Source of the DNA: Microcaldota archaeon
GTDB taxonomy: Archaea; Micrarchaeota; Micrarchaeia; Micrarchaeales; CABMGC01
Length of the DNA: 62,553 nucleotides
Reading direction: 5' to 3'
Assembly: GCA_028867335.1 (NCBI GenBank)
Contig: JAGWGN010000003.1
Coordinates: forward strand, 1 to 62,553
Both the position numbers and the translations under genes were made by a program. The notes below the pieces were generated by a model. The model was given only the letters and a program-made list of their open reading frames with translations, was not told the DNA's origin and did not search any database. This document shows, piece after piece, positions 1 to 62,553 of the stretch; the first letter of the stretch is position 1; the number at the start of each line of letters is the position of its first letter.

Positions 1-2
1 AG

Positions 3-179
3 AAGGTAAAGGACCTCTACATCCTCACCTCCCTAGGCGAAAATGTATGCAAGAGCCAGGTTATCAACCTCGCTGCCACCCTAAGGGACTCGAAGAAGCA
101 CCAGATGGTGGACGTGCTTAGGAAGGACCCCCGATTTAGCGTGGAGGAGATCGAAAAGGCGATCGACATTAAGAATTGA
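3..179 (+). CDS. C-terminal fragment of a protein truncated by the window edge (KVKDLYILTSLGENVCKSQVINLAATLRDSKKHQMVDVLRKDPRFSVEEIEKAIDIKN)
   Basis: Open frame from the window start to TGA at 177-179; no family recognised. Confidence 0.55.
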   Translation, partial: KVKDLYILTSLGENVCKSQVINLAATLRDSKKHQMVDVLRKDPRFSVEEIEKAIDIKN

Positions 180-219
180 GAGGCGCGCCCAGTCAAATTC
201 ATATATTTATTCTAAGATA

Positions 220-714
220 ATGGATGCGAAAGCCATGGAGATACATGTCTATACCGACGGAGCGGCGCGGGGGAACCCAGGTCCTAGCGCATCGGGCTAT
301 GCAATCTACGACCAAAAGGAGAAGCTACTTGTCAAGATGTTCTTCTACAACGGAAGGCAGACAAACAACGTGGCTGAATACCTTGCGATAATCGCGGCGC
401 TCAAGAAGGTGATCGAGGAGTTTGGCGGCAAGGCGGAGCTAACTCTTTTCTCGGACAGCAAGCTTGTGGTAAACCAGCTCGGCGGAAAGTACAAGGTAAA
501 TGACGCAAACTTAAGGAAGCTGCACAGGGAGGCATCAAAACTCGCAGGCGCGCTTTTGAAATGCAGGTTTGTGGATGTGCCAAGGGAGAATCCACACATC
601 TCTATGGTCGACAGGGAGCTAAACAGGCTCCTAGATAACATTAAAAAGGATGAAAGTGATATTGTAGCTATCAAAAAGGCAAGGGAAGGGGAGCAAAAAG
701 GATTATTCGGTTGA
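220..714 (+). CDS. rnhA: RNase HI-like protein
   Basis: VYTDGAARGNPGPSASGYAI, NNVAEYLAIIAAL, FSDSKLVVNQL motifs. Confidence 0.88.
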   Translation: MDAKAMEIHVYTDGAARGNPGPSASGYAIYDQKEKLLVKMFFYNGRQTNNVAEYLAIIAALKKVIEEFGGKAELTLFSDSKLVVNQLGGKYKVNDANLRKLHREASKLAGALLKCRFVDVPRENPHISMVDRELNRLLDNIKKDESDIVAIKKAREGEQKGLFG

Positions 715-3284
715 CGATTATGGCTGATGACAAGGAACCAAAGAAGGGCACAACCAGCGTTGTGGCAAAGGAGCTCTACACGAAGGCGGGCAACCTCTTC
801 GAGGACAACAAGTTCGAGGAGGCGATTGACCTCTACGGCCAGGCGATCCGCGAGGACCCAAAGTACGCAAGCGCCTACTTCAACAGGGCTCTTGCCTATG
901 CGATACTAAACAAGTACGAGCTTGCCACGGCTGATGCCAAGCAGGTGCTCAAGCTCGAGCCCGACAGCTACGACGCCCCTTATGTCATGGGAATCGTCGC
1001 GGAGTACCAAAAGGAGTACGAGCAGGCAAGGGAGTGGTACCAGAAGGCGATCGAGAAGAACCCCAAGTACGAGCAGGCGAAGGCCAGGCTCGAGGCGCTA
1101 AACAAGAAGGTGGAGGAGCAGCCGGCGGAGGGGGAGAAGAAGCTGCTCTCCGGAGGGGAGGAGAAGACCGTATCCGAGGAGGGACAGCTAAAGAGCGTCA
1201 AGTGGTACAAGTCGAAGCTAAAGTTCGCGGACATCGTAGGGATGAAGAAGCAGAAGAAGCTCATCCACGAGAACATCATACTTGCAATCAAGAAGCCTGA
1301 GCTTCTGCGCGCTTACGGCAAGAAGCTCGGTCTTGGCGTACTGTTCTATGGTCCTCCGGGATGCGGAAAATGCGTGACCGCAGATACTCAGGTGCTGCTG
1401 CCAGATGGCAGATATGTCACCATAAAGGAAGTTGTTGAGAACAAGGAGCCATACATAGTAACGCTGACCAAGATGCACAAGTTGGCGATCAGGAAGGTGA
1501 GCGGCTGGTGGAAGCTGGACGGCAAGCCGCTGCTTAGGATAACGACCAAGCGGGGCAGGATTGTGGAATGCACGCCTGAGCATCCGTTCCTTACAAAGGA
1601 GGGATGGAGCGAGGCATCCACACTGAAGGAGAATGACAAAATCGGAGTTCCAAGACATGTCCCAATATTTGGTAATGGAGTAATTAGAGAGTGCGAGGCC
1701 AAGTTACTCGCCTACTTTATCGCCGAAGGCGGATTGACGCAGGGAAAGCCTGTATTTACCAATTCTGATCCCGAGCTTTTGGAGGACTTCCAGTCTGCAG
1801 TTCTACAGTTCAATCGCAAGCTCCACATAAACACAGTGGTAGAACAGGGAAGCGTTATGACAATGCAGGTTGCTGGTAGGTACATACAAGAGCTAGGAGC
1901 ACAGGGAAGAAGCTCAATGCAGAGATTCCTAGATGCGCATGGTCTTTCGTTCACAAGCTCCTACAACAAGAAGATACCGCCAGTTGTCTTCACATTGCAA
2001 AAGCACCTTCTTGCCCTATTCCTAAACCGCCTGTTCTCTGGCGATGGATGGTCTGAGGACAGGGAGGAAAGTGGGGTAAGATACGGGACTCGTAGGCACA
2101 GAATAATCGGCTATTCGAGCAACTCCAAGGTGCTTGTCAGGCAGATACAGCACCTTCTGCTCCGTTTCGGGATCCTCTCTAGCATCCACAGCAAGGCAGA
2201 AAACTTCACGCTATCAATTTACAGGAGCAGGGACGTGGACACATTCATAGACGAAATAGGGATGTTCGGCAACAGAGCCGCTTTGCTTTCAAAAAAGAAG
2301 GATTCTTGGGGAAAGATAAAGAAAAAGGGGGGCAGCAGGGTTGTGTATGAGGAAATCAGCAAGATAGAGAATCTGGATGCTCCCGAACATGTGTATGACC
2401 TCACAGTAGAGGACACCCATAACTTTGTTGCAAATGATTTTTTTGTGCACAATACATATTTCGTAAATGCAATCGGGGGAGAGACGGGGTCAAATCTGCT
2501 CGTGGCCGCGATCAACGAGATAGTAGACATGTACGCAGGTAACACCGAGAAGAACATGCACCAGATCTTCGAGCAGGCGAGGAAGAACACCCCTTGTGTT
2601 GTCTTCTTCGACGAGGTGGACGCTCTCGGAATGAAGAGGGACGGCGGAGGCGACGGGGGCGGATCCCAGAGCTACATGCGAATGGCGGTAAACCAGTTCC
2701 TCCAGGAGATGGACGGAATCGAGAAGAACCCCGAGGGCATCTTCATCATCGGTGCGACAAACCAGCCATGGGACATGGACCCTGCGCTCAAGCGAAGCGG
2801 AAGGTTCGGGGAGGCGATCTATATCCCACCACCGGACTACCAGACAAGAAAACAGTCGTTTATCTACAACACAAGAAAGATGCCTCTTGGCAACATAAAC
2901 TTCGGAAGGCTTGCAAGGGCGGCCATGGGATTCTCGCAGGCGGACATAGCAGACATCTGTGACAAGACCGCGCTCATCCCTGCAGCTGAGGAGGACAGGA
3001 CCGGAAAGAAGAGGAAGATCATGATGAAGGACTTCCTTGGGATGATAAAGCACCACGGCGGAACGCTCGATGAGTGGTACGCGATGGTCAGAAAGGACAT
3101 CGTCAACAAGACCGAGACCCAGATAGTGGACGGGAAGAAGCAGGAGATAGTGAAAGAGGGGAAGCTCTCGCCCGAGGAGAAGTCGCGATACAAGCCGCTT
3201 GTCAAGGACGTTAAGAGGAACTCGAGCAAGATGATGCTCTTTTTGAAGAAGTTCATGAGGACATTTGCGCTCTACGTTGCGTAA
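711..3284 (+). CDS. TPR-domain AAA+ ATPase interrupted by an intein
   Basis: N-terminal TPR-like repeats; Walker A GPPGCGK|T split by the intein; Walker B VVFFDEVDALG; GATNQPWDMDPALKRSGRF. Confidence 0.88.
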   Translation: MTIMADDKEPKKGTTSVVAKELYTKAGNLFEDNKFEEAIDLYGQAIREDPKYASAYFNRALAYAILNKYELATADAKQVLKLEPDSYDAPYVMGIVAEYQKEYEQAREWYQKAIEKNPKYEQAKARLEALNKKVEEQPAEGEKKLLSGGEEKTVSEEGQLKSVKWYKSKLKFADIVGMKKQKKLIHENIILAIKKPELLRAYGKKLGLGVLFYGPPGCGKCVTADTQVLLPDGRYVTIKEVVENKEPYIVTLTKMHKLAIRKVSGWWKLDGKPLLRITTKRGRIVECTPEHPFLTKEGWSEASTLKENDKIGVPRHVPIFGNGVIRECEAKLLAYFIAEGGLTQGKPVFTNSDPELLEDFQSAVLQFNRKLHINTVVEQGSVMTMQVAGRYIQELGAQGRSSMQRFLDAHGLSFTSSYNKKIPPVVFTLQKHLLALFLNRLFSGDGWSEDREESGVRYGTRRHRIIGYSSNSKVLVRQIQHLLLRFGILSSIHSKAENFTLSIYRSRDVDTFIDEIGMFGNRAALLSKKKDSWGKIKKKGGSRVVYEEISKIENLDAPEHVYDLTVEDTHNFVANDFFVHNTYFVNAIGGETGSNLLVAAINEIVDMYAGNTEKNMHQIFEQARKNTPCVVFFDEVDALGMKRDGGGDGGGSQSYMRMAVNQFLQEMDGIEKNPEGIFIIGATNQPWDMDPALKRSGRFGEAIYIPPPDYQTRKQSFIYNTRKMPLGNINFGRLARAAMGFSQADIADICDKTALIPAAEEDRTGKKRKIMMKDFLGMIKHHGGTLDEWYAMVRKDIVNKTETQIVDGKKQEIVKEGKLSPEEKSRYKPLVKDVKRNSSKMMLFLKKFMRTFALYVA
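1371..2453 (+). mobile_element. Intein (361 aa) with LAGLIDADG-type homing endonuclease, inserted in Walker A (GPPGCGK^T)
   Basis: N-terminal CVTADTQVLLPDG, block B TPEHPFLT, LAGLIDADG-like LLAYFIAEGG and LFLNRLFSGDGW, C-terminal VYDLTVEDTHNFVANDFFVHN followed by Thr(+1). Confidence 0.95.
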
Positions 3285-3305
3285 AAATAATTATAAAGTG
3301 AATCA

Positions 3306-4259
3306 ATGGCGACCAAAAAACATGCAGTCAGTGGACCAAGGGTAATGAACATAAACAATTGGGAAAGTGAGTGGGTGGAGGCGCTCTCGGCTTACCTCAA
3401 GATCAAGGCGGTCCCCATGAAGGGGACGATATTTGCGACAGGAATGGGGGGCAGCGGGATAGTCGGCGAGGTGCTAAAGCACATCACGAACAAGAACATC
3501 AAGTTCTCAAAGCTGCCGATCAAGGAGAAGGTCGACTGGGTGCTTGCGATAAGCTATTCGGGGAACACCACTGAGACAATTTACAGCGTGAAGCAGATGA
3601 GGAAGCGGGGCGCGAAGGTAGTTGCGATAACCTCTGGGGGAAAGCTTCCGGAATACGCAGATTATGTTGTCAAGCTGCCTGTGGGGATGCTTCCAAGAGA
3701 CGGATTCCCGTACATGCTTTCAGCGGCGCTTGCGGTGGTGGGCTGCAAGAAGGAGCTCAGGGAGGCGATAAAGGCAGTCAAGCTGACCAACCTTGGGCAG
3801 GCGAAGAAGATTGTGGAGCTCATCAAGGGGCGGACACCTGTGATCTACTCATCTGGATGGATGATCGCCGCCGCGAAGCGATTCAAGCAGCAGCTCAACG
3901 AGAACGCGAAGATGTTCGCCTTCTTTTCCAAGATGCCAGACTCGTTCCACAACGACATCGAGCCGTTCTTCTGGGACAACAAGCCGTTCTCCGCAAAGCG
4001 GAAGGAGGGATTTGTGCCGGTCATAATAGGGAACGGATACCTAGCATACAAGACCGCGCAGTTCCTGCCAAACGCCTTCCACATAAAGGCGAAGAAGACA
4101 AACAAGGTGCTGGAGGTGGTCAGCTCGATCTATCTGCTGGACTATGTCTCATTCAAGCTTGCCGAAGAGCGCAAGGCGGATAGGATAAGCATACCCGGCA
4201 TAACGATGGGCAGGCAGGTAATCAGCGGCCTCAAGAGCTTCCACACGAAAGTCGGGTAG
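3306..4259 (+). CDS. Bifunctional phosphoglucose/phosphomannose isomerase-like (SIS domain)
   Basis: IFATGMGGSGIVGEV, LAISYSGNTTETIYSVKQM, DSFHNDIEPF. Confidence 0.85.
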   Translation: MATKKHAVSGPRVMNINNWESEWVEALSAYLKIKAVPMKGTIFATGMGGSGIVGEVLKHITNKNIKFSKLPIKEKVDWVLAISYSGNTTETIYSVKQMRKRGAKVVAITSGGKLPEYADYVVKLPVGMLPRDGFPYMLSAALAVVGCKKELREAIKAVKLTNLGQAKKIVELIKGRTPVIYSSGWMIAAAKRFKQQLNENAKMFAFFSKMPDSFHNDIEPFFWDNKPFSAKRKEGFVPVIIGNGYLAYKTAQFLPNAFHIKAKKTNKVLEVVSSIYLLDYVSFKLAEERKADRISIPGITMGRQVISGLKSFHTKVG

Positions 4260-4272
4260 AATTCTTAGAAAC

Positions 4273-4521
4273 TTAGCCGATGCAGAAGAACCCGTATTTA
4301 TCTAGGGGAAGACGGTTAAGGTAGGAAAGATAGGTCCCATAGCTTAGATTAAAACCATAGGGGTTTGTGGTACAGTAGAAACCTTCTAAACGAAGAATCA
4401 GACCGGATACTGCCAAATCCCTGTTTATCTGCAAGATGGTAGAGAGGCAAAAGGAGACATTTGGGGTTAAATAGACTATCAGAAAAATTGTTGAGACCAA
4501 TACTAATCCATAATAAGACAT
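4273..4521 (-). CDS. Small membrane-anchored protein, last gene of the pilus operon
   Basis: N-terminal hydrophobic segment; abuts the upstream pilin-like ORF. Confidence 0.55.
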   Translation of the reverse strand: MSYYGLVLVSTIFLIVYLTPNVSFCLSTILQINRDLAVSGLILRLEGFYCTTNPYGFNLSYGTYLSYLNRLPLDKYGFFCIG

Positions 4522-4902
4522 TCAATCGCCCACGTAGATACAGATGGTCTGATTAATCATGTCCTGAATGAGGGGAAAACAGCCGGATTGCGAATTGCCT
4601 GAGAGATTGCCAATTATTGTCCCATTAACTTCCAAAGAAGCCTTTAAGTTTAGGATTTTAGAGTACTGGTAGAGGTAGCCTCTTACGCAAGAGAGGTTTT
4701 TTTCCAAAATACATGAGCGTAGATTGCTGTTAAAGCTTATCTGTTGCGAAATGTCGTAGATGCCCGCAGAATCCCCCAAATTTGTCAAAGCCGCATATGC
4801 GGCAGCCGTATTTTCATTCATTTGAAAGGCATAGAATGTAGAAAAAGATAGTGCTAGCAATAAGGAGATCATGGCCTCTATTGTAGCGAATTGGATTTTC
4901 AT
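4522..4902 (-). CDS. Pilin-like protein
   Basis: MKIQFATIEAMISLLLALSFSTFYAF N-terminal pilin-like segment; operon context. Confidence 0.65.
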   Translation of the reverse strand: MKIQFATIEAMISLLLALSFSTFYAFQMNENTAAAYAALTNLGDSAGIYDISQQISFNSNLRSCILEKNLSCVRGYLYQYSKILNLKASLEVNGTIIGNLSGNSQSGCFPLIQDMINQTICIYVGD

Positions 4903-4906
4903 TAGC

Positions 4907-6184
4907 TCACTTGGATATTATGCTTATCTCTGACCCGAGATACGGGATGGTTTCGTTTCCAAAGTTTATTCCGCTTAAAATCGCGTTTATCTGGTATGAA
5001 AATGGGGAACTCGCCTTGCAGAGATAGTTAGAATCTGAGGGGAAGCATGCAGAATTCTGCAGACTTGAGCTGTTGATTAGGTTGTTTGAGGCTTTGTCAT
5101 ATGCTGAAACGGCAGCTTCGATGGAGGACTGGATGTCTGTGGAGACATACGACTGATTGTAGAAGCTCAGGGTGCTGTAGAGATTGTTTTTTGCTTGGAT
5201 ATATTGTTCGTAGGCCGCCTGATTTACTACTTTGGTCTTTCCGCCAATCGAAAGGAAACTGGAGGTGAGAAGAGGGTCGGGTGATACGGCTGATTCGACT
5301 TCTGCGCTGCCGACAATCTCGTTTGCTAAGAGCACCTCGGATGTTGAGTTATCTGAAAGGTTTGAATATAAGCTGACCGAATTATAATTGATGCCCAATC
5401 TCAAAGAGTACTTGAGCCTATAATCTGAAGGGCTTATGGAGGACAGACCATAAGTGGTGTTTGTAGGGACGATACAGGTTGTTGCGGTGTAGTAATTGCT
5501 CGTGGAGTAGCAGTAACTCGAGAATACGGAATATGACCATGCATCCTCAGTGCCGCACTGCTGGGCAATTCCAGTTGGGCCAAACATGCTTGCATACGTG
5601 CAATGGCTGAATTCGTTTAGGCTTGCGATCTTCCCGTTGTCCACTAGCGCGTAAACAACGGATTCGTTACGGTTTTCAAGAGATACGGTTGGGAGCTGGT
5701 TTTGGGCAGGTAGGTTAGATCCACTTACGTAGGTTGTGAGGACTGAGGAGCGATTCTGTAAACTCCCACTGCAGGCGTAGGTATAATTGATGCCTACAAC
5801 CCCAAAACCTTCGGAGAGAGGGGTGAAATATAGGGAGATGGTGCTTATGCCATTAACCCCGAAAATGATTGCGTTTTGGGGAAAATACAGGGATTGCGCT
5901 CTGGCAGATAAGCTTACGGTTCCATTATAGCATCCGAACGCGGCTACCTCCATCCTATTTGGCTTGTTTAGTGTTGAATTCTCGGGCAGATAGATGAGAA
6001 GCTGGGGGTTTAGGGCGCTTGGGCCAAGCAGATTCCCGCTTTCGAAACTGTTTCCTGGAATGATGCCCCCAATGAGCTGGTCACTTTTCCCCACGCTTCC
6101 CTTGTATAGGGTCACTGTAGTCAGGCTGAGTAGGCTTATCGCCCCCAATATGACCAAAAATTCTAAGCTAGCTTGTATCCTCAT
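4907..6184 (-). CDS. Large (425 aa) class III signal peptide protein, putative major or tip pilin
   Basis: MRIQASLEFLVILGAISLLSLTTVTLY (QxSxE(F/Y) signature); many N-x-S/T sequons. Confidence 0.75.
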   Translation of the reverse strand: MRIQASLEFLVILGAISLLSLTTVTLYKGSVGKSDQLIGGIIPGNSFESGNLLGPSALNPQLLIYLPENSTLNKPNRMEVAAFGCYNGTVSLSARAQSLYFPQNAIIFGVNGISTISLYFTPLSEGFGVVGINYTYACSGSLQNRSSVLTTYVSGSNLPAQNQLPTVSLENRNESVVYALVDNGKIASLNEFSHCTYASMFGPTGIAQQCGTEDAWSYSVFSSYCYSTSNYYTATTCIVPTNTTYGLSSISPSDYRLKYSLRLGINYNSVSLYSNLSDNSTSEVLLANEIVGSAEVESAVSPDPLLTSSFLSIGGKTKVVNQAAYEQYIQAKNNLYSTLSFYNQSYVSTDIQSSIEAAVSAYDKASNNLINSSSLQNSACFPSDSNYLCKASSPFSYQINAILSGINFGNETIPYLGSEISIISK

Positions 6185-6548
6185 TTTTTAGCACCACCAG
6201 GTATGATTCATTCCTAATTTCTACTATCCTGCATGCGTGTATTCCCTGGCACCGATTTGAGGTGGCGCTTGGAAAAGGAATTATAGTTAGGTTTATGCGG
6301 TTGAACTTCGCAAAGTTAGCGGAGAATGAGCTTGCGCCGCTGTAGTTAAGATTAAGGAGCCTGAAGGCCTGGACGAGAAGCTGTGATTTTGAATAAAGTT
6401 TTAGATCAAGTGTCTGGGCCTGGGCTAAAGAGCCTAGCTGCACTACATTTCCATGGTAGCTCTCGAATATCAGAAAAAATGTTGCCATCACTATCGGCAG
6501 TGAGATCATAGCGTCTAGGGAGATGAGTACGGCTTTATGGTTCAGCAT
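6168..6548 (-). CDS. Pilin-like membrane protein
   Basis: MLNHKAVLISLDAMISLPIVMATFFLIF; ORF track start at 6581 is probably too far upstream. Confidence 0.6.
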   Translation of the reverse strand: MLNHKAVLISLDAMISLPIVMATFFLIFESYHGNVVQLGSLAQAQTLDLKLYSKSQLLVQAFRLLNLNYSGASSFSANFAKFNRINLTIIPFPSATSNRCQGIHACRIVEIRNESYLVVLKNEDTS

Positions 6549-6757
6549 CTTGAAACCCCTGGAGTTATGCAGTTTAGGCACGAACTAAGCAATTCTGACG
6601 CATAGGCCGCAGAGGCACACGAGTAGTCCTTCAATATATCGATTGACGGTTGCATTGAGGCGTTGCTCCCTTTGAGCCAGATAAGTGAGGAGAGAGATAT
6701 GGAGAGTGCCAGGGTCATGAGTATCATCAATTCAAAGCTTATCTGGGCATTCGTCAA
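6542..6757 (-). CDS. Small pilin-like protein with class III signal peptide
   Basis: MTNAQISFELMILMTLALSISLSSLIWL. Confidence 0.7.
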   Translation of the reverse strand: MTNAQISFELMILMTLALSISLSSLIWLKGSNASMQPSIDILKDYSCASAAYASELLSSCLNCITPGVSRC

Positions 6758-7140
6758 ACCACCCTTATGAGCTCAATGTTGCCCGAATCATATTGTATGT
6801 TGAAATCTGCCGTCTGCCCATCTGGACAAAATAACTTTGGGGGCAGGGATATCCCGCCGATGAAGCCGAATTTCCCGTAATCGGTTGATAATGTTTCTCC
6901 GCTAATTGAAGAATTGCAGATGCCTTTTGGGAGAAATCCGGAGATGGTGATTCCGCTGGCGCTTGAGAGGATGGCATCATTTATCTGCCCGATAAGCGTT
7001 GATGTCACATAATAATCCATTGAATTTCTCAGGCTCGGTCCTGCGGTGCTAAGTACGCCGGTTGCAAAAAGCAAAGAAAGCCCGGCTAGGGAGAGGTAAA
7101 TGAGGAATTCCACTGAGAGCTGACCCTTAAACATGCTCAC
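6754..7140 (-). CDS. Pilin-like protein with class III signal peptide
   Basis: MSMFKGQLSVEFLIYLSLAGLSLLFATGVL. Confidence 0.75.
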   Translation of the reverse strand: MSMFKGQLSVEFLIYLSLAGLSLLFATGVLSTAGPSLRNSMDYYVTSTLIGQINDAILSSASGITISGFLPKGICNSSISGETLSTDYGKFGFIGGISLPPKLFCPDGQTADFNIQYDSGNIELIRVV

Positions 7141-7388
7141 ACGCTGTTGCTTGCCAAAGTGGCCAATTCATGCGAGATTGCGCCGCTGATGCTGCTGTTG
7201 CTCCCATTAACAAGCACGGTAGTCACGGCTGCCCCCTTTAGCTTCACAACCATCGCAAGCGCGACTGCAACCACCAGGCTCGCAGCGGCGAGCATCATGA
7301 TGTATTCTAGGGAGCCCTGCCCCTTCATGGACTTTGCCACAGCCAAAAGGGCCTGTACCTCCACCGCAAAATTTATTCTCGTGTTCAT
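7137..7388 (-). CDS. Class III signal peptide-containing protein (archaeal pilin)
   Basis: KGQGSLEYIMMLAAASLVVAVALAMVV; start chosen at MNTRINF, a later start at MKGQGSLEY is possible. Confidence 0.8.
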   Translation of the reverse strand: MNTRINFAVEVQALLAVAKSMKGQGSLEYIMMLAAASLVVAVALAMVVKLKGAAVTTVLVNGSNSSISGAISHELATLASNSV

Positions 7389-7396
7389 TTTTTCAC

Positions 7397-8065
7397 CTAT
7401 ATAGCATAAGATGCGAATGAGTAAGCGATTGCCTGGAGAGTGCATCCGAAGATGACCATTGGGAGAGAGTCTCTCACAAGCGAGAGGATGGTTCGAGCTG
7501 GCTTGAGCAGTGAATTTGTTATAAGTGTCGCAAGAACGATGTATCCCGCCCCGATAAGCCTCAGCCCGTTTACGATTGCGATTGCGGAGGGGCCAGTAAG
7601 CGAGCTGAGGACTATGCTCGCAGTTATCCCGCTAAAAAGGGGGAAGAAAAAGACAATTCCAACCAGAGATAGGATCTGCATCCCGTTTACTTTTGACCTT
7701 ATCCTGTTATCCTTCTCGATCTTTGCGTCTATCCACTCCACAAAATCCTCCAGATTCTTGGAGATGTTGGCCCCTGTGGTTATCCCGATGTGTAGAATTT
7801 TTAGCAGTATATTGAGATTGGTCTCCCGAAATGGGCTTTTTTCTGCCCCATGCGCATCGGAAAGGCGATAGCGCCTTGCAAACGTTGCAACCTTATGGTA
7901 TTTGATGTCTCCACAGGAGCTGAGCTCCAGCGACTTTAGGGCTGGATTTCCCTTCTTGTAGTTTGCAAGCAGATTAAGCGCCAATGCGGATATCTCGGCA
8001 TCGCTAAGCAAATCATTTTCTCCAAACTTTATCCTTAAATCGTACAGGCTAAATTGTTTCGACAA
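7397..8065 (-). CDS. Type II/IV secretion (TadC/ArlJ-like) platform membrane protein, second of two
   Basis: GANISKNLEDFVEWIDAKIEKDNRIRSKVNGMQILSLVGIVFFFPLF T2SSF-like segment followed by TM helices. Confidence 0.7.
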   Translation of the reverse strand: MSKQFSLYDLRIKFGENDLLSDAEISALALNLLANYKKGNPALKSLELSSCGDIKYHKVATFARRYRLSDAHGAEKSPFRETNLNILLKILHIGITTGANISKNLEDFVEWIDAKIEKDNRIRSKVNGMQILSLVGIVFFFPLFSGITASIVLSSLTGPSAIAIVNGLRLIGAGYIVLATLITNSLLKPARTILSLVRDSLPMVIFGCTLQAIAYSFASYAI

Positions 8066-8747
8066 TTAATCTCCTCGAGAAAACTGTGCTGCTAAGAGCA
8101 TAAAGGGACGGCACAACGATGAGAACCATAACGGATATGAAAAGAAGTCCGGTTTGGGAAGGGGATATTACCGATGTGCCAACGAAAATGAAGAGCAGAA
8201 ATGATGGCAATAGAGTTGAAAGGAACATGTTCACTGTGGAGCCCCTCTGGAGAGAGTCTAGGGCTATCGAGCTGCTTCTCTCCTTTGCTTTTGAATGCAG
8301 AGCCAAAAACTTTCGGAGGCCACTGTGGAGCACATCGTCTTGGGAGAAGTTGAGGTTGGAGTTTAGAGTGTGCCTATCGAATAAGCTCTCCAGCGACTCC
8401 CCAAGCGACCTTCCGAGGCGGATTTGCCTGGCCATGGACTGAAAGCCTGCTTTCATCTCTGGAATTGTTGAGCTCTCTATTATGTAGGAGAGGCTCCTTT
8501 GGTAGTTATTCCCTTTCGAGCGATAATGGAGAAGTTGGAACAGCGAGTCGACCAGGCTGCTTTCCTTGAGCCGTTTTGAGTATGTGCTGCGGAGATAATC
8601 GTCGCATAGAAAATAGATGGAGCAGGAGAGGGTTGCAATCGAAATCAGCATAATGCCCAGCAGGAGGTTTGAGGATTGGTTGAGGTAAAGCAACAAGGAC
8701 GATAGGACAAATGATGCGGTGATTGCAAAGAATGGTTTTGTGTTCAT
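8049..8747 (-). CDS. Type II/IV secretion (TadB/ArlJ-like) platform membrane protein, first of two
   Basis: N-terminal TM pair, MARQIRLGRSLGESLESLF, C-terminal TM pair; overlaps the next gene. Confidence 0.7.
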   Translation of the reverse strand: MNTKPFFAITASFVLSSLLLYLNQSSNLLLGIMLISIATLSCSIYFLCDDYLRSTYSKRLKESSLVDSLFQLLHYRSKGNNYQRSLSYIIESSTIPEMKAGFQSMARQIRLGRSLGESLESLFDRHTLNSNLNFSQDDVLHSGLRKFLALHSKAKERSSSIALDSLQRGSTVNMFLSTLLPSFLLFIFVGTSVISPSQTGLLFISVMVLIVVPSLYALSSTVFSRRLIVETI

Positions 8748-10261
8748 TTACCCACGTTGTAACGGTATAGACCCTCTATGAGTTCCAATGTGGACTTAGA
8801 GGCAAGACAGATGTCCTTTAGGAATTCTGCGCGCTTTTTGAGTTCCTTTATGGCGAGGGGCTTTGTAATCCCATTGTTTGCAGAGTAAGCTGCTACAACC
8901 TTAGATTCTTTGAGAAGATTTGGATTGATTGCGGAATTTAGCGCAATTGAATCCATTTTAACCATATCGTCCCCGACCAGCATCCCTCCTTCGAGTATCT
9001 CTGCTCTGCTCAGCCATTTGTATTCGGTGATTTCGCCAATAGCTCTGCGGTCGACCCCTTTGTTGCGCATCTGTATTGAGATGTCAAGGGAGCTGATTGC
9101 CTGCGGATCGACACCCATAGGACGAACAAGCAATCTCTTTATCAGGGACATTTCGGAGTCGTTGCTGTGCATTGTTGTGAAAAAGGGAATCCCTAGATTG
9201 GCTCCGGCGAAAAGCTCCTTTGCCTCATCGCCACGCATCTCGCCAACGATGAGAAGATCCGGCCTCATCCTCAACGCATTGATTACCTGCTCCTTTGTGG
9301 AGATGTAGTTCTTCTGCCTTGACCCATAAAGGGAAACGATACTGGAAACATTTGAATAGAATTTGAGTTCATTTACGTCTTCCTCTATCGTTATCGCCCT
9401 TAGATATCTGGGCACAAAGGATAACAGTGAGATGAGCAGCGTCGTTTTCCCACTTGCAGGAGCTCCTGAGATGATTATGTTTGCTCTGCTTTCAATTGCC
9501 ATCCAGAGATATGCAAGCTCATCAAAATTTGCCGTCTCGTTGCCAAGAAGATGGCTTATGTTCGCCTCCTTTCTGCCATTTAGCCTTATCGTGGCACATG
9601 CACCACTTATCGCATAGGGCTTAATCTGAGCGTGGAGTCGGGAGTCTCCGATCTGGGCATCGATTATTGGTGTTGATTCATTTAGTTCCTTGTCGGAATC
9701 ATAGATGAAGCGGTTTATAGTACGCCTAAAGTGCTCCTCACTATTGAATCGCAGGTTGGTAGTGCATCGCCCATATCTTGTATGGTATATTGATATGAGA
9801 CCGGTTGGAGAGTCTATCTCAATCTCCTCTATATTGCTTCTGTCCTCAACCAGAAGGCTTATCGGACCGTATCCGACAGTATCGTAAGCCACAAGCAGGG
9901 CAAGCTTAGCAGCGCGATCCAAAGGAATGTACCTAGACAATTCGTTAATTGCGGTGTTTTTTGCCGCCCCGAAATCCTCAATGCCTTTCAATTCCCTCTT
10001 GCTTAACTCCTGTATCACAGAAAATTTTGCCATTTCGAGCAGCTCTAGCTCCGTTTTCCTGATTTCGCCAAAATCGGCGCAGAAAAGATACCTTGTTAAG
10101 CCACCGATTTTCACCAAATCCCTTCTGATTTGCAGATTTGCCTCTTCCAGCTTTGAAGAATATGGAGTAAATTCGACTGTAAAACTCAATTTTTCTCTTT
10201 GCATTTGGATCTGCGGCTTTTGCCGCGGCTTCCAGAATTGAATATTTACCATAAATATCAA
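8744..10261 (-). CDS. Type II/IV secretion system ATPase (VirB11/TadA/ArlI-like pilus assembly ATPase)
   Basis: ISGAPASGKTTLLISLLSFVP, ITIEEDVNEL, MRPDLLIVGEMRGDEAKELFAGANLGIPFFTTMHSND. Confidence 0.93.
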   Translation of the reverse strand: MIFMVNIQFWKPRQKPQIQMQREKLSFTVEFTPYSSKLEEANLQIRRDLVKIGGLTRYLFCADFGEIRKTELELLEMAKFSVIQELSKRELKGIEDFGAAKNTAINELSRYIPLDRAAKLALLVAYDTVGYGPISLLVEDRSNIEEIEIDSPTGLISIYHTRYGRCTTNLRFNSEEHFRRTINRFIYDSDKELNESTPIIDAQIGDSRLHAQIKPYAISGACATIRLNGRKEANISHLLGNETANFDELAYLWMAIESRANIIISGAPASGKTTLLISLLSFVPRYLRAITIEEDVNELKFYSNVSSIVSLYGSRQKNYISTKEQVINALRMRPDLLIVGEMRGDEAKELFAGANLGIPFFTTMHSNDSEMSLIKRLLVRPMGVDPQAISSLDISIQMRNKGVDRRAIGEITEYKWLSRAEILEGGMLVGDDMVKMDSIALNSAINPNLLKESKVVAAYSANNGITKPLAIKELKKRAEFLKDICLASKSTLELIEGLYRYNVGK

Positions 10262-10278
10262 TTGATTTACTTTAGTAT

Positions 10279-10318
10279 AAGATATATACTAAGATATACA
10301 GAATAAGATATATATACC
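10279..10318. repeat. Three direct copies of AAGATATA in the pilus operon promoter region
   Basis: AAGATATA at 10279, 10291 and 10305. Confidence 0.7.
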
Positions 10319-10405
10319 TTCCTAAAAGACGCTCAAAAAAAGATTTTTTGTTGCCCTTCATAAACAAAATATACGTTTATAAAACTTGATGGGTTATGTA
10401 TACAT

Positions 10406-10732
10406 ATGCCAGGAAAGGAGAGAGAAAAGGACGAAATCTGGAAGATAAGAAAGCTTCTCAGCAGGCCAAATTACGCCGTCCTAAAGCTGCTCATGGAGAA
10501 ATCCCCGCGAACGACAAGGGAGCTCTACCAAAAACTTGGCGGCAGCTTCACGCGGAAGACGCTCATCATCACGCTAAGGGACCTGTCAATGCAGCTAAAC
10601 GTGCTGCAGCCAACCCACATCAGAACGGACAGGGGCTACGGGCTTGGATACATACTCAACCCGAAGCTGAAGGAGATAATAAAGTCCGTGGAGAAGTTCG
10701 AGAAGATAGTCGAGAATCTGGGCGAGAACTAA
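10406..10732 (+). CDS. Winged-HTH transcriptional regulator
   Basis: LLMEKSPRTTRELYQKLGGSFTRKTLIITLRDLSMQLNVLQPTHIRTDRGYGLGY (HTH plus wing). Confidence 0.7.
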   Translation: MPGKEREKDEIWKIRKLLSRPNYAVLKLLMEKSPRTTRELYQKLGGSFTRKTLIITLRDLSMQLNVLQPTHIRTDRGYGLGYILNPKLKEIIKSVEKFEKIVENLGEN

Positions 10733-10757
10733 TCGCCGCTAGAGCAAGGTTTATTTC

Positions 10758-11474
10758 ATGATAACAAAGAAGCCGTACGTCATATCCGAGATAATAAAGG
10801 AGACGCCCGAGGTTAGCATCTTCAGGTTCGCAGCGCAGGACGGATCCACTCTAGGCTTTGACGCTGGAATGTTTGTTATGCTCTACTACAAGAACCCTGA
10901 GACAGGGGAGGAGATAGGCAGGGCGTTCTCGCTTGCCTCAAAGCCGGACGATAAGTACCTCGAGTTTGCAATCAGCATGATCCACGGAAGGTTCACCTCA
11001 AAGCTAGACACCGCAAAGGTTGGCGACATTTACTATGTTACAGGGCCTCACGGGCAGTTCAAATACGACCCTAACCAGAACAAGAAGGTCCTCTTTGTTG
11101 CGGGAGGCACTGGCGTAGCGCCGTTCCTCTCCATGCTCAGGCTCATTGCGGAAAAGAAGCTCGACACAGACATAAAGCTGCTCTACAGCATGCGATTTAC
11201 AACTGAGACAATCAGAAAGGACGAGCTTGAGGGCTACAAGAAGAGCCTCAAGTTCGAGATGACAAGGAGCGTAACAAGGGAGCAGAACGTGCCTGGATGG
11301 GACGGGGAGTACGGGCACATCGACGCAGCGATGATCTCAAGGCACGTCAGCGACCCTAAGGAGAGAACATGCTATGTCTGCGGACCGCTTAAGTTCACAA
11401 AAGCAATCGAGGCCGCGCTCGTCGAGCTCGGAGTCGACAAGGCAAACATAAAAGCAGATGTCTGGGGAGAGTAA
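10758..11474 (+). CDS. FAD/NAD(P)-binding oxidoreductase (ferredoxin-NADP reductase family)
   Basis: GRAFSLASKPDD, VTGPHGQF, VLFVAGGTGVAPFLSMLR, YVCGPLKFTKAIE. Confidence 0.88.
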   Translation: MITKKPYVISEIIKETPEVSIFRFAAQDGSTLGFDAGMFVMLYYKNPETGEEIGRAFSLASKPDDKYLEFAISMIHGRFTSKLDTAKVGDIYYVTGPHGQFKYDPNQNKKVLFVAGGTGVAPFLSMLRLIAEKKLDTDIKLLYSMRFTTETIRKDELEGYKKSLKFEMTRSVTREQNVPGWDGEYGHIDAAMISRHVSDPKERTCYVCGPLKFTKAIEAALVELGVDKANIKADVWGE

Positions 11475-12380
11475 TCAGGACTCCTGTCCTGCAATATAGA
11501 GAACTATCGCCTTCTCGATGAGCAGCTTGTTCTTTGCCTGCTCAAATGCTATGCTCTGTTTTCCATCCAGCACATCTCCCGTTATCTCCTCGCCCCTATG
11601 GGCAGGGAGCGGATGCATTACAACAGCCTTTGAATCTGCCATCTCCAGCACCTTCTTGTTGATTTGGTATGGCATGAAGAGCTTTCTTCTCAGGTCCGCC
11701 TCTGCCTCCTCGCCCATGCTAACGAATGTGTCTGTGTAGAGGACATCCGAACCCTCGACTCCCTCTTCTAGGTCGTCAAAGAGCTTGACTATCCCGTACT
11801 CCTTTGCCTTTGAGACGAACTTCACGTTAGGAACGTTCGCCTTTGGCCCGATGAGCGCAATCTCCATGCCCATCATCGCCCCTGCAATCATAAGGGAGTT
11901 GAAGGTGTTGTTTGCCGTGTCCCCGAAAAGTGCCATCTTTAGTCCCTTGAGCCTTCCCTTCGACTCGCGTATTGTGTATAGATCTCCCAGCGCCTGCGCG
12001 GGATGCTCCTGGTCTGTGAGCGCATTTATCACAGGGACGGTCGAGCTCTTTGCAATCTCAAGGAGCGTCTCGTGCCTATAGAGCCTGCAGATGATAAAGT
12101 CGACGTAGCTGCTGAGCACCTTTGCGGTGTCGCTCCAGGTCTCTCCCCTTGAGAGCTGTGTTGTGACAGGGTCGATGTAGATGTAGTTTCCGCCCAGCTG
12201 GGCCATCGCTACCTCAAATGAGATCCTGGTCCTTGTCGAGGGCTTTTCGAAAAGAAGAACTGCTATTGCTCCGGGCTTTAGTGCAAGCTCGCACTTTCCC
12301 TCCTTGAGCTCGTCTGCAATCTTGAAGATCTCCTCAATCTGCGACTTGGAGAAGTCCTCAACGCTAAGAAAATTCATCAT
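11475..12380 (-). CDS. argF: Ornithine carbamoyltransferase
   Basis: FEKPSTRTRISFEVAMAQLGG, DQEHPAQALGDLYTI, MHPLPAHRGEEIT. Confidence 0.92.
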   Translation of the reverse strand: MMNFLSVEDFSKSQIEEIFKIADELKEGKCELALKPGAIAVLLFEKPSTRTRISFEVAMAQLGGNYIYIDPVTTQLSRGETWSDTAKVLSSYVDFIICRLYRHETLLEIAKSSTVPVINALTDQEHPAQALGDLYTIRESKGRLKGLKMALFGDTANNTFNSLMIAGAMMGMEIALIGPKANVPNVKFVSKAKEYGIVKLFDDLEEGVEGSDVLYTDTFVSMGEEAEADLRRKLFMPYQINKKVLEMADSKAVVMHPLPAHRGEEITGDVLDGKQSIAFEQAKNKLLIEKAIVLYIAGQES

Positions 12381-12383
12381 GAT

Positions 12384-12758
12384 TTAACCAAACAGGTAGC
12401 CGAATCCACCCTCTGCCTTCTTCTGCTCCTCTGCGATGCTTGCGATGACCTTCTGCTCCGTCTCTGGGTCGGCGCGCACTATCCCCTCTATCTGCGCCTT
12501 TAGCTTCTTGTCCGCCTTCTCCTGGAAGTCATCGTTTGCGTTTATGTATAAGTAGACCTTCTGTGCGTCGAGCCCCAGCGCTGCCCCCTCCTTTATCATG
12601 CAGTCCTGCCTTGCGAAGATCACATTCGCCATCTCGTCGGCGCGCAGCTTCTCGAGGTCCTCCTCCTTGATTGCGTTGTCTAGATAAGGATCGTAGTTGA
12701 TTAGCTTCTTTAGATCAAGCTGCCTTGAGGCGTCTGCGATGTACACTCTTGCGGGCAT
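12384..12758 (-). CDS. Conserved-looking protein of unknown function (124 aa)
   Basis: ORF tightly placed between argF and rps8e. Confidence 0.75.
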   Translation of the reverse strand: MPARVYIADASRQLDLKKLINYDPYLDNAIKEEDLEKLRADEMANVIFARQDCMIKEGAALGLDAQKVYLYINANDDFQEKADKKLKAQIEGIVRADPETEQKVIASIAEEQKKAEGGFGYLFG

Positions 12759-12762
12759 GCTC

Positions 12763-13158
12763 TCACTTGAGTAGCTTTGCGTTCACGCTGCCTTCCCTTC
12801 CTGCGCGGTTGGTGACGACTGCCTTGCCCATCTCGGTCTCGATTATCGATCCCTTTGTAAGAATTGTGAGCCTTGCGAAGTTTCTGTTGTCAGGGGACTC
12901 GATTACCGAGTTGATCTTGACCTTTTTGTAGCCGTCCTTTGTGAGAAGGTTTGCGAATCCGACATACTGGAGCTTTGACTTGACCGTCCCTCCCATCGTC
13001 CTGACCTTCTTGACTGCATTCTTCTCGCCAAGCTTTGTGGCTATGAAGTATCCTCCGACCTCGTATCTCTTCTTGTCACGGCCTCTGACCTTGCCCTTTC
13101 CGCTCCCTGAGAGCTTGCGGTGGGGCTTTGTGTGCAACTGTACTCCAAACTGACTCAT
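12763..13158 (-). CDS. rps8e: 30S ribosomal protein S8e
   Basis: KPHRKLSGSGKGKVRGRDKKRYEVGGYFIATKLG, VTNRAGREGSVNAKLL. Confidence 0.92.
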   Translation of the reverse strand: MSQFGVQLHTKPHRKLSGSGKGKVRGRDKKRYEVGGYFIATKLGEKNAVKKVRTMGGTVKSKLQYVGFANLLTKDGYKKVKINSVIESPDNRNFARLTILTKGSIIETEMGKAVVTNRAGREGSVNAKLLK

Positions 13159-13208
13159 CTAATCACTCAAAAATAGGCTTAAAAGAATAAGCCACATATT
13201 CTTATGTA

Positions 13209-13233
13209 AGGCAAGGAATTTAACCATTTGCCT
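13209..13233. promoter_or_regulatory. Inverted repeat AGGCAA-N13-TTGCCT around a TATA-like segment upstream of the Cgi121-like gene
   Basis: AGGCAA ggaatttaaccat TTGCCT, 11 nt before ATG 13245. Confidence 0.4.
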
Positions 13234-13244
13234 AAGGGCTCTTT

Positions 13245-13685
13245 ATGATGGAAAAACTATCGAAAGTAACCGCAGTGTGCTACCGGTGCAGCTCCGCCCT
13301 TGCCACCGGAGAACTGGTAAAGGAGGCCTTGAATCTTGCAAAGGGGGTTGATTTCGTGCAGATCTTTGACAATCAAAAGGAGATCGAACAGAGGCTGCTC
13401 CCGGCTTACTTCAATGCGCTGATAAGATACGAGGAAGAGGGGATGAGGAGCAGAGAGGTCTCAAAGGAGATGCTTATTTTGGTTGCGGGAAAGATGAACA
13501 TCTCAAAGGCTATTGAAAAATGCGGTGTGAAGGACGCCAGAGATTTTATTTTATTTGCAACTTCTGGTAATTTGGAGAAAATTGCAAAGAAAAACTTGAG
13601 GATTGGAGCGATGAAGAGAATTCCTTTGAAGTTTGACCAGGAAAGTGCAGCAAATGTTGCGATCACGCCAATAATTGAGAGCTGA
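13245..13685 (+). CDS. KEOPS complex subunit Cgi121-like
   Basis: DFVQIFDNQKEIEQRLLPAYFNALIRYEEEGMRSREVSKEMLILVAGKMNISKAIEKCGVKD; size and pattern of the Cgi121 family. Confidence 0.7.
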   Translation: MMEKLSKVTAVCYRCSSALATGELVKEALNLAKGVDFVQIFDNQKEIEQRLLPAYFNALIRYEEEGMRSREVSKEMLILVAGKMNISKAIEKCGVKDARDFILFATSGNLEKIAKKNLRIGAMKRIPLKFDQESAANVAITPIIES

Positions 13686-14330
13686 CTACTCCTTTGCGCT
13701 CTCGTAGTTTGTGTTTAGTATCTCGTATATCCTCTGCGCCTTCTTCTTTCCTATCTTGTCGATCTTGGTGAGATCCTCAACGTCCGCGATTACGATGTTT
13801 CGTATGCTTTTGAAGTGCTTTAGCATGTTCTTTGCGAGCTTCGTGCCGACTCCAGGTATCGAGCTGAGAATCAGCAGCTGCCACTCGTCCTCCGAGTGGG
13901 CCTTCTTTAGCCCGACAAGCCTTGGCTCATGCGCCTTGTGCTCCTGCTCCCTCATTGAGATTGCCGACAATATGTCTGCGGTCTCAAGCGCATCCCCGGA
14001 CCAGAGGATCGGTATCCCGTAATCGACGTAGATCTTCAGCGCCGTGCCGAGTATGACGTTGCTCCCGAGCCGAAATCCGTTGCCCTCTATTATCATCATC
14101 GGCTTCTCGAAGCTCGCCTTGAGCCTCTCAAGCTGCTCGAAGAGCCTGCCATTGATTATCGAGCCCTCGAGGTCGGAGGAGGTCTTGCGCTCCACGCAGA
14201 TCCTGTCGGAGAGTATGTAGTCGCCGACCGGAAGCTGGGCGAATGTCAAGTCCGCGCCGCTTCGCTCAAGGCCGTTTATTATCTCCAGGTTGCGCTCCCT
14301 GTTGTCGACTATTATCTGGGGAGGTTGCAT
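13686..14330 (-). CDS. XPF/ERCC4-type nuclease with HhH domain
   Basis: IIVDNRERN, LPVGDYILSDRICVERKTSSDLEGSI, C-terminal helix-hairpin-helix IPGVGTKLAKNML. Confidence 0.92.
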   Translation of the reverse strand: MQPPQIIVDNRERNLEIINGLERSGADLTFAQLPVGDYILSDRICVERKTSSDLEGSIINGRLFEQLERLKASFEKPMMIIEGNGFRLGSNVILGTALKIYVDYGIPILWSGDALETADILSAISMREQEHKAHEPRLVGLKKAHSEDEWQLLILSSIPGVGTKLAKNMLKHFKSIRNIVIADVEDLTKIDKIGKKKAQRIYEILNTNYESAKE

Positions 14331-14356
14331 ACTGCTATTTATTATGTTAAAGATAA

Positions 14357-15154
14357 ATGCTTATCACTGGTTTCATGGCAACGCGAGTCGGAAAGAAGAA
14401 GAGGCCGAGCCGAGAGAAGCATATGCTCAAGGAGCAGCTGGTCATCGAGGAGGGGGTCTTTGACCGAAGGAGCATAATGAGGATAGAGAAGCTCTTCACC
14501 CACAAGATAATCAGCAGGCTGCTCTTTCTGATCGCAAAGGGCAAGGAGGCGGACGTCTACCTTGCGGATGCGGGGGAGGAGGTCCACGGCGACCACGTTG
14601 CGGTCAAAATATTCCGGATCGAGACCTCGAGCTTCTACTCGAGGGTCGACTACATGATAGGGGACCCGAGGTTCCCGAAGATCAAGAGGAGCACCTTTTG
14701 GATAGTCAATGAGTGGTGCAAGAAGGAGTACGGAAACCTAAAGATTGCATCTCACGCCAAAGTGCATGCTCCTGAGCCTTACTACTTCAATGGAAACGTG
14801 CTTGCTCTCGAGTTCATTGGCAACGGGGAGAACGTCGCGCCGCAGCTAAAGAACATCGTGCTTGATGAGCCTGAAAAGGTTCTCAAAACAATATTGTCCG
14901 ATGTCAAGAAACTCTACCAGCACGAGCTGGTGCACGCGGACTTGAGCGAATATAACATACTGATGCACGATGGCACGCCTTACATTATAGACTTCGGACA
15001 GGCAGTTATCGACAAGCACCCAAACGCAATGATGTTTTTGAAAAGGGACATCTACAACATCACAAACTACTTCAGGAGAAAGTACCAAATCAGGACCGAT
15101 GTAGAGGAAGTATACCAGTATGTGATAGGAAAAAATTCTACATATAGTTTATAA
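14357..15154 (+). CDS. rio1: RIO1-type serine/threonine kinase
   Basis: KGKEADVYLADA, VAVKIFRIETSSFYSRVDYM, LVHADLSEYNILMHDGTPYIIDFGQAV. Confidence 0.93.
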   Translation: MLITGFMATRVGKKKRPSREKHMLKEQLVIEEGVFDRRSIMRIEKLFTHKIISRLLFLIAKGKEADVYLADAGEEVHGDHVAVKIFRIETSSFYSRVDYMIGDPRFPKIKRSTFWIVNEWCKKEYGNLKIASHAKVHAPEPYYFNGNVLALEFIGNGENVAPQLKNIVLDEPEKVLKTILSDVKKLYQHELVHADLSEYNILMHDGTPYIIDFGQAVIDKHPNAMMFLKRDIYNITNYFRRKYQIRTDVEEVYQYVIGKNSTYSL

Positions 15155-15176
15155 TAGTTTCAATGCGATATATCCT

Positions 15177-15977
15177 ATGCACATAGAGAAGCTGCAGGTC
15201 GCCCAAAAGGATGATCGGCTGCTTAGGCTCTACAACTGCCCACCTACGCTGGAGAGGTTCTCGTCGCTGCTCACTAATTCTAGAAGGATAGAGCAGATAG
15301 CAAACGCGGTCCCCGATGCAAACAAGGCGAGCATCTGGAGGGACGAGATACTGCTCAAGAATTCCTACAGGCAGCCAAAGAGCATGGCAGAGGCATACTT
15401 CGTGCAGGCGCTTGTGAGGCTGCACTTTGACGTCTGGCTTGAGGCGGTATATTTCACAATGCCTGAGATAAACAGGATGTACCTCGCAGACATCTGGACA
15501 AACGGGGTGATAGACGGATCCAGGAGGGTCGTGTTTGACGTCCACGGGTTCAGGAAGATCAGGCAAAAGAACGCGGAGTATCAGTCCAACAACAATACAG
15601 AATACTCGGCTTACTACAAGCAATATTTCGAGAGGAAGGAGAAGGCGTATGTGGAGAAGATGGGCATAATGCACAGGTCTAACCCCCAGATCTACCTGAT
15701 AGTCGTGGCGGACGATTACAAGGAGGACTTCAAGAAGGTGTATGGGGTCCAGAACCTAAAGGACGTCTGCGATGAGTTTTGGCCCATGCCTGAGATGTTC
15801 GAGAGGAACCGAAGCGAGCTATCGGAATCTTTGGACCTAATTAGGATAAAGAATAGGATAAGGAAGCTCAAGAATAAGCACAACTTCAGGCTGGAGAAAA
15901 ACAGGGAGGTTGTGGAGAATGATATGAAGGAAACGATAAAGCGGGAGCTGAGAAAGAGCGTGGAATGGTTCCGCTAA
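15177..15977 (+). CDS. Protein of unknown function (266 aa)
   Basis: Long ORF with neighbour-like codon usage; no family recognised. Confidence 0.7.
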   Translation: MHIEKLQVAQKDDRLLRLYNCPPTLERFSSLLTNSRRIEQIANAVPDANKASIWRDEILLKNSYRQPKSMAEAYFVQALVRLHFDVWLEAVYFTMPEINRMYLADIWTNGVIDGSRRVVFDVHGFRKIRQKNAEYQSNNNTEYSAYYKQYFERKEKAYVEKMGIMHRSNPQIYLIVVADDYKEDFKKVYGVQNLKDVCDEFWPMPEMFERNRSELSESLDLIRIKNRIRKLKNKHNFRLEKNREVVENDMKETIKRELRKSVEWFR

Positions 15978-16270
15978 GGAATCTGTATTCCCCTTGCCTT
16001 GAGCTTCTCCTTGTCCATTATGCTGTATCTCCATGTTATGTCGCCCCTCTCATTTGACTGGACGACCCACGGCTTTACCAAAACTACATCCCCCTCCTTG
16101 ACCCAGAACCTCCTCTTTAGCCTTCCCGGAATTGAGCAGACCCTTATGTTTCCATCGGATCCTGCTACCTCGAACTTCGATGCGCCAAGCGCCCTTCGCA
16201 CTGTGCCTACAACCTCGTCCGGCCTTGGCATAGGCGTGCTCTGCGGTGCGTTCTGCTTTTGGTATTTCAT
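15974..16270 (-). CDS. eif1A: Translation initiation factor aIF-1A
   Basis: S1/OB fold: GTVRRALGASKFEVAGSDGNIRVCSIPGRLKRRFWVKEGDVVLVKPW. Confidence 0.93.
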   Translation of the reverse strand: MKYQKQNAPQSTPMPRPDEVVGTVRRALGASKFEVAGSDGNIRVCSIPGRLKRRFWVKEGDVVLVKPWVVQSNERGDITWRYSIMDKEKLKARGIQIP

Positions 16271-16281
16271 TTATCTCAATC

Positions 16282-16695
16282 CTAGTAATGCTTGATTGTA
16301 TATCTTGCTCCGCAAGCCTCGCAGACGATCGTGAGGAATCCCCTTGCGGATGACTCGACGTGCGTGTCTGGCTTGTGGCACTCCTTGCAGATGACGTAGC
16401 TCTCGAAGTACTTCTTGACCTTCGCGTTGATCACATCGCCGTTGACCTTTGCGCTGATGATCAGCCTCTGCTCCTCGATGCTCACCGGAGCTGCGAGCTC
16501 CTTTGTGATGTACTTTGCGATCTCTGTCTTGTCCCTTCTTGCGACGTCAGAGATCTGCCCGAAGTTCTTGAGTATAGTCTTTGCCCCCTGGATCATGGAG
16601 TCCGCTACAGGGATCTTGAAGTCGACGTTCTCGGCCGACAGGGTAGGCAGCTTGGCGAATGCCCTATCCAGTAGCTTATCGTAATTTGCGTCCAG
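16282..16695 (-). CDS. eif2b: Translation initiation factor aIF-2 beta, probable CTG start
   Basis: YDKLLDRAFAKLPTLSAENVDFKIPVADSMIQGAKTILKNFGQI...CKECHKPDTHVE...CEACGARYTIK; conserved N-terminus lies upstream of the first ATG; only CTG (16693-16695) precedes it before an in-frame stop. Confidence 0.85.
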   Translation of the reverse strand: MDANYDKLLDRAFAKLPTLSAENVDFKIPVADSMIQGAKTILKNFGQISDVARRDKTEIAKYITKELAAPVSIEEQRLIISAKVNGDVINAKVKKYFESYVICKECHKPDTHVESSARGFLTIVCEACGARYTIKHY

Positions 16696-16792
16696 AGGAA
16701 AAACCTACTCTATAATATCGCTTTTAAGGTTAATAAAGTGTTCTGTAGCCTTCCGCTCGCGAAAACAAATACTAAAAAATACTTATAAACCC

Positions 16793-16812
16793 TGCAAAGA
16801 GAGTACTTTGCA
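16793..16812. promoter_or_regulatory. Perfect 7-bp inverted repeat TGCAAAG-agagta-CTTTGCA abutting the start codon of the 718-aa ORF
   Basis: Direct reading; lies between TATA (cttataaac) and ATG. Confidence 0.45.
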
Positions 16813-18968
16813 TGGGGGATGCAAGAGGACTAAAAGACGCAGCGCAGCCTAGCCGAAGGGAACATAACACTCCCGAAGTTGCGGCTAAGATGGCGACTCT
16901 GAAGGCTCTGCTTAAGAAGCTAGACCCAAAGATCAAGAAGAAGGACCTGAACAGCAAAAGGGCCATTCAGATTCTGGCAGAAAATAATCTTGAGGAAATT
17001 CTCGAGAAGTATAATTCGGAGGAGCTCAGGAAAAAGATTGCGGTCAAGCTCCTTGACGAAATAAACAATGGAACAAAGCAGTGGTCTGAGAAGAGGGCGC
17101 TCAAGATGATTGAGACCCTGAAGCTTGAATCGGTACAGAAGTTGCTAAACAAACACCCTCCAAAAGACTCATCCGTGCTTGCCGAGGTGCTCATGGAGAA
17201 GTCCCACTCCTCTGGGATAGGCTACGCCTCGCATAGGGGATCGAACTTCTACCCGATGAGGAAGGACTCGATTGAGAAGGTGGCGCAGGTGCTTTTCCTA
17301 GACGAGGTAATGGCCCCGTTTTCCGGCTACGATTCGCGCATCTCTTGGGTAATGCTGATGCAGTACACAAACCAGCTCTTCACCTTCAAGCCCGAAAGGC
17401 TAAGAGAGCAGGCAGTGCAGTTCGCGCAGGCGCTCACGATTCCGCAGGTTATGGAGAACTTCAATAGGCTTGCGAGCATTGATGACAAGGCGACAATGAC
17501 CGCCGTGAGCAACCTTTTCATAGGGATGGGGAGGATGATGGACGTGGAGCTCTTTGGAGAGATTTCGTGCCTGCTTGGGAAGTGCAACCCGTACCTTGCC
17601 AGCGCAATAACTTTCGATTTAGCCCAGCACTTTGAAGGGCCAAAGAAGGACAGGGCAAGGATACTTGAGGTCGTAAAGCTGCTTGAGGACAAGGAGATAC
17701 TAGAAAAGCTGAACTCCAAGGTGGTTATGGGGATGTTTTACGCCACCTCGTTTACGGTAAATGCAGGGATGGAGTTCGGGGACAGGGCGATGATGATAAG
17801 GGCGATCAATTTCTACACCACGCATGAGAAGATGATTAGGCAGATGGAGGGGCTTGCCTGGACTGAAGGGGGAAGGGCGATCTGCAAGATAATAAAGCTG
17901 AACCTTGACGAGGTCTGCACAGACAAGCACGGCGTCAAGTGCGTTATGATGTACGCGGCCTCGGGAGGCGCGTTTCTCAGGCCGACAGAGCAGAATCTAA
18001 AGGGCTACGAAAAGGAGCTGCTTGCGCACCTGAAGAAGAAGTACGGGCTTGAGAAGGAGCTCACAATGGAGGAGATGGGCATGCTCTCGGGGCTTGGAAG
18101 AAACAAGATAAGAAAGGGAATCCAGATTATAAACGAGTCAAAGGACGAGTCTGTGAGGAGGTACTCTCTTGACAACCAGCAGCTGCTCATGCTCGACTAC
18201 ACAAGGGAGCAGCTCTCTGAATACGCGGCAATCGCACTCCTGGGATCTAGGGACGCAAAGAAAGAGGCGAAGGCGATTCAGATATTCTCTGAGATTTCGG
18301 GAAGGGACAAACTCAATCAGGCAAGAAATCAGCTGAATACAAAATACAGGGAGCTGAAGGCGAGCATCTTTGCGATGGCAAAGGCAAGCACCTCTGACGC
18401 CCTTCTCTACCAGCGGATCTGCGCGATGCTGGCAGGCGCCAAAAACGAATTGATAGGGGACGTTCTTGAGGGAATCAACTGCAACGACCTGTCGGTAAAG
18501 AACACAGGCTTTGTAAGGGCTGCGGAGAGCAAAAACATACTCGACTATGACAGCAGGGTTCAGATGGCTTGCGTATTTTTGCCACGAAGCAACGACATCT
18601 ACGGCTATGCTGCTGACAAGGAGATTGTGATGGTGAAGTACGAGATAGGCGAGAAGCGCCTGGGCGGAGCAATCTGCTCTGTCACGGGGGGCAATTTCCT
18701 GGTCGACTCGGTTGAGGGGCACAGGTTCTTTAGGAAGAGTGCGGTGTTTGAGATAGTGTTTAATGACCTGATTGAGAGGGCGAAAGAGAAGAAGGTAGAT
18801 AGGATAGTCTTCGGGATGGACGGTAACGGCGAGACCGCGAAGAAGTTCGTAGAGTATATCGAGAATAAGGGGCTTAGGGAGATGACGATAGAGTTTGCGA
18901 TAAAGGAAAACGTCTACCTTGAGACCGAGAAGGGGAGCAGGGCGCTTGCAATGGAGCTTAGGGACTGA
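16812..18968 (+). CDS. Large protein of unknown function (718 aa), possible C-terminal GNAT-like domain
   Basis: Helix-rich N-terminal about 500 aa; C-term ICSVTGGNFLVDSVEGHRFFRKSAVFEIVFNDLIERAKEKKVDRIVFGMDGNGETAKKFVEYIENKGL resembles a GNAT core (tentative). Confidence 0.8.
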   Translation: MGDARGLKDAAQPSRREHNTPEVAAKMATLKALLKKLDPKIKKKDLNSKRAIQILAENNLEEILEKYNSEELRKKIAVKLLDEINNGTKQWSEKRALKMIETLKLESVQKLLNKHPPKDSSVLAEVLMEKSHSSGIGYASHRGSNFYPMRKDSIEKVAQVLFLDEVMAPFSGYDSRISWVMLMQYTNQLFTFKPERLREQAVQFAQALTIPQVMENFNRLASIDDKATMTAVSNLFIGMGRMMDVELFGEISCLLGKCNPYLASAITFDLAQHFEGPKKDRARILEVVKLLEDKEILEKLNSKVVMGMFYATSFTVNAGMEFGDRAMMIRAINFYTTHEKMIRQMEGLAWTEGGRAICKIIKLNLDEVCTDKHGVKCVMMYAASGGAFLRPTEQNLKGYEKELLAHLKKKYGLEKELTMEEMGMLSGLGRNKIRKGIQIINESKDESVRRYSLDNQQLLMLDYTREQLSEYAAIALLGSRDAKKEAKAIQIFSEISGRDKLNQARNQLNTKYRELKASIFAMAKASTSDALLYQRICAMLAGAKNELIGDVLEGINCNDLSVKNTGFVRAAESKNILDYDSRVQMACVFLPRSNDIYGYAADKEIVMVKYEIGEKRLGGAICSVTGGNFLVDSVEGHRFFRKSAVFEIVFNDLIERAKEKKVDRIVFGMDGNGETAKKFVEYIENKGLREMTIEFAIKENVYLETEKGSRALAMELRD

Positions 18969-19018
18969 TTGTTCCGCTAAAAACAACGTTTCTTAAATGC
19001 TTGATTGCAAGTATTATC

Positions 19019-19276
19019 GGCAGCAAGGCTGGGAGCCAGGGGTTCCCAATCCGCAAATCCCCTTTAGGCGGGCCGCATGCTTGTCGAGTGTTACAGAGTA
19101 GTGCAAGGCCTAGGCCGAAGCGTTGAGGTTTCGCCTCTAGTGGTAGTTGCATATTCGAACCGGGCCAGGCCGGAAGGAGCAACCCTAAGTCTATGTTTAC
19201 TATGCTCTAGAGATACGGGGCTGAGTGTAGGCCTAGATAACCTTGCAGTGCGCTGCAATGCAAGGCGGCTGCTGCC
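19019..19276 (+). ncRNA. Archaeal SRP (7S) RNA
   Basis: Helix-8 signature GAACCGGGCCAGGCCGGAAGGAGCAAC (19155-19181); complementary ends ggcagc...gctgcc; about 258 nt. Confidence 0.85.
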
Positions 19277-19331
19277 ATTTGAGACTTGAAGAAGTAAGCT
19301 TTAAGTATTAAATTCGACATATTAATTGCGT

Positions 19332-19415
19332 GCCCAGGTCGCCTAGTGGTAGGGCGGCAGCCCGCTAAGCTGTTTGGTTGAAAGACCTTCGTGAGTTCGA
19401 CTCTCACTCTGGGCG
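19332..19415 (+). tRNA. tRNA-Ser(GCT)
   Basis: GCCCAGG acceptor, anticodon loop ccGCTaa, long variable arm, gagTTCGActctc T-arm, discriminator G. Confidence 0.9.
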
Positions 19416-19436
19416 CATTTTGTTTAACGTGATTGT

Positions 19437-19832
19437 ATGGTACAACTATCTGACAAGGTAAGAGAGCTGATTGACGGCAAGAACTTTGCGCACATCGCGA
19501 CAATCATGAAGGACGGATCGCCGCAGGTGACGACAGTGTGGATAGACCGCGACGGGGACACGATTCTGATAAACACCGCGGAGGGAAGGGTCAAGGAAAG
19601 GAATCTAAAGCGCGACCCGCGGATCGCAATCAGCATAACCAAGGGAGACAATCAGTACTCAGGGGCATGGATACGGGGAAAGGTCGTGGGAATGACGGCT
19701 GAAGGCGCCGTGGAGCACATAAACAAGCTCGCAAAGAAGTACACCGGAGCGGACAAGTATCAGGGCTATACTCCAAACGAAAAGAGAATCGTGCTTCGAA
19801 TAGAGGCTCAGCACATAACTGAGAGGCTCTAA
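19437..19832 (+). CDS. PPOX-class (FMN/F420-binding split-barrel) protein
   Basis: NFAHIATIMKDGSPQVTTVWIDRDGDTILINTAEGRVKERNLKRDPRIAISI. Confidence 0.85.
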   Translation: MVQLSDKVRELIDGKNFAHIATIMKDGSPQVTTVWIDRDGDTILINTAEGRVKERNLKRDPRIAISITKGDNQYSGAWIRGKVVGMTAEGAVEHINKLAKKYTGADKYQGYTPNEKRIVLRIEAQHITERL

Positions 19833-19870
19833 TCTAATTGTTTGGAAATTTATCGGCTCAGCTGAGCCTC

Positions 19871-19927
19871 TTTGAAATTAAAAATAGAAAGAAAAATAAA
19901 AAAAGAAAAAAGGGGAGTAATTACTCC
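19871..19927 (-). terminator. Palindrome plus T-rich tract downstream of the TRAM gene, candidate terminator
   Basis: Minus strand GGAGTAATTACTCC (19914-19927) overlapping the stop, then CCTTTTTTCTTTTTTTATTTTTCTTTC. Confidence 0.55.
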
Positions 19928-20283
19928 TCTGATTCTGTCTCCTCTGAGGAATCTTCTGATCCCTCATCGGATGGTGCTGCGCTTGGTGCTGATGCCGATC
20001 CAGACATTTCGCCGATTGCGAATCTTGCCTTTACATCGGTGATCTTGACCTGTACGGTCTCACCCTGCTTTGCGCCGGCTACGAAGATAACGAAACCGTC
20101 CTTCTTTGCTATGCCGTCTCCCTTGCTTGCGACTGCCTCGATTGTTACATCGACCACATCGCCAACCTTTACAGGCTTTGGTAGGAAGTAATTAGGCTTT
20201 ATGCCCATTCCTCCTCTCCTGTCTCCGCCTTCTCTTCCGCCACTGTTTGGCCTTCTTTCATATCTGTCTCCTTCCATGTTCAT
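19921..20283 (-). CDS. TRAM-domain RNA-binding protein with RG-rich N-tail and acidic C-tail
   Basis: VGDVVDVTIEAVASKGDGIAKKDGFVIFVAGAKQGETVQVKITDVKARFAIGE. Confidence 0.88.
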   Translation of the reverse strand: MNMEGDRYERRPNSGGREGGDRRGGMGIKPNYFLPKPVKVGDVVDVTIEAVASKGDGIAKKDGFVIFVAGAKQGETVQVKITDVKARFAIGEMSGSASAPSAAPSDEGSEDSSEETESEE

Positions 20284-20386
20284 CTTTTCTCTGTAGAATT
20301 AGCGATTTAACTCGCTTTACTACTTAACTATAATTAAGGGATTTGTTGTTTATAAGCTTATCGGTATCCGCGTTTATCGAGGGAAA

Positions 20387-21015
20387 TCAGCCGATTTTCC
20401 TCGCGAGCGCCTCAGTGCTTTCGAAGATGTAATCCGGCTTGCAGGCGCTTAGCTTTGAGTATGGATCCAGCCCCTTTCCGACCGCGCACACGCGCACCCC
20501 TGCAAAGCGCGCCATGAAGATGTCGATTGCCATATCCCCAATGTAGAGGCTCTTTTTCTTGGTCCCCCTCATCCTCTTTATGACCAGCTCCACCCCTGTG
20601 GGATTTGGCTTGTAGGCGCGGATCGTCTCTGCGCTGACTATCATGTCAAAGTACTTCTCCACCCCAAGGCGCCGCAGCTCCCTGTTGAGCCTGCCCTGCG
20701 CCCCGTCGCTAAAGAGCGCTATGGATTTCTTGTTTGTCCTAAGCTCCTCAAGCAGCTCTATAGTACCCTCCCTGAGCCTTGGCCTTGCAAAGAAGCTGTA
20801 GATGTCGTAGACAAAGTCAAGTGTCTTCGCCTCCCCCGCATCTAGGGCCCCGTTGATCTCCTTGGGCTGCCTGAACTCCTCCGGGTGCGCCCTTATGTAG
20901 TTTGGGTTGTATCTCCTCTTGAAAAAGTGGCTGAGCCTCACCACAAGGGTAGATGTGCTGAGCGTTCCGTCCCAGTCGAAAATGAAGAGATCGAAATCCC
21001 TAAGGAGAGGTTGCA
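20387..21015 (-). CDS. HAD-superfamily hydrolase
   Basis: FDLFIFDWDGTLST, SIALFSDGAQG, KPNPTGVELVIKRM, YIGDMAIDIFMARFAGV; start chosen at MQPLLRDF. Confidence 0.87.
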
Positions 21016-21119
21016 TAAGGGCTATTAATCTTATTAACAAATAAAAATGTGAGTGATGATTGAGGTAATCTCTGAGCTTTTGCTGTGAAGATTGATAGGC
21101 GGTCTGACAAGGTTTTTTC

Positions 21120-22019
21120 ATGGAGGGAAGTAAGGGTGTGCTCGAGAGGCTAAAGAAGAACAGCATCCTAGCCACCGACATCGCCAGCCAGTTCTGGTGC
21201 GAGCTCCAGATGGAGCTAAACTACATACATGGGCGCGAGTTCAACAAGGCGATGGCCGGAGGCTCCAAGGTGCACAAGGAGCTGCAGATGGAGGTCGCGA
21301 CTGTAATAGACGTCGAGCCGCAGAACTATGCGGACTTCCTATTCAAGGAGGCATACGAAAATTATCTATCACTAAAGAGCCTAAACGAAAAAGGAATCGG
21401 AAGGGAGATAAAGGTCTACGGATCCTTGAACGGATACAAGTTCGCAGGAAAGATTGACGAGCTGAACGTCCGTGATGGAAAAGTGGTGATTGTCGAGACC
21501 AAGACAAAGGCGCTAAACGGAAAGCTCTTTGAGAAGAATGAGGGCGTCAAGGAGATAAGCGACGCGACAATGCGGACCCACAAGATACAGATCATGCTCT
21601 ATCGCAAGATGCTGGGCGATTTGCAGAGCAAAGAGTACACCTACAAGAACTTCTACAACTCGTATGCAATATCGAAGATGGTCCTCTCAGACAAGTTCAT
21701 CGCGCAGCTTGAGCTGATAGGAATAGACAGGAACCTGCGCAACTTCGACACGATCTATAGCATGGGATATGAGCAGATATACAAGATGGCGCCGATAAGC
21801 GACACGCTTGTTATCTCCTATGTTGACCGCAACACTGGCAATGAGTTTGCAAGCGTCAGCGTAGATTATAATAAAGAGTCCTTCGATAAGATTCTCGTGG
21901 ATGCCATGGCATACTGGACCGGGCAGAGGGAGGCTAGGCCAGTTGTCAAGGAGGAGGCGTGGAAGTGCAACTTCTGCAAGTTCTACGGCAAAGAGTGCAA
22001 GGTTTGGTGGGCTAAATGA
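21120..22019 (+). CDS. Cas4/Exo5-like PD-(D/E)XK nuclease with putative Fe-S cluster
   Basis: ATDIASQFWCELQMEL, GREIKVYG, FAGKIDEL, VVIVETKTK, C-terminal CNFCKFYGKEC. Confidence 0.75.
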   Translation: MEGSKGVLERLKKNSILATDIASQFWCELQMELNYIHGREFNKAMAGGSKVHKELQMEVATVIDVEPQNYADFLFKEAYENYLSLKSLNEKGIGREIKVYGSLNGYKFAGKIDELNVRDGKVVIVETKTKALNGKLFEKNEGVKEISDATMRTHKIQIMLYRKMLGDLQSKEYTYKNFYNSYAISKMVLSDKFIAQLELIGIDRNLRNFDTIYSMGYEQIYKMAPISDTLVISYVDRNTGNEFASVSVDYNKESFDKILVDAMAYWTGQREARPVVKEEAWKCNFCKFYGKECKVWWAK

Positions 22020-24688
22020 TACCTAAGGTGGAAAATCTAAGCAAGGACTCATTGAGGGCAGAGTTTAGCAAGAACTACAAAGAATATTATCATGTCAAGC
22101 TTTTTGATGAGAAAGGCTACAAGAGATACACATGCACAAAGTGCGGCAGGAACTTCTGGAGCATAAAGGAGAGGAAGCTGTGCGGAGACCACGAGAACTA
22201 CTCATTTTTCAAATCAAAGCCGATCAAGGCGGGATACGTCGAGTTTTGGAAGAAGTTTGCTGAGTTCTTCAGAAAGAACGGACACCAGGAGATTGCAAGC
22301 TACCCTGTGGTGAGCAGGTGGAGGCAGGATCTGTATTTTACAATCGCCAGCATCCAGGACTTCCAGAGGATTGAGAATGGCAACATGGGGTTTGAGTACT
22401 CGGCAAATCCGCTTGTGGTGCCGCAGATGTGCCTTAGGTTCAGCGACATAGAGAACGTCGGGGTCACAGGAAGGCACTTCACCGGGTTCATGATGGTGGG
22501 CCAGCACTCCTTTGAGTATCCGAAGAAGGGATACTGGAAGGACAAGACAATCGAGCTCAACTACAACTTTTTGGTCGATGTACTGGGAGTGAAGAAGGAG
22601 GATCTCCTCTACCACGAGGATGTCTGGGCGATGGGGGACTTCTCGGAGTTCGGCCCGTCTCTTGAGAGCTTTGCAAACGGGCTTGAGCTGGTCAACAGCG
22701 TCTTCACGCAGTTCGAATCAACAGGGGGAAAGATAAAAGAGCTTGAGGGCAAGGTTATCGACGTCGGATGGGGGTTCGAGAGGCTGCTTTGGTTCTACAC
22801 GGGCTACGACAACGCATACAGGGCGGTGTTCAGCAATGAGATAGAGAAGATCGGAAAGAGGCTCAAGCTGGATTTTGATGATAAGCTCTTCAAGAAATTT
22901 GCGGAGGCCTCTGGAGAACTTGACGTGACCGAGGCGAAGGAGGCAAAGACAAGGCTTGCCTCGATACTCAAGGAGGAGGGGATAACGCTTGACGACTACG
23001 AGCACAAGCTCAAGCCGCTCCACGCTTTCTATGCGATATTAGACCACACAAGGAGCCTGCTCTTTGCGGTCTCTGACGGGGCGCTCCCATCAAACATCGG
23101 AGGGGGATACAACCTGAGGATAATCCTTAGGAGGGCGCTGGGATTCATAGAGAGATACAAATTTGACGTTTCGATAATGGAGATTGCAAGGCTCGAGGCA
23201 GAGAGCCTCAAGGCGCTATATCCGGATCTTGCAAAGAACCTCGACGTGCTTGAGAAGGTCGTTGAGATCGAGAAGGACAGATACGAAAAGAGCAAACAGA
23301 ACTCCTCGAAGATAATCGAGAGTATGCTTGCAAAGAACAAGAAGTTCGGGCCAAAGGAGCTTAGGCTCATGTACGAGAGCTATGGGGTGACCCCTGAGCT
23401 GCTCTCGGACGTCGCCGCGCACAAGAATGTCCACCTTGACATGCCGGAGAACTGGTACGAGTCAATCTTGGAGGGAGACTTTGCAAAGAAGGTTAAGGCG
23501 GTTAAGGTTGATGTCACCCTTCCTGCGCTTCCAAAGACAGAGCAGCTATACTACGATTATGCGACTGTTGCGGACGCTAAGATCCTCTTCGCGCAGAAGA
23601 ACTACGTGGTGCTTGACAAGAGCCCGTTCTACCCTGAGGGAGGAGGGCAGCTTGCTGACTGGGGAGCGATCAACGGAGTGAAGGTTATCGATGCGCAGAA
23701 GGTCGGAGAGGTAATCGTTCACGTGATGGAAAAGGATATCACCAAGGAAAAGGGTTTCGCTGCAGGCTCAAAAGTCCACGCAGTGGTCGATGAGGACCGC
23801 AGAAACAGGCTTATGATACACCACAGCGCAACGCACCTAATGAACGCATCATCAAGGGAGGCGCTGGGCAAGCACATCTGGCAGCAGGGGACTCTCAAGG
23901 ACTACGCAAAGGCGAGGATTGACCTCACCCACTATGACAAGCTCAGTGACGCTGATGTTAACAAGATAGAAAGAATCGCAAACGGCCATCTCTCTGACGG
24001 AATAAAGATCGAGGTAAAGTGGATGGACAGGGGGGAGGCGGAGTCAAAGTACGGATTTGTCATTTACCAAGGTCACGGGGTTCCGGCGAAGAAAATCAGG
24101 ATAGTGACAATCGCAGACAAGAGCGGAAAGGTGTTCGACGCTCAGGCTTGCGGGGGAATCCACCTGGTGGACAGGGAGAACAAGATGGGAATTGTGAAGA
24201 TAATCGACACCTCAAGGATACACGATGGGGTGGACAGAATCGAGTTCGTTGCAGGGCCTGCTGCGCTTGACTACTTCCAGAAGGAGGATAGCGAGCTAAG
24301 CAAGGTTGCCCAGGAGATGAATGTCGAGAAGATGAAGAGCGCTGAGGCGGTGAGGACTTCAAGGGAAGCCTACAGCGAGATGTTCAAGAAGCTAAGCCAG
24401 GCAAACGAAGTTGTAAGCGAGACGATGTCCGAGCAGTTTGCGGGAAAGAACCTAATAGAGAAGGACATGGGCAAGGCGCCAAGGGAGCTGCTCAGAAAGC
24501 TCGCCTCATCGATAGTCGATAAAAACAGAAAGGCTGCTGTTTTGCTGACAAACTCCGCAGGGGACGTGGTCTGCGCATGCGGGGAGGACTCCGGAAAGAG
24601 TGCGATCGAGTATGCGACAAGCAAGCTCGGCAAGTCCTTCAAGGGAGGAGGGTCAAAGAAGGTCGCGGAAGGAAAGATTGTGAAATAG
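22016..24688 (+). CDS. alaS: Alanyl-tRNA synthetase (archaeal type)
   Basis: Catalytic core, HHSATHLMNASSREALG editing motif, QACGGIHLVD. Confidence 0.95.
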   Translation: MIPKVENLSKDSLRAEFSKNYKEYYHVKLFDEKGYKRYTCTKCGRNFWSIKERKLCGDHENYSFFKSKPIKAGYVEFWKKFAEFFRKNGHQEIASYPVVSRWRQDLYFTIASIQDFQRIENGNMGFEYSANPLVVPQMCLRFSDIENVGVTGRHFTGFMMVGQHSFEYPKKGYWKDKTIELNYNFLVDVLGVKKEDLLYHEDVWAMGDFSEFGPSLESFANGLELVNSVFTQFESTGGKIKELEGKVIDVGWGFERLLWFYTGYDNAYRAVFSNEIEKIGKRLKLDFDDKLFKKFAEASGELDVTEAKEAKTRLASILKEEGITLDDYEHKLKPLHAFYAILDHTRSLLFAVSDGALPSNIGGGYNLRIILRRALGFIERYKFDVSIMEIARLEAESLKALYPDLAKNLDVLEKVVEIEKDRYEKSKQNSSKIIESMLAKNKKFGPKELRLMYESYGVTPELLSDVAAHKNVHLDMPENWYESILEGDFAKKVKAVKVDVTLPALPKTEQLYYDYATVADAKILFAQKNYVVLDKSPFYPEGGGQLADWGAINGVKVIDAQKVGEVIVHVMEKDITKEKGFAAGSKVHAVVDEDRRNRLMIHHSATHLMNASSREALGKHIWQQGTLKDYAKARIDLTHYDKLSDADVNKIERIANGHLSDGIKIEVKWMDRGEAESKYGFVIYQGHGVPAKKIRIVTIADKSGKVFDAQACGGIHLVDRENKMGIVKIIDTSRIHDGVDRIEFVAGPAALDYFQKEDSELSKVAQEMNVEKMKSAEAVRTSREAYSEMFKKLSQANEVVSETMSEQFAGKNLIEKDMGKAPRELLRKLASSIVDKNRKAAVLLTNSAGDVVCACGEDSGKSAIEYATSKLGKSFKGGGSKKVAEGKIVK

Positions 24689-24695
24689 TGTTTGC

Positions 24696-25193
24696 ATGTT
24701 CGATCTTTATTCGGTAATTTTGTATCCGCTAATATTCATACTGCCTGCTTATGTCTCAAATGGAGCTCCAGTGCTCTTTGGAGGAGGGAGGCCTATCGAC
24801 GGAGGCAGAAAGCTCCTTGGGAAGAGGATATTCGGGGACAACAAGACGATAAGGGGACTGATAGCAGGGCTGTTGGTTGGCGCGCTTATAGGATTCGGGG
24901 AGTCGACAGTTCTTCCATACATGCTTGCGGTGGGAGTTGCGGAATCTTTCGGAGCGCACTTTGGCGATCTGCTCGGCAGCTTCATAAAAAGAAGACTTGG
25001 AATGAGTTCTGGCCACAATATGGGGATAATGGACCAGTATTTCTTTGTGATATTCGCGATTGTCTTTGCGATTCCCTTCGGAAACCTCCCGAACATCTAC
25101 GGGATCATATTCATACTAATAATAACAGGCGCACTTCATCTTTTCACCAACTCTGTTGCTCACAGATGGAAGCTCAAGGCAGTCCCTTGGTAA
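24696..25193 (+). CDS. carS: CDP-archaeol synthase (CarS/DUF46)
   Basis: LPAYVSNGAPVLFGGGRPIDGGRKLLGKRIFGDNKTIRGLIAG. Confidence 0.92.
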   Translation: MFDLYSVILYPLIFILPAYVSNGAPVLFGGGRPIDGGRKLLGKRIFGDNKTIRGLIAGLLVGALIGFGESTVLPYMLAVGVAESFGAHFGDLLGSFIKRRLGMSSGHNMGIMDQYFFVIFAIVFAIPFGNLPNIYGIIFILIITGALHLFTNSVAHRWKLKAVPW

Positions 25194-26636
25194 TCAGTGG
25201 GCGTAGAACCACGGGAGTATCAGGATCAGTATCGAGACCACCGCTATTGCCGCGATGTATCTGAGCACCTTCTTGTTTTTTACCTTGAGCTGGTAGATCT
25301 GCCATCCGTCAAAGCTTGGAATCGGGAGCAGGTTAAGCGCGCCGACCAGGAAATTGAGCAGGAAGGAGAGTGAGAAAAGGGTGTAGAAAAAGTAGATAAT
25401 GTTGCTTGCCAAATTTGGTTTAGGTCCTGTGAGTTGCGCGATATCAACCCCTATCTTGCCTGCGGCATTTGAGGTCAGGGAATAGCTTCCCTTGTCGGTG
25501 ACCAAGGTTGTCAGTTCAAATGGCTGTGAGGAAGTGGCATTTGTGAAACTGCTGAAGTTTTGGATTGGATGCCCGTTCCACTGCAGTATTTGTGACCCGG
25601 CTGGAATAATCCCGAATGCAGGGGAATTTGGAACGACTGCCGAGATTATTATCTTGGTCGTAAGTGCATTAGGAAGCAGATAGGTTACCAAAAGTATCAG
25701 AAGCACAAAAAAGATTATTGAGAATAGCAGGTTTGCTGCTATCCCCCCAACAAGTATTCTGATTTGCTTCTCGGGCTTGAGCTTTTTTACATGTCGCATT
25801 TCAGGCTCAACGAATGCGCCAATTGGGATAAATCCCAGGACCAAAAGTCCTATCTGCTTGATTTTCACCTTCGCGACCCGCGCCAGTATGCCATGAGAAA
25901 ACTCATGAACTATGAGAAGTATTGCAAGTGTCGCAAGCCCGGCAAGGAGAGGGATTGTGATCCCTGGGATCAGCGGAGCGACTCCGGGAGTCTGCGAGGA
26001 GATTGCCGTGTAGTTTGGTGCGCCCGAGATTAGGCTGTAGAGGAAAATTGCGAGGCCATATAGGATTCCCAACGCGGCATAGAGGATGGTCAGGAGCACA
26101 TAGAGCCCAAAACCACCGATGAATACAACTCCCAGCCAAATATAGGATGCTATCATCCCAAGAGGGGTGGATGGAGCCGCCTGAGCGGAGCTTGCAGACT
26201 GGGTTATCTGAGGGATGCTTATGAACTGGAAGGCGATTGCGGAGTAGGGCAAAATTATTCCAATCATGACAAAGAGAGAGATTATTCCGACAACCAGGGT
26301 CTTTATCCCGAACTGCTTTCTGAAGATGAAATATGAGAGGATCCCGAAGCTCATCACCGTCCCCCAATCAGCCAGCGCTATCCAGAATCTGGGATTGAGT
26401 TTCGTGATGTCATCGATCAGCTTGGAGCCGGATTTTGTGCCGAGCAGAAAGGCGCCGAAGAGGTGCTTGAACTTATTCACCTGGACAAGTATGGCGCTGA
26501 GTACAAAGAGCATTATCACAGCAATCACTGCGCGGGTGACCACCGAGACCGTGCTCAATGTGATGAGATAGTAGAAGATTGACAGTCCCACAATTAGGGA
26601 AATTGCGCTTATGATGGCTCTGTTTTCCTTCTCCAT
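25194..26636 (-). CDS. Site-2 protease-like M50 membrane metalloprotease
   Basis: HEFSHGILARVAKVKIKQIGLLVLGFIPIGAFVEP, PDZ-like segment, NLLPIPSFDGWQI; start chosen at MEKENRAI. Confidence 0.88.
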   Translation of the reverse strand: MEKENRAIISAISLIVGLSIFYYLITLSTVSVVTRAVIAVIMLFVLSAILVQVNKFKHLFGAFLLGTKSGSKLIDDITKLNPRFWIALADWGTVMSFGILSYFIFRKQFGIKTLVVGIISLFVMIGIILPYSAIAFQFISIPQITQSASSAQAAPSTPLGMIASYIWLGVVFIGGFGLYVLLTILYAALGILYGLAIFLYSLISGAPNYTAISSQTPGVAPLIPGITIPLLAGLATLAILLIVHEFSHGILARVAKVKIKQIGLLVLGFIPIGAFVEPEMRHVKKLKPEKQIRILVGGIAANLLFSIIFFVLLILLVTYLLPNALTTKIIISAVVPNSPAFGIIPAGSQILQWNGHPIQNFSSFTNATSSQPFELTTLVTDKGSYSLTSNAAGKIGVDIAQLTGPKPNLASNIIYFFYTLFSLSFLLNFLVGALNLLPIPSFDGWQIYQLKVKNKKVLRYIAAIAVVSILILILPWFYAH

Positions 26637-26703
26637 AGTAACCAGTGACGAATTGTATAAACTGATTATATTACTTTCTAGCCTAAGTATAAAAGGGGTT
26701 AAG

Positions 26704-27171
26704 ATGGAAACTTGCGAGATTTGCGGGAAGGCGACGGACAAGATATTTTTTGCTAGGATTGAGGAGGCTAACATGTGGGTCTGCACCTCCTGCTCGCGCG
26801 GGAAGAAGATACTTAAGAGCGTGGACCTCTCGGAAAAGAAGAAGGCGATGAGCTTCTCCAAGGAGAAGGAGGAAGAGGAGATAGTCGAGCACTTCGGCGA
26901 GAGGATACGCAAGGCAAGGGAGACCCTCGGGCTGCCGCTGAGCGTTCTTGCGGAGCGGATCAGCGAGAAGGAGAGCACGCTTGACAGGATCGAGAAGGAG
27001 AAGGGGCTGCCGACAGAGACTCTCAGAAAGAAACTCGAGAAGGAGCTTGGAATCAAGCTCTCGATCAAGAGCATGGGGAGCGACTACTCAGGCGGGTACG
27101 GGAAGAAGGAGCCGCTGACCCTTGGGGACGCAGCGTTCACGAAGCTTGCAAAGAAGGACGAAGGTGAGTAG
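26704..27171 (+). CDS. Archaeal multiprotein bridging factor aMBF1
   Basis: Zinc ribbon CEICGKATDKIFFARIEEANMWVCTSC plus Cro/C1 HTH. Confidence 0.9.
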   Translation: METCEICGKATDKIFFARIEEANMWVCTSCSRGKKILKSVDLSEKKKAMSFSKEKEEEEIVEHFGERIRKARETLGLPLSVLAERISEKESTLDRIEKEKGLPTETLRKKLEKELGIKLSIKSMGSDYSGGYGKKEPLTLGDAAFTKLAKKDEGE

Positions 27172-28230
27172 TTGGCAGTAGAACTGGGGAAGCTTGTCGC
27201 TGAGGTAAAGGAGAATATATCGCTCAGCGAGCTCGCAGGCAAGAGGATTGGAATTGACGCCTATAACACGATCTACCAGTTCATCTCGATAATAAGGGGA
27301 CCTGACGGATCCCCGCTCACAGACTCTAAAGGGAGAGTGACGAGCCATCTCTCCGGGCTGTTCTATAGGACCACGAACCTGCTTGAGCAGGGAGTGATAC
27401 CGATCTTCGTGTTTGACGGGAAGCCGCCGGTTCTCAAGCAGCGCACCCTTGAGGCAAGGGCAAATAGGAGAGAGGAGGCGCTTGCCGAGTGGGAGAAGGC
27501 GAAGGCAAAGGGCCAGGTGGAGGAGGCAAGGGGATACGCGGTTGCAAGCAGCAGGATTAACAAGTGGATAGTGGACAGCTCAAAGGAGCTGCTCACGCAC
27601 ATGGGGGTGCCGTACATCCAGGCGCCAAGCGAGGGGGAGGCGCAGGCGGCGAGGATGGTGAGGGATGGAGTATCATATGCTGCCGCAAGCCAGGACTATG
27701 ACCTCTTCCTTTTCGGCGCAGAGGTGATAATAAGAAACGTCACCATAACCGGAAAGCGCAAGCTCCCTGGAAAGAGCATCTACATAGATGTCGAGCCCGA
27801 GAGGATCTTCCTAAAAAAGTTCCTTGAGAAGATGGGGCTGAGCAGAAAGGAGCTGGTCTTGATGGGAATGCTGATAGGCACGGACTTCAACGAGGGGGTG
27901 AAGGGGGTCGGACCGAAGAACGCGCTCAAGATAGTGAAGGAGCACAAGAACCTCAAAGCAATCGAGGAGTATGTCAAACAGAGATATGATTACGAGTTCG
28001 AGGTAGATCCGCAGGAGGTAGAAAAGATATTCCTTGAGCCCGACACGATAGAGATAACCGCGGCCGCGCTTGACGAGAAGATCAGAAGCGCAGTGCCTGA
28101 CAAGGGAGCGATAATGAAATTCATGTGCGATGAGCACGAGTTTTCAGTCGACAGGATAACCAGGTCGGCGGACAGGCTCATGGCGCTCAAGCACAGCTCG
28201 GGACAAAAAGGCATAAATAGCTGGCTATGA
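27172..28230 (+). CDS. fen: Flap endonuclease 1
   Basis: GKRIGIDAYNTIYQFIS, FVFDGKPP, APSEGEAQAARM, ASQDYDLFLFGA; TTG start. Confidence 0.95.
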   Translation: MAVELGKLVAEVKENISLSELAGKRIGIDAYNTIYQFISIIRGPDGSPLTDSKGRVTSHLSGLFYRTTNLLEQGVIPIFVFDGKPPVLKQRTLEARANRREEALAEWEKAKAKGQVEEARGYAVASSRINKWIVDSSKELLTHMGVPYIQAPSEGEAQAARMVRDGVSYAAASQDYDLFLFGAEVIIRNVTITGKRKLPGKSIYIDVEPERIFLKKFLEKMGLSRKELVLMGMLIGTDFNEGVKGVGPKNALKIVKEHKNLKAIEEYVKQRYDYEFEVDPQEVEKIFLEPDTIEITAAALDEKIRSAVPDKGAIMKFMCDEHEFSVDRITRSADRLMALKHSSGQKGINSWL

Positions 28231-28240
28231 GAATCTGCTC

Positions 28241-28759
28241 ATGGCGAAAAAGAAGATCGACGATCCTATTGCTTACCTAAACAACTTCTTCACAAGCGAC
28301 GAGAACATGAAGAACCTCTTCAACGCGCTAGTCAGGGAACTCATAGAAAGCATGGAGGAGCAGAGCAACAAGGCGCCGGTCACGTACGGGATAAACTTCA
28401 CGGTCAAGAACGGAGAGGCTTCAGTCAACCAGATCGGAGCGCCAAGGCCATCGGGGGGCACGGAGCTGCAGGAGGAGAGGGAACCGCTTGTGGACGTGAT
28501 TGGCGATGAGAAGAGGATAACAGTCATCGCAGAAGTCCCTGGGGTCGACAAGTCTGAGATAAAGCTCAGGTACGAGCCTTCCATACTTGAGATATACGCG
28601 AAGGGGAGGGACATCAACAGGAACTACTTCAAGCGCGTGAATCTACCATACCACATGGCAACAGGGACAATCAGGGCAAATTACACCAACGGTGTGCTGG
28701 AAGTCACGATGAAGAAAGGGAATAAGAAGGTTAACGCAGATAGTATTACAATCGAATAG
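28241..28759 (+). CDS. Small heat-shock protein (Hsp20/alpha-crystallin)
   Basis: VIAEVPGVDKSEIKLRYEPSILEIYA..FKRVNLPYHMATGTIRANYTNGVLEVTMKK. Confidence 0.82.
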   Translation: MAKKKIDDPIAYLNNFFTSDENMKNLFNALVRELIESMEEQSNKAPVTYGINFTVKNGEASVNQIGAPRPSGGTELQEEREPLVDVIGDEKRITVIAEVPGVDKSEIKLRYEPSILEIYAKGRDINRNYFKRVNLPYHMATGTIRANYTNGVLEVTMKKGNKKVNADSITIE

Positions 28760-28767
28760 GTTTTGCA

Positions 28768-28887
28768 ATGCAGATCAACGTAAAAAAGAAGCAGAGAAAG
28801 ATTGGTAAGAACTACAGGAGCAGAAAGGCTCACAGGCTCAAGGCGAAGGCAAGGAAGAGGCTCAAGGCCACAAGGAAGAGAAAGTAA
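28768..28887 (+). CDS. 39-aa highly basic protein MQINVKKKQRKIGKNYRSRKAHRLKAKARKRLKATRKRK
   Basis: ATG 8 nt after the hsp20 stop; 20 of 39 residues are Lys/Arg; stop abuts the next convergent gene; below the ORF-track size cutoff. Confidence 0.65.
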   Translation: MQINVKKKQRKIGKNYRSRKAHRLKAKARKRLKATRKRK

Positions 28888-29472
28888 TCAGACAAGGTCA
28901 TTGTACATCTTGTCGTTGAACTCGTAGGCCGTGACGTCCTCCCCTGAAAGGGATAGGCCCTCGAGCAGCTTCTCGATGCTGTCGAATCCTCCAAACCCCT
29001 TGTCCATGTCAAATGCGACTATCTTTCCCAAGAACTCCGAGTAGACTATGAACCTCCTCTCATTCGGCTTTATCACGGTTATAACCTTGGCGGTGACATT
29101 GCCAAGCGCGATCAGCATGCTGCACAGAAGAGTCGCCTGGTCGAATATGTCTCCAGCACCCGATTTTATCGTATCGGTTGGGGTAAGCCAGAACTCGATC
29201 GGAAGGCTAACAGTTGAGACCTCATTCTTTACATACTCATATGCAAGCTTCGCGGCCTCAATGTAGTCATTTGGGAAGGAATAGTCGCTGAAGGCATTCT
29301 TTATGCGGTTGGAGACCGCTATGACGCTCTGGTCTGTTGGGAGGATCAGCTTGGGGAGCTCTGCGACGTTTAGGTTCTCCTTCTCCTCAATGTAGTCCTT
29401 GTAGCGCAGTATTATCGCTAGATACAGCTGGTTATACTTCTTGAGCAATTCTGCTTCTTGTGGTGTCTCCAT
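28888..29472 (-). CDS. Transglutaminase-like fold protein lacking the expected catalytic Cys/His
   Basis: PTDTIKSGAGDIFDQATLLCSMLIALGNVTAKVITV aligns with the GDCED.A.LL..LLRA.G pattern, with Cys replaced by Ile. Confidence 0.6.
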   Translation of the reverse strand: METPQEAELLKKYNQLYLAIILRYKDYIEEKENLNVAELPKLILPTDQSVIAVSNRIKNAFSDYSFPNDYIEAAKLAYEYVKNEVSTVSLPIEFWLTPTDTIKSGAGDIFDQATLLCSMLIALGNVTAKVITVIKPNERRFIVYSEFLGKIVAFDMDKGFGGFDSIEKLLEGLSLSGEDVTAYEFNDKMYNDLV

Positions 29473-29550
29473 CAAAACGCTCGATGAGTTAAGTTTAAAT
29501 ATTAAACCGATTTTATATAGCTTAGAAAGAGATAATAGCATATTGTTCTG

Positions 29551-30528
29551 TTGATTCTAGGAATGCTGCTTTCAGAAATTTGTGACGATGAGAGTATGGC
29601 AGAATGCTTTGAGAAAATACCTGGAGAAGTTTGGGTCGGATGCGGGGATAGGAGAATAAATGAGGAATTGGATAGGTTGGCAGACGAAGAACATAAGTCT
29701 CACATGGTAGACATATTCACGCCAAGGAATGCTGCGGGAAACATTAAAAGTCTACCAAAAACAATTGAAAGACATATAAGGGAAAATCTGAAAGAAGACG
29801 GAACTTGTAATATCCAGAAGCTAAAGATAATAGGACACACGAAATGCGGTGCTTTAGACATCGTGTTCGACGTCTTGACGGGAAAAATGCAGGTAGACAT
29901 ACAGCTTAGAGAGGTCCTGATTAACCAGTATAAGGACTTCAAGGTTAATCTGGAGTTAAGCAGAGAAGAAAACTTGAGGGTACTAGAGAAGTTTCACCTT
30001 GAAAAACAGGAAGAAAATGCTCGGCAATTGCTTGATTATATCCAAACCAAGACGGGGATAAATACGAGTGGAATAATAATTGAGAGTATGCTTATCGATA
30101 CTGATGCCGTCGATAAGACCGAATCCCAGCCGGATTATAAAAACATGAGGTATGTGGTGGTGGTTGATACACCGCTGAAAAATAAAAAGTTTACTGGAGT
30201 TGTGGACCAGATTAGAAATACGGACAGATGTTGCAACAAATACACAACATATTTTTTCAATGTGGATCCGGAGGATTGCGCCACGGGATTGCAGATATTT
30301 GCCAGGCTAGGTGCTGAAAAGTTCTACGTTTCCTATGAAGAAAAGATAGATAATGCCAGAAAAGATGGCCTTAGTGTGGAGATGCTCCAAAGGGTCATGC
30401 AAGTTAGGAGTTCTGTATCACAAGTAAACAAGGACTCACAGGTAATACCGATTAAGACTGAGGGTTTGCACGAAAGCAATTTGCAATCATACAGAATCAG
30501 CTCTGCAATTAAGACCAAAGTGCACTAA
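29551..30528 (+). CDS. Divergent beta-carbonic anhydrase-like protein (325 aa)
   Basis: VWVGCGDRRI (CxDxR), TPRNAAGNI, LKIIGHTKCGALDIV (HxxC); TTG start or ATG 29563. Confidence 0.65.
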   Translation: MILGMLLSEICDDESMAECFEKIPGEVWVGCGDRRINEELDRLADEEHKSHMVDIFTPRNAAGNIKSLPKTIERHIRENLKEDGTCNIQKLKIIGHTKCGALDIVFDVLTGKMQVDIQLREVLINQYKDFKVNLELSREENLRVLEKFHLEKQEENARQLLDYIQTKTGINTSGIIIESMLIDTDAVDKTESQPDYKNMRYVVVVDTPLKNKKFTGVVDQIRNTDRCCNKYTTYFFNVDPEDCATGLQIFARLGAEKFYVSYEEKIDNARKDGLSVEMLQRVMQVRSSVSQVNKDSQVIPIKTEGLHESNLQSYRISSAIKTKVH

Positions 30529-30538
30529 GAGCATCAAA

Positions 30539-31060
30539 TCATTTGGACAGGGCCAACCCGGCCTTAAGAATTCCGAGCACAAGAGCGTATGGGGTGGGAG
30601 GGTTTCCAGGGACTCTTATAGCTACTGGCACCACTTCTTCTACTCTGCCGCTTTTGTACACTGCGCTGCTTTTTGAAAATAGTCCTCCGCTTACAGCCCC
30701 GTCACCTGCAGCAACAACAGCCTTAGGAGAGGGCATGGCAGCATACGTCTTTTCCAAAGCTCGTTTCATGTTTACAGAAACTGGACCGCTTACGAGCAGA
30801 ACGTCTGCGTGCCGTGGTGAGGCTGTGAAGTGTACTCCGAACCTCTCGCAATCAACCTGAGGCGAATTTGCAAGTCCCTCCTCAATCTCCACATCGTTGG
30901 AAGAACCGCAGTCTATCATCCTTACGGTGATTGAACGAGCAAATGGTGAAAGCGAGCGCTTCTTGAGCAGCTCGGCGATTTCTCTTATGACTTTGGAGTC
31001 CGAATCCTTGGAGATTTTGTCCGTTTTTGGATTTTTCAACAATGCGTGGAATTCATTCAT
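30539..31060 (-). CDS. HyfI/NuoB-like small subunit lacking all four cluster Cys
   Basis: DCGSSNDVEIE...VDCERFGVHFTASPRHADVLLVSGPVSVNM...GDGAVSGG...VPGNPPTP. Confidence 0.85.
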   Translation of the reverse strand: MNEFHALLKNPKTDKISKDSDSKVIREIAELLKKRSLSPFARSITVRMIDCGSSNDVEIEEGLANSPQVDCERFGVHFTASPRHADVLLVSGPVSVNMKRALEKTYAAMPSPKAVVAAGDGAVSGGLFSKSSAVYKSGRVEEVVPVAIRVPGNPPTPYALVLGILKAGLALSK

Positions 31061-31069
31061 TCTATCACC

Positions 31070-32623
31070 CTACAAATCTGCCCCCGAATATGAGAGATTG
31101 AAGCTTTTATTTATCAGAGGGAAATCGGCAATTATATTGGATTTTACGGCTTTCTCGATCGCCCTCCAGTTGCGGAAGGAGGCGGTTCTGATAGAAAGTC
31201 TGGCAAGCCTTCCTTTTTTCCCAAATTGAACCACAAACGTGCATCCTCCTCGCGGGGCTTCACATACACCTATCCCGAAGCTGCCAGATGGAATTCCGGC
31301 CAACGCCTTATCTGTTTTTGTAGCGACTGGACCCGATGGAATTTCATTTATCTCGGATGAGATCAGTCTAATCGACTCTTTCATTTCGCCGAGTTTGACT
31401 GTAAAGCGGGCAAGGACATCTCCATCTGAGGCAATGACCTCCTTGAATTGGCGCCTCGCATATGCGCCGTATGGAAGATGCCTGCGGATATCGCAACTTA
31501 TTCCGCATGCGCGGGCGGCGGGCCCTACAAGTGCAAGCTCCTTGGCAGTCTGAGGAAATACTCTTCCGGTGGTAAAGACCCTGTCCAAAAATGTTGATGA
31601 GGTCATTGTAAGGCCCTCGACCTGAAGCAAGTATCTGGAAAATTTGGCCAAGGCAGCTTTTAATCCGCCGAGTTTCTCTGGTGCGATGTTCCTAGAAACT
31701 CCCCCTATGACAACCAGATCTCTGAGGAAGCGGTTCCCGAATGTCGTTTCGTTGAGGCGCATCATTTCCTCCCTCAGCAAAAGAAACTGAGAAGAGGAGG
31801 CATAGTAGCCTATGTCCATGGACATCCCTCCTAGATCTGCAAGATGATTGTAGATTCTTTCCATCTCCAGAAGGATAAGACGTAGCGATTCGGAACGGGA
31901 TGGCACCTTTATTCCACATGCGCTTTCTATGGACTGGGCGTACGCTACGGAATTCGAGACAGATTCGTCACCGGATATCTGCTCGATTAAGGGGAGGAGC
32001 GTGGCGGCTTCCTTGTTCTCTGCGAGCTTCTCTGTGCCCTTATGTAGATAGGATAGACGCACTTCCAGTTTGTTAATTTTTTCACCTATCACATGAAACC
32101 TGAAATGTCCCGGCTCTATTATCCCTGCGTGCACAGGGCCGACTGGGATCTGGAACTCACCCTCCGCGCCGGTGCCTGCAAAGTTGTATCCTGATGCTTT
32201 GGGGGTTTTTTGCCTCTTCACAAATTTGGCACTCTCCGGATGAATTAGTATAGGACGCTGGTCCTGAAGGCCGATAAACTTTTTGCCTGATCTCTCAAGC
32301 ATTTTCCTCTCGTCCCAAACAGACCCGGGGATTAATTCGGAGATGGAGTGAAAAACGCTAGAGTGCGCCCAGAAAATTAGCATCTTGCCAAACTTTGGCA
32401 TGCGGAAAAGATACGCAGCTGCCCATTCCCCCGAACTGGAATAGGGGTATGCGAAACCGGAATCGAAAACGCCGCCACGGGTGAGGCATTGTGAGCAGGC
32501 CTCAGGGATTGCTTTCGGATCAGTCTGGACCCAAACGGCGGACTTGGAATCGGCAACCCTGAGCTTTTTGAGTACCGGCTCTTTTGCGAGTTCCTCGATG
32601 AATTTTTTGAGTTTCGTATCCAT
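31070..32623 (-). CDS. HyfG/NuoCD-like large subunit lacking all NiFe Cys ligands
   Basis: PVGPVHAGIIEPGHFRF, YLHKGTEKLAENK, IEQISGDESVSNSVAYAQSIE, ERIYNHLADLGGMSMDIGY, C-term SFNLSYSGADL. Confidence 0.88.
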   Translation of the reverse strand: MDTKLKKFIEELAKEPVLKKLRVADSKSAVWVQTDPKAIPEACSQCLTRGGVFDSGFAYPYSSSGEWAAAYLFRMPKFGKMLIFWAHSSVFHSISELIPGSVWDERKMLERSGKKFIGLQDQRPILIHPESAKFVKRQKTPKASGYNFAGTGAEGEFQIPVGPVHAGIIEPGHFRFHVIGEKINKLEVRLSYLHKGTEKLAENKEAATLLPLIEQISGDESVSNSVAYAQSIESACGIKVPSRSESLRLILLEMERIYNHLADLGGMSMDIGYYASSSQFLLLREEMMRLNETTFGNRFLRDLVVIGGVSRNIAPEKLGGLKAALAKFSRYLLQVEGLTMTSSTFLDRVFTTGRVFPQTAKELALVGPAARACGISCDIRRHLPYGAYARRQFKEVIASDGDVLARFTVKLGEMKESIRLISSEINEIPSGPVATKTDKALAGIPSGSFGIGVCEAPRGGCTFVVQFGKKGRLARLSIRTASFRNWRAIEKAVKSNIIADFPLINKSFNLSYSGADL

Positions 32624-32625
32624 AG

Positions 32626-34092
32626 TTACACCTTTATTAGCACTGCGATTGCCGCGTTGACCAGATTAGCGATAAGTGTGGGGGCAAGCAGACCTAGAAC
32701 GATTGCTAGCGCAAAGAGGCCCCATACGCACGCTAGCGTAAGGGAGTCCGGGCGATACTTCTTGGGCTTTTGTAAAATCGGGCCGAAGGCCATCCTAGAG
32801 GACCTGAAAAGGAATGTCCCGAATGCGATGGTGGTGAAGACCACCAAAAGCAAGACCACCAGATAGTTGCCGGTCGCAAGTGCCGCTGCCACAAGAACAA
32901 TCTCGGAGATGAACGTACCGAATGGTATACTGCCTGCAAGTCCGATGTTGGCAAGCACAAACACCTTGCCTATCGCAGGCATCACTGAGGACACACCGGT
33001 TATCTTAGATATCTCCTTGGTGCCGTAGACCTGATTTAGTATCCCGCCCAAAAAGAAGGCAAGAGGCTTTGCTATTGAGTGCGAGACAACGTGAAATAGT
33101 GCCGCAAACAGACCCAATGGGCCGCCCACCCCCACCGCAAGGGCGATTATCCCCATGTTCTCTACGCTTGAATATGCAAGCAATCGCTTGTAGTTGGTCT
33201 GGGAGAACAGCCTAAGTGACGCAAGTATCAGCGAGATTGCGCCGAAAGTGAGAAACAGCAAAGAGCCAAAGGATGATGTGCCTACGCTGCCAAAGAGGAT
33301 CGGGTATGCCCTGAGTATCGCGTAGAATGCTGTAACGAGAAGCACTCCCGAGAGCAGTGCGCTAACCGGAGTTGGCGCCTGTCCATGCGCGTCTGGAAGC
33401 CACTCGTGGAGCGGGACCAGGCCCATCTTCGTGCCGTATCCGACAAAGATGAACGCGAAAGCAAGCTTGAGGTATATTGGCAGGATTTGGTGCGAGCTGG
33501 CAAGCACATTGCTGAAGCTGAAGTTCACTGGCAATCCAGCCTGCTGCAAGCCGTATCCCAAAATCATAAGGCCGACTAGTGCCAGAGTAATGCCAAGTGA
33601 GCATATCACAAAGTACTTCCATGCCGCCTCGACGGAATCCTTGGTGCCGTAAAAGCTGATTAGAAACACGGACGTGAGCGTCGTGGCTTCAAGTCCCGCC
33701 CAGATCATCAAAAAGTCCGAGGCTAGGGTCACGAGGATCATGCAGGAGAGGAATGCGAGCAGCAGCGCGTAGTAGCTCCAAACTCTCTCCTCCTTGAATA
33801 TTCCCTCCCTTATCTCTTCTCTGAGGTATCCTCGCGAGTATACTATGACAAACAGAGTGATGGCAGTAGTGACTAGGGTGAATAGGAAACCCAGGGAATC
33901 CAGGTAGAGGAAACCGAACAGACCACTAACTGGCTGGGTGGAAAGGCTGCCAGTCATTCCAGAGACCAAAAGGGAGATTAAGGATAGAAGTCCGCCCGCC
34001 ATGGCAAGCCCTTCGACGACCTGCAGGTTCTTGCGGAAGAGCAATATTGCTGCAACGAACATCAACGGAATCAAAAGTATTAGTTCAATCAT
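32626..34092 (-). CDS. HyfF/NuoN-like proton-translocating antiporter-type subunit
   Basis: LASDFLMIWAGLEATTLTSVFLI, GTKMGLVPLHEWLPDAHGQAPTPVSALLSGVLL, SSVENMGIIALAVG. Confidence 0.9.
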   Translation of the reverse strand: MIELILLIPLMFVAAILLFRKNLQVVEGLAMAGGLLSLISLLVSGMTGSLSTQPVSGLFGFLYLDSLGFLFTLVTTAITLFVIVYSRGYLREEIREGIFKEERVWSYYALLLAFLSCMILVTLASDFLMIWAGLEATTLTSVFLISFYGTKDSVEAAWKYFVICSLGITLALVGLMILGYGLQQAGLPVNFSFSNVLASSHQILPIYLKLAFAFIFVGYGTKMGLVPLHEWLPDAHGQAPTPVSALLSGVLLVTAFYAILRAYPILFGSVGTSSFGSLLFLTFGAISLILASLRLFSQTNYKRLLAYSSVENMGIIALAVGVGGPLGLFAALFHVVSHSIAKPLAFFLGGILNQVYGTKEISKITGVSSVMPAIGKVFVLANIGLAGSIPFGTFISEIVLVAAALATGNYLVVLLLVVFTTIAFGTFLFRSSRMAFGPILQKPKKYRPDSLTLACVWGLFALAIVLGLLAPTLIANLVNAAIAVLIKV

Positions 34093-34101
34093 AATATCAT
34101 C

Positions 34102-35724
34102 TCATTGTTCCTCGAGCAGGTGGTCAAGATTCCTGCTATCCAGCCCCCCTATTGCATCGTTTACCTTGAAGGCGAGCACTAGCGCGACCACCACCAACGT
34201 GAGTATGTCGAAGAGGGTTGCAATCTCCCCGAAGAACGGTATTTGGAGCGAAAGTGCGGTTGGCAAAAGCACAAGGCCGTTCTCCAAGATTAGGAAGCCC
34301 ATTGCCTGCAAAAGCACGTGCGTTTTCGTTGCGATTATCAGCCCTCCAATCAGAATGATCGAAAATGCTACAGGCAAGAGTGGGTTGTGCACGCCGAGCA
34401 CCGCGGTTATCGAGTAGGAGAGTACTATTAAAAATCCGGAGAGTATCAGGCTCTTGGATACGCTTAGTGGTGAACCAAGGAATATTGGATCGACGTTCAG
34501 TATGTTCTTTGAGTCCTTCTGCAATGTGCTGAAAGCACGGACTAGCAGCAGTGGCAGTATGATGACCTTGAATAGTATCGTGGATCCCAGTCGCCAATAG
34601 GTGCTTGTGTCGCCAACTGTCAATGCAATCGATCCGAAGAGCAGGGCAAGTGCCACGCTCTGGACGATGTATATTTCAAGCCTCCTTTTGAAGGTTGCGC
34701 TGAAGAGGAAGTAGAGGGAGGTAGCAAGCATTATGAAAGGCAGGACCGCCTCAAAGCCGCCTGTCGGCAAATTGTTGAATATCTTGCTTAGGAATGCGAT
34801 GAGGGAGAGGAGCAGTGAGAATGTGAGGAGCTTCGGTATCTCGAAGAGCCTCCACTTCGGGGTTAGGCTCTCAAGCGATGCTGTGAGAACACCAAGCAGA
34901 AGAACAGTCAGTAAAAAGACGGCGGCTGAAAGTAGAGGACTGGAGGATAGTATAGGGAGGCCGAAGGGCAGGAAGAGTATTGCGAACAGGCCGAAGAATA
35001 CGACGGTCTTGGCTGCGTTAGCCCACTCAATCAGCGCAAGCAGCGGACCAGAATAGTCAAGGATCATCGCCTCGTGAACCATGGTGAGTTCCAAGTGGGT
35101 CGCAGGGTTGTCGAAAGGAAGCCTTCCAGTTTCTGCAAGTATTGCGATGAATAGGGCAATTCCTGCAAGCCAAAACGCAGGGGAGACCAGGATTCCGGGC
35201 CAGTTTGCAGCAGTCGTTGAAACCACAGAGGACATGCTCACGTTGCCATTTAGGGTGAATGCTGCGAAGAAAACAATCGCGGCGAAAAGCAGGGGCTCAA
35301 GAAGTATAGAGTATAGCATTTCTCGGCTAGCTCCGATTCCGCCAAATGCGCTTCCTGTGTCAAGGGCCGCAAGCGCGCTCATGAACCTGCCGATTGCAAA
35401 CAGGTATATGAACATGACCAAATCCGCGGCAATCAGGTTGTTTGGAAAGAGTATTGGTAGGACCATGGCGGCTAGGGCGACTGATCCGAAAAATGCTATT
35501 GGTGCCGCTATGAAAACCCAGGAGGAGGTCGAACTAATTACCATGTCCTTCATAAAGAGCTTGAGGATGTCTAGATAGGGCTGGTATATGGGTGCGCCAA
35601 TCCTGCTCTGGAAGCGCGCCTTCACCTTTCTCATCACGCCTACAAGTAGGGGCGCAATCAAAAATATGAATGCGACCTGAAGCACCGAGTTTAACACAGT
35701 ATTGTAATCCATATTAAATATCAA
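34102..35724 (-). CDS. Fusion of HyfC/NuoH-like and HyfE/NuoK-like membrane subunits
   Basis: N-half RIGAPIYQPYLDILKLFMKD, LAETGRLPFDNPATHLELTMVHEAMILDYSGPLLA; C-half VLLQAMGFLILENGLVLLPTALS. Confidence 0.85.
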   Translation of the reverse strand: MIFNMDYNTVLNSVLQVAFIFLIAPLLVGVMRKVKARFQSRIGAPIYQPYLDILKLFMKDMVISSTSSWVFIAAPIAFFGSVALAAMVLPILFPNNLIAADLVMFIYLFAIGRFMSALAALDTGSAFGGIGASREMLYSILLEPLLFAAIVFFAAFTLNGNVSMSSVVSTTAANWPGILVSPAFWLAGIALFIAILAETGRLPFDNPATHLELTMVHEAMILDYSGPLLALIEWANAAKTVVFFGLFAILFLPFGLPILSSSPLLSAAVFLLTVLLLGVLTASLESLTPKWRLFEIPKLLTFSLLLSLIAFLSKIFNNLPTGGFEAVLPFIMLATSLYFLFSATFKRRLEIYIVQSVALALLFGSIALTVGDTSTYWRLGSTILFKVIILPLLLVRAFSTLQKDSKNILNVDPIFLGSPLSVSKSLILSGFLIVLSYSITAVLGVHNPLLPVAFSIILIGGLIIATKTHVLLQAMGFLILENGLVLLPTALSLQIPFFGEIATLFDILTLVVVALVLAFKVNDAIGGLDSRNLDHLLEEQ

Positions 35725-35727
35725 CCA

Positions 35728-37728
35728 TCAGGCAATCAGGGCAAAACTTATCACTGCAATCAAAGTGACCAGCAAGTACAAAAGATAGTGCATCAGCTTT
35801 CCGGTGTGCAGCTTCCTAGACCATGGTGAAATCGTTAGGAAGACCCTTTCCAGTGGGTGGTAGAGCACCGCCTCAAAGAACTGATGGCCATAGGCGTTTC
35901 CCTTTCCGAGAGGGCCTACCGCGAATCCGAACGTCCTGATCACCGGCATCGAGAAGCCTTTGGCGGAGTACTGCATCGAACCATCAGTGTATGGAATTCC
36001 GCAATCCCAGGTTGGAATGGTATCGGGACTTATTGTTTTTGTCTTCTTCTTTAGAATGCGCAGGAAGGCTAGAAGAACTATCGTGATTATCAGTAGTGCG
36101 GCAAAGATCCAGAGCGTTGGAAGCGTGCCCGCCGTGTAGAAAATTGTCGCGGCTCCGGACATCTTGAGCTGCACGAGAATCGGGATGGAGAGTTGAGCAA
36201 TCGTTGTTGGGAAGAGCCCAGTGAATATGCAGGCGACTGCAAGTATTCCCATTGCGGCAAGCATCACATTGGAAGGATCCTTTGCGGACTCCACATTTTT
36301 GCTTCTTGGTGCGCCCAGGAAGGGGATTCCGAATGCCTTCACGAAGGCCGCAACAGCAAGCCCGCTGGTAAGCGCGAGGAAGATAATCGCAAGCGCCGAG
36401 CTAAACGAGATTGCGGCAGATCCGCCCATTCCGCCTAGAAGCGCAGTGAATGTCAGCCACTCGCTAACAAATCCGTTGAGCGGGGGAAGCGCGGCAATTG
36501 AGGCTGCGCCGATGAAGAAGAGAGGCGCGGTGATTGGCATCCTCTTTATCAGCCCGCCGAGCTGATCTATGTTTCCGGTATGGGCCGAACTGATTATAGA
36601 GCCTGCACCGGTGAAAAGAAGGCTCTTGAAGATGGAATGGTTCAGCGTATGGTAAAGCGCGGCGAAAAGCGCAAGGGCGGCGATTATCTCGAGCCCTGCA
36701 GACAAGAAAAGTATGGATGCACCTAAGCCTATTGCTATTATCCCGATATTTTCTATGCTGTGGTAAGCAAGCAGCGTTTTGAGATCGTGCTCCATCAGCG
36801 AATAAAGGACCCCAAGCACCGCAGAGATTACCCCAAGGCCCAGGAGCAGCACTCCCCACCACATCGGAGGTGCCGCAATGCCTACTGCAAGGAATCCGAA
36901 TACGACCCTCACAATCCCGTAGATTGCCGTCTTGAGCATGATACCGGACATGAGAGCGGAGATGTTGCTAGGGGCTTTTGGATGCGCGATTGGAAGCCAG
37001 ATGTGGAAGGGCATTATTCCTGCCTTCACCCCAAAGCCGATCAGGGCAAGCACGAACACAGCATCCTTTGCCACCGAAAGGTAAGTTGCATTTGCAAAGG
37101 CGCTGAAATCAAACGAGCCACCGGCGCCTCCTGCGAGTATCAGGTACATTATTATCAGGCATGCTGTGCCGAAGTGGGTCATCAGCAAATAGATGAATCC
37201 GGCGTTCTTGGAAGGCTCCTCCTTGTGCTCGAATGAGACAAGGTAGTAGGAGGATAGTGCCATCAGTTCCCAGAACACCAGAAAGACGAACGCGTTTTGG
37301 GCCGTGACCACGGCGGCCATTGAGAGAAGGAAGAAATTGAATAGGAATGCAAATTTTGCGGTGCTATAGCCTTTCTTTTTGTACTCGTCAATGTACCCTA
37401 ATGAATAGAGCGAGATGGATATACCGCCAAAGCCGATGAGCGCGGCGAAAAATCCCGATAGCGCATCAATCCCGAATCCAAGGTTCCCTAGAGGTGGGAT
37501 TGTGGCTAGCACTACAGGAGCAATCTGCATTCCAAAAAGCGCAAGAACCCCTGCGATTAGAAGGGTAAAGCTCGCGAGTAGCGAGAATCCCAGGCTTACC
37601 TTTTTGCACAGGCTGCTTTGCCTCCAAAACAAAATCGCGGATGCCAGGCCAAACGTAAACAGCAGTATTGATACTAGTAAGAGATTAGAAATAAGTCCTC
37701 CGACCGTGGTTATTGCATATATTGGCAT
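35728..37728 (-). CDS. HyfB/NuoL-like antiporter-type subunit
   Basis: AFVFLVFWELMALSSYYLVSFEHKE, VKAGIMPFHIWLPIAHPKAPSNISALMSGIMLK, HSIENIGIIAIGLG, TWDCGIPYTDGSMQYSAKGFSMP. Confidence 0.93.
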   Translation of the reverse strand: MPIYAITTVGGLISNLLLVSILLFTFGLASAILFWRQSSLCKKVSLGFSLLASFTLLIAGVLALFGMQIAPVVLATIPPLGNLGFGIDALSGFFAALIGFGGISISLYSLGYIDEYKKKGYSTAKFAFLFNFFLLSMAAVVTAQNAFVFLVFWELMALSSYYLVSFEHKEEPSKNAGFIYLLMTHFGTACLIIMYLILAGGAGGSFDFSAFANATYLSVAKDAVFVLALIGFGVKAGIMPFHIWLPIAHPKAPSNISALMSGIMLKTAIYGIVRVVFGFLAVGIAAPPMWWGVLLLGLGVISAVLGVLYSLMEHDLKTLLAYHSIENIGIIAIGLGASILFLSAGLEIIAALALFAALYHTLNHSIFKSLLFTGAGSIISSAHTGNIDQLGGLIKRMPITAPLFFIGAASIAALPPLNGFVSEWLTFTALLGGMGGSAAISFSSALAIIFLALTSGLAVAAFVKAFGIPFLGAPRSKNVESAKDPSNVMLAAMGILAVACIFTGLFPTTIAQLSIPILVQLKMSGAATIFYTAGTLPTLWIFAALLIITIVLLAFLRILKKKTKTISPDTIPTWDCGIPYTDGSMQYSAKGFSMPVIRTFGFAVGPLGKGNAYGHQFFEAVLYHPLERVFLTISPWSRKLHTGKLMHYLLYLLVTLIAVISFALIA

Positions 37729-37881
37729 GCTGCTTCCTCAGGTGCGCATAATTAAACTGCTGGACAATTACGAAATAGGTCTATGGGTATTGGCCACAAA
37801 CAATTCGATATTCTTCATTCTTCGTATATGTTTAAATATGCTTATGCGCCGGTCTGCTACAATGGGAAATAAGAAATGGCG

Positions 37882-38781
37882 CTAGTACATAGCTTCCAGC
37901 TTCTTTATCCTCTCCTCGATTGGAGGATGTGTTGAGAACAGGTTAGCGAAGCTCTCTGGTTTGAAGGGGTTTGCGAAGTAGAGGTTTGCGGTTATCTCGT
38001 TAACATTCTGCATCTGGGGGGTGTTCGGGTTCCTCTCGTAGTCGCGGATCTTCTTGAGCGCATTTGCAAGAGAGTGTGGGTCCCTTGTAAGTCTTGCGCC
38101 GTTCGCATCGGCCATATACTCCCTTTTCCTTGAGATTGCAAGCCTGATCAGCAGCGCAAAGAAAGGCGCAAGGAGACCTATAACAAATGCGATAAGTAGC
38201 AAAATCCCTCCGTTGCGGTTGTTGTCACCGCCCATCCCCCCGAAGAAGAAGATGTTCCTCATGAATGCTGACACTATTCCTATTGCGCCTGCGAAGACTA
38301 TCGCAATCGTCATGAACTGTACGTCGTTGTCTGCGACATGGGACATCTCGTGTGCAAGCACTCCTGTGAGCTCGTTTCTGCTCATGATCGAAAGAATCCC
38401 TGTTGTGACCGCGATCGATGAGAGCTTCTTGCTCCTTCCCGTTGCAAACGCATTGGGAGTCGGATCCTCGATTATGTAAACCTTGGGCATCGGTATCTGG
38501 GTTGCGGATGCAAGCCCCTCGATTATCCCGTATAGGCCCCTGTATTTTGTCGGATCCGCAAGCTTTGCGCGCGAGACCGCAAGCACGAGCTTGTCTCCGG
38601 TGTAGTAGGTCACAAGTGCGTAGATTATGACAAGTAATATCGCAAGGCCAAACGAGATTGGGCCCCCGCCCAAAAACACAACGAACAGGTAGATGACGGC
38701 AGTGAAGAATGCTGAGAACACGGCCATCAGGAGGAGTGAGTTTATCCTGTTCCTAGCTATTTCGTCGAAGAAACTCGTCAT
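37882..38781 (-). CDS. htpX: HtpX-type M48 membrane metalloprotease
   Basis: ELTGVLAHEMSHVADNDVQFMTIA, REYMADANGARLT, FSTHPPIEERIKKLEAM. Confidence 0.95.
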   Translation of the reverse strand: MTSFFDEIARNRINSLLLMAVFSAFFTAVIYLFVVFLGGGPISFGLAILLVIIYALVTYYTGDKLVLAVSRAKLADPTKYRGLYGIIEGLASATQIPMPKVYIIEDPTPNAFATGRSKKLSSIAVTTGILSIMSRNELTGVLAHEMSHVADNDVQFMTIAIVFAGAIGIVSAFMRNIFFFGGMGGDNNRNGGILLLIAFVIGLLAPFFALLIRLAISRKREYMADANGARLTRDPHSLANALKKIRDYERNPNTPQMQNVNEITANLYFANPFKPESFANLFSTHPPIEERIKKLEAMY

Positions 38782-38793
38782 CTGCCCACGTTA

Positions 38794-39408
38794 TTATTTC
38801 CTTGGCCTTTTCGGCCTGGCCTGCTTTGATGGCTTTGCTGGCTGGCTCTCGTCCTCGTCTTCGAAGTCGACCTTTACCGGGGCCTTCTCCCCCTCAGGCG
38901 TCTGGAAGAACTCCTGCCTTCCAAATCCGAAGATTCCTGCGAAGAAGTTTCCAGGGAACTGCTGAATCGCATTGTTGTAGTCAAGAACGTAGTCGTTGTA
39001 TGAGGTCCTCACAAACGAGATTTTATCCTCGGTGGTCTCAAGCTGGTCCTGCAGCTCCTTGAAGTTTGCAGAGGCTTTGAGGTCAGGGTAGCTCTCCGCT
39101 ACGGCGAAGATGCTCTTGAGCGCCTTTGTGAGCTGGTCGTTTGCCTTGAGCCTATCATCGGTTGATCCGGTGATTATCGAGCTCCTTAGCCTTGTGACCT
39201 GTGTGAGCACGCTCTTCTCGTACTTCTTGTAGCCCTTGACTGTCGCAACAAGGTTTGGAATGAGATCGTATCTCCTCTTTAGCTGGACGTCTATCTGTGC
39301 CCATGCATCCTGAACCCTGTTGCGCTTTGAGATAAAGCCGTTGTAAGTCAGGACTATGATTGCTACAATCACTACCACTATTCCCCCGATTATCCATAGG
39401 ATGTCCAT
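38794..39408 (-). CDS. lemA: LemA family protein
   Basis: YNGFISKRNRVQDAWAQIDVQLKRRYDLIPNLVATVKGYKKYE. Confidence 0.95.
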   Translation of the reverse strand: MDILWIIGGIVVVIVAIIVLTYNGFISKRNRVQDAWAQIDVQLKRRYDLIPNLVATVKGYKKYEKSVLTQVTRLRSSIITGSTDDRLKANDQLTKALKSIFAVAESYPDLKASANFKELQDQLETTEDKISFVRTSYNDYVLDYNNAIQQFPGNFFAGIFGFGRQEFFQTPEGEKAPVKVDFEDEDESQPAKPSKQARPKRPRK

Positions 39409-39471
39409 TATATCACACTAATTACGCGTTATAGGAATTTAGCACTTGCGCTATCTTGCGGATTTAGTAGA

Positions 39472-40113
39472 TTATTCACTGCCCAGGCTCTGCCAAGCCC
39501 GCATTACATCCTTATGGACGTCATTAGGGGACTGATTCCCATCTATCCTGCACCAGATGGTCTCATATTTCTTGGAAAGTTGTCTGTATGCGCCCTCCTG
39601 GGCCTCAAGGCTCTCGACTTTGTCGTACTGCCTCTTCTCATCGCCTCGGCTGTTTATCCTTTCAAAAGCGACCTTTGGAGACACATCGATGAAGAAAACA
39701 ATTTGTGGAAGCGGCAGCTTGCTGTGGACCTCTGAAATCCATCCCAAGTCCGAATAAGGCTTAGGCGCAAAAGCCGCAACATGCACCGCGGTGGAGAACC
39801 AATTTCTGTCGCTTATTATTGTGTGCCCCGCCTCCATTTTTGGTATCGTGAATCGAATAAAACGTTCGTATCTTTCGGCAACGAAGAGGAGCTGCATGCC
39901 CATTATGCCAAGGGGGTCACTCTTTTCTAGAAGCTCGCTTTTTATCATCTTCCCGAGCTTGCTTTCGTAGTCCGGTTCTTTGGCAAGTATGCATTTAGGG
40001 TTCTCCTTCCTGAGCACCTCGTAAAATAGCTTTACCTGAGTGCTCTTTCCTGAGCCTTCTAGACCCTCAAATACGATATAGTTTATAGGTCTTGTTTTTG
40101 TGGAAGCCTCCAA
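39472..40113 (-). CDS. tmk: Thymidylate kinase
   Basis: YIVFEGLEGSGKSTQVKLFYE, IISDRNWFSTAVH, VFFIDVSPKVAFERINSR. Confidence 0.9.
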   Translation of the reverse strand: MEASTKTRPINYIVFEGLEGSGKSTQVKLFYEVLRKENPKCILAKEPDYESKLGKMIKSELLEKSDPLGIMGMQLLFVAERYERFIRFTIPKMEAGHTIISDRNWFSTAVHVAAFAPKPYSDLGWISEVHSKLPLPQIVFFIDVSPKVAFERINSRGDEKRQYDKVESLEAQEGAYRQLSKKYETIWCRIDGNQSPNDVHKDVMRAWQSLGSE

Positions 40114-40218
40114 GATAGCACCGGTAAATGATATTTGATTTAGCTGAATATAAACCTTCTCTAAGATTCGTAGAAAACCATTTATGCCTTGATAGCGATA
40201 CTGATATGTTGTGGTTAA

Positions 40219-41568
40219 ATGGGGGAGTTCAAGGTTTTGGAGGGAATAGACCCTAAGCTGGCGGAAGCGATGAAGAGCGAGGTCAGGCGGCAGAGGAACA
40301 CCCTAGAACTCATTCCTTCGGAGAACTTCGCGAGCATAAACGTGATACGCGCGCTTGGCTCTGTCTTGACAAACAAGTACTCCGAAGGGTACCCTGGAAA
40401 GAGGTACTACGGAGGGAATGAGTTCGTCGACGTTGTTGAGAACCTCGCGATCGACAGGGCGAAGGCGCTCTTCAAGGTTCCGCATGTAAATGTTCAGCCA
40501 TACTCCGGATCGCCTGCGAACTTCGCTGTGTACGCGGCGCTCTGCAAGCCAGGAGACACGATAATGGGGCTCAACCTTCAGGACGGCGGGCACCTCACAC
40601 ATGGATTCAGCGCAAGCGTCACGGGAAAATTCTTCAACAGCGTGGCATACCACGTAAAGCCCGACGGATACATCGACATCGATGAGGTCAGGCGGCTCGC
40701 GGTCGAGAACAAGCCAAAGCTTATCTGGATCGGTGCCACAGCGTATGCAAGAGCGCTCCCATTCGCAGAATTCGCAAAGATTGCTGATGAGGTTGGGGCG
40801 TACCTTGTTTCAGACATCGCGCACATTGCTGGCCTTGTTGCCGGTGGTGCGCATGAGAGCCCTGTAGACTATGTTCACATTGTAACCACAACCACCCACA
40901 AGACGCTGCGCGGACCAAGAGGCGCGATGATAATGGTGACTGAGAAAGGACTAAAGAAAAATCCTGATCTCGGAAACCTGATAGACAAGACCGTTTTCCC
41001 AGGCCTTCAGGGAGGACCGCATGACAACACTACTGCAGCACTCGCACTCGCGCTGCTTGAGGCATCGCAACCGCAGTTCAAAGAGTATGCAAAGCAGATA
41101 GTGAAAAATGCAAAAGCGCTCGGGGAGGAACTCTCGAAGAGGGGATTGACCCTTGTTACTGGGGGAACGGACAACCATCTGATACTAATTGATCTCTCAA
41201 AGAGATACGGGCCTGGAACAGGCGCGTTTGCACAGGACGCACTTGACCTTGCGGGGATAGTGTGCAACAAGAACACAGTTCCTGCGGAGCCTGCAAGCCC
41301 GTTCTATCCGAGCGGGATAAGGATTGGGACCCCTGCGATAACCTCGAGGGGGATGAAGGAGGAGGAGATGGGGCTGATTGCCGAATATATTTTCGAGGCG
41401 GTGGAGCTGATTGAGGGACATGAGATGCCGACCGACAAGGAGAAGAGGGCGCAGGCAATACAAACGTTCAAGGAAGAGATGAAAAACAGCCCAAAGATCA
41501 AGGAGATAGCCGCAAAGGTCCTTGAGCTGTGCGGCAGATTCCCTCTTTACCCGGAAATAGAATTATAA
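40219..41568 (+). CDS. glyA: Serine hydroxymethyltransferase
   Basis: LELIPSENFAS, NKYSEGYPGKRYYGGNEFVD, VTTTTHKTLRGPRGAMIM. Confidence 0.96.
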   Translation: MGEFKVLEGIDPKLAEAMKSEVRRQRNTLELIPSENFASINVIRALGSVLTNKYSEGYPGKRYYGGNEFVDVVENLAIDRAKALFKVPHVNVQPYSGSPANFAVYAALCKPGDTIMGLNLQDGGHLTHGFSASVTGKFFNSVAYHVKPDGYIDIDEVRRLAVENKPKLIWIGATAYARALPFAEFAKIADEVGAYLVSDIAHIAGLVAGGAHESPVDYVHIVTTTTHKTLRGPRGAMIMVTEKGLKKNPDLGNLIDKTVFPGLQGGPHDNTTAALALALLEASQPQFKEYAKQIVKNAKALGEELSKRGLTLVTGGTDNHLILIDLSKRYGPGTGAFAQDALDLAGIVCNKNTVPAEPASPFYPSGIRIGTPAITSRGMKEEEMGLIAEYIFEAVELIEGHEMPTDKEKRAQAIQTFKEEMKNSPKIKEIAAKVLELCGRFPLYPEIEL

Positions 41569-43275
41569 TTTTGGCATCTGACTCTTTTTTACCGCCATCC
41601 TTATTTCTGAATCAAGTCTCCCAAGAGTCTTCTCGCTCATGTCAAGGTAGGTCATCGGATCGGTTACAGTTGGGTGGACCGCCTTTACCTTCATTGCCAT
41701 GTCCTGCACGAGCCTCCTGTAGTCAGGGTGGCCCTGATGCGTTGATCGCAGCTCGCAGAGATGGTAGAGCTGCCGAGCGTTTAGCTTGTAGTACCATCTT
41801 ATGTTGAACCCGAAGGTGACGACGTACTGTGCCTGGTACGGGTGGGTTGGGAGCAGCTTGTTGTATATGTCCACGACGCCTGCCATCTTGCTTTCGTAAT
41901 CATCGGCTATTCCTATCGCCCTGTAAGCCTCCCTGGTGTCGTATCCGAGCTCGACGCCGAAGTTCTGCCTCTCCTGTGTTCCGATCCTGTGCCTTTGGAT
42001 GTCGCGGTATATGCCGATCCTTCCCTTGAGGTCAAATGTGTAGTCAAGATTTTCAAATGCCCTTCCCGGCTTGTGCCTCCTGTTTGTTCTCTTGCCGACA
42101 TATGTGTTGATCAGGCTCTTTCGATCCTGTGCACTCATAGTTTTTGCCTGCTCTCTCGCCTGCTTGATGCTCATGCCCCTCGAAAACTTGTAGATTATGG
42201 CTGAAGCGAGAATTATCTGCGCGCTTTCGTCAGGATTTGAGGAATCCTCCCCCGCGTACTCGCTCAGGGAGACTGTCTCCTCCTTTGAAACGATTCCCTT
42301 CGCCATCTGCGAGACCGCCTCGAAGGTGTTCGCTGAACGGGTCCTGTAGAAGTTCTGCATCGATGTTCCGTGATCGTCATGCACCCTCTTCACCAGCGAC
42401 GGGACGAGCTTCTTGAGCTCCCCTGAAAGCCTCTGCGCTATCCACCTCGACTCTGCAAGCGGAGATGAGAGCATCTTGTTTAGCATGTTTTCGTACGACC
42501 TTGCATCCATGCTCGCACCGACGTGCGTGAGCGTTGACATTGGGAGGTAATCGCGCAGGAAATCAAGCGCGTTTGCCTTGATTGCGTTTTCGTAGGACTT
42601 GCGAAGGTCCATCTCGGTTATCCCTGACTCCTCCTCGAGCTGCCCTGTGAACTCGGTGACCTTCACCACCTTGCTTCCAATTCTAAACCCTATGTCATCA
42701 ATCTTGTTTGTGTCGCTGATGTATTTCATCATCGGCTCCATATGCCTTGAGTAGGAATCGAAGAGCCCGTTCATGAGTAAGATGTATTCGTCAGCATACC
42801 TTGACCCCATTATGTCAGGCTCCTTGTAGAACATGTACTCCCCGTTTGGGAGCTTCTTGTCAAATGCGACGTATCTCGTTGATTTTTCGATGTAGGAGCC
42901 AAGCCTGCAGTCCTCTATGTCCTTCACCGCGACGTTCGAGACGTATTCGCAGGATGTCGGAAGGCCCCCGACCATCTCCTGAATGGAGTCATCCCCATAG
43001 TCAACCAGCCACGCGTCAAAGAACTCCCTTCCCCTAGCCTTGTTGGGATAGAACTCCTTGAGGTAGAGCCTTCTGCTTGTGAGTGCCGTCCTTGAGTACC
43101 TTGAAAGGAGCGCCCCTGCCTGCTCGGGGGTGAAATCTTCAGATATTCGCCATGCGAAGATGTTGCTGTCTAGGTTGGTAACATTGCTGCCGAGGAGCTC
43201 CGCCTCCTCTTCGCTGAACTGTTCTACAGCGACGCCCTTGTCGCCCTCATTGAATGAGAGCATATAATCAGACAT
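41563..43275 (-). CDS. Tandem ThyX-like (FAD-dependent thymidylate synthase-related) protein
   Basis: Two ThyX-like halves: DCRLGSYIEKSTRY and RHRIGTQERQNFGV. Confidence 0.75.
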   Translation of the reverse strand: MSDYMLSFNEGDKGVAVEQFSEEEAELLGSNVTNLDSNIFAWRISEDFTPEQAGALLSRYSRTALTSRRLYLKEFYPNKARGREFFDAWLVDYGDDSIQEMVGGLPTSCEYVSNVAVKDIEDCRLGSYIEKSTRYVAFDKKLPNGEYMFYKEPDIMGSRYADEYILLMNGLFDSYSRHMEPMMKYISDTNKIDDIGFRIGSKVVKVTEFTGQLEEESGITEMDLRKSYENAIKANALDFLRDYLPMSTLTHVGASMDARSYENMLNKMLSSPLAESRWIAQRLSGELKKLVPSLVKRVHDDHGTSMQNFYRTRSANTFEAVSQMAKGIVSKEETVSLSEYAGEDSSNPDESAQIILASAIIYKFSRGMSIKQAREQAKTMSAQDRKSLINTYVGKRTNRRHKPGRAFENLDYTFDLKGRIGIYRDIQRHRIGTQERQNFGVELGYDTREAYRAIGIADDYESKMAGVVDIYNKLLPTHPYQAQYVVTFGFNIRWYYKLNARQLYHLCELRSTHQGHPDYRRLVQDMAMKVKAVHPTVTDPMTYLDMSEKTLGRLDSEIRMAVKKSQMPKL

Positions 43276-43276
43276 C

Positions 43277-43304
43277 TAACCCCCAAAGGAGCTATGGGGG
43301 GTTA
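43277..43304 (-). promoter_or_regulatory. Stem-loop TAACCCCC/GGGGGTTA just upstream of the ThyX-like start codon
   Basis: Perfect 8-bp arms 43277-43284 and 43297-43304; ATG ends at 43275. Confidence 0.5.
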
Positions 43305-43391
43305 AAGGATTTAAGGGTATTGCCGCGCGCCTGAAACAAAATCACAGGATGTTATATAAATACTGAAACTGACAGTTGGATTGGGAAAGAA

Positions 43392-43997
43392 ATGAGATCG
43401 GAGCAGGAAGAAAGAGTGGCCCTTTTTGACATGGACGGGACCCTTGTCGATTACATCGGCCAACTCAGCAAAGACCTGGGAAAGTTAGGTGCCCCTGGTG
43501 AGCCAGAGATAACCGATGACCTAGACGATCTGCCATATCATATGCAAAACAGGGCGGATGTTATACGCTCCTCGGCAGATTGGTGGAGGACTTTGCCTAG
43601 GCTTGAACTGGGCTGGGACATTTTGAATGCTGCCAGGGAGCTGGATTATAGAATAATGATACTGACGCAGGGGCCTCGCAGGAATGCAGCGGCATGGACA
43701 GGCAAGAAACTATGGATAGACGAGAATCTTGGGCCCGATGTGGATGTGACAATTACAAGGGACAAGGGGCTTGTTTACGGCAAGGTGCTGGTAGATGATT
43801 TCCCAAAGTACGTGGAGCGGTGGCTTAAGTGGAGGAAGAACGGGCTTGTGATAATGCCGGCAAGGGAGATCAACAGAAATTTCACGCACCCGCAAGTTGT
43901 CAAATACGACGGCACAAACATGGATGAGGTTAGGGATGCGCTCAGGGAGAGGCTTAAATCCGCATTCAGAAAAGATTCGAGGGTCAAAGTAAAGTAG
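43392..43997 (+). CDS. HAD-like 5'(3')-deoxyribonucleotidase family protein
   Basis: VALFDMDGTLVDYIGQ, IMILTQGPRRNAAAWTGKKLWIDE, LVYGKVLVDDFPKYVERWLKW. Confidence 0.72.
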   Translation: MRSEQEERVALFDMDGTLVDYIGQLSKDLGKLGAPGEPEITDDLDDLPYHMQNRADVIRSSADWWRTLPRLELGWDILNAARELDYRIMILTQGPRRNAAAWTGKKLWIDENLGPDVDVTITRDKGLVYGKVLVDDFPKYVERWLKWRKNGLVIMPAREINRNFTHPQVVKYDGTNMDEVRDALRERLKSAFRKDSRVKVK

Positions 43998-44007
43998 TGA
44001 GAGGGGA

Positions 44008-45234
44008 TTATTCTTTCTCGCGCTGCTTTGCATAGCGGTAGAGGCCTATTGAGAGCATACCGTTCGTTATCAGGATAACCAGGAAGACAATGTCTATCAG
44101 ATTAGGTATTACTATTCCCACGGTGGCCGGAAGGGTTGCTATTATTGCAGGGGCAAGCCCCTGTGCCACATAGAACCTTATAACTGTCGTGTCGCTCTTC
44201 TTGTGCTTCTTGTCAGAGATTATCCCGCTTAGAATCCCAGAGGTAAGGTACCTTATCCCCAGCATTATTATTGACATACCCACAGCTAGCGCTATTAGGA
44301 TGCCTTGCGGGCCTTGGGGGTTGAAGAGCATCCCTATGTAGACAAAGAAAAAAGTGCTTACAAAAAACGTTATCTCCTTCTGGTAGACCTTTATGTGGGA
44401 GATGTCCTGGAGCACGGGAGTAATCACGCTTCTTACGAGGAATTTCATGTCTGGAAGGTTAGCAAGAAGCATTCCGAAAATGAAAGTCGCCAGGGCACCG
44501 TTGAAGTTGAGGTACTCTGCGCTTCCGTAAACCGCAAGGACTATTGTCAGGGTGAGCATCCAGCTGTATTCGCTGCTGTACTTCTTGAACTTCTTGAGCA
44601 CAAAGACCCAGAATGCGGCAAAGAGAATCCCTATTAGTATCGAGCCCACTATAAACCCGAAGAGCTCGGCAGCGACGAAGTTGACGGTGTAGGTGCCTGT
44701 CGCCAGTATGTTGAAGAATATCAGGGGAATGACCAGGCTGAACACGTCGTTGAATACACTCTGGTATGCGAGCGTGGTCTTCATGCCATCGCTTATCTTT
44801 ATCACCTTGAAGAGGGCCGGAAGGGTTATGGAGCTGGTGCCGGAGAGGGCAAAGCCAGCCATCAGTGCCTGGACAATGCTCCAATTTTGTAAATAGTAGA
44901 GAATCAAGGTCACAGCCACACCAGTTATCACGCTGGTTGCAAGTGTGAATTTCGAGGCCTTGAGTAGGATGTCCCTGAGAGATGAGAGGCGTATGTTCAT
45001 TCCGACATCGAATAGGACAAACGCTATCGCTATTGCCGTTACAAACGGGGAGACCTGCGCCACCACGCTGCTAGAGGAGGTGTCCACAAGGTGCAGAATC
45101 GGCCCTATCGCAAGGCCTATTAGTAAAAGGGGCATTATGCTGGATATCTTGAGGCGGTAAAACATCGAGTTTAGTATGTACCCCAGGAAGACTATCCCTG
45201 CGAAAAGCAAGAAGAGCAATGCGACTTCGATCAT
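44008..45234 (-). CDS. CPA2/Kef-type Na+(K+)/H+ antiporter
   Basis: About 12 TM segments; LFDVGMNIRLSSLRDILLKA, ALSGTSSITLPALFKV, FNGALATFIFGMLLANLP. Confidence 0.85.
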   Translation of the reverse strand: MIEVALLFLLFAGIVFLGYILNSMFYRLKISSIMPLLLIGLAIGPILHLVDTSSSSVVAQVSPFVTAIAIAFVLFDVGMNIRLSSLRDILLKASKFTLATSVITGVAVTLILYYLQNWSIVQALMAGFALSGTSSITLPALFKVIKISDGMKTTLAYQSVFNDVFSLVIPLIFFNILATGTYTVNFVAAELFGFIVGSILIGILFAAFWVFVLKKFKKYSSEYSWMLTLTIVLAVYGSAEYLNFNGALATFIFGMLLANLPDMKFLVRSVITPVLQDISHIKVYQKEITFFVSTFFFVYIGMLFNPQGPQGILIALAVGMSIIMLGIRYLTSGILSGIISDKKHKKSDTTVIRFYVAQGLAPAIIATLPATVGIVIPNLIDIVFLVILITNGMLSIGLYRYAKQREKE

Positions 45235-45249
45235 ATTTTCACCATTATG

Positions 45250-45374
45250 CGCCAGGGTAGGGATTTGAACCCTAAAGCCCGTGAGGGCACCGGTTTGCTT
45301 GTCGCATCATCTCCGAAGATCAGCTCTTGAGAGAATCTCAAGACCGGCGCGTTACCGGATTCTGCCACCCTGGC
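45250..45374 (-). tRNA. tRNA-Ser(TGA) with a 41-nt intron at 37/38 (intron 45296-45336)
   Basis: GCCAGGG/CCCTGGC acceptor, anticodon stem CCGGT/ACCGG, BHB with CTTG/CAAG central helix and 3-nt bulges AGA and CAA; spliced length 84 nt; discriminator G. Confidence 0.85.
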
Positions 45375-45482
45375 ACTACACTCTTTTGCGCGTGCAGTTT
45401 TATAACCATTTCTGGCTAGGCGTTCTGGGGCATTAAACGTATACTGGGAAATACTTATTAACAGCCAAATCAAAGCAGAAGC

Positions 45483-46172
45483 ATGGTAGGGACACGAAAG
45501 ATCTGCGCGGCAATAATGCCGCAGAGCACACACGAACTTCGGGGAATGCTTAAGGAAGCTGCAAGGCAACGGCCAGATTACCTTGAGCTTAGGCTCGACA
45601 GACTACAGGTGCAGGAGATTTCTAGTTCCTTGGCAGAGTTGGGAAGTATCAGGGCAGCAAATACGGTTCTTACTTTGAGAAGCAAAGAGGAGGGAGGGCA
45701 CTACGAAGGAGGCGACATGGAAAGGGCGAAGATTCTTGATATACTCACCAAACAAAACGCTATGTTCGTTGACGTTGAGGAGCCTTTTGCTAGAAGAAAC
45801 AGGGTTATTGTGAAAAGGATGAGGGAGGACGGAGCACGGGTTCTTTTATCATACCACAACTTTTACACGACGCCCATACCTAGAGTGCTAGGCAACCTGT
45901 GTGGCGAAATGCTTGAGAGAGGGGACGTTGCGAAAATAGTAACGACCGCCAACACGGCATTAGACAACCTGAAAATATTCAGGCTCTACGAGATGGCGAA
46001 TGCGGACGGGAAGCTACTTTCTTTTGCAATGGGGGAGTTGGGGCAGATATCCAGGATAATGAGCATAACGCACTACGGAGCTCCATTCACCTACTGCTCG
46101 CTTGGAGAGCCCATCGCCACAGGAATGCTGAGCATAAAGAAAATGAGGGGAATAATCAGGCACTTGCCGTGA
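45483..46172 (+). CDS. aroD: 3-dehydroquinate dehydratase type I
   Basis: DYLELRLDRLQ, TLRSKEEGGHYEG, VLLSYHNF, VAKIVTTAN, GAPFTYCSL. Confidence 0.9.
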   Translation: MVGTRKICAAIMPQSTHELRGMLKEAARQRPDYLELRLDRLQVQEISSSLAELGSIRAANTVLTLRSKEEGGHYEGGDMERAKILDILTKQNAMFVDVEEPFARRNRVIVKRMREDGARVLLSYHNFYTTPIPRVLGNLCGEMLERGDVAKIVTTANTALDNLKIFRLYEMANADGKLLSFAMGELGQISRIMSITHYGAPFTYCSLGEPIATGMLSIKKMRGIIRHLP

Positions 46173-46569
46173 GCTTTGAGGTGCAGTTCGGGCACCTTGT
46201 CGCCTTTATGTTGATCGTGGAGAAACAGTACCTGCACTGCTTGGTCGAGATGCTCTCTGATTTGAGCTTCGACTCTATTCTCGAGAGCGGCTTTATTATG
46301 AAGAAGAAGAGCACGAATGCTATCACCACAAAGTTGATTATCGCATTGATGAACTCCCCGTAGGTTATCGTGCTGCCATTCACCACAACTGCGAGGTTTG
46401 CTACGTTTATGTGGCCAGGGATTCCTATGATCGGCGTGATTATGTTAGTGATGAAGGAGGTGACCACCGCGTTGAAGGCAACTCCGAACACCACCGCTGT
46501 TGCAAGGCCGACTACGTTCCCTTTGGAGATGAAGTCTTTGAACTCTGTCATCACAGTCTTGAAACTCAT
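46156..46569 (-). CDS. mscL: Large-conductance mechanosensitive channel with C-terminal zinc ribbon
   Basis: FKDFISKGNVVGLATAVVFGVAFNAVVTSFITNIITPIIG; CRYCFSTINIKATRCPNC. Confidence 0.92.
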   Translation of the reverse strand: MSFKTVMTEFKDFISKGNVVGLATAVVFGVAFNAVVTSFITNIITPIIGIPGHINVANLAVVVNGSTITYGEFINAIINFVVIAFVLFFFIIKPLSRIESKLKSESISTKQCRYCFSTINIKATRCPNCTSKLTASA

Positions 46570-46605
46570 TTGTTCACCATGCTTGCATCATGTTTTTGAG
46601 CAGTC

Positions 46606-46680
46606 TGCTCCCGCCGGGATTTGAACCCGGGTCTCTAGCGTGAGAGGCTAACGTCCTTGACCGGACTAGACGACAGGAGC
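46606..46680 (-). tRNA. tRNA-Glu(CTC)
   Basis: GCTCCTG/CGGGAGC acceptor, anticodon stem TTAGC/GCTAG with loop CTCTCAC, T-arm CCGGGTTCAAATCCCGG. Confidence 0.9.
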
Positions 46681-46742
46681 ACTGACTTTTCCTAGGTAAT
46701 ATGCCTAAACTGCTTAATAAACTTGATGGTTTTGTAGGCGTT

Positions 46743-46767
46743 CCGAACGATTTATAAGAATGTTCGG
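46743..46767. promoter_or_regulatory. Inverted repeat CCGAAC-N13-GTTCGG around TATA box (gatttataagaat)
   Basis: Perfect 6-bp arms; ATG 46782 lies 14 nt downstream. Confidence 0.45.
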
Positions 46768-46781
46768 CAGATTAGAGTAGT

Positions 46782-47315
46782 ATGGCAGCATCCCATCTTG
46801 ACAGCAGGGAATTCCGCGACGGACTTCTAGGGACGGGGATTGCGGCAATCGGCCTTTTGCTCCTCTACTCCTTGATCGTAACGACTAACTACAGCCAGCT
46901 CTCAAATTCGATAGACAACCTATTTGTGGTCCAGCCGCCGATAAGATTCTACGTGAACGTGACGCCAATAAACTATCTGGGGCTTACCCACGTCGCGCTC
47001 AGCCAGAATTTCTGCCCGGAAAGCAACACGACAATTAAGCAGGCAGCGGCGAACTTCAGGCTAAACTACTACGTAAACGCAACTCCGGGGCAGGGATTCG
47101 CCTACTCGCTGGTATACGACCCGACGCAGATGAACATCACAAGGGTTGTTGTCCTTCCCCCTTTCAAGCTTGACTACTACTGGAACCACAAAATGAACGT
47201 CTCCGACTGTGTCGGATACCCTAATGCGCTTGAGAACTTCACCATGGTGATCCAGGCGCCGAACTCGACCTATGTCGGTAGCTTCTACGCGGTCGTCTTC
47301 GCCGATAAGAAGTAG
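46782..47315 (+). CDS. Membrane-anchored surface protein of unknown function
   Basis: N-terminal TM segment LLGTGIAAIGLLLLYSLIV; several N-x-S/T sequons. Confidence 0.75.
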   Translation: MAASHLDSREFRDGLLGTGIAAIGLLLLYSLIVTTNYSQLSNSIDNLFVVQPPIRFYVNVTPINYLGLTHVALSQNFCPESNTTIKQAAANFRLNYYVNATPGQGFAYSLVYDPTQMNITRVVVLPPFKLDYYWNHKMNVSDCVGYPNALENFTMVIQAPNSTYVGSFYAVVFADKK

Positions 47316-47384
47316 GCAGTTCCGCTAATGTGATAGCAATTTATCCCTTCGCAGCCCATACTGTTTGTTTCTATTTGTGATCTC

Positions 47385-48605
47385 ATGCCTCTTGCAGAAA
47401 AGTACGCACCAACGACGCTAAACCAGATGGTCGGCAACGAGGACTCGGTGGAGAGGCTCATGAAGTTTGCGATGGAATCGCACGGGCCGGGGACCCGCAG
47501 GCCGCTTCTTCTCTACGGGCCTTCAGGGACCGGGAAGACGACCGCTGCGCACGCGCTGGCGTACTCCAACGGCTTTGAGATACTCGAGATGAACGCAAGC
47601 GACTACCGCGACGCAGCGACGCTCAGCAACACCCTGATTCCGGCGAGCAAGTCCTCGGGCCTTTTCTCGAGGAAGCTGATAATAATACTAGACGAGATTG
47701 ACGAGCGCTCCGACAAGTTCGATGCGGGCTCTGAGAAGGTGATAATGCAGCTTGTCAAGGAGTCGAGGCACCCGATAATATTCATAGCAAGCGACTTCTG
47801 GGACAGGAAGATAAGCTTCCTGAGGGAATCCGTCGACAAGATTGAGTTCAAGAGGGTCAACAAGGAGGAGATAAGGAAGCTGATGAAGACGATCGTGAAG
47901 AAGGAAGGTGCAGAAATCAGCGACCAGACAATAGATCAGCTTGTGGCAAGGTCGAACGGGGACATACGCGGAGGCCTAAACGACCTAGAGGTGATGATGG
48001 GCGGCGTTCCGGAGCTCATCGAGAACCTTGGGATGCGGGACAGAAAGCTCGAGGTTTACGGTGTGCTCGACAAGATATTCCTCACGCGGAACTTTGATAC
48101 CGCCAGGGAAGCGGGGATGAACACGGACCTAGACAGCGACATGCTGATAAACTGGGTCGACGAGAACGTGCCCAACAGGTACACCTGGAAGCTGGACCTG
48201 ATTTCCGCATACGGCAACCTGGCGAGGGCCAGCTTCTTTTTGGGGCAGGCGAGCCGCAAGAGCTACTACGGATACCTGCGCTACTCGAGCATACTGATGA
48301 CAAGCGGGGTTTCGCTTGCGCCGAGCGGGGAGGTGAGCTACATGAAGAACTACGCCTTCCCGAACAACATAAAGCAGCTCAGCAAAAGCAAGGCAAGCCG
48401 CAACGCGGTCTCGGGCGCGATAGTGAAGCTTGTCTACGCCCTGCACGCAAGCAAGAAGGACATCTTCAACGGATACCTCCAGCTGCTCAAGGCGATGATA
48501 AAGGAGGGTACAAAGGAATATGGCGAGGAAAAGACGTTCGAATTCTTCCAGAGGACCTACTCCCTTGAGAAGGATGACATCAAGGCGATCCTTGCATCTA
48601 ATTAG
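47385..48605 (+). CDS. rfcL: Replication factor C large subunit
   Basis: LAEKYAPTTLNQMVGNEDSVERLMKF, LLYGPSGTGKTTAAHALA, IIILDEIDE. Confidence 0.93.
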   Translation: MPLAEKYAPTTLNQMVGNEDSVERLMKFAMESHGPGTRRPLLLYGPSGTGKTTAAHALAYSNGFEILEMNASDYRDAATLSNTLIPASKSSGLFSRKLIIILDEIDERSDKFDAGSEKVIMQLVKESRHPIIFIASDFWDRKISFLRESVDKIEFKRVNKEEIRKLMKTIVKKEGAEISDQTIDQLVARSNGDIRGGLNDLEVMMGGVPELIENLGMRDRKLEVYGVLDKIFLTRNFDTAREAGMNTDLDSDMLINWVDENVPNRYTWKLDLISAYGNLARASFFLGQASRKSYYGYLRYSSILMTSGVSLAPSGEVSYMKNYAFPNNIKQLSKSKASRNAVSGAIVKLVYALHASKKDIFNGYLQLLKAMIKEGTKEYGEEKTFEFFQRTYSLEKDDIKAILASN

Positions 48606-49125
48606 GCATCTTCGGATCCCGCTTGAGCGGGTCGCGCATCAAAAAGAGCATATCGCCGGCATGCGCCTGGTTGAAGCGGACGAGTTTCTCATTCACGATT
48701 ATCAGGTCCTTGAGCCTGATACCCATCTGGGCGATCTTGGTCTCGGGGCTTTTCTTTATCTCGCTTGGCTCGATCTCAAAACGCTCTTCCAAAACGACGC
48801 GGCCCTTGATCAGATTTATGTTTAGGAACTCGATTGAGAGGACTGAGAGGTACCCCAGGCTCTTCATGAGTATTTTGCCCTCGAGCTCCGTCTGTATTCC
48901 AACCGCATACACGCAGCCCGCAATCCTCGAATCCGCGGTGAACGCATGGCCCAGGCTCAGATTGAAATACGAGTTGTTTGAGAAAACCGGAGTCTCGTTA
49001 AGAAAATCTGTTTTGGTGGAGTAGATGCTCTTGCTTCCCGAGACATCGAATACCTGCACAGAGCTTTCCTGCTGCTTTGTCCGGATTGTCGCGATCTGCT
49101 TTGATGCAAATGACAGTTGGTCCAC
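48598..49125 (-). CDS. Protein of unknown function (175 aa)
   Basis: ORF directly after pheT (stop of pheT at 49126), co-directional. Confidence 0.65.
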   Translation of the reverse strand: MDQLSFASKQIATIRTKQQESSVQVFDVSGSKSIYSTKTDFLNETPVFSNNSYFNLSLGHAFTADSRIAGCVYAVGIQTELEGKILMKSLGYLSVLSIEFLNINLIKGRVVLEERFEIEPSEIKKSPETKIAQMGIRLKDLIIVNEKLVRFNQAHAGDMLFLMRDPLKRDPKMPN

Positions 49126-50751
49126 CTACAGGCTAATCTCAAAGGCTATCGTCGGCTCCTCGATCCCGAAGTTGCTTAGAACCTCTGGATGGACTTCCCC
49201 GAAGACTCCTATGTTTTTGCCCTTAAGGATAACTGATGCGCACCTACCCTCTATAAAACTTCTGTGCGAATTCTCCTTGATCTGGTACTCTATCCGCATG
49301 CTCTGCAGGACCGCCTCTACTACGGCCTTGATCTGGTTGAAGTTTGACTTGGGGTCCGTGATCACTCCGGCAAGCATCTGATTCTCATTTACCTGGCCCG
49401 AGATGCCAAAGACAAAATCAAGCTCGAATATCCTCTGCGGCATCTTCTCGTGCACCGACATCCCGATGTTGCCGAGCAGCGACGGAAGAAGGGAGGTCCT
49501 CAGCATCGTGAGCTTCTGCATCTTTGCATCCTTGACGCGTACATACTTTGAATCGTGATCCTTGAGCCTCATGCTGTCAAAGTCCTGCCTCTCGCTTGTC
49601 AGATACGAGTTTAGCATCTCGCTAAAGCCGAGGCCCACCATGACTTCCGAAAGCTCCCTGCTGCGCCTGGTGGCATCCTCTATCTCGCCCATCTGCTCCG
49701 AGTAAATGGAGACTGCCTGGATGAAGTCGTACCCGTATGCGATTGCAATGTCCTCTATCACATCCTGCTCGTTGAGTATGTCAAGGCGATACTCGGGGAT
49801 CCTAAAGCGTATGTTCCTGCCGACCAGCGCTGCCTCGTACCCCATCTTGTTTGCAAGAGAGATCACGTTGTTGAATCCGATTATGACGCCTATCTGGCCC
49901 TCGATCTTTATCAGCGGTATCTCAATGTTCGCGGAGGACATCTTCGGAAGTATGACGCTTGATCCCTTATATGAGACCTTCACCTTCTCGACGCTTGCGC
50001 CCAGGTCGAGGAACATTGCTGCGAAGAGGTCCGCCGACTTCTCGACGATGTATCTTGATGTGCCAGTTATCTCAATCAGGAGATTCTTCGTGGAGCCTGT
50101 GACCTTCGTCCTCTCGGAGTTTAGTATTGGGACAAACGAGATTGTGCCGTTTGCGTCCTTGAGCACTGGGTAGAGCTTTGAGTCCCCGATCGTGCCTGCG
50201 TACGCCATCCCCTTCTCGTTCCTCTTTAGTATCTCGCTGAGCTTCATCTTCCTTGAAATGCCTAGCGCCAGGAACTCCTCATCCTTCACCGCATCATACG
50301 TGAGATTTCCCGCTATCTGGTCCAGGTCGTGGAGCCCTATCGCAAGCCTCTTTCGGTTCCTCCCGTAGTTTGATGCGAACTTCTCAGTGAATGCGAGAAG
50401 GTGCTTGAGGCTCTGCTCGTCAAACTTCATTCCCTTGACAACCATTCCAGAAATGAACGGCCTTAAGCCCTCGATTTCGCCTCCGACCGAGATTTCGAGC
50501 GCCGGGGCATTTCCCTTTATCACATACTTTAGCTTCTTGCTCTTGTGCATGAAGTTCTTCAGCGCCCTTGCAAAGCCCACAATGTCGACAACGTCGGGCC
50601 TGTTTGCGGGCAGCGCGATCCCGACCTCCTCCTTTGTGCTCGTCTCGACCTCAAATCCCATCTTCTCGATGTGCATGGCGAGCTTTTTTTCGTCAAGCCT
50701 TAGGCCAAGCAGCCTGAAGAGGTAATTTTTGTTGAATGTTACGTTTACCAT
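49126..50751 (-). CDS. pheT: Phenylalanyl-tRNA synthetase beta subunit
   Basis: IALPANRPDVVDIVGFARAL, EQDVIEDIAIAYGYDFI, FGEVHPEVLSNFGI. Confidence 0.95.
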   Translation of the reverse strand: MVNVTFNKNYLFRLLGLRLDEKKLAMHIEKMGFEVETSTKEEVGIALPANRPDVVDIVGFARALKNFMHKSKKLKYVIKGNAPALEISVGGEIEGLRPFISGMVVKGMKFDEQSLKHLLAFTEKFASNYGRNRKRLAIGLHDLDQIAGNLTYDAVKDEEFLALGISRKMKLSEILKRNEKGMAYAGTIGDSKLYPVLKDANGTISFVPILNSERTKVTGSTKNLLIEITGTSRYIVEKSADLFAAMFLDLGASVEKVKVSYKGSSVILPKMSSANIEIPLIKIEGQIGVIIGFNNVISLANKMGYEAALVGRNIRFRIPEYRLDILNEQDVIEDIAIAYGYDFIQAVSIYSEQMGEIEDATRRSRELSEVMVGLGFSEMLNSYLTSERQDFDSMRLKDHDSKYVRVKDAKMQKLTMLRTSLLPSLLGNIGMSVHEKMPQRIFELDFVFGISGQVNENQMLAGVITDPKSNFNQIKAVVEAVLQSMRIEYQIKENSHRSFIEGRCASVILKGKNIGVFGEVHPEVLSNFGIEEPTIAFEISL

Positions 50752-50755
50752 GATA

Positions 50756-52234
50756 TCACAGCGTCTTCCTGGACCTTATCCATCCCACTCCGTTGTTGTA
50801 TAGGTCAGGCAGCCTCTCTATATCCTTGTCTGTTATCAGCAGCAATCTCTCGACGCTTGCTCCCCATGCGAGCACCGTGATGTTCTTCTTTGCTATTCCT
50901 GTTATCTCCCTTCTGAGCATTCCGCATCCGGCGACCTCAAGCCACTCCTTGCGCTCCTCGTGGTATGCGTACATCTCTGCGCCCGGCTCGACGAACGGGA
51001 AGTATGCTGGCTTGAACTTCACCTTCAGCCCAAGACTCTTGTAGATCTTTGTGAGCGTGTCGAATAGGTTTGCGAGCGTCAGGTTTTCCCCCACGATTAT
51101 CCCGTCTGTTTGGTAGAAGTCTGGCAGGTGCTTGTAGTCAATGTTCTCGTTCCTAAACACCCGGCCTACCGAGAAAAGCTTGAGCGGAAGCTTGTACTCT
51201 TTGTACTTGGAGAGGTTGTAGAGCTCCTGGATTGAGACCGTGGTTGTCTGGGTCCTGAGTACCGCCTGCATCGCGACCTGCTCTAGCCAGTCGCTCTTCC
51301 AGGCCTGCTCGTGCTCCTCCTTCACCTTGCCCATCACCTTCCTGTCGAGAATCTCGATCTGCGATGGATTAGATAGGTAGAACGTGTCCTGCACCTCCCT
51401 TGCGGGGTGGTCCTGCGGGGTGAAGAGCGTGTCGAAGTTCCAGAATGCCGGGATCACGACAGGGCCGGAGATCTCCTTGAAGCCCATGTTGGTGTATGTG
51501 TCCTTGACGCTGTTGATAGCCCTTCTCAGCGGATGAAGCTTTGCCGGAATCTCGCTCTCGACCGGTACGTTTATGTCGTATGCCTTGAACTTCTTCCCCT
51601 TCCAGCTGCGGGTTGCTATCGCCTTCTTGTCCAGAGCATCGATCTCGCCCTCGTGCTTTGTCTCGGCTGTAAGGAGCTCCTTTCCCTTCGGGTTTATCGT
51701 GATGCTCGTGATCTCGTTTCTCCTCTCGGTGACAATCAGCTTCCTTTTCAGGAGGTTTTCCACCTCCTGCTTTTTCTCCTTTAGCATCATAGTGAATAGG
51801 CTTGGGTTCTCGCCGAGTTTCTTTAGAACATACTCCTCCCCGATTCCCTTGGAGATCGCCTCCTTTCCCTTTGCGGTGAGGATTATGATTCCTTTCTCGA
51901 TTGCGATGAGCTCCTTTGTCTTTGCCCACTGAAGGCCTATCCTTGACTGAGGGTCGCCTAGGGTCCTTATCTCAATCGACTTCTTTGAGAGCTTTTGTAT
52001 GAGCGCCGTTTCCGGAAGCTGCGATGAGGCGTAGAGCTTCCCTTCCTCGGTCAGTGAGACCGACTCGCTTTCCTTTCTTGCCATCGTTATTGCGCCAGAC
52101 TTTGAGAGGCCCTCGATTGCCCAGAGGACTCCGTCCCTTCCTGTCCCGCTCTTCTCGACCAGCTGCTCGAGCGAGAGGGGCTTGCCAGGCTCTAGGCACT
52201 TTAGCACGGCTATTTCGTATCTATGCAAATTCAC
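50756..52234 (-). CDS. pheS: Phenylalanyl-tRNA synthetase alpha subunit
   Basis: MGFKEISGPVVIPAFWNFDTLFTPQDHPAREVQDTFYL, FQ-type motif LPDFYQTDGIIVG, WLEVAGCGMLRRE. Confidence 0.96.
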   Translation of the reverse strand: MNLHRYEIAVLKCLEPGKPLSLEQLVEKSGTGRDGVLWAIEGLSKSGAITMARKESESVSLTEEGKLYASSQLPETALIQKLSKKSIEIRTLGDPQSRIGLQWAKTKELIAIEKGIIILTAKGKEAISKGIGEEYVLKKLGENPSLFTMMLKEKKQEVENLLKRKLIVTERRNEITSITINPKGKELLTAETKHEGEIDALDKKAIATRSWKGKKFKAYDINVPVESEIPAKLHPLRRAINSVKDTYTNMGFKEISGPVVIPAFWNFDTLFTPQDHPAREVQDTFYLSNPSQIEILDRKVMGKVKEEHEQAWKSDWLEQVAMQAVLRTQTTTVSIQELYNLSKYKEYKLPLKLFSVGRVFRNENIDYKHLPDFYQTDGIIVGENLTLANLFDTLTKIYKSLGLKVKFKPAYFPFVEPGAEMYAYHEERKEWLEVAGCGMLRREITGIAKKNITVLAWGASVERLLLITDKDIERLPDLYNNGVGWIRSRKTL

Positions 52235-53004
52235 ACCTTAGTGTTTGAGACCCTTATGTAGAGGTATACCAAGAGTGCGATCGCCACTACCGCGAGGATC
52301 ACCAAAAGCAGCGAGATGTAGTTGGTGTAGATCCCGCTGAAGAACGCCGAGACCTCCTGCCCAGGCGACTGGGTGATTATGTAGGAGAACGTGAAAGAGG
52401 ATAGGGGCTCCTGGCTATACCATGAGAAGAGCGTGGAACCGGTGTAGTTGCTGATGAAGCTGAGGACCGGGAAGTCCGGGACCGGGTAGATCGAGACGAT
52501 CTGGGCGCCCTTTGGGACGACGATGTTGAGCTTCGAGGCCTGGGAGAGGCTCTGGCCGCTCGCCGTGTGCACGAAGTTGAAGACGCTGTTGTTGAAGTCG
52601 TACTGGAACTTCCTTGGGGCTATGGCGGTTATTGTCGTTACATTGCTCACGTAGTAGTTTAACGTTAGCTGCGCGAACCCGTTTCCCTGCGCATAGTTTA
52701 TCGGGCCAGGGAGGAACGCGAAGCCGTAGATGCTCGACTTGGGGTTTAGTATGTGCTCGACAAGCAGGTTGGTGTTTAGCGCGGCCTGCCAGTTTGAGAT
52801 CGTGAAGTTTATCGCCTGCCTGTCCTGAAGGTACTGGGCGATCGAGGAGTTGGAGATGAAAAGGTTTAGCGACTCGACCACGTGCGCGCTCCCGTTGTTG
52901 TTTAGCACGACCGTGGTGTTTAGGTAGGTGACGTTGAAGTACGCGTTTACGTTCAGCATAGCAAAGCAGAGAAGCAGTAGTACTGGAATTGCTATTTTTA
53001 TCAT
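52231..53004 (-). CDS. Secreted/surface protein with signal peptide and C-terminal TM anchor, unknown function
   Basis: MIKIAIPVLLLLCFAMLNVNAYF signal; C-terminal ISLLLVILAVVAIALLVYLYIRV; many N-x-S/T. Confidence 0.75.
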   Translation of the reverse strand: MIKIAIPVLLLLCFAMLNVNAYFNVTYLNTTVVLNNNGSAHVVESLNLFISNSSIAQYLQDRQAINFTISNWQAALNTNLLVEHILNPKSSIYGFAFLPGPINYAQGNGFAQLTLNYYVSNVTTITAIAPRKFQYDFNNSVFNFVHTASGQSLSQASKLNIVVPKGAQIVSIYPVPDFPVLSFISNYTGSTLFSWYSQEPLSSFTFSYIITQSPGQEVSAFFSGIYTNYISLLLVILAVVAIALLVYLYIRVSNTKV

Positions 53005-53013
53005 CTGGACCCC

Positions 53014-53039
53014 AATAGTAGTATTCCCCAACTACTATT
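53014..53039 (-). promoter_or_regulatory. Perfect 9-bp inverted repeat AATAGTAGT-N8-ACTACTATT in the promoter of the 258-aa surface protein
   Basis: Arms 53014-53022 and 53031-53039, overlapping the TATA-like element and start region. Confidence 0.5.
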
Positions 53040-53068
53040 TTTAAGGGTATTGTTTGCCTTTTCTCCGC

Positions 53069-53983
53069 CTAGAACGAATTTGTGCTTGCGTTGAAGAAAG
53101 AGGTCACCAGCCCGTTGTCTATCGGCTCCCCCTTCCTTATCATATAGATCCCGTTGTCTAGATGGAGTATGTAGCTGTAGAGCTTGCTCTCGTGCTTCCC
53201 CCCGTCCCTTAAGACCTCGATTAGGCTGCTCATGTGCTCTATGAAATCAATTGCGTTGTCTGCGATTACGTATCCCCCGACCTTGAGCTTTGGAAGAACT
53301 CTCCTGAGATATTCCGCGTAATTCTGCTTGTCTGCATCAAGGAAGACCATGTCAATTGGTCTATGCCAGCTATCAAGGACCTCTGAGATTGTTCCGCGGA
53401 GCTGCACAATGTTGTCGATTCCCGCAGCCTCGATGTTTTTGCTTGCCATTCCGATCTTTAGCATCGACATATCTGCAGTATGGACTATGCCGTCGTTTTC
53501 CTTTACCCCCATCGCCTGCCAGATTCCTGAGTATCCTGCAGATGTCCCGAGCTCGAGTATCTCACGCGCCTTCGTCTGCTTTGCCATATGATAGAGGAAG
53601 AGTCCGGTCCTTCTCGGGATCTGCCAGAGCCTCATCTCGTTGTTTGGCATCCATACCTTACGCTCCTCTGCCGTGAGCTTCTCCTGTTTTATTGCCCATG
53701 TGGAGTTGAGCTTCTCGAGCCTTCGAAGTACTTTGTCCACCTTTTCTGGAACATTTATGTTGTGGATAAGCTGCAGGTTCTTTGCTGATACATTCGGAGG
53801 TACCACAAGGCCCTCGGGATAAAACTTGAAATGGGCCACGCTGTGGGCGCCATCCTTTGCGATTTTGCGCTTAAGAGAGATCAAGGCCTTTGCGCCTTCT
53901 GTAAAGTCCTCTTTTGTTTCCAAAACAGATGATTGCCCCTTTGGCTTACGCTCATGATTGTTTTTTGTTCCCACAGTCCCCAC
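53069..53983 (-). CDS. SAM-dependent O-methyltransferase (CCoAOMT-like family)
   Basis: REILELGTSAGYSGIWQAMG, IDMVFLDADKQNYAEYLRRVLPKLKVGGYVIADN; GTG start inferred because TATA (tttatatat) lies inside the longer ORF. Confidence 0.82.
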   Translation of the reverse strand: MGTVGTKNNHERKPKGQSSVLETKEDFTEGAKALISLKRKIAKDGAHSVAHFKFYPEGLVVPPNVSAKNLQLIHNINVPEKVDKVLRRLEKLNSTWAIKQEKLTAEERKVWMPNNEMRLWQIPRRTGLFLYHMAKQTKAREILELGTSAGYSGIWQAMGVKENDGIVHTADMSMLKIGMASKNIEAAGIDNIVQLRGTISEVLDSWHRPIDMVFLDADKQNYAEYLRRVLPKLKVGGYVIADNAIDFIEHMSSLIEVLRDGGKHESKLYSYILHLDNGIYMIRKGEPIDNGLVTSFFNASTNSF

Positions 53984-54060
53984 ACTATAGCATATGAATT
54001 TCCTGATATATAAACGTTTTCCGATAGCAAAATGGCCCCTTTTAAAGCTTTTGTGGAAGA

Positions 54061-54969
54061 GTGCCATCGCAAACTAATTTAGAAATGAGATGCGCTAGGA
54101 TATCCATGGGAGATGGCCTTTTTTCAAAGATTAAGCTCATTTTCAACGAAGTTTTCATAGGCATGATACTTTTTGTTGTTGTGCCGACTGCCATATTGGG
54201 GGTCGTTGCTTCAGGCAGCATCAGCCTGCTTAATGTTCTTGGGGCAGTCTTTCTAATCGCGGTGTTGCAGATCACCCCGAATGTTCTAAACAACTACGTC
54301 GACTGGGAGATTGACAGGATAAACAAGAAGCGGACAGAGATGCACAAGAGGATCAAGAAATCCTCACTGCCAATAATGGCGCTTGTGCTTGTTCTTACTA
54401 CGATACCGTTCTTCGTATACGGGAACATCTACCTTAGGATCGTGATGGTGATAGCGTACTTCATGATGGTTAACTACAACCTTCTGATAAAGGCAAAGGA
54501 TGTTCTGTTCCTAAACTATGCCTTCATCGCGCTCTACTACGGGCCGCTGGCATTCGCGGTCGGCTTCTTCTTTTCATTGCCGAACCTTGCCCTGTTTGAA
54601 TCGCTTGCCTGGATGCCACTCTTCATCTTCCTGGTGAACATGGGGTTCTCCGTGATAAAAGATTACGGGGATGTGGAGGGGGATAAGGCACTAAACAAGA
54701 TGACTCTGCCGGTTGTTATAGGTGAGAAGGCGACGCTGGCTTACCAGTTCATTTTGATAACAGCGGTGTTTGCTGGGATGATTTACTTTGGAGTTACAAG
54801 CTTCGGCTGGACTCTGTCTGGGCTTCTCATCATACCTTACGCAATTGCGATGTATGCGATGAGGCTTGTATCAAAGCCAAAAAACAGCTCGGTGTACGCC
54901 AAGGCCAGCAACATAATAAGGATTAACGCGTTTGTTGTGATGGCGATCCTGTTCCTTTACTTCATCTGA
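54061..54969 (+). CDS. UbiA-family prenyltransferase
   Basis: NNYVDWEIDRINKKR and SVIKDYGDVEGDKALNKMTLPV motifs; polytopic; alternative start at 54085. Confidence 0.85.
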   Translation: MPSQTNLEMRCARISMGDGLFSKIKLIFNEVFIGMILFVVVPTAILGVVASGSISLLNVLGAVFLIAVLQITPNVLNNYVDWEIDRINKKRTEMHKRIKKSSLPIMALVLVLTTIPFFVYGNIYLRIVMVIAYFMMVNYNLLIKAKDVLFLNYAFIALYYGPLAFAVGFFFSLPNLALFESLAWMPLFIFLVNMGFSVIKDYGDVEGDKALNKMTLPVVIGEKATLAYQFILITAVFAGMIYFGVTSFGWTLSGLLIIPYAIAMYAMRLVSKPKNSSVYAKASNIIRINAFVVMAILFLYFI

Positions 54970-55498
54970 CTTCGCCGGGATTAAACTGAGATGCTGGCTT
55001 AAAAATAAATCTGCACCTTGCCGCACCTGATCCTACGCACTCCATTTCGGCGCATTCTATGTCCTCCTTGAATGCAATCGAAAGGGCACCGGCGATAAAT
55101 CCCCTGACGATATGGTCGCAGGGGAGCTTAACCTTCCCCTTGAGGCCCTCAGAGACAGGGGAGTTGAGCATTGTTATTGACCCTGACTTCTTCTCTATTT
55201 CAAGGGACTCCAAAGTGAGCAGCCCCCATCCGGAAAACGAGGATATCTCAAAAAGCCACTTTATGTAGTCGTTGACGCTGAACTTGTAGGTTCTAACATC
55301 CTTGGTGACGATCTCCTTGAAGCTCGTCTTTGCAGACTCGTATAGGCTGTGCGTCTCTTCTGGGCTGCCCTCAATCGCCTTTGTGAATTCAAGGAGGAAG
55401 GTGGCGGGCGCCATCACGATCCTGTTTGTAAACAGGGAGATGCTGCCCTCCTTGAAGTCTATCTGCCTTGCGACCATTAGTTTCTCGAAAAAGTTCAT
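54962..55498 (-). CDS. V4R-domain protein
   Basis: VRGFIAGALSIAFKEDIECAEMECVGSGAARCRFIFKP. Confidence 0.8.
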   Translation of the reverse strand: MNFFEKLMVARQIDFKEGSISLFTNRIVMAPATFLLEFTKAIEGSPEETHSLYESAKTSFKEIVTKDVRTYKFSVNDYIKWLFEISSFSGWGLLTLESLEIEKKSGSITMLNSPVSEGLKGKVKLPCDHIVRGFIAGALSIAFKEDIECAEMECVGSGAARCRFIFKPASQFNPGEVR

Positions 55499-55509
55499 CC
55501 AATCTCTTT

Positions 55510-56292
55510 TTAGAGCTCCTCTGCCGGCCTCACGACTATCCCGTTCTTTATCTCTATGTTATGCACGTACGGGCTGTGGTTTGTGTCTCTCATCTTGAGC
55601 ACCGACATTGTCCTAACATGCTTTGCACCGATCAACTCGTTGTGCATGTGTATTATTCCGTCGCACTCGAACTCGCTGACTCCGTCGACCGTGAGCTTCT
55701 GACCGCTTAAATCGCCGTAGGTTATCACAATGTTTGTGGTTCCAAGATTTCTGAGTTCTGCCAAAATCAAAAATATCATCCTCTCCGCGGAGTTACCGGT
55801 GTAGAATATCTTATCCCCCCTGTCCTTTACCGTGGAATCTTCACCTGAGCCGTTCACAGATACGCTCGAGGCGATGCTTCCTGCGTAGCCCAGAGGTATC
55901 GTGAAGAGGTCCAGGTTTATTGAGAATGTCGCAAGGCTGTCAAAGACTATTCGCTTCGCGTTTATCTCCTTCTTCACCTTCTCGATCATTGCAAAAAGGT
56001 CAAACTTCATCTGGTTGAGCGGGACCTGCAGCAAAAAGAGCTTGCCCTGCTTCTCAAGCGACTCTAGGTCCCATCCGAAGGTCTTTGCCTGCTGCCTGAG
56101 CATAGGAAGCGATGAGTCCACCGAGATGTAGAGGCTGTTCTCGCCCTTGAGCGCGCCCTGATATGCATACTCGAGCGCGAAGATCGACTTTCCGGTACCC
56201 GGCGCACCCGTGATCAGGATGTTGGAGCCCATCGGAAGGCCTCCCTCTACCAAAGCGTCAAACCCCTCTACCCCTGTTGCAACCCTATCCAT
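55510..56292 (-). CDS. KaiC/RadA-like ATPase
   Basis: ATGVEGFDALVEGGLPMGSNILITGAPGTGKSIFALEY, KRIVFDSLATFS. Confidence 0.9.
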   Translation of the reverse strand: MDRVATGVEGFDALVEGGLPMGSNILITGAPGTGKSIFALEYAYQGALKGENSLYISVDSSLPMLRQQAKTFGWDLESLEKQGKLFLLQVPLNQMKFDLFAMIEKVKKEINAKRIVFDSLATFSINLDLFTIPLGYAGSIASSVSVNGSGEDSTVKDRGDKIFYTGNSAERMIFLILAELRNLGTTNIVITYGDLSGQKLTVDGVSEFECDGIIHMHNELIGAKHVRTMSVLKMRDTNHSPYVHNIEIKNGIVVRPAEEL

Positions 56293-56363
56293 AATACCCA
56301 GCCCAATTTAACATAAAACCTGTCATTCTATAAATTATTCGCCAGGAACAGCAGAGTTGACGT

Positions 56364-56406
56364 CAGAGAGGGGCACGAGCCAGCATGCCCAGTGCCTGCC
56401 TATCTG
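56364..56406 (-). ncRNA. Candidate structured RNA element (long imperfect stem-loop) in a noncoding interval
   Basis: Minus strand CAGATAGGCAGGCAC...GTGCCCCTCTCTG: 12 bp, one mismatch, 2-nt bulge; minus-strand TATA (ggtatataagcc) near 56485-56496. Confidence 0.4.
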
Positions 56407-56568
56407 ATGTTTCCACCCCCACAAATTCCCTACTATCTCTTGTGCCGAGCCTGATATATAAAGCTAATCCGCGGGTTCGGCTCAGGCTTATATACCAAGC
56501 CTAACTTCCACAATTCTGGAAGGATTTTAGAGCTCAATTTAAAGAGGATCAGATAGTATGGTATTTGA

Positions 56569-57087
56569 TTATCTTTGGGCTTTCTTAAGAGAATCTGCTA
56601 GAAGTTGCTCGATGTCGGAATTTGCAGAGTCGATAGAATGATTATAAAGTTTTAATATACCCCTCACAGCATGTGAAATTGTTGCTAGTAATTCGGTGTC
56701 AGAAGCTTTCTTAGCTGCTTTGATAGCATTAGTCGCATCTGCAACTCTCTGTTTTAAGTTTATCTCCGAGTATTCGGTATCTCTTATGCCTTCCATTAAC
56801 AATTTTAGGTGCATGTTTGCGGCAATTTTCCAGTGCTTTATCGAATCCTTGTTTTTACCCAGCATATTGAAAGTAGTAGCTGCATTTTCCACAAGTGTTA
56901 TTATTTCCTGATACTCCTTATAAATTTCAGGATTATTTAAAGAATCGGTGTCAATTCTTTTAAGCCTTAGACCAGCTAATTTAATGGAAATTGCTGCTGC
57001 GGATTCTAATTTTTCTGCGGTTTTAGCTTCTAGCGTAGTAACTTCTTGGTTTTGTTTTTTAGAAAATTTTAATTTTTCTGTTGACAT
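56569..57087 (-). CDS. Helical protein of unknown function (172 aa) in an AT-rich segment
   Basis: ORF with A/T-rich codon usage; alpha-helical repeat-like pattern. Confidence 0.6.
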   Translation of the reverse strand: MSTEKLKFSKKQNQEVTTLEAKTAEKLESAAAISIKLAGLRLKRIDTDSLNNPEIYKEYQEIITLVENAATTFNMLGKNKDSIKHWKIAANMHLKLLMEGIRDTEYSEINLKQRVADATNAIKAAKKASDTELLATISHAVRGILKLYNHSIDSANSDIEQLLADSLKKAQR

Positions 57088-57130
57088 TTGAACACAGTAA
57101 TTAATCTAACTTTCAAAAGTTTAAATAGGT

Positions 57131-57931
57131 ATGTTATCTGTTTGTCCAGAGGACATAATAAATATATATCAGAAACTTGAAAAATTATTTGGTGGGGTCT
57201 TGAAGACATATTCTGCGATATTACTATGTGGCGGAAAGGGCACTAGACTTCGGGAATTGACAAAAGATGAAATACTGAAACCGTTGCTTAAGGTTGCTGG
57301 GAAAGAATTAATCAATTATAGTATAGAGTTATTTGAGCCGAACGTGGTAAATAAGTTGGTATTTGCGGTAGATCATAAAGCGGAGCAAATTGAAACGTGG
57401 ATAAAAAATCAGGATTTAGGTTACAAGTTTGAAATTTCAAAGCAAATTGCACCAGGGGTTCTGCAAGCATTAAAAGATGGTTCGACATACGCAGAAAATG
57501 ATATCATATTTTGTAATACAGATGAGATTAGAAAAAATCTCAATCTAAAAGAAGTTATTAGAACTCATGAGAAATTTGATGCTCTCGCAACGGTGGTTTG
57601 CACATACACAAATAATCTATTCAAACACGGGGTTATTCAATTAAAAGACGATTTCACAGTATCTGGAATTTTAATCAAAGATAAAATGTACCAAAATAAA
57701 CCGCTGGAAGTTGGTTTGGTAAATTCTGGCTTTGTTGTCATGAAGAAAGAAGCAATAAAGTATCTTGATGGTAGGGTAGACAAGGATTGGAATGGTATTA
57801 CTACCCCATTAATTAGTATGGGGGAATTAAAAGCATACATTGATGAAAGAATAGTCTTCTTTAACTCTAACACTGCCGAACAATACTATGAGGCGGAGAA
57901 TTATCTAAAAGATAATTCTGGAAAGAATTAA
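57131..57931 (+). CDS. Sugar-phosphate nucleotidyltransferase-like protein
   Basis: SAILLCGGKGTRLRELTKDEILKPLLKVAGKELINYSIE. Confidence 0.82.
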   Translation: MLSVCPEDIINIYQKLEKLFGGVLKTYSAILLCGGKGTRLRELTKDEILKPLLKVAGKELINYSIELFEPNVVNKLVFAVDHKAEQIETWIKNQDLGYKFEISKQIAPGVLQALKDGSTYAENDIIFCNTDEIRKNLNLKEVIRTHEKFDALATVVCTYTNNLFKHGVIQLKDDFTVSGILIKDKMYQNKPLEVGLVNSGFVVMKKEAIKYLDGRVDKDWNGITTPLISMGELKAYIDERIVFFNSNTAEQYYEAENYLKDNSGKN

Positions 57932-58489
57932 AGAAGCTAAGGCCGCACTATTCTTCCATTTTTTGTTAGCGATCTGTTTTTTTAGATCACGTCTAGAAAC
58001 GGCGCGCACGGAAGTTATTGTTTCGCTCATTTCTAATTTTTGCTTTTGAATCAATTTGACATTCTTCGCTCGAACTACATAAATTTTATGCATATCTTTT
58101 GAAGGATAATCGTTGAGAACTCCCACATATTTAAAGTGGCCTCCGGAAAAACCTGTCTCTTCTAATAGCTCTCTTTTTGCAGCTTTTATTAGAGGTTCGT
58201 TTGATTCTATTAATCCGGCAGGTAAAGCTATTTGGAATTGGCCAGCACCATGCCTATACTCTTTTATTGTGATTACCTTATTCTTCTTGTCAGTCGGTAC
58301 TATTAGAACTACATCGGATTTTTTAATCAAGGTATAATCATTTAGTACAGTACCATTAGGCAATTTTACGATATCTTCATAAATTTTTACGAATTTAGAG
58401 TCAAATACTCTTTTCCTCTTGAGTACACGCCATTTTTTGTCCATTAAACCATATTTTAATGGAATTTTCTCATCTTTAAATGTTTCCAA
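57905..58489 (-). CDS. NUDIX hydrolase (ADP-ribose pyrophosphatase-like)
   Basis: Nudix box GLIESNEPLIKAAKRELLEETGFSGG. Confidence 0.92.
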   Translation of the reverse strand: METFKDEKIPLKYGLMDKKWRVLKRKRVFDSKFVKIYEDIVKLPNGTVLNDYTLIKKSDVVLIVPTDKKNKVITIKEYRHGAGQFQIALPAGLIESNEPLIKAAKRELLEETGFSGGHFKYVGVLNDYPSKDMHKIYVVRAKNVKLIQKQKLEMSETITSVRAVSRRDLKKQIANKKWKNSAALASLILSRIIF

Positions 58490-58507
58490 ATTATGTGAAA
58501 AATTTAT

Positions 58508-59219
58508 TTATTTCCTGCAAACAAAACAGGTTGAACCTGCTCTGAACTCTTTGCCCTTAAGTATCTCGACGCTCTTGAACCCTGCATTTCTAGCGGCAGA
58601 TTTGAGATCTGTAATGGAGAAGAACCCAAACCTTATCTGGTTGCTGTAAGTGTGGAACTGTGCACCATCCCTTACTAGATACTCAAACTTGAACAGAAGC
58701 TGATTGCCTTTGCGCTCAACCTCGTCAAATCTTGCAATCTGCAGGTTCTTTTCGCTGTGTCCCAGCACGCTCTTTTTGTTTTGGTCGAAGAAATCCTTGA
58801 GTAGTGGAGTGTTTATATCAAATATTAGGGCGCCGCCCTTCCTTAGGTTAGCGGAGATGTTCTTTAGTGCGGCAAGCAGCTCCCTTTTGGTCCTGTTGAA
58901 GTAGATTCCGTTGAAGATTGCAATCGCAGCGTCAAATGGCAGATCCGACTTGAAGCTTTTCATGTCAGCAACAAGAAACTTTGCTGCCTTCACGCGCTTT
59001 TGCGCGTAATCCACAAACTTCTCGCTCGTGTCAATTCCGGTCACCTTGAAACCCATCTTTGAGAGTGTCAGGGCGTGGTCGCCCCTGTTGGACCCGATGT
59101 CTAGAATCCTGCTTTGGCCCTATTTTCATGGATTTTAGGAGCTCTGCCAAAAGTGCCGCTTCCGCCTTGTAGTCGCGGTTGGAAAAAAGCTTTTGCTGAT
59201 AGAGCATCTTGTCTGGCAT
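58508..59219 (-). pseudogene. SAM-dependent methyltransferase split by an apparent +1 frameshift near 59118-59120
   Basis: Upstream frame ...LLKSMKIG; downstream frame (Q)SRILDIGSNRGDHALTLSKMGFKVTGIDTSEKFV; removing one G from GGG joins them as KIGQSRILDIG. Confidence 0.8.
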
Positions 59220-59349
59220 AACCCGTTATTGGAGGGGCAAACATTAAGAAACGGCTTATTTTGATGGTTTTTTAGCGGAAGTTGAGGGTTTGAAGGAAGG
59301 TATATAAACAGAATAAGCCAATATAATATCAACTTTTTAAAGTGATTAT

Positions 59350-59775
59350 ATGATATCAGGTCTTAGAATAAGCCATGTGGAAGCAAGCAGGACAAACGAG
59401 GAAGCGATAATGAACATGAAGTTCAACATCAACTTCGATGCGGTCAAGGTCGAGAGCGAGAATGTGCACGTAGACTTCACATTCGTAGCAAACTACGAGG
59501 GAGGAGAGGCCTCGAAGGCAACTGAGGTGGGAATGCTTAAGATCGTCGGGACGATCATGTCAAAGGAGAGCAAGAAGGAGGCGGATGAGATATCCGCCGT
59601 CTGGAAGAGCAAGAAGACCCTGCCAATCGCATTCGCGGAGGGCATAATCAATTTGCTAAACTTTGAGTGCGGCGCAAGGGGAACTTTGCTCGCATCATCG
59701 ATTGGCCTGCTCGCGCCACTGCCTCTTTCAAGGGCAAAGCTCTCTGAGCAGCCTGCAGCCGGAAAGAGCGCCTAA
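59350..59775 (+). CDS. Conserved-looking protein of unknown function (141 aa)
   Basis: Well-formed ORF with TATA (tatataaac) upstream. Confidence 0.7.
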   Translation: MISGLRISHVEASRTNEEAIMNMKFNINFDAVKVESENVHVDFTFVANYEGGEASKATEVGMLKIVGTIMSKESKKEADEISAVWKSKKTLPIAFAEGIINLLNFECGARGTLLASSIGLLAPLPLSRAKLSEQPAAGKSA

Positions 59776-59804
59776 ACGTTCTTTCTTATTCTTTTTAGCT
59801 AATT

Positions 59805-62255
59805 TTGGTTAGCGTCAATGATTGCATGGAACAACTTGAGCTCAGGGGGATAGTGCTCGACGCAGACTATGCGACAAGGGACGGAAAGGGGATGATAAGG
59901 CTCACCTTCAAGTCCGATGGCAAGATCCACTTCCTGACAGATCCTAACTTCCTTCCCTACTTCTACCTTGTCCCGAGCAGGCAGGACCTTGACCCGAAAT
60001 CACTTGGTGACATCACGATAATATCGGAAAGTGAGGAGGAGGTCCGCGCAAAGGCAGTTGAGCGCGCAGAGCTTCTGGTAAGGGGGAAGAAGACTGAAGC
60101 ATTCAAGGTGACGCTTTCAAGCCCGAGATTTGTGACAAAGATGAGCCAGGCCTTTGAGGAGTTCGGAACAGTATATGAGAAGGATATCGTCTTCTGGAAG
60201 AGATACCTAATCGACAAGCAAATCTCGCCGCTTGCACAGGTGAGGGTCCTCTGCCATGAGGAGAGCGGACTTCTTGTGATAGACGAGATTGCAAACGAGG
60301 CAGGGAACGCAAAAGAGAGCCTGAGCGGAATCTGCTTTGACATTGAGACCTACAACCCGCTCGGGGTGCCCAGAATCGAGAAGGACCCGGTGATCATGAT
60401 CAGCTACTCCTGCAAGGGGGAGGAGTATGTTCTTACGACAAAGAAGATTGACAGGCCGTTCATAAAGTACTTCGAGACCGAGAAGGAGATGATCCAGGGA
60501 TTCATCGATGCGGTGAAGAGGCTCGACCCGGACATAATAGTCGGATACAACTCATCTAACTTTGACATCCCCTACCTTATGACAAGGGCGGAGAAGAACA
60601 AAATTGTCTTTGACATAGGAAGGTACGAGGGCGAGGAGCCAAAGAAGCAGCACCACGGGCTTATCGACATCGTCCAGATACCGGGAAGGATAAACTTTGA
60701 CGCGTACAATGTCGCAAGGTTCGTCTCGGTTGTCGGGGCATCGGAGAAGGTCATCAAGGTCAACAACTTCAAGCTCTATGAGGTCTACAGGGCCATCACA
60801 GGAAAGGAGAAGAAGATGGTTGAGAGGGGGGCGATCTGGGAGCTTTGGGACAAGGGAGGGCCGGATTTAGACGAACTCGCCGAGTACTCGCTTGGAGACT
60901 CAAAGTCGCTTAAGGAGCTCTACGACTTTTTCCTCCCGCTTGAGGTTGAAGTTGCAAGGGTCGCTGGAACGATTCTCTCAGAGGCGTGCGTCTCCACAAC
61001 AAGCCAGCTAGTCGAGTTCATGCTGATGCGGTATGCGCAGAAGTTTGGGGAGATGATACCGAACAAGCCCGGAGACAGCACGATACAGGAGAGGATGGCA
61101 AACCCATACGAAGGGGCCTATGTCAAGACTCCGGAAGCGGGAATATATGACAGGATAGTGGTGTTCGACTTCAAGGGGCTGTATCCGTCAATCATCATCG
61201 CACACAACATAGATCCTGCGACTGTCTGCGATGATTGCACGGATTACTTCGAGTCACCAGACGGGGTGAAGTTCAGGAAGGATCGCGTCGGAATCATGCC
61301 GATGCTGCTAAAGCTGCTCATTGACGAGAGATCTGAAGTTAAGAAGGCATACAAGAAGGACCCTGACAACAAGTCGCTTGGGGCAAGGTCGACCTCGCTT
61401 AAGATCATCGCAAACGCATTCTACGGATATCTTGGCTACGCAAGATCGAGATGGTACTCGCGTGAGTGCGCATCAAGTGTCACTTCGTATGCAAGACTCT
61501 ACATCACAAAGACGATTGACCAGGCCGAAGCTGCAGGATTCAAGGTCCTCTACAGTGACACTGATTCAATATTCATAATAATCGCAGAAAAGACAAAGGA
61601 TGACGTCAACGCATTCCTAAAGAAGGTCAACGCCTCGCTGCCCAACACCATGGAGCTAGAGCTCGAGGACTTCTACACACGAGGGGTCTTTGTTGGCAAG
61701 AGAGGAGGGGACGGGACTGCTGGCGCAAAGAAGAAGTACGCGCTGATGTCCGAGTCGGGGAGGATAAAGATAAAGGGATTCGAACTAGTCAGAAGGGACT
61801 GGGCAAAGATTTCAAGGGACACGCAGCTTGCGGTCCTTGAGGCAATACTAAAGGAAGGTAGCAAGGAGAAGGCAGTCAACATAGTCAAGGAAGTGGTTGA
61901 GAGGCTAAAGTCAGGAACCGTTGAGATCAAGGAGCTTGTCATGAACACGCAGCTCAGGAAGGGAATAGGAAGCTACGACATAAAATCGCCAGAGCTTGCA
62001 GCAGCAAGGAAGGCGGTTGAGAAGGGGGTGAGAAAGAAGGAGGAGCTGGTCGGATCATCGATAGGGTATGTGATAACAAAGCACGGAAGCAGCATCTCGG
62101 AGAAGGCGGAGGTCTGGGAGCTTGCAAAGGACTATGACGCGGATTATTACATTGACCACCAGATAATACCTGCAACGCTTAAAATCCTAAAGGAACTAGG
62201 ATACAATGCAGACGAGCTGAGGACCAAGGGCTCGCAGAAGAAGCTTGGAGGGTGA
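59805..62255 (+). CDS. polB: Family B DNA polymerase
   Basis: Exo I CFDIETYNP, DFKGLYPSIIIAHNI, KIIANAFYGYLGY, YSDTDSIFI; TTG start or ATG 59826. Confidence 0.96.
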   Translation: MVSVNDCMEQLELRGIVLDADYATRDGKGMIRLTFKSDGKIHFLTDPNFLPYFYLVPSRQDLDPKSLGDITIISESEEEVRAKAVERAELLVRGKKTEAFKVTLSSPRFVTKMSQAFEEFGTVYEKDIVFWKRYLIDKQISPLAQVRVLCHEESGLLVIDEIANEAGNAKESLSGICFDIETYNPLGVPRIEKDPVIMISYSCKGEEYVLTTKKIDRPFIKYFETEKEMIQGFIDAVKRLDPDIIVGYNSSNFDIPYLMTRAEKNKIVFDIGRYEGEEPKKQHHGLIDIVQIPGRINFDAYNVARFVSVVGASEKVIKVNNFKLYEVYRAITGKEKKMVERGAIWELWDKGGPDLDELAEYSLGDSKSLKELYDFFLPLEVEVARVAGTILSEACVSTTSQLVEFMLMRYAQKFGEMIPNKPGDSTIQERMANPYEGAYVKTPEAGIYDRIVVFDFKGLYPSIIIAHNIDPATVCDDCTDYFESPDGVKFRKDRVGIMPMLLKLLIDERSEVKKAYKKDPDNKSLGARSTSLKIIANAFYGYLGYARSRWYSRECASSVTSYARLYITKTIDQAEAAGFKVLYSDTDSIFIIIAEKTKDDVNAFLKKVNASLPNTMELELEDFYTRGVFVGKRGGDGTAGAKKKYALMSESGRIKIKGFELVRRDWAKISRDTQLAVLEAILKEGSKEKAVNIVKEVVERLKSGTVEIKELVMNTQLRKGIGSYDIKSPELAAARKAVEKGVRKKEELVGSSIGYVITKHGSSISEKAEVWELAKDYDADYYIDHQIIPATLKILKELGYNADELRTKGSQKKLGG

Positions 62256-62261
62256 AGGCTC

Positions 62262-62553
62262 ATGAAGATCTTGTTTGTGTGCAGAGGCAATATTGGGAGG
62301 AGCCAGATGGCGGAGGCGTTCTTTGCCAAAATGTCAAAAAAGAATAGCGCAACTAGCGCAGGGACGCACTCTAGAGAGGAAGGAGTTGAAGGAGTAAAAT
62401 TAGGAATCGGAAGATGGGATACTCCGGATGCGATGAAGGAGATAGGTTTCGACGTATCGGATAAGGTTTCAAAGCAGCTTACTCCGGAAATGATAAATAG
62501 TGCAGACAGAGTAATTGTCATAATGACTGATGAAGAGAGTAAAAGGTTGCTTC
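62262..62553 (+). CDS. Low-molecular-weight protein tyrosine phosphatase/arsenate reductase-like, truncated at window end
   Basis: MKILFVCRGNIGRSQMAEAFF P-loop. Confidence 0.88.
   Translation, partial: MKILFVCRGNIGRSQMAEAFFAKMSKKNSATSAGTHSREEGVEGVKLGIGRWDTPDAMKEIGFDVSDKVSKQLTPEMINSADRVIVIMTDEESKRLL

Follow-up and report, generated by a model that had tools for sequence, protein, structure and literature searches.

The energy-converting-hydrogenase-related (Ehr) complexes were reportedly described by Marreiros et al. in 2013, and N2 ligands in the small subunit are said to lie outside the published definition. The complexes lack the NiFe ligands and their role is unknown (PMC6349859; PMC10432482). 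In the non-subscription papers we found neither an activity on record for any Ehr member nor a statement that an Ehr small subunit has lost its N2 cluster. A hyf-type operon with a large subunit devoid of NiFe cysteines, in this respect like the one considered here, has been reported from Methanospirillum and Methanosarcina (Anderson et al., 2009; PMC2686161) as a putative membrane-bound hydrogenase, Pmh (Mhun_1817-1822 of M. hungatei, also M. acetivorans and M. mazei); the accessible text of that paper differs from our account in that it does not describe the small subunit. In DAB, NuoL-like DabB and DabA, which resembles the beta-carbonic anhydrases (beta-CA), form a gradient-driven carbonic anhydrase, and DabA2 carries a C/D-R/H/C set with the Zn-site His and Cys 15 residues apart (PMC13144422).

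The window, a stretch of 62,553 nucleotides from the metagenome-assembled genome of a Microcaldota archaeon (Micrarchaeota), contains five minus-strand open reading frames at 30539-37728, separated by 9, 2, 9 and 3 nt. The initial annotation took these closely packed genes for homologues of HyfB, HyfC plus HyfE, HyfF, HyfG and HyfI, and the gaps and family searches bear this out:

30539..31060, minus strand: hyfI, NuoB/HycG-like small subunit, 173 residues; PF01058 (Oxidored_q6) 5e-21
31070..32623, minus strand: hyfG, HycE/NuoCD-like large subunit, 517 residues; PF00346 (Complex1_49kDa) 3e-43, HycE 7z0s_E 5e-57
32626..34092, minus strand: hyfF, antiporter-like subunit with ion-path Glu/Lys/His retained; PF00361 2e-47
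34102..35724, minus strand: hyfC-hyfE fusion, NuoH-like over residues 15-310 and HyfE-like over 328-536; PF00146 (NADHdh) 5e-41, NF008556 7e-16
35728..37728, minus strand: hyfB, antiporter-like subunit with ion-path Glu/Lys/His retained; NF005086 9e-185

Proton_antipo_M matched twice in the operon, each time at about 1e-47. We call HyfC-HyfE a fusion because the C-terminal third of HyfC matches the HyfE-type model NF008556. Among proteins of solved structure, HyfG and HyfI come closest to subunits of formate hydrogenlyase (E. coli) and MBH (P. furiosus). The operon shares with Ehr the HyfB/C/E/F/G/I gene set and the antiporter-like membrane arm, the placing of NuoH-like and antiporter-like membrane subunits in one operon, and a HyfG with SGD and NKSxNxSYSG motifs where the NiFe cysteines would be; it departs from Ehr in the fusion of hyfC and hyfE, which is found in Micrarchaeota, and in its HyfI.

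All the NiFe cysteines of HyfG and all the [4Fe-4S] cysteines of HyfI had been annotated as substituted, and our column table gives the same answer at eight columns of eight. The NiFe columns 217, 220, 511 and 514 of HyfG hold Ser, Glu, Ser and Gly, and the N2 [4Fe-4S] columns 54, 57, 121 and 153 of HyfI hold Ser, Val, Gly and Asn. At the same columns a Cys-bearing group 4 hydrogenase from the same phylum reads CCCC (NiFe) and CCCC (N2). The sites are listed with the frequency of Cys at each HyfI column among 61 other Ehr with a readable HyfI, a set drawn from the best 80 of at least 580 candidates plus plasmid examples that excludes the Micrarchaeota and methanogen-type Cys-free groups:

31964..31975, minus strand: HyfG residues 217-220, SGDE replacing the N-terminal NiFe motif CGxC
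31082..31093, minus strand: HyfG residues 511-514, SYSG replacing the C-terminal NiFe motif CxxC
30899..30901, minus strand: HyfI residue 54, Ser; Cys in 59/61 other Ehr
30890..30892, minus strand: HyfI residue 57, Val; Cys in 60/61
30698..30700, minus strand: HyfI residue 121, Gly; Cys in 60/61
30602..30604, minus strand: HyfI residue 153, Asn; Cys in 60/61

The fold motifs and the membrane ion path of the complex are intact despite these ligand losses, and in nearly all of 29 sequences HyfB, HyfF and HyfC retain their charged residues along that path.

The host assembly (0.96 Mb) is 83% complete, so absences from it are not final. Within it we found neither a PF00374 NiFe large subunit nor, in the search for Hyp maturation genes, HypD; these absences, with the lack of the two CxxC NiFe motifs in HyfG, separate the locus from the group 4 [NiFe] hydrogenases. 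As annotated, the operon holds no ferredoxin-type hyfH gene, and Fer4 matches in the genome are confined to a complex I cluster that lies apart, on a different contig. HyfB, HyfF, HyfC, HyfG and HyfI share ancestry with NuoL, NuoM, NuoH, NuoD and NuoB, but the complex I cluster has a Fer4 subunit and a NuoB-like protein that retains its Cys motifs, both of which the hyf operon lacks. Since this NuoB Cys set is intact, the host is able to make Fe-S proteins. No second hyf copy was found in the genome; the other HyfG-like match is the NuoD of complex I.

A close match to HyfG occurs in 15 of 302 Micrarchaeota genomes, and in a sixteenth hyfB was seen at a contig end. The five-gene order is retained across these loci. 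All eight ligand columns are free of Cys in 14/14 aligned operons, and the substitutes there are near-invariant, namely SGDE and NxSYxG in HyfG and GS[SP]NDVE, GDGA and GNPP in HyfI. Ser at HyfG column 217 is present in 13/14 Micrarchaeota and Glu at column 220 in 14/14, each also in 7/7 members of the methanogen-type clade described below; in the C-terminal motif of the Micrarchaeota, Ser511 is kept in 13/14 and Gly514 in 14/14. In most of the pairs compared, no other subunit is as well conserved in amino-acid identity as HyfI. The dN/dS values of 0.07-0.32 in close pairs indicate purifying selection on the hyf genes, and the reading frames are unbroken in several families as well as in the methanogen-type clade. 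The Cys-free peripheral arm is a fixed state of the whole lineage, more than the quirk of a single genome.

To place the lineage among Ehr, GTDB genomes were scanned with a HyfG alignment, which yielded at least 580 candidate stretches encoding relatives; the best 80 and the plasmid examples were read. (A scan of genome contigs with a single-protein query gave no match.) Every Ehr read in this set lacks the NiFe cysteines and has the altered HyfG motifs. The four N2 cysteines, which 59 of the 61 other Ehr retain together, are gone from the Micrarchaeota (0/14) and from one other lineage (0/7), the only other fully Cys-free one among the best 80 of at least 580 and the plasmid examples; partial loss was seen in three candidate-phylum bacteria of the same set. 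This second, methanogen-type group comprises a Methanosarcina, another euryarchaeote, two Methanoregula, a member of Bathyarchaeota, one of Altiarchaeales and one Dehalococcoidales. Its seven members have no Cys at any of the eight columns, which brings the count to zero in 21/21 rows of the Cys-free groups, and their HyfI substitutes are GSDNxTE, GDDA and GNPP.

In the HyfG tree the window's protein is nested among Ehr, and the 14 Micrarchaeota and seven methanogen-type sequences form one clade (SH-aLRT 99) inside the N2-bearing Ehr. The tree supports a single origin of the Cys-free state, which the HyfB tree leaves open, neither supporting nor rejecting the common clade (p-AU 0.197). Because of this result and because the replacement residues differ between the two groups, one loss of the cysteines and two are both possible. 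Pmh probably belongs to the methanogen-type clade, since that clade contains a Methanosarcina. The initial annotation had proposed an Ehr of extreme type whose peripheral arm is free of cofactors; the column table, the motifs and the HyfG tree support that proposal and extend it to the lineage.

We are confident that this is a conserved complex free of redox centres: five subunits of Ehr type in the membrane, with a HyfG-HyfI arm that would carry neither a metal nor an Fe-S centre. An ion-coupled, non-redox function is probable. A polar site without metal may have arisen from the former active-site cavity, and this site or a docked partner could couple a non-redox reaction to the flow of H+ or Na+ through HyfB and HyfF. 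The likeliest reaction would be the interconversion or vectorial capture of CO2/HCO3-, with the help of beta-CA-family proteins encoded next to the operon, by analogy with the work of NuoL-like DabB with beta-CA-like DabA in DAB. That a redox-free Ehr links an ion gradient with chemistry other than redox, CO2/HCO3- handling being the likeliest case, is in our estimate a possibility somewhat short of even, and carbon as the substrate, judged by itself, can be put forward only tentatively. We think it rather unlikely that Cys-free Ehr and beta-CA-like proteins constitute an ion-gradient-coupled CO2/HCO3- converter in Micrarchaeota and methanogens that evolved separately from DAB and NDH-1MS.

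The case for carbon comes from the neighbourhood. Among Micrarchaeota ORFs, the beta-CA signature (CxDx[RK], then RxxAG) was counted in 9/52 within 3 kb of hyf and in 0/48 farther away (Fisher p 0.003), compared with about 1% near other Ehr among the matches listed. By hand count a beta-CA-like gene of one of several sub-families lies within 3 kb in 13/16 Micrarchaeota hyf loci. The tandem family c4 is near hyf in nine genomes (G003, G005, G006, G007, G012, G013, G014, G020 and G024) and the tandem family c15 in three (G024, G025 and G060); a CMDFK-type protein is encoded 38 bp from hyfI in G146, and a Pfam-level Pro_CA gene immediately follows hyfI in G024. No such gene was found near the hyf loci of G230, G277 and G057. 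Of the genomes with hyf, 10/16 carry family c4, as against 7/286 of the rest (Fisher p 9e-11, with no correction for relatedness), and in two genomes without a hyf match c4 adjoins a classical beta-CA. As the complex usually adjoins carbonic-anhydrase-like genes, it may move ions for CO2 or bicarbonate and not electrons.

The kinship of these neighbours with beta-CA was examined by profile, on which CAL, the window's own beta-CA-like gene, scores 42, c4 37 and c15 34, with the best of 17 control families at 24 (the profile is small); the CMDF type scores 24, barely above its own controls. In its layout c4 resembles the beta-CA-like partner of the NuoL-like subunit in DAB, with the C/D-R/H/C set, two beta-CA-like domains and a His-Cys spacing that is expanded, as it also is in DabA2. 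The DabA model PF10070 matched none of the CAL, c4 or c15 proteins scanned, and the c4 profile had no match among PDB sequences. AlphaFold gave a partial c4 model from two rows (pLDDT 44), for which Foldseek returned no significant match, several beta-CAs being among the weak ones, and CAL modelled alone reached pLDDT 33. The comparison with DAB has further limits: HyfC, HyfE, HyfF, HyfG and HyfI have no counterpart there, and the CA-like proteins at hyf are neighbours, sometimes missing.

Outside Micrarchaeota, a true beta-CA lies beside the Cys-free operon of a Methanoregula, but the other methanogen-type loci (6/7) have none next to the operon, which counts against the carbon reading. Among the matches listed, the flanks of ordinary Ehr had no CA enrichment, and the commonest recognised families there were ArsR-type HTH and SulP. 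In published loci, hyf has a beta-CA nearby in Acidithiobacillus caldus (PMC3826726) and a CA nearby in Methanospirillum, whose hyf is labelled an H2-evolving hydrogenase (PMC11346949); both cases bear on gene position only. Chromosomal adjacency does not prove joint function, and shared synteny in two families explains part of the pattern. The window itself has one such neighbour:

29551..30528, plus strand: CAL, beta-carbonic-anhydrase-like gene convergent with hyfI, CxDxR and GHxxCG kept; Pro_CA 6e-5, just under the cut-off, and profile comparison

Whether CAL is part of the hyf system is uncertain. In a congener (G117) the block ThyX, GlyA, HtpX, LemA, TMK, CAL, Tgl-like, HSP20 and FEN1 is present without hyf, with CAL at the same site, and CAL relatives occur in 54/302 genomes, nearly all of them free of hyf; the contact in the window is therefore not evidence by itself, and its use as proof of a carbon role is weakened. 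In G146 hyf is also near FEN1, which suggests an old location of hyf followed by later losses.

A serious rival, which we nevertheless judge unlikely, is that the complex serves pH or sodium homeostasis simply as an H+/Na+ antiporter or an ion channel, with HyfG-HyfI as a gate or regulatory cap and no part for carbon. The retained charged ion-path residues agree with it, as do the cation P-type ATPase-like proteins that sequence inspection placed near four Ehr loci and the F-type ATP synthase genes near the CPR Ehr operons L073 and L102, which have lost part of the N2 set. Such a device explains neither the beta-CA-like neighbours nor why the polar motifs at the former active site hardly vary, and inspection by eye recognised no MrpE/F/G-type genes in the operon or its flanking ORFs. 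The neighbourhood evidence favours the carbon option over the ion channel or antiporter that had stood beside it in the initial annotation.

It is more doubtful still that the complex remains redox-active, having lost only its built-in centres, with an unlinked flavoprotein or ferredoxin that docks on HyfG-HyfI to give electrons or drive conformational coupling. A partnership of ordinary Ehr with formate dehydrogenase modules has been suggested (PMC6349859), and in Methanospirillum fdhAB and fdhC are found in the same region as hyf (PMC11346949). With the N2 and NiFe columns empty, however, no built-in electron acceptor is left, the 83% complete host genome holds no Fer4 protein outside complex I, and in a manual alignment the position of the complex I quinone Tyr appears to be Gly. 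A decaying or mis-sequenced hydrogenase operon would account for the absence of all eight ligand cysteines, but the identical replacements in all relatives, the dN/dS range and the intact frames lead us to reject both decay and error.

That Ehr lack NiFe ligands was already known; the loss of the N2 cysteines of HyfI is, relative to the non-subscription literature, the addition made here. The host makes Fe-S proteins elsewhere yet uses none in the peripheral arm of the hyf complex. Because Methanosarcina species, which are genetically tractable, are reported to carry a homologous operon (accessible text of PMC2686161), the function of hyf is testable. Ehr are known from hundreds of genomes. 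A lineage that has lost the last Fe-S cluster while the rest stays under selection indicates that the conserved task of Ehr is separable from electron transfer, and provides a natural experiment in driving the membrane arm of complex I without redox chemistry.

The four [4Fe-4S]-ligand (N2) cysteines of HyfI have been lost independently on a plasmid of Allomeiothermus silvanus, where the small subunit of an energy-converting hydrogenase-related (Ehr) complex, a divergent sequence, retains none of them (locus L047, 9260-10132). Four plasmid records (L046, L048, L050 and L052) encode large subunits that lack the NiFe cysteines; their public annotation names either NADH-quinone oxidoreductase subunit C or a nickel-dependent hydrogenase. 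At the Altiarchaeales locus L063 two hyf-type operons are arranged in tandem (4667-11833 and 15601-20627), with HyfB, C, E and F visible in the second before the locus ends.

The most frequent recognised flank of ordinary Ehr operons, among the loci read, is an ArsR-type HTH regulator. Some Cys-bearing operons of Acidobacteriota, Bacteroidota and Gammaproteobacteria have SulP-type anion permeases close by. Inspection of the sequence places F-type ATP synthase genes adjoining or near the CPR Ehr operons with partial loss of the N2 cysteines (L073 and L102). A LemA-HtpX pair adjoins the Ehr operon in two hosts, the Micrarchaeote of the window and a Saganbacterium (L115), and at locus L036 a long open reading frame adjoins hyfI. 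These neighbours are as follows.

L060, L061, L075, L078, L082 and others, upstream of hyfB: ArsR-type HTH regulators
L089, 6939-9140: SulP-type anion permease
L093, L096, L107, L118 and L129, upstream of hyfB: SulP-type anion permeases
L073, 1-1867: F-type ATP synthase gene region, assigned by inspection
L102, 2803-3231 and 16136-20973: F-type ATP synthase gene regions, likewise assigned
Window, 37882-39408: LemA-HtpX pair
L115, 10132-11634: LemA-HtpX pair
L036, 5148-9011: 1287-aa ORF with intein-splicing, LAGLIDADG and T2SSE domains

Follow-up and report, generated by a model that had tools for sequence, protein, structure and literature searches.

The window, a stretch of 62,553 nucleotides from a micrarchaeotal genome of 0.96 Mb in 61 contigs, is predicted to encode a five-subunit Ehr complex that has no [NiFe] site, no small-subunit Fe-S cluster and no ferredoxin-type subunit, and that lies at a carbonic anhydrase (CA) locus. 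Loss of the [NiFe] site alone is what defines the known Ehr family and has already been described: Ehr complexes lacking the [NiFe] ligands, and of unknown function, have been reported from Riflemargulisbacteria (PMC6349859), ammonia-oxidising archaea (PMC10432482), comammox Nitrospira (PMC10284858) and CPR bacteria (PMC7304191). What is new here is the loss of the small-subunit cluster and the link to the CA locus. Among papers readable without subscription, a literature search found none tying Ehr to carbonic anhydrase and none on loss of the Ehr small-subunit cluster.

Subunit composition and the former [NiFe] site

The genes run on the minus strand in the order HyfB, HyfC-HyfE, HyfF, HyfG and HyfI, the large subunit being the fourth of five (Table 1); within the fusion protein, residues 328-536 match the NCBIfam hydrogenase 4 membrane subunit (6.7e-16). 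As in Ehr, a membrane arm of the HyfB/C/E/F type is combined with HyfG- and HyfI-type large and small subunits. The same five genes occur in thirteen further Micrarchaeota genomes, HyfC and HyfE being fused in all of them, and two more Ehr copies (G071 and G072) lie at contig ends. On a wider scale, an alignment-guided scan gathered 579 relatives from bacteria and archaea; a contig scan for close relatives with the single protein found none, nor did a search of viral contigs for relatives.

Table 1. Features of the Ehr locus, with positions in the window
Feature	Position	Strand	Basis
Beta-carbonic-anhydrase-like protein, convergent with HyfI	29551..30528	+	Pfam Pro_CA, profile match
HyfI/EhrS-like small subunit, 173 aa, without the four [4Fe-4S] ligands (S54, V57, G121, N153)	30539..31060	-	alignments, model
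Fourth cluster ligand position, Asn153	30602..30604	-	alignment
Third cluster ligand position, Gly121	30698..30700	-	alignment
Former CxxC of the proximal cluster, SNDV	30890..30901	-	alignment
HyfG/EhrL-like large subunit with N-terminal NuoC-like part, 517 aa	31070..32623	-	Pfam, phmmer, AlphaFold model
Former L2 [NiFe] motif, NLSYSG (S511, G514)	31082..31099	-	alignments
Former L1 [NiFe] motif, ISGDE (S217, E220)	31964..31978	-	alignments
HyfF-like (NuoM/N-type) antiporter subunit, 488 aa	32626..34092	-	NCBIfam hydrogenase 4 subunit F, E 7e-105
HyfC (NuoH-like)-HyfE fusion, 540 aa	34102..35724	-	Pfam NADHdh 4.8e-41 and NCBIfam hydrogenase 4 membrane subunit
HyfB-like (NuoL/MrpD-type) antiporter subunit, 666 aa	35728..37728	-	NCBIfam hydrogenase 4 subunit B, E 9.2e-185

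The channel residues of HyfB (E154, K235, H249, K266, H360, H364, K368 and E423) and HyfF (E135, K222, H338, K342 and E397) are conserved, as are the Lys, Glu and His residues of the HyfC channel. Across the five genes dN/dS is 0.07-0.32 in the three gene pairs with unsaturated dS, which marks the complex as under purifying selection; pseudogene decay of the complex was rejected on these values and on the conservation. The intact antiporter residues would also suit a plain Mrp-like cation/proton antiporter serving pH or Na+ homeostasis, with a vestigial peripheral arm and with CA and Ehr as alternative answers to cytoplasmic pH stress, the more so as CA also buffers pH. We regard this account as unlikely: of the five subunits, the peripheral small one shows the highest conservation (55-76% identity to the window among the Micrarchaeota copies, the large subunits reaching 46-57%) and hence not vestigial, and the precise, repeated replacement of CA described below fits carbon supply better.

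The large subunit is of the NuoD/HycE type (Pfam Complex1_49kDa, 3.4e-43), and in a phmmer search it aligns along its length with HycE of E. coli FHL (7z0s_E, E 4.6e-57), its best solved relative, and with P. furiosus MbhL (6cfw_L, E 2.7e-45). The sequence-only reading of this DNA had held that all four [NiFe] cysteines are replaced, L1 ICGxC having become ISGDE and L2 DPCxxC having become NLSYSG. Both alignments bear this out, CGIC of the hydrogenases corresponding to SGDE and DPCYSC to NLSYSG, and in a 97-sequence alignment the ligand columns hold S217, E220, S511 and G514 in the window and CCCC in four hydrogenases of the same phylum. Other conserved cysteines at the ligand positions were looked for in the alignment, and none was found. 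An AlphaFold model built from 14 orthologues (pLDDT 77) superimposes on E. coli HycE with Z 42.5 and rmsd 2.3 over 462 residues; pLDDT is low in the C-terminal 25 residues, which belong to the former active site.

None of the 14 Micrarchaeota Ehr large subunits retains a [NiFe] cysteine, and the set is missing in 92 of 92 aligned Ehr large subunits, with just one sequence, L144, having a Cys at a single ligand position. In place of the ligand motifs, N505-K506-S507 and Y512 are invariant in all 92, which also share a terminal Asp, and the window protein carries this NKS...SY[SA]GxD C-terminus. To judge by these alignments, the ligand replacement is a conserved signature rather than decay or chance. 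An alternative metal site built from new cysteines, which had been suggested along with the ligand loss, did not survive the comparison: C461 is kept in 13 of 14 Micrarchaeota large subunits and C377 in 12 of 14, these positions are I, V, L or A in most other Ehr, and the new cysteines are thus conserved in Micrarchaeota only.

Loss of the remaining redox centres

The loss of the small-subunit cluster, the absence of an electron-transfer subunit and the CA locus, all more informative than the [NiFe] loss, had escaped the sequence-only reading. The fold of the small subunit is kept, since its model (pLDDT 82) best matches a NuoB-type subunit of complex I with Z 16.6. In the 54 cluster-bearing Ehr the four cluster ligands are present in 53, 54, 54 and 54 sequences, position by position; cluster cysteines are found in 0 of 14 Micrarchaeota copies, which have S/P, V, G and N/S, and in 0 of 7 other archaea-type relatives, which have D, T (one A), D and N. 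These seven comprise two Methanoregula, a Methanosarcina MAG, Altiarchaeales, Bathyarchaeota, another euryarchaeal MAG and one Dehalococcoidales MAG. CPR bacteria, with T, C, D and D, have lost three of the four ligands. In the large-subunit tree the 21 archaea-type sequences form a single clade (SH-aLRT 98) that excludes the CPR sequences, so that the cluster ligands were lost twice: the predicted cluster-less state is common to a 21-member, almost wholly archaeal clade, and the CPR loss is independent of it. As the small-subunit cluster is usual in Ehr but lies outside the published definition, which is the missing [NiFe] ligands, the window complex is a variant Ehr.

Several relatives show further departures from the usual arrangement. 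The CPR loss of three ligands is seen in L129, L138 and L100, and in L129 and L100 the Ehr cluster apparently lies near F-type ATPase genes, as judged by eye from the translations. Ehr small subunits of L112, L115, L116, L118 and L091 carry a two-[4Fe-4S] ferredoxin-type extension, a trend opposite to that of the window. An Altiarchaeales MAG has two tandem Ehr-type operons (L090:3667-10833 and L090:14601-19293), the first cluster-less and the second running off the end of the stretch.

Nor do the surroundings offer an electron route. No ferredoxin-type CxxCxxCxxxC ORF adjoins any Micrarchaeota copy, and the sole one nearby, in L056, is 3 kb away. HypD was absent in 14 of 14 Ehr genomes searched, which are incomplete MAGs, and present in 2 of 3 genomes with an intact hydrogenase; the Ehr set therefore has neither the two large-subunit CxxC motifs nor the HypD of a group 4 hydrogenase. 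The NuoB N2 ligands and the NuoI-type two-cluster subunit of respiratory complex I are likewise lacking, with no such ORF adjacent. A complex I distinct from it is encoded on contig C11 of the window genome and keeps the NuoB cysteines. Because the [NiFe] and [4Fe-4S] ligands, a ferredoxin-like subunit and HypD are all missing, the complex has no recognisable redox centre, and we infer that it would be unable to carry electrons by any known route.

The CA link would be incidental if the complex were an ordinary Ehr, an ion pump driven by redox chemistry in which electrons take an unrecognised route, through substitute ligands or through a quinone or flavin partner whose gene lies elsewhere. 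Most Ehr do retain the small-subunit cluster, FDH-Ehr partnerships have been proposed (PMC6349859), and a metal might conceivably be bound by the Asp and Asn that replace the ligands (D, T, D, N) in the euryarchaeal sister clade. The residues of the Micrarchaeota copies, however, are incapable of binding a [4Fe-4S] cluster, these copies have no ferredoxin-like gene next to them, and the exclusion and substitution of CA are left unexplained, which makes this alternative quite improbable.

Ehr and carbonic anhydrase at one locus

The relation between the two systems is clearest in two Micrarchaeota families, f3 and f4, with 63 genomes (G060-G122, incomplete MAGs). Ehr was found in 12 and canonical CA in 43, with no canonical CA anywhere in the 12 Ehr genomes (hypergeometric p 4.7e-8, ignoring kinship); canonical CA here means the beta class at E below 1e-20 and does not cover the gamma class, and Ehr absence was judged by a large-subunit search that missed two genomes with split contigs. 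Eight genomes have neither. The exclusion is mirrored in the gene order. In f4 the CA slot is aRF1-[CA]-GlmS, and Ehr occupies the same slot, accompanied in some genomes by purE and CA-like genes (compare aRF1-purE-CA-fam4-fam3-GlmS in G092 with aRF1-Ehr-purE-fam3-GlmS in G084). In f3 Ehr occupies the CA slot of aRF1-[CA]-nbrA-nbrB, as a comparison of G061 with G062, both of one genus, shows. In the Ehr-less genomes of genus g63 represented by loci L241-L245, two or three carbonic anhydrase genes stand in tandem between aRF1 and GlmS.

The aRF1 tree requires at least five changes between the Ehr and CA states, although the loci of the accompanying pair test were picked for having either state and five pairs cannot reach 0.05. 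The Ehr of genus g57 do not form one clade (p-AU 2.6e-4), and those of family f3 and of family f4 likewise are not single clades; the complex therefore entered the CA slot repeatedly.

Family f1, to which the window belongs, presents a different arrangement, in which the CA-like gene is kept beside Ehr and not replaced. Two genomes of the same genus without Ehr (G001 and G003) have the order AlaRS-M50-MBF1-FEN1-Hsp20-TGase-CA, followed by M48, LemA, TMK and GlyA, and the window has the same AlaRS-to-GlyA block with Ehr inserted directly beside the CA-like gene. In another f1 genus, the Ehr-positive G181 reads FEN1-TGase-AspRS-CA-like-Ehr, and G168, G180 and G183 have FEN1-TGase-AspRS-CA at that place. 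A transglutaminase-like gene (28888-29541 in the window) is conserved at the f1 CA locus with or without Ehr. Since the surroundings differ between f1 and f3/f4, what Ehr is linked to is the CA locus rather than a particular chromosomal segment.

This bears on the possibility that the CA locus is merely a spot tolerant of insertion and the Ehr-CA relation passive synteny. Neighbours such as aRF1 and GlmS are conserved too, and two exceptions depart from the CA locus: G276 carries a canonical CA as well as Ehr, each at a locus of its own, and G054 has Ehr without CA context. Insertion, however, needs no loss of CA, yet the 12 f3/f4 Ehr genomes have no canonical one; Ehr sits at the CA locus in both f1 and f3/f4 despite the different gene surroundings; and its entry occurred more than once. 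We therefore hold passive synteny to be very improbable. Outside Micrarchaeota the link is weak, CA being nearby in one of seven cluster-less Ehr, that of a Methanoregula.

The CA-like gene of the window is the only Pro_CA match found in its genome. Its Pfam score of 23.8 (E 6e-5) lies just below the cut-off of 25.7, and it matches a profile of the phylum CAs at E 1.3e-6. Aligned with these, it has CxDxR (C31, D33, R35) and HxxC (H96, C99), and thereby the C/H/C zinc ligands and the Asp-Arg dyad of a beta-CA. CxDxR genes make up 15 of the 43 adjoining Micrarchaeota Ehr, 0 of 62 farther out and 1 of 206 beside other Ehr, the 15 including two fam2 genes not counted as CA homologues. These fam2 neighbours of about 700 aa (L066 6255-8303 and L071 11563-13785; CDDGR...HxGC) were set aside as CA candidates, the one tested having no profile similarity.

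Motif and synteny analysis reveals several highly divergent CA-like families beside Micrarchaeota Ehr, and because of this divergence blastp with the window gene found no CA beside other copies. In the A3 family C, D, R, H and C are invariant; in the A4 family the order of the motifs is permuted; L070 11278-12561 passes the Pfam Pro_CA cut-off; and the CA-like protein of G181 has GCxDxK, RNAGG and HGG...CGG, with a profile score that by itself is not significant. The A3 family (L066:15851-16987 and seven homologues) departs from HxxC in that 27 residues separate His from the second Cys. The members of the permuted family (L069:6650-7861, L069:7968-9152, L070:12767-14110 and L072:11989-13140) carry the HGG..CGAV half ahead of CCxDARL, which would suit a circularly permuted beta-carbonic anhydrase, and the C-terminal half of these proteins aligns with canonical CA at E 1.6e-6. 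Many of the CA-like neighbours run convergently or divergently to Ehr and lie outside its operon, and members of the same families are found alongside canonical CA where a genome has no Ehr; they therefore need not be subunits of the complex.

Proposed function and known systems

Because Ehr replaces CA at its locus, the complex probably supplies the cell with inorganic carbon in the form of bicarbonate, free of cofactors and driven by an ion gradient. Most likely, the membrane arm would power CO2 hydration, or the accumulation of bicarbonate, with a gradient of H+ or Na+. The retained large and small subunits, the adjacent CA-like proteins or both would form the CO2/HCO3- module, with the former [NiFe] cavity or the CA-like neighbours as candidate sites of the CO2 chemistry. 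It is tempting to hypothesize, and quite possible, that a redox-free machine of the complex-I/hydrogenase type acts as a gradient-driven vectorial carbonic anhydrase on a complex-I frame, or as a bicarbonate accumulator, that has repeatedly displaced CA in DPANN archaea. Ehr complexes are widespread and lack a known function, and the replacement of CA offers a concrete, testable one. A conserved complex-I relative without any redox centre would, moreover, separate the ion-pumping half of such machines from electron transfer.

The window complex shares with described Ehr the Hyf-like membrane arm, an EhrL without [NiFe] cysteines and an EhrS homologue, and the two types are sister clades in the large-subunit tree. 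Unlike described Ehr, it has lost all small-subunit cluster ligands and lies at the CA locus, and the Micrarchaeota copies have HyfC fused to HyfE. Group 4 [NiFe] hydrogenases (HycE/HycG of E. coli FHL, MbhL/MbhJ of P. furiosus) have the same fold of large and small subunits and the same subunit types, but the window complex has no [NiFe] site, proximal cluster or HypD.

The closest functional parallels may be found among systems for CO2 handling. DAB, whose work is likewise driven by an ion gradient, joins in DAB2 a complex-I-type subunit to a CA module, a likeness to the NuoL-type subunit and CA-like partner of the window (PMC13144422), and MpsAB and CA are interchangeable and seldom coexist, resembling Ehr as an alternative to cytoplasmic CA across genomes (PMC8552792). 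The complex is nevertheless no DAB, since DabA (PF10070) was absent in 18 of 18 genomes searched, and it differs from DAB/MpsAB in having five subunits, including NuoH-, NuoB- and NuoD-like parts. In cyanobacterial NDH-1MS/MS' (CupA/B), complex-I-type subunits with a CA module carry out CO2 hydration driven by electron transfer (PMC6981117); the window complex would share the coupling of a complex-I frame to CO2 hydration, but has no recognisable redox centre. The replacement of CA points to a recruitment of complex-I-type machines into CO2 handling in archaea too, in parallel with DAB and NDH-1MS. By analogy, the best explanation would be that the complex works like DAB/MpsAB or NDH-1MS, built from different parts.
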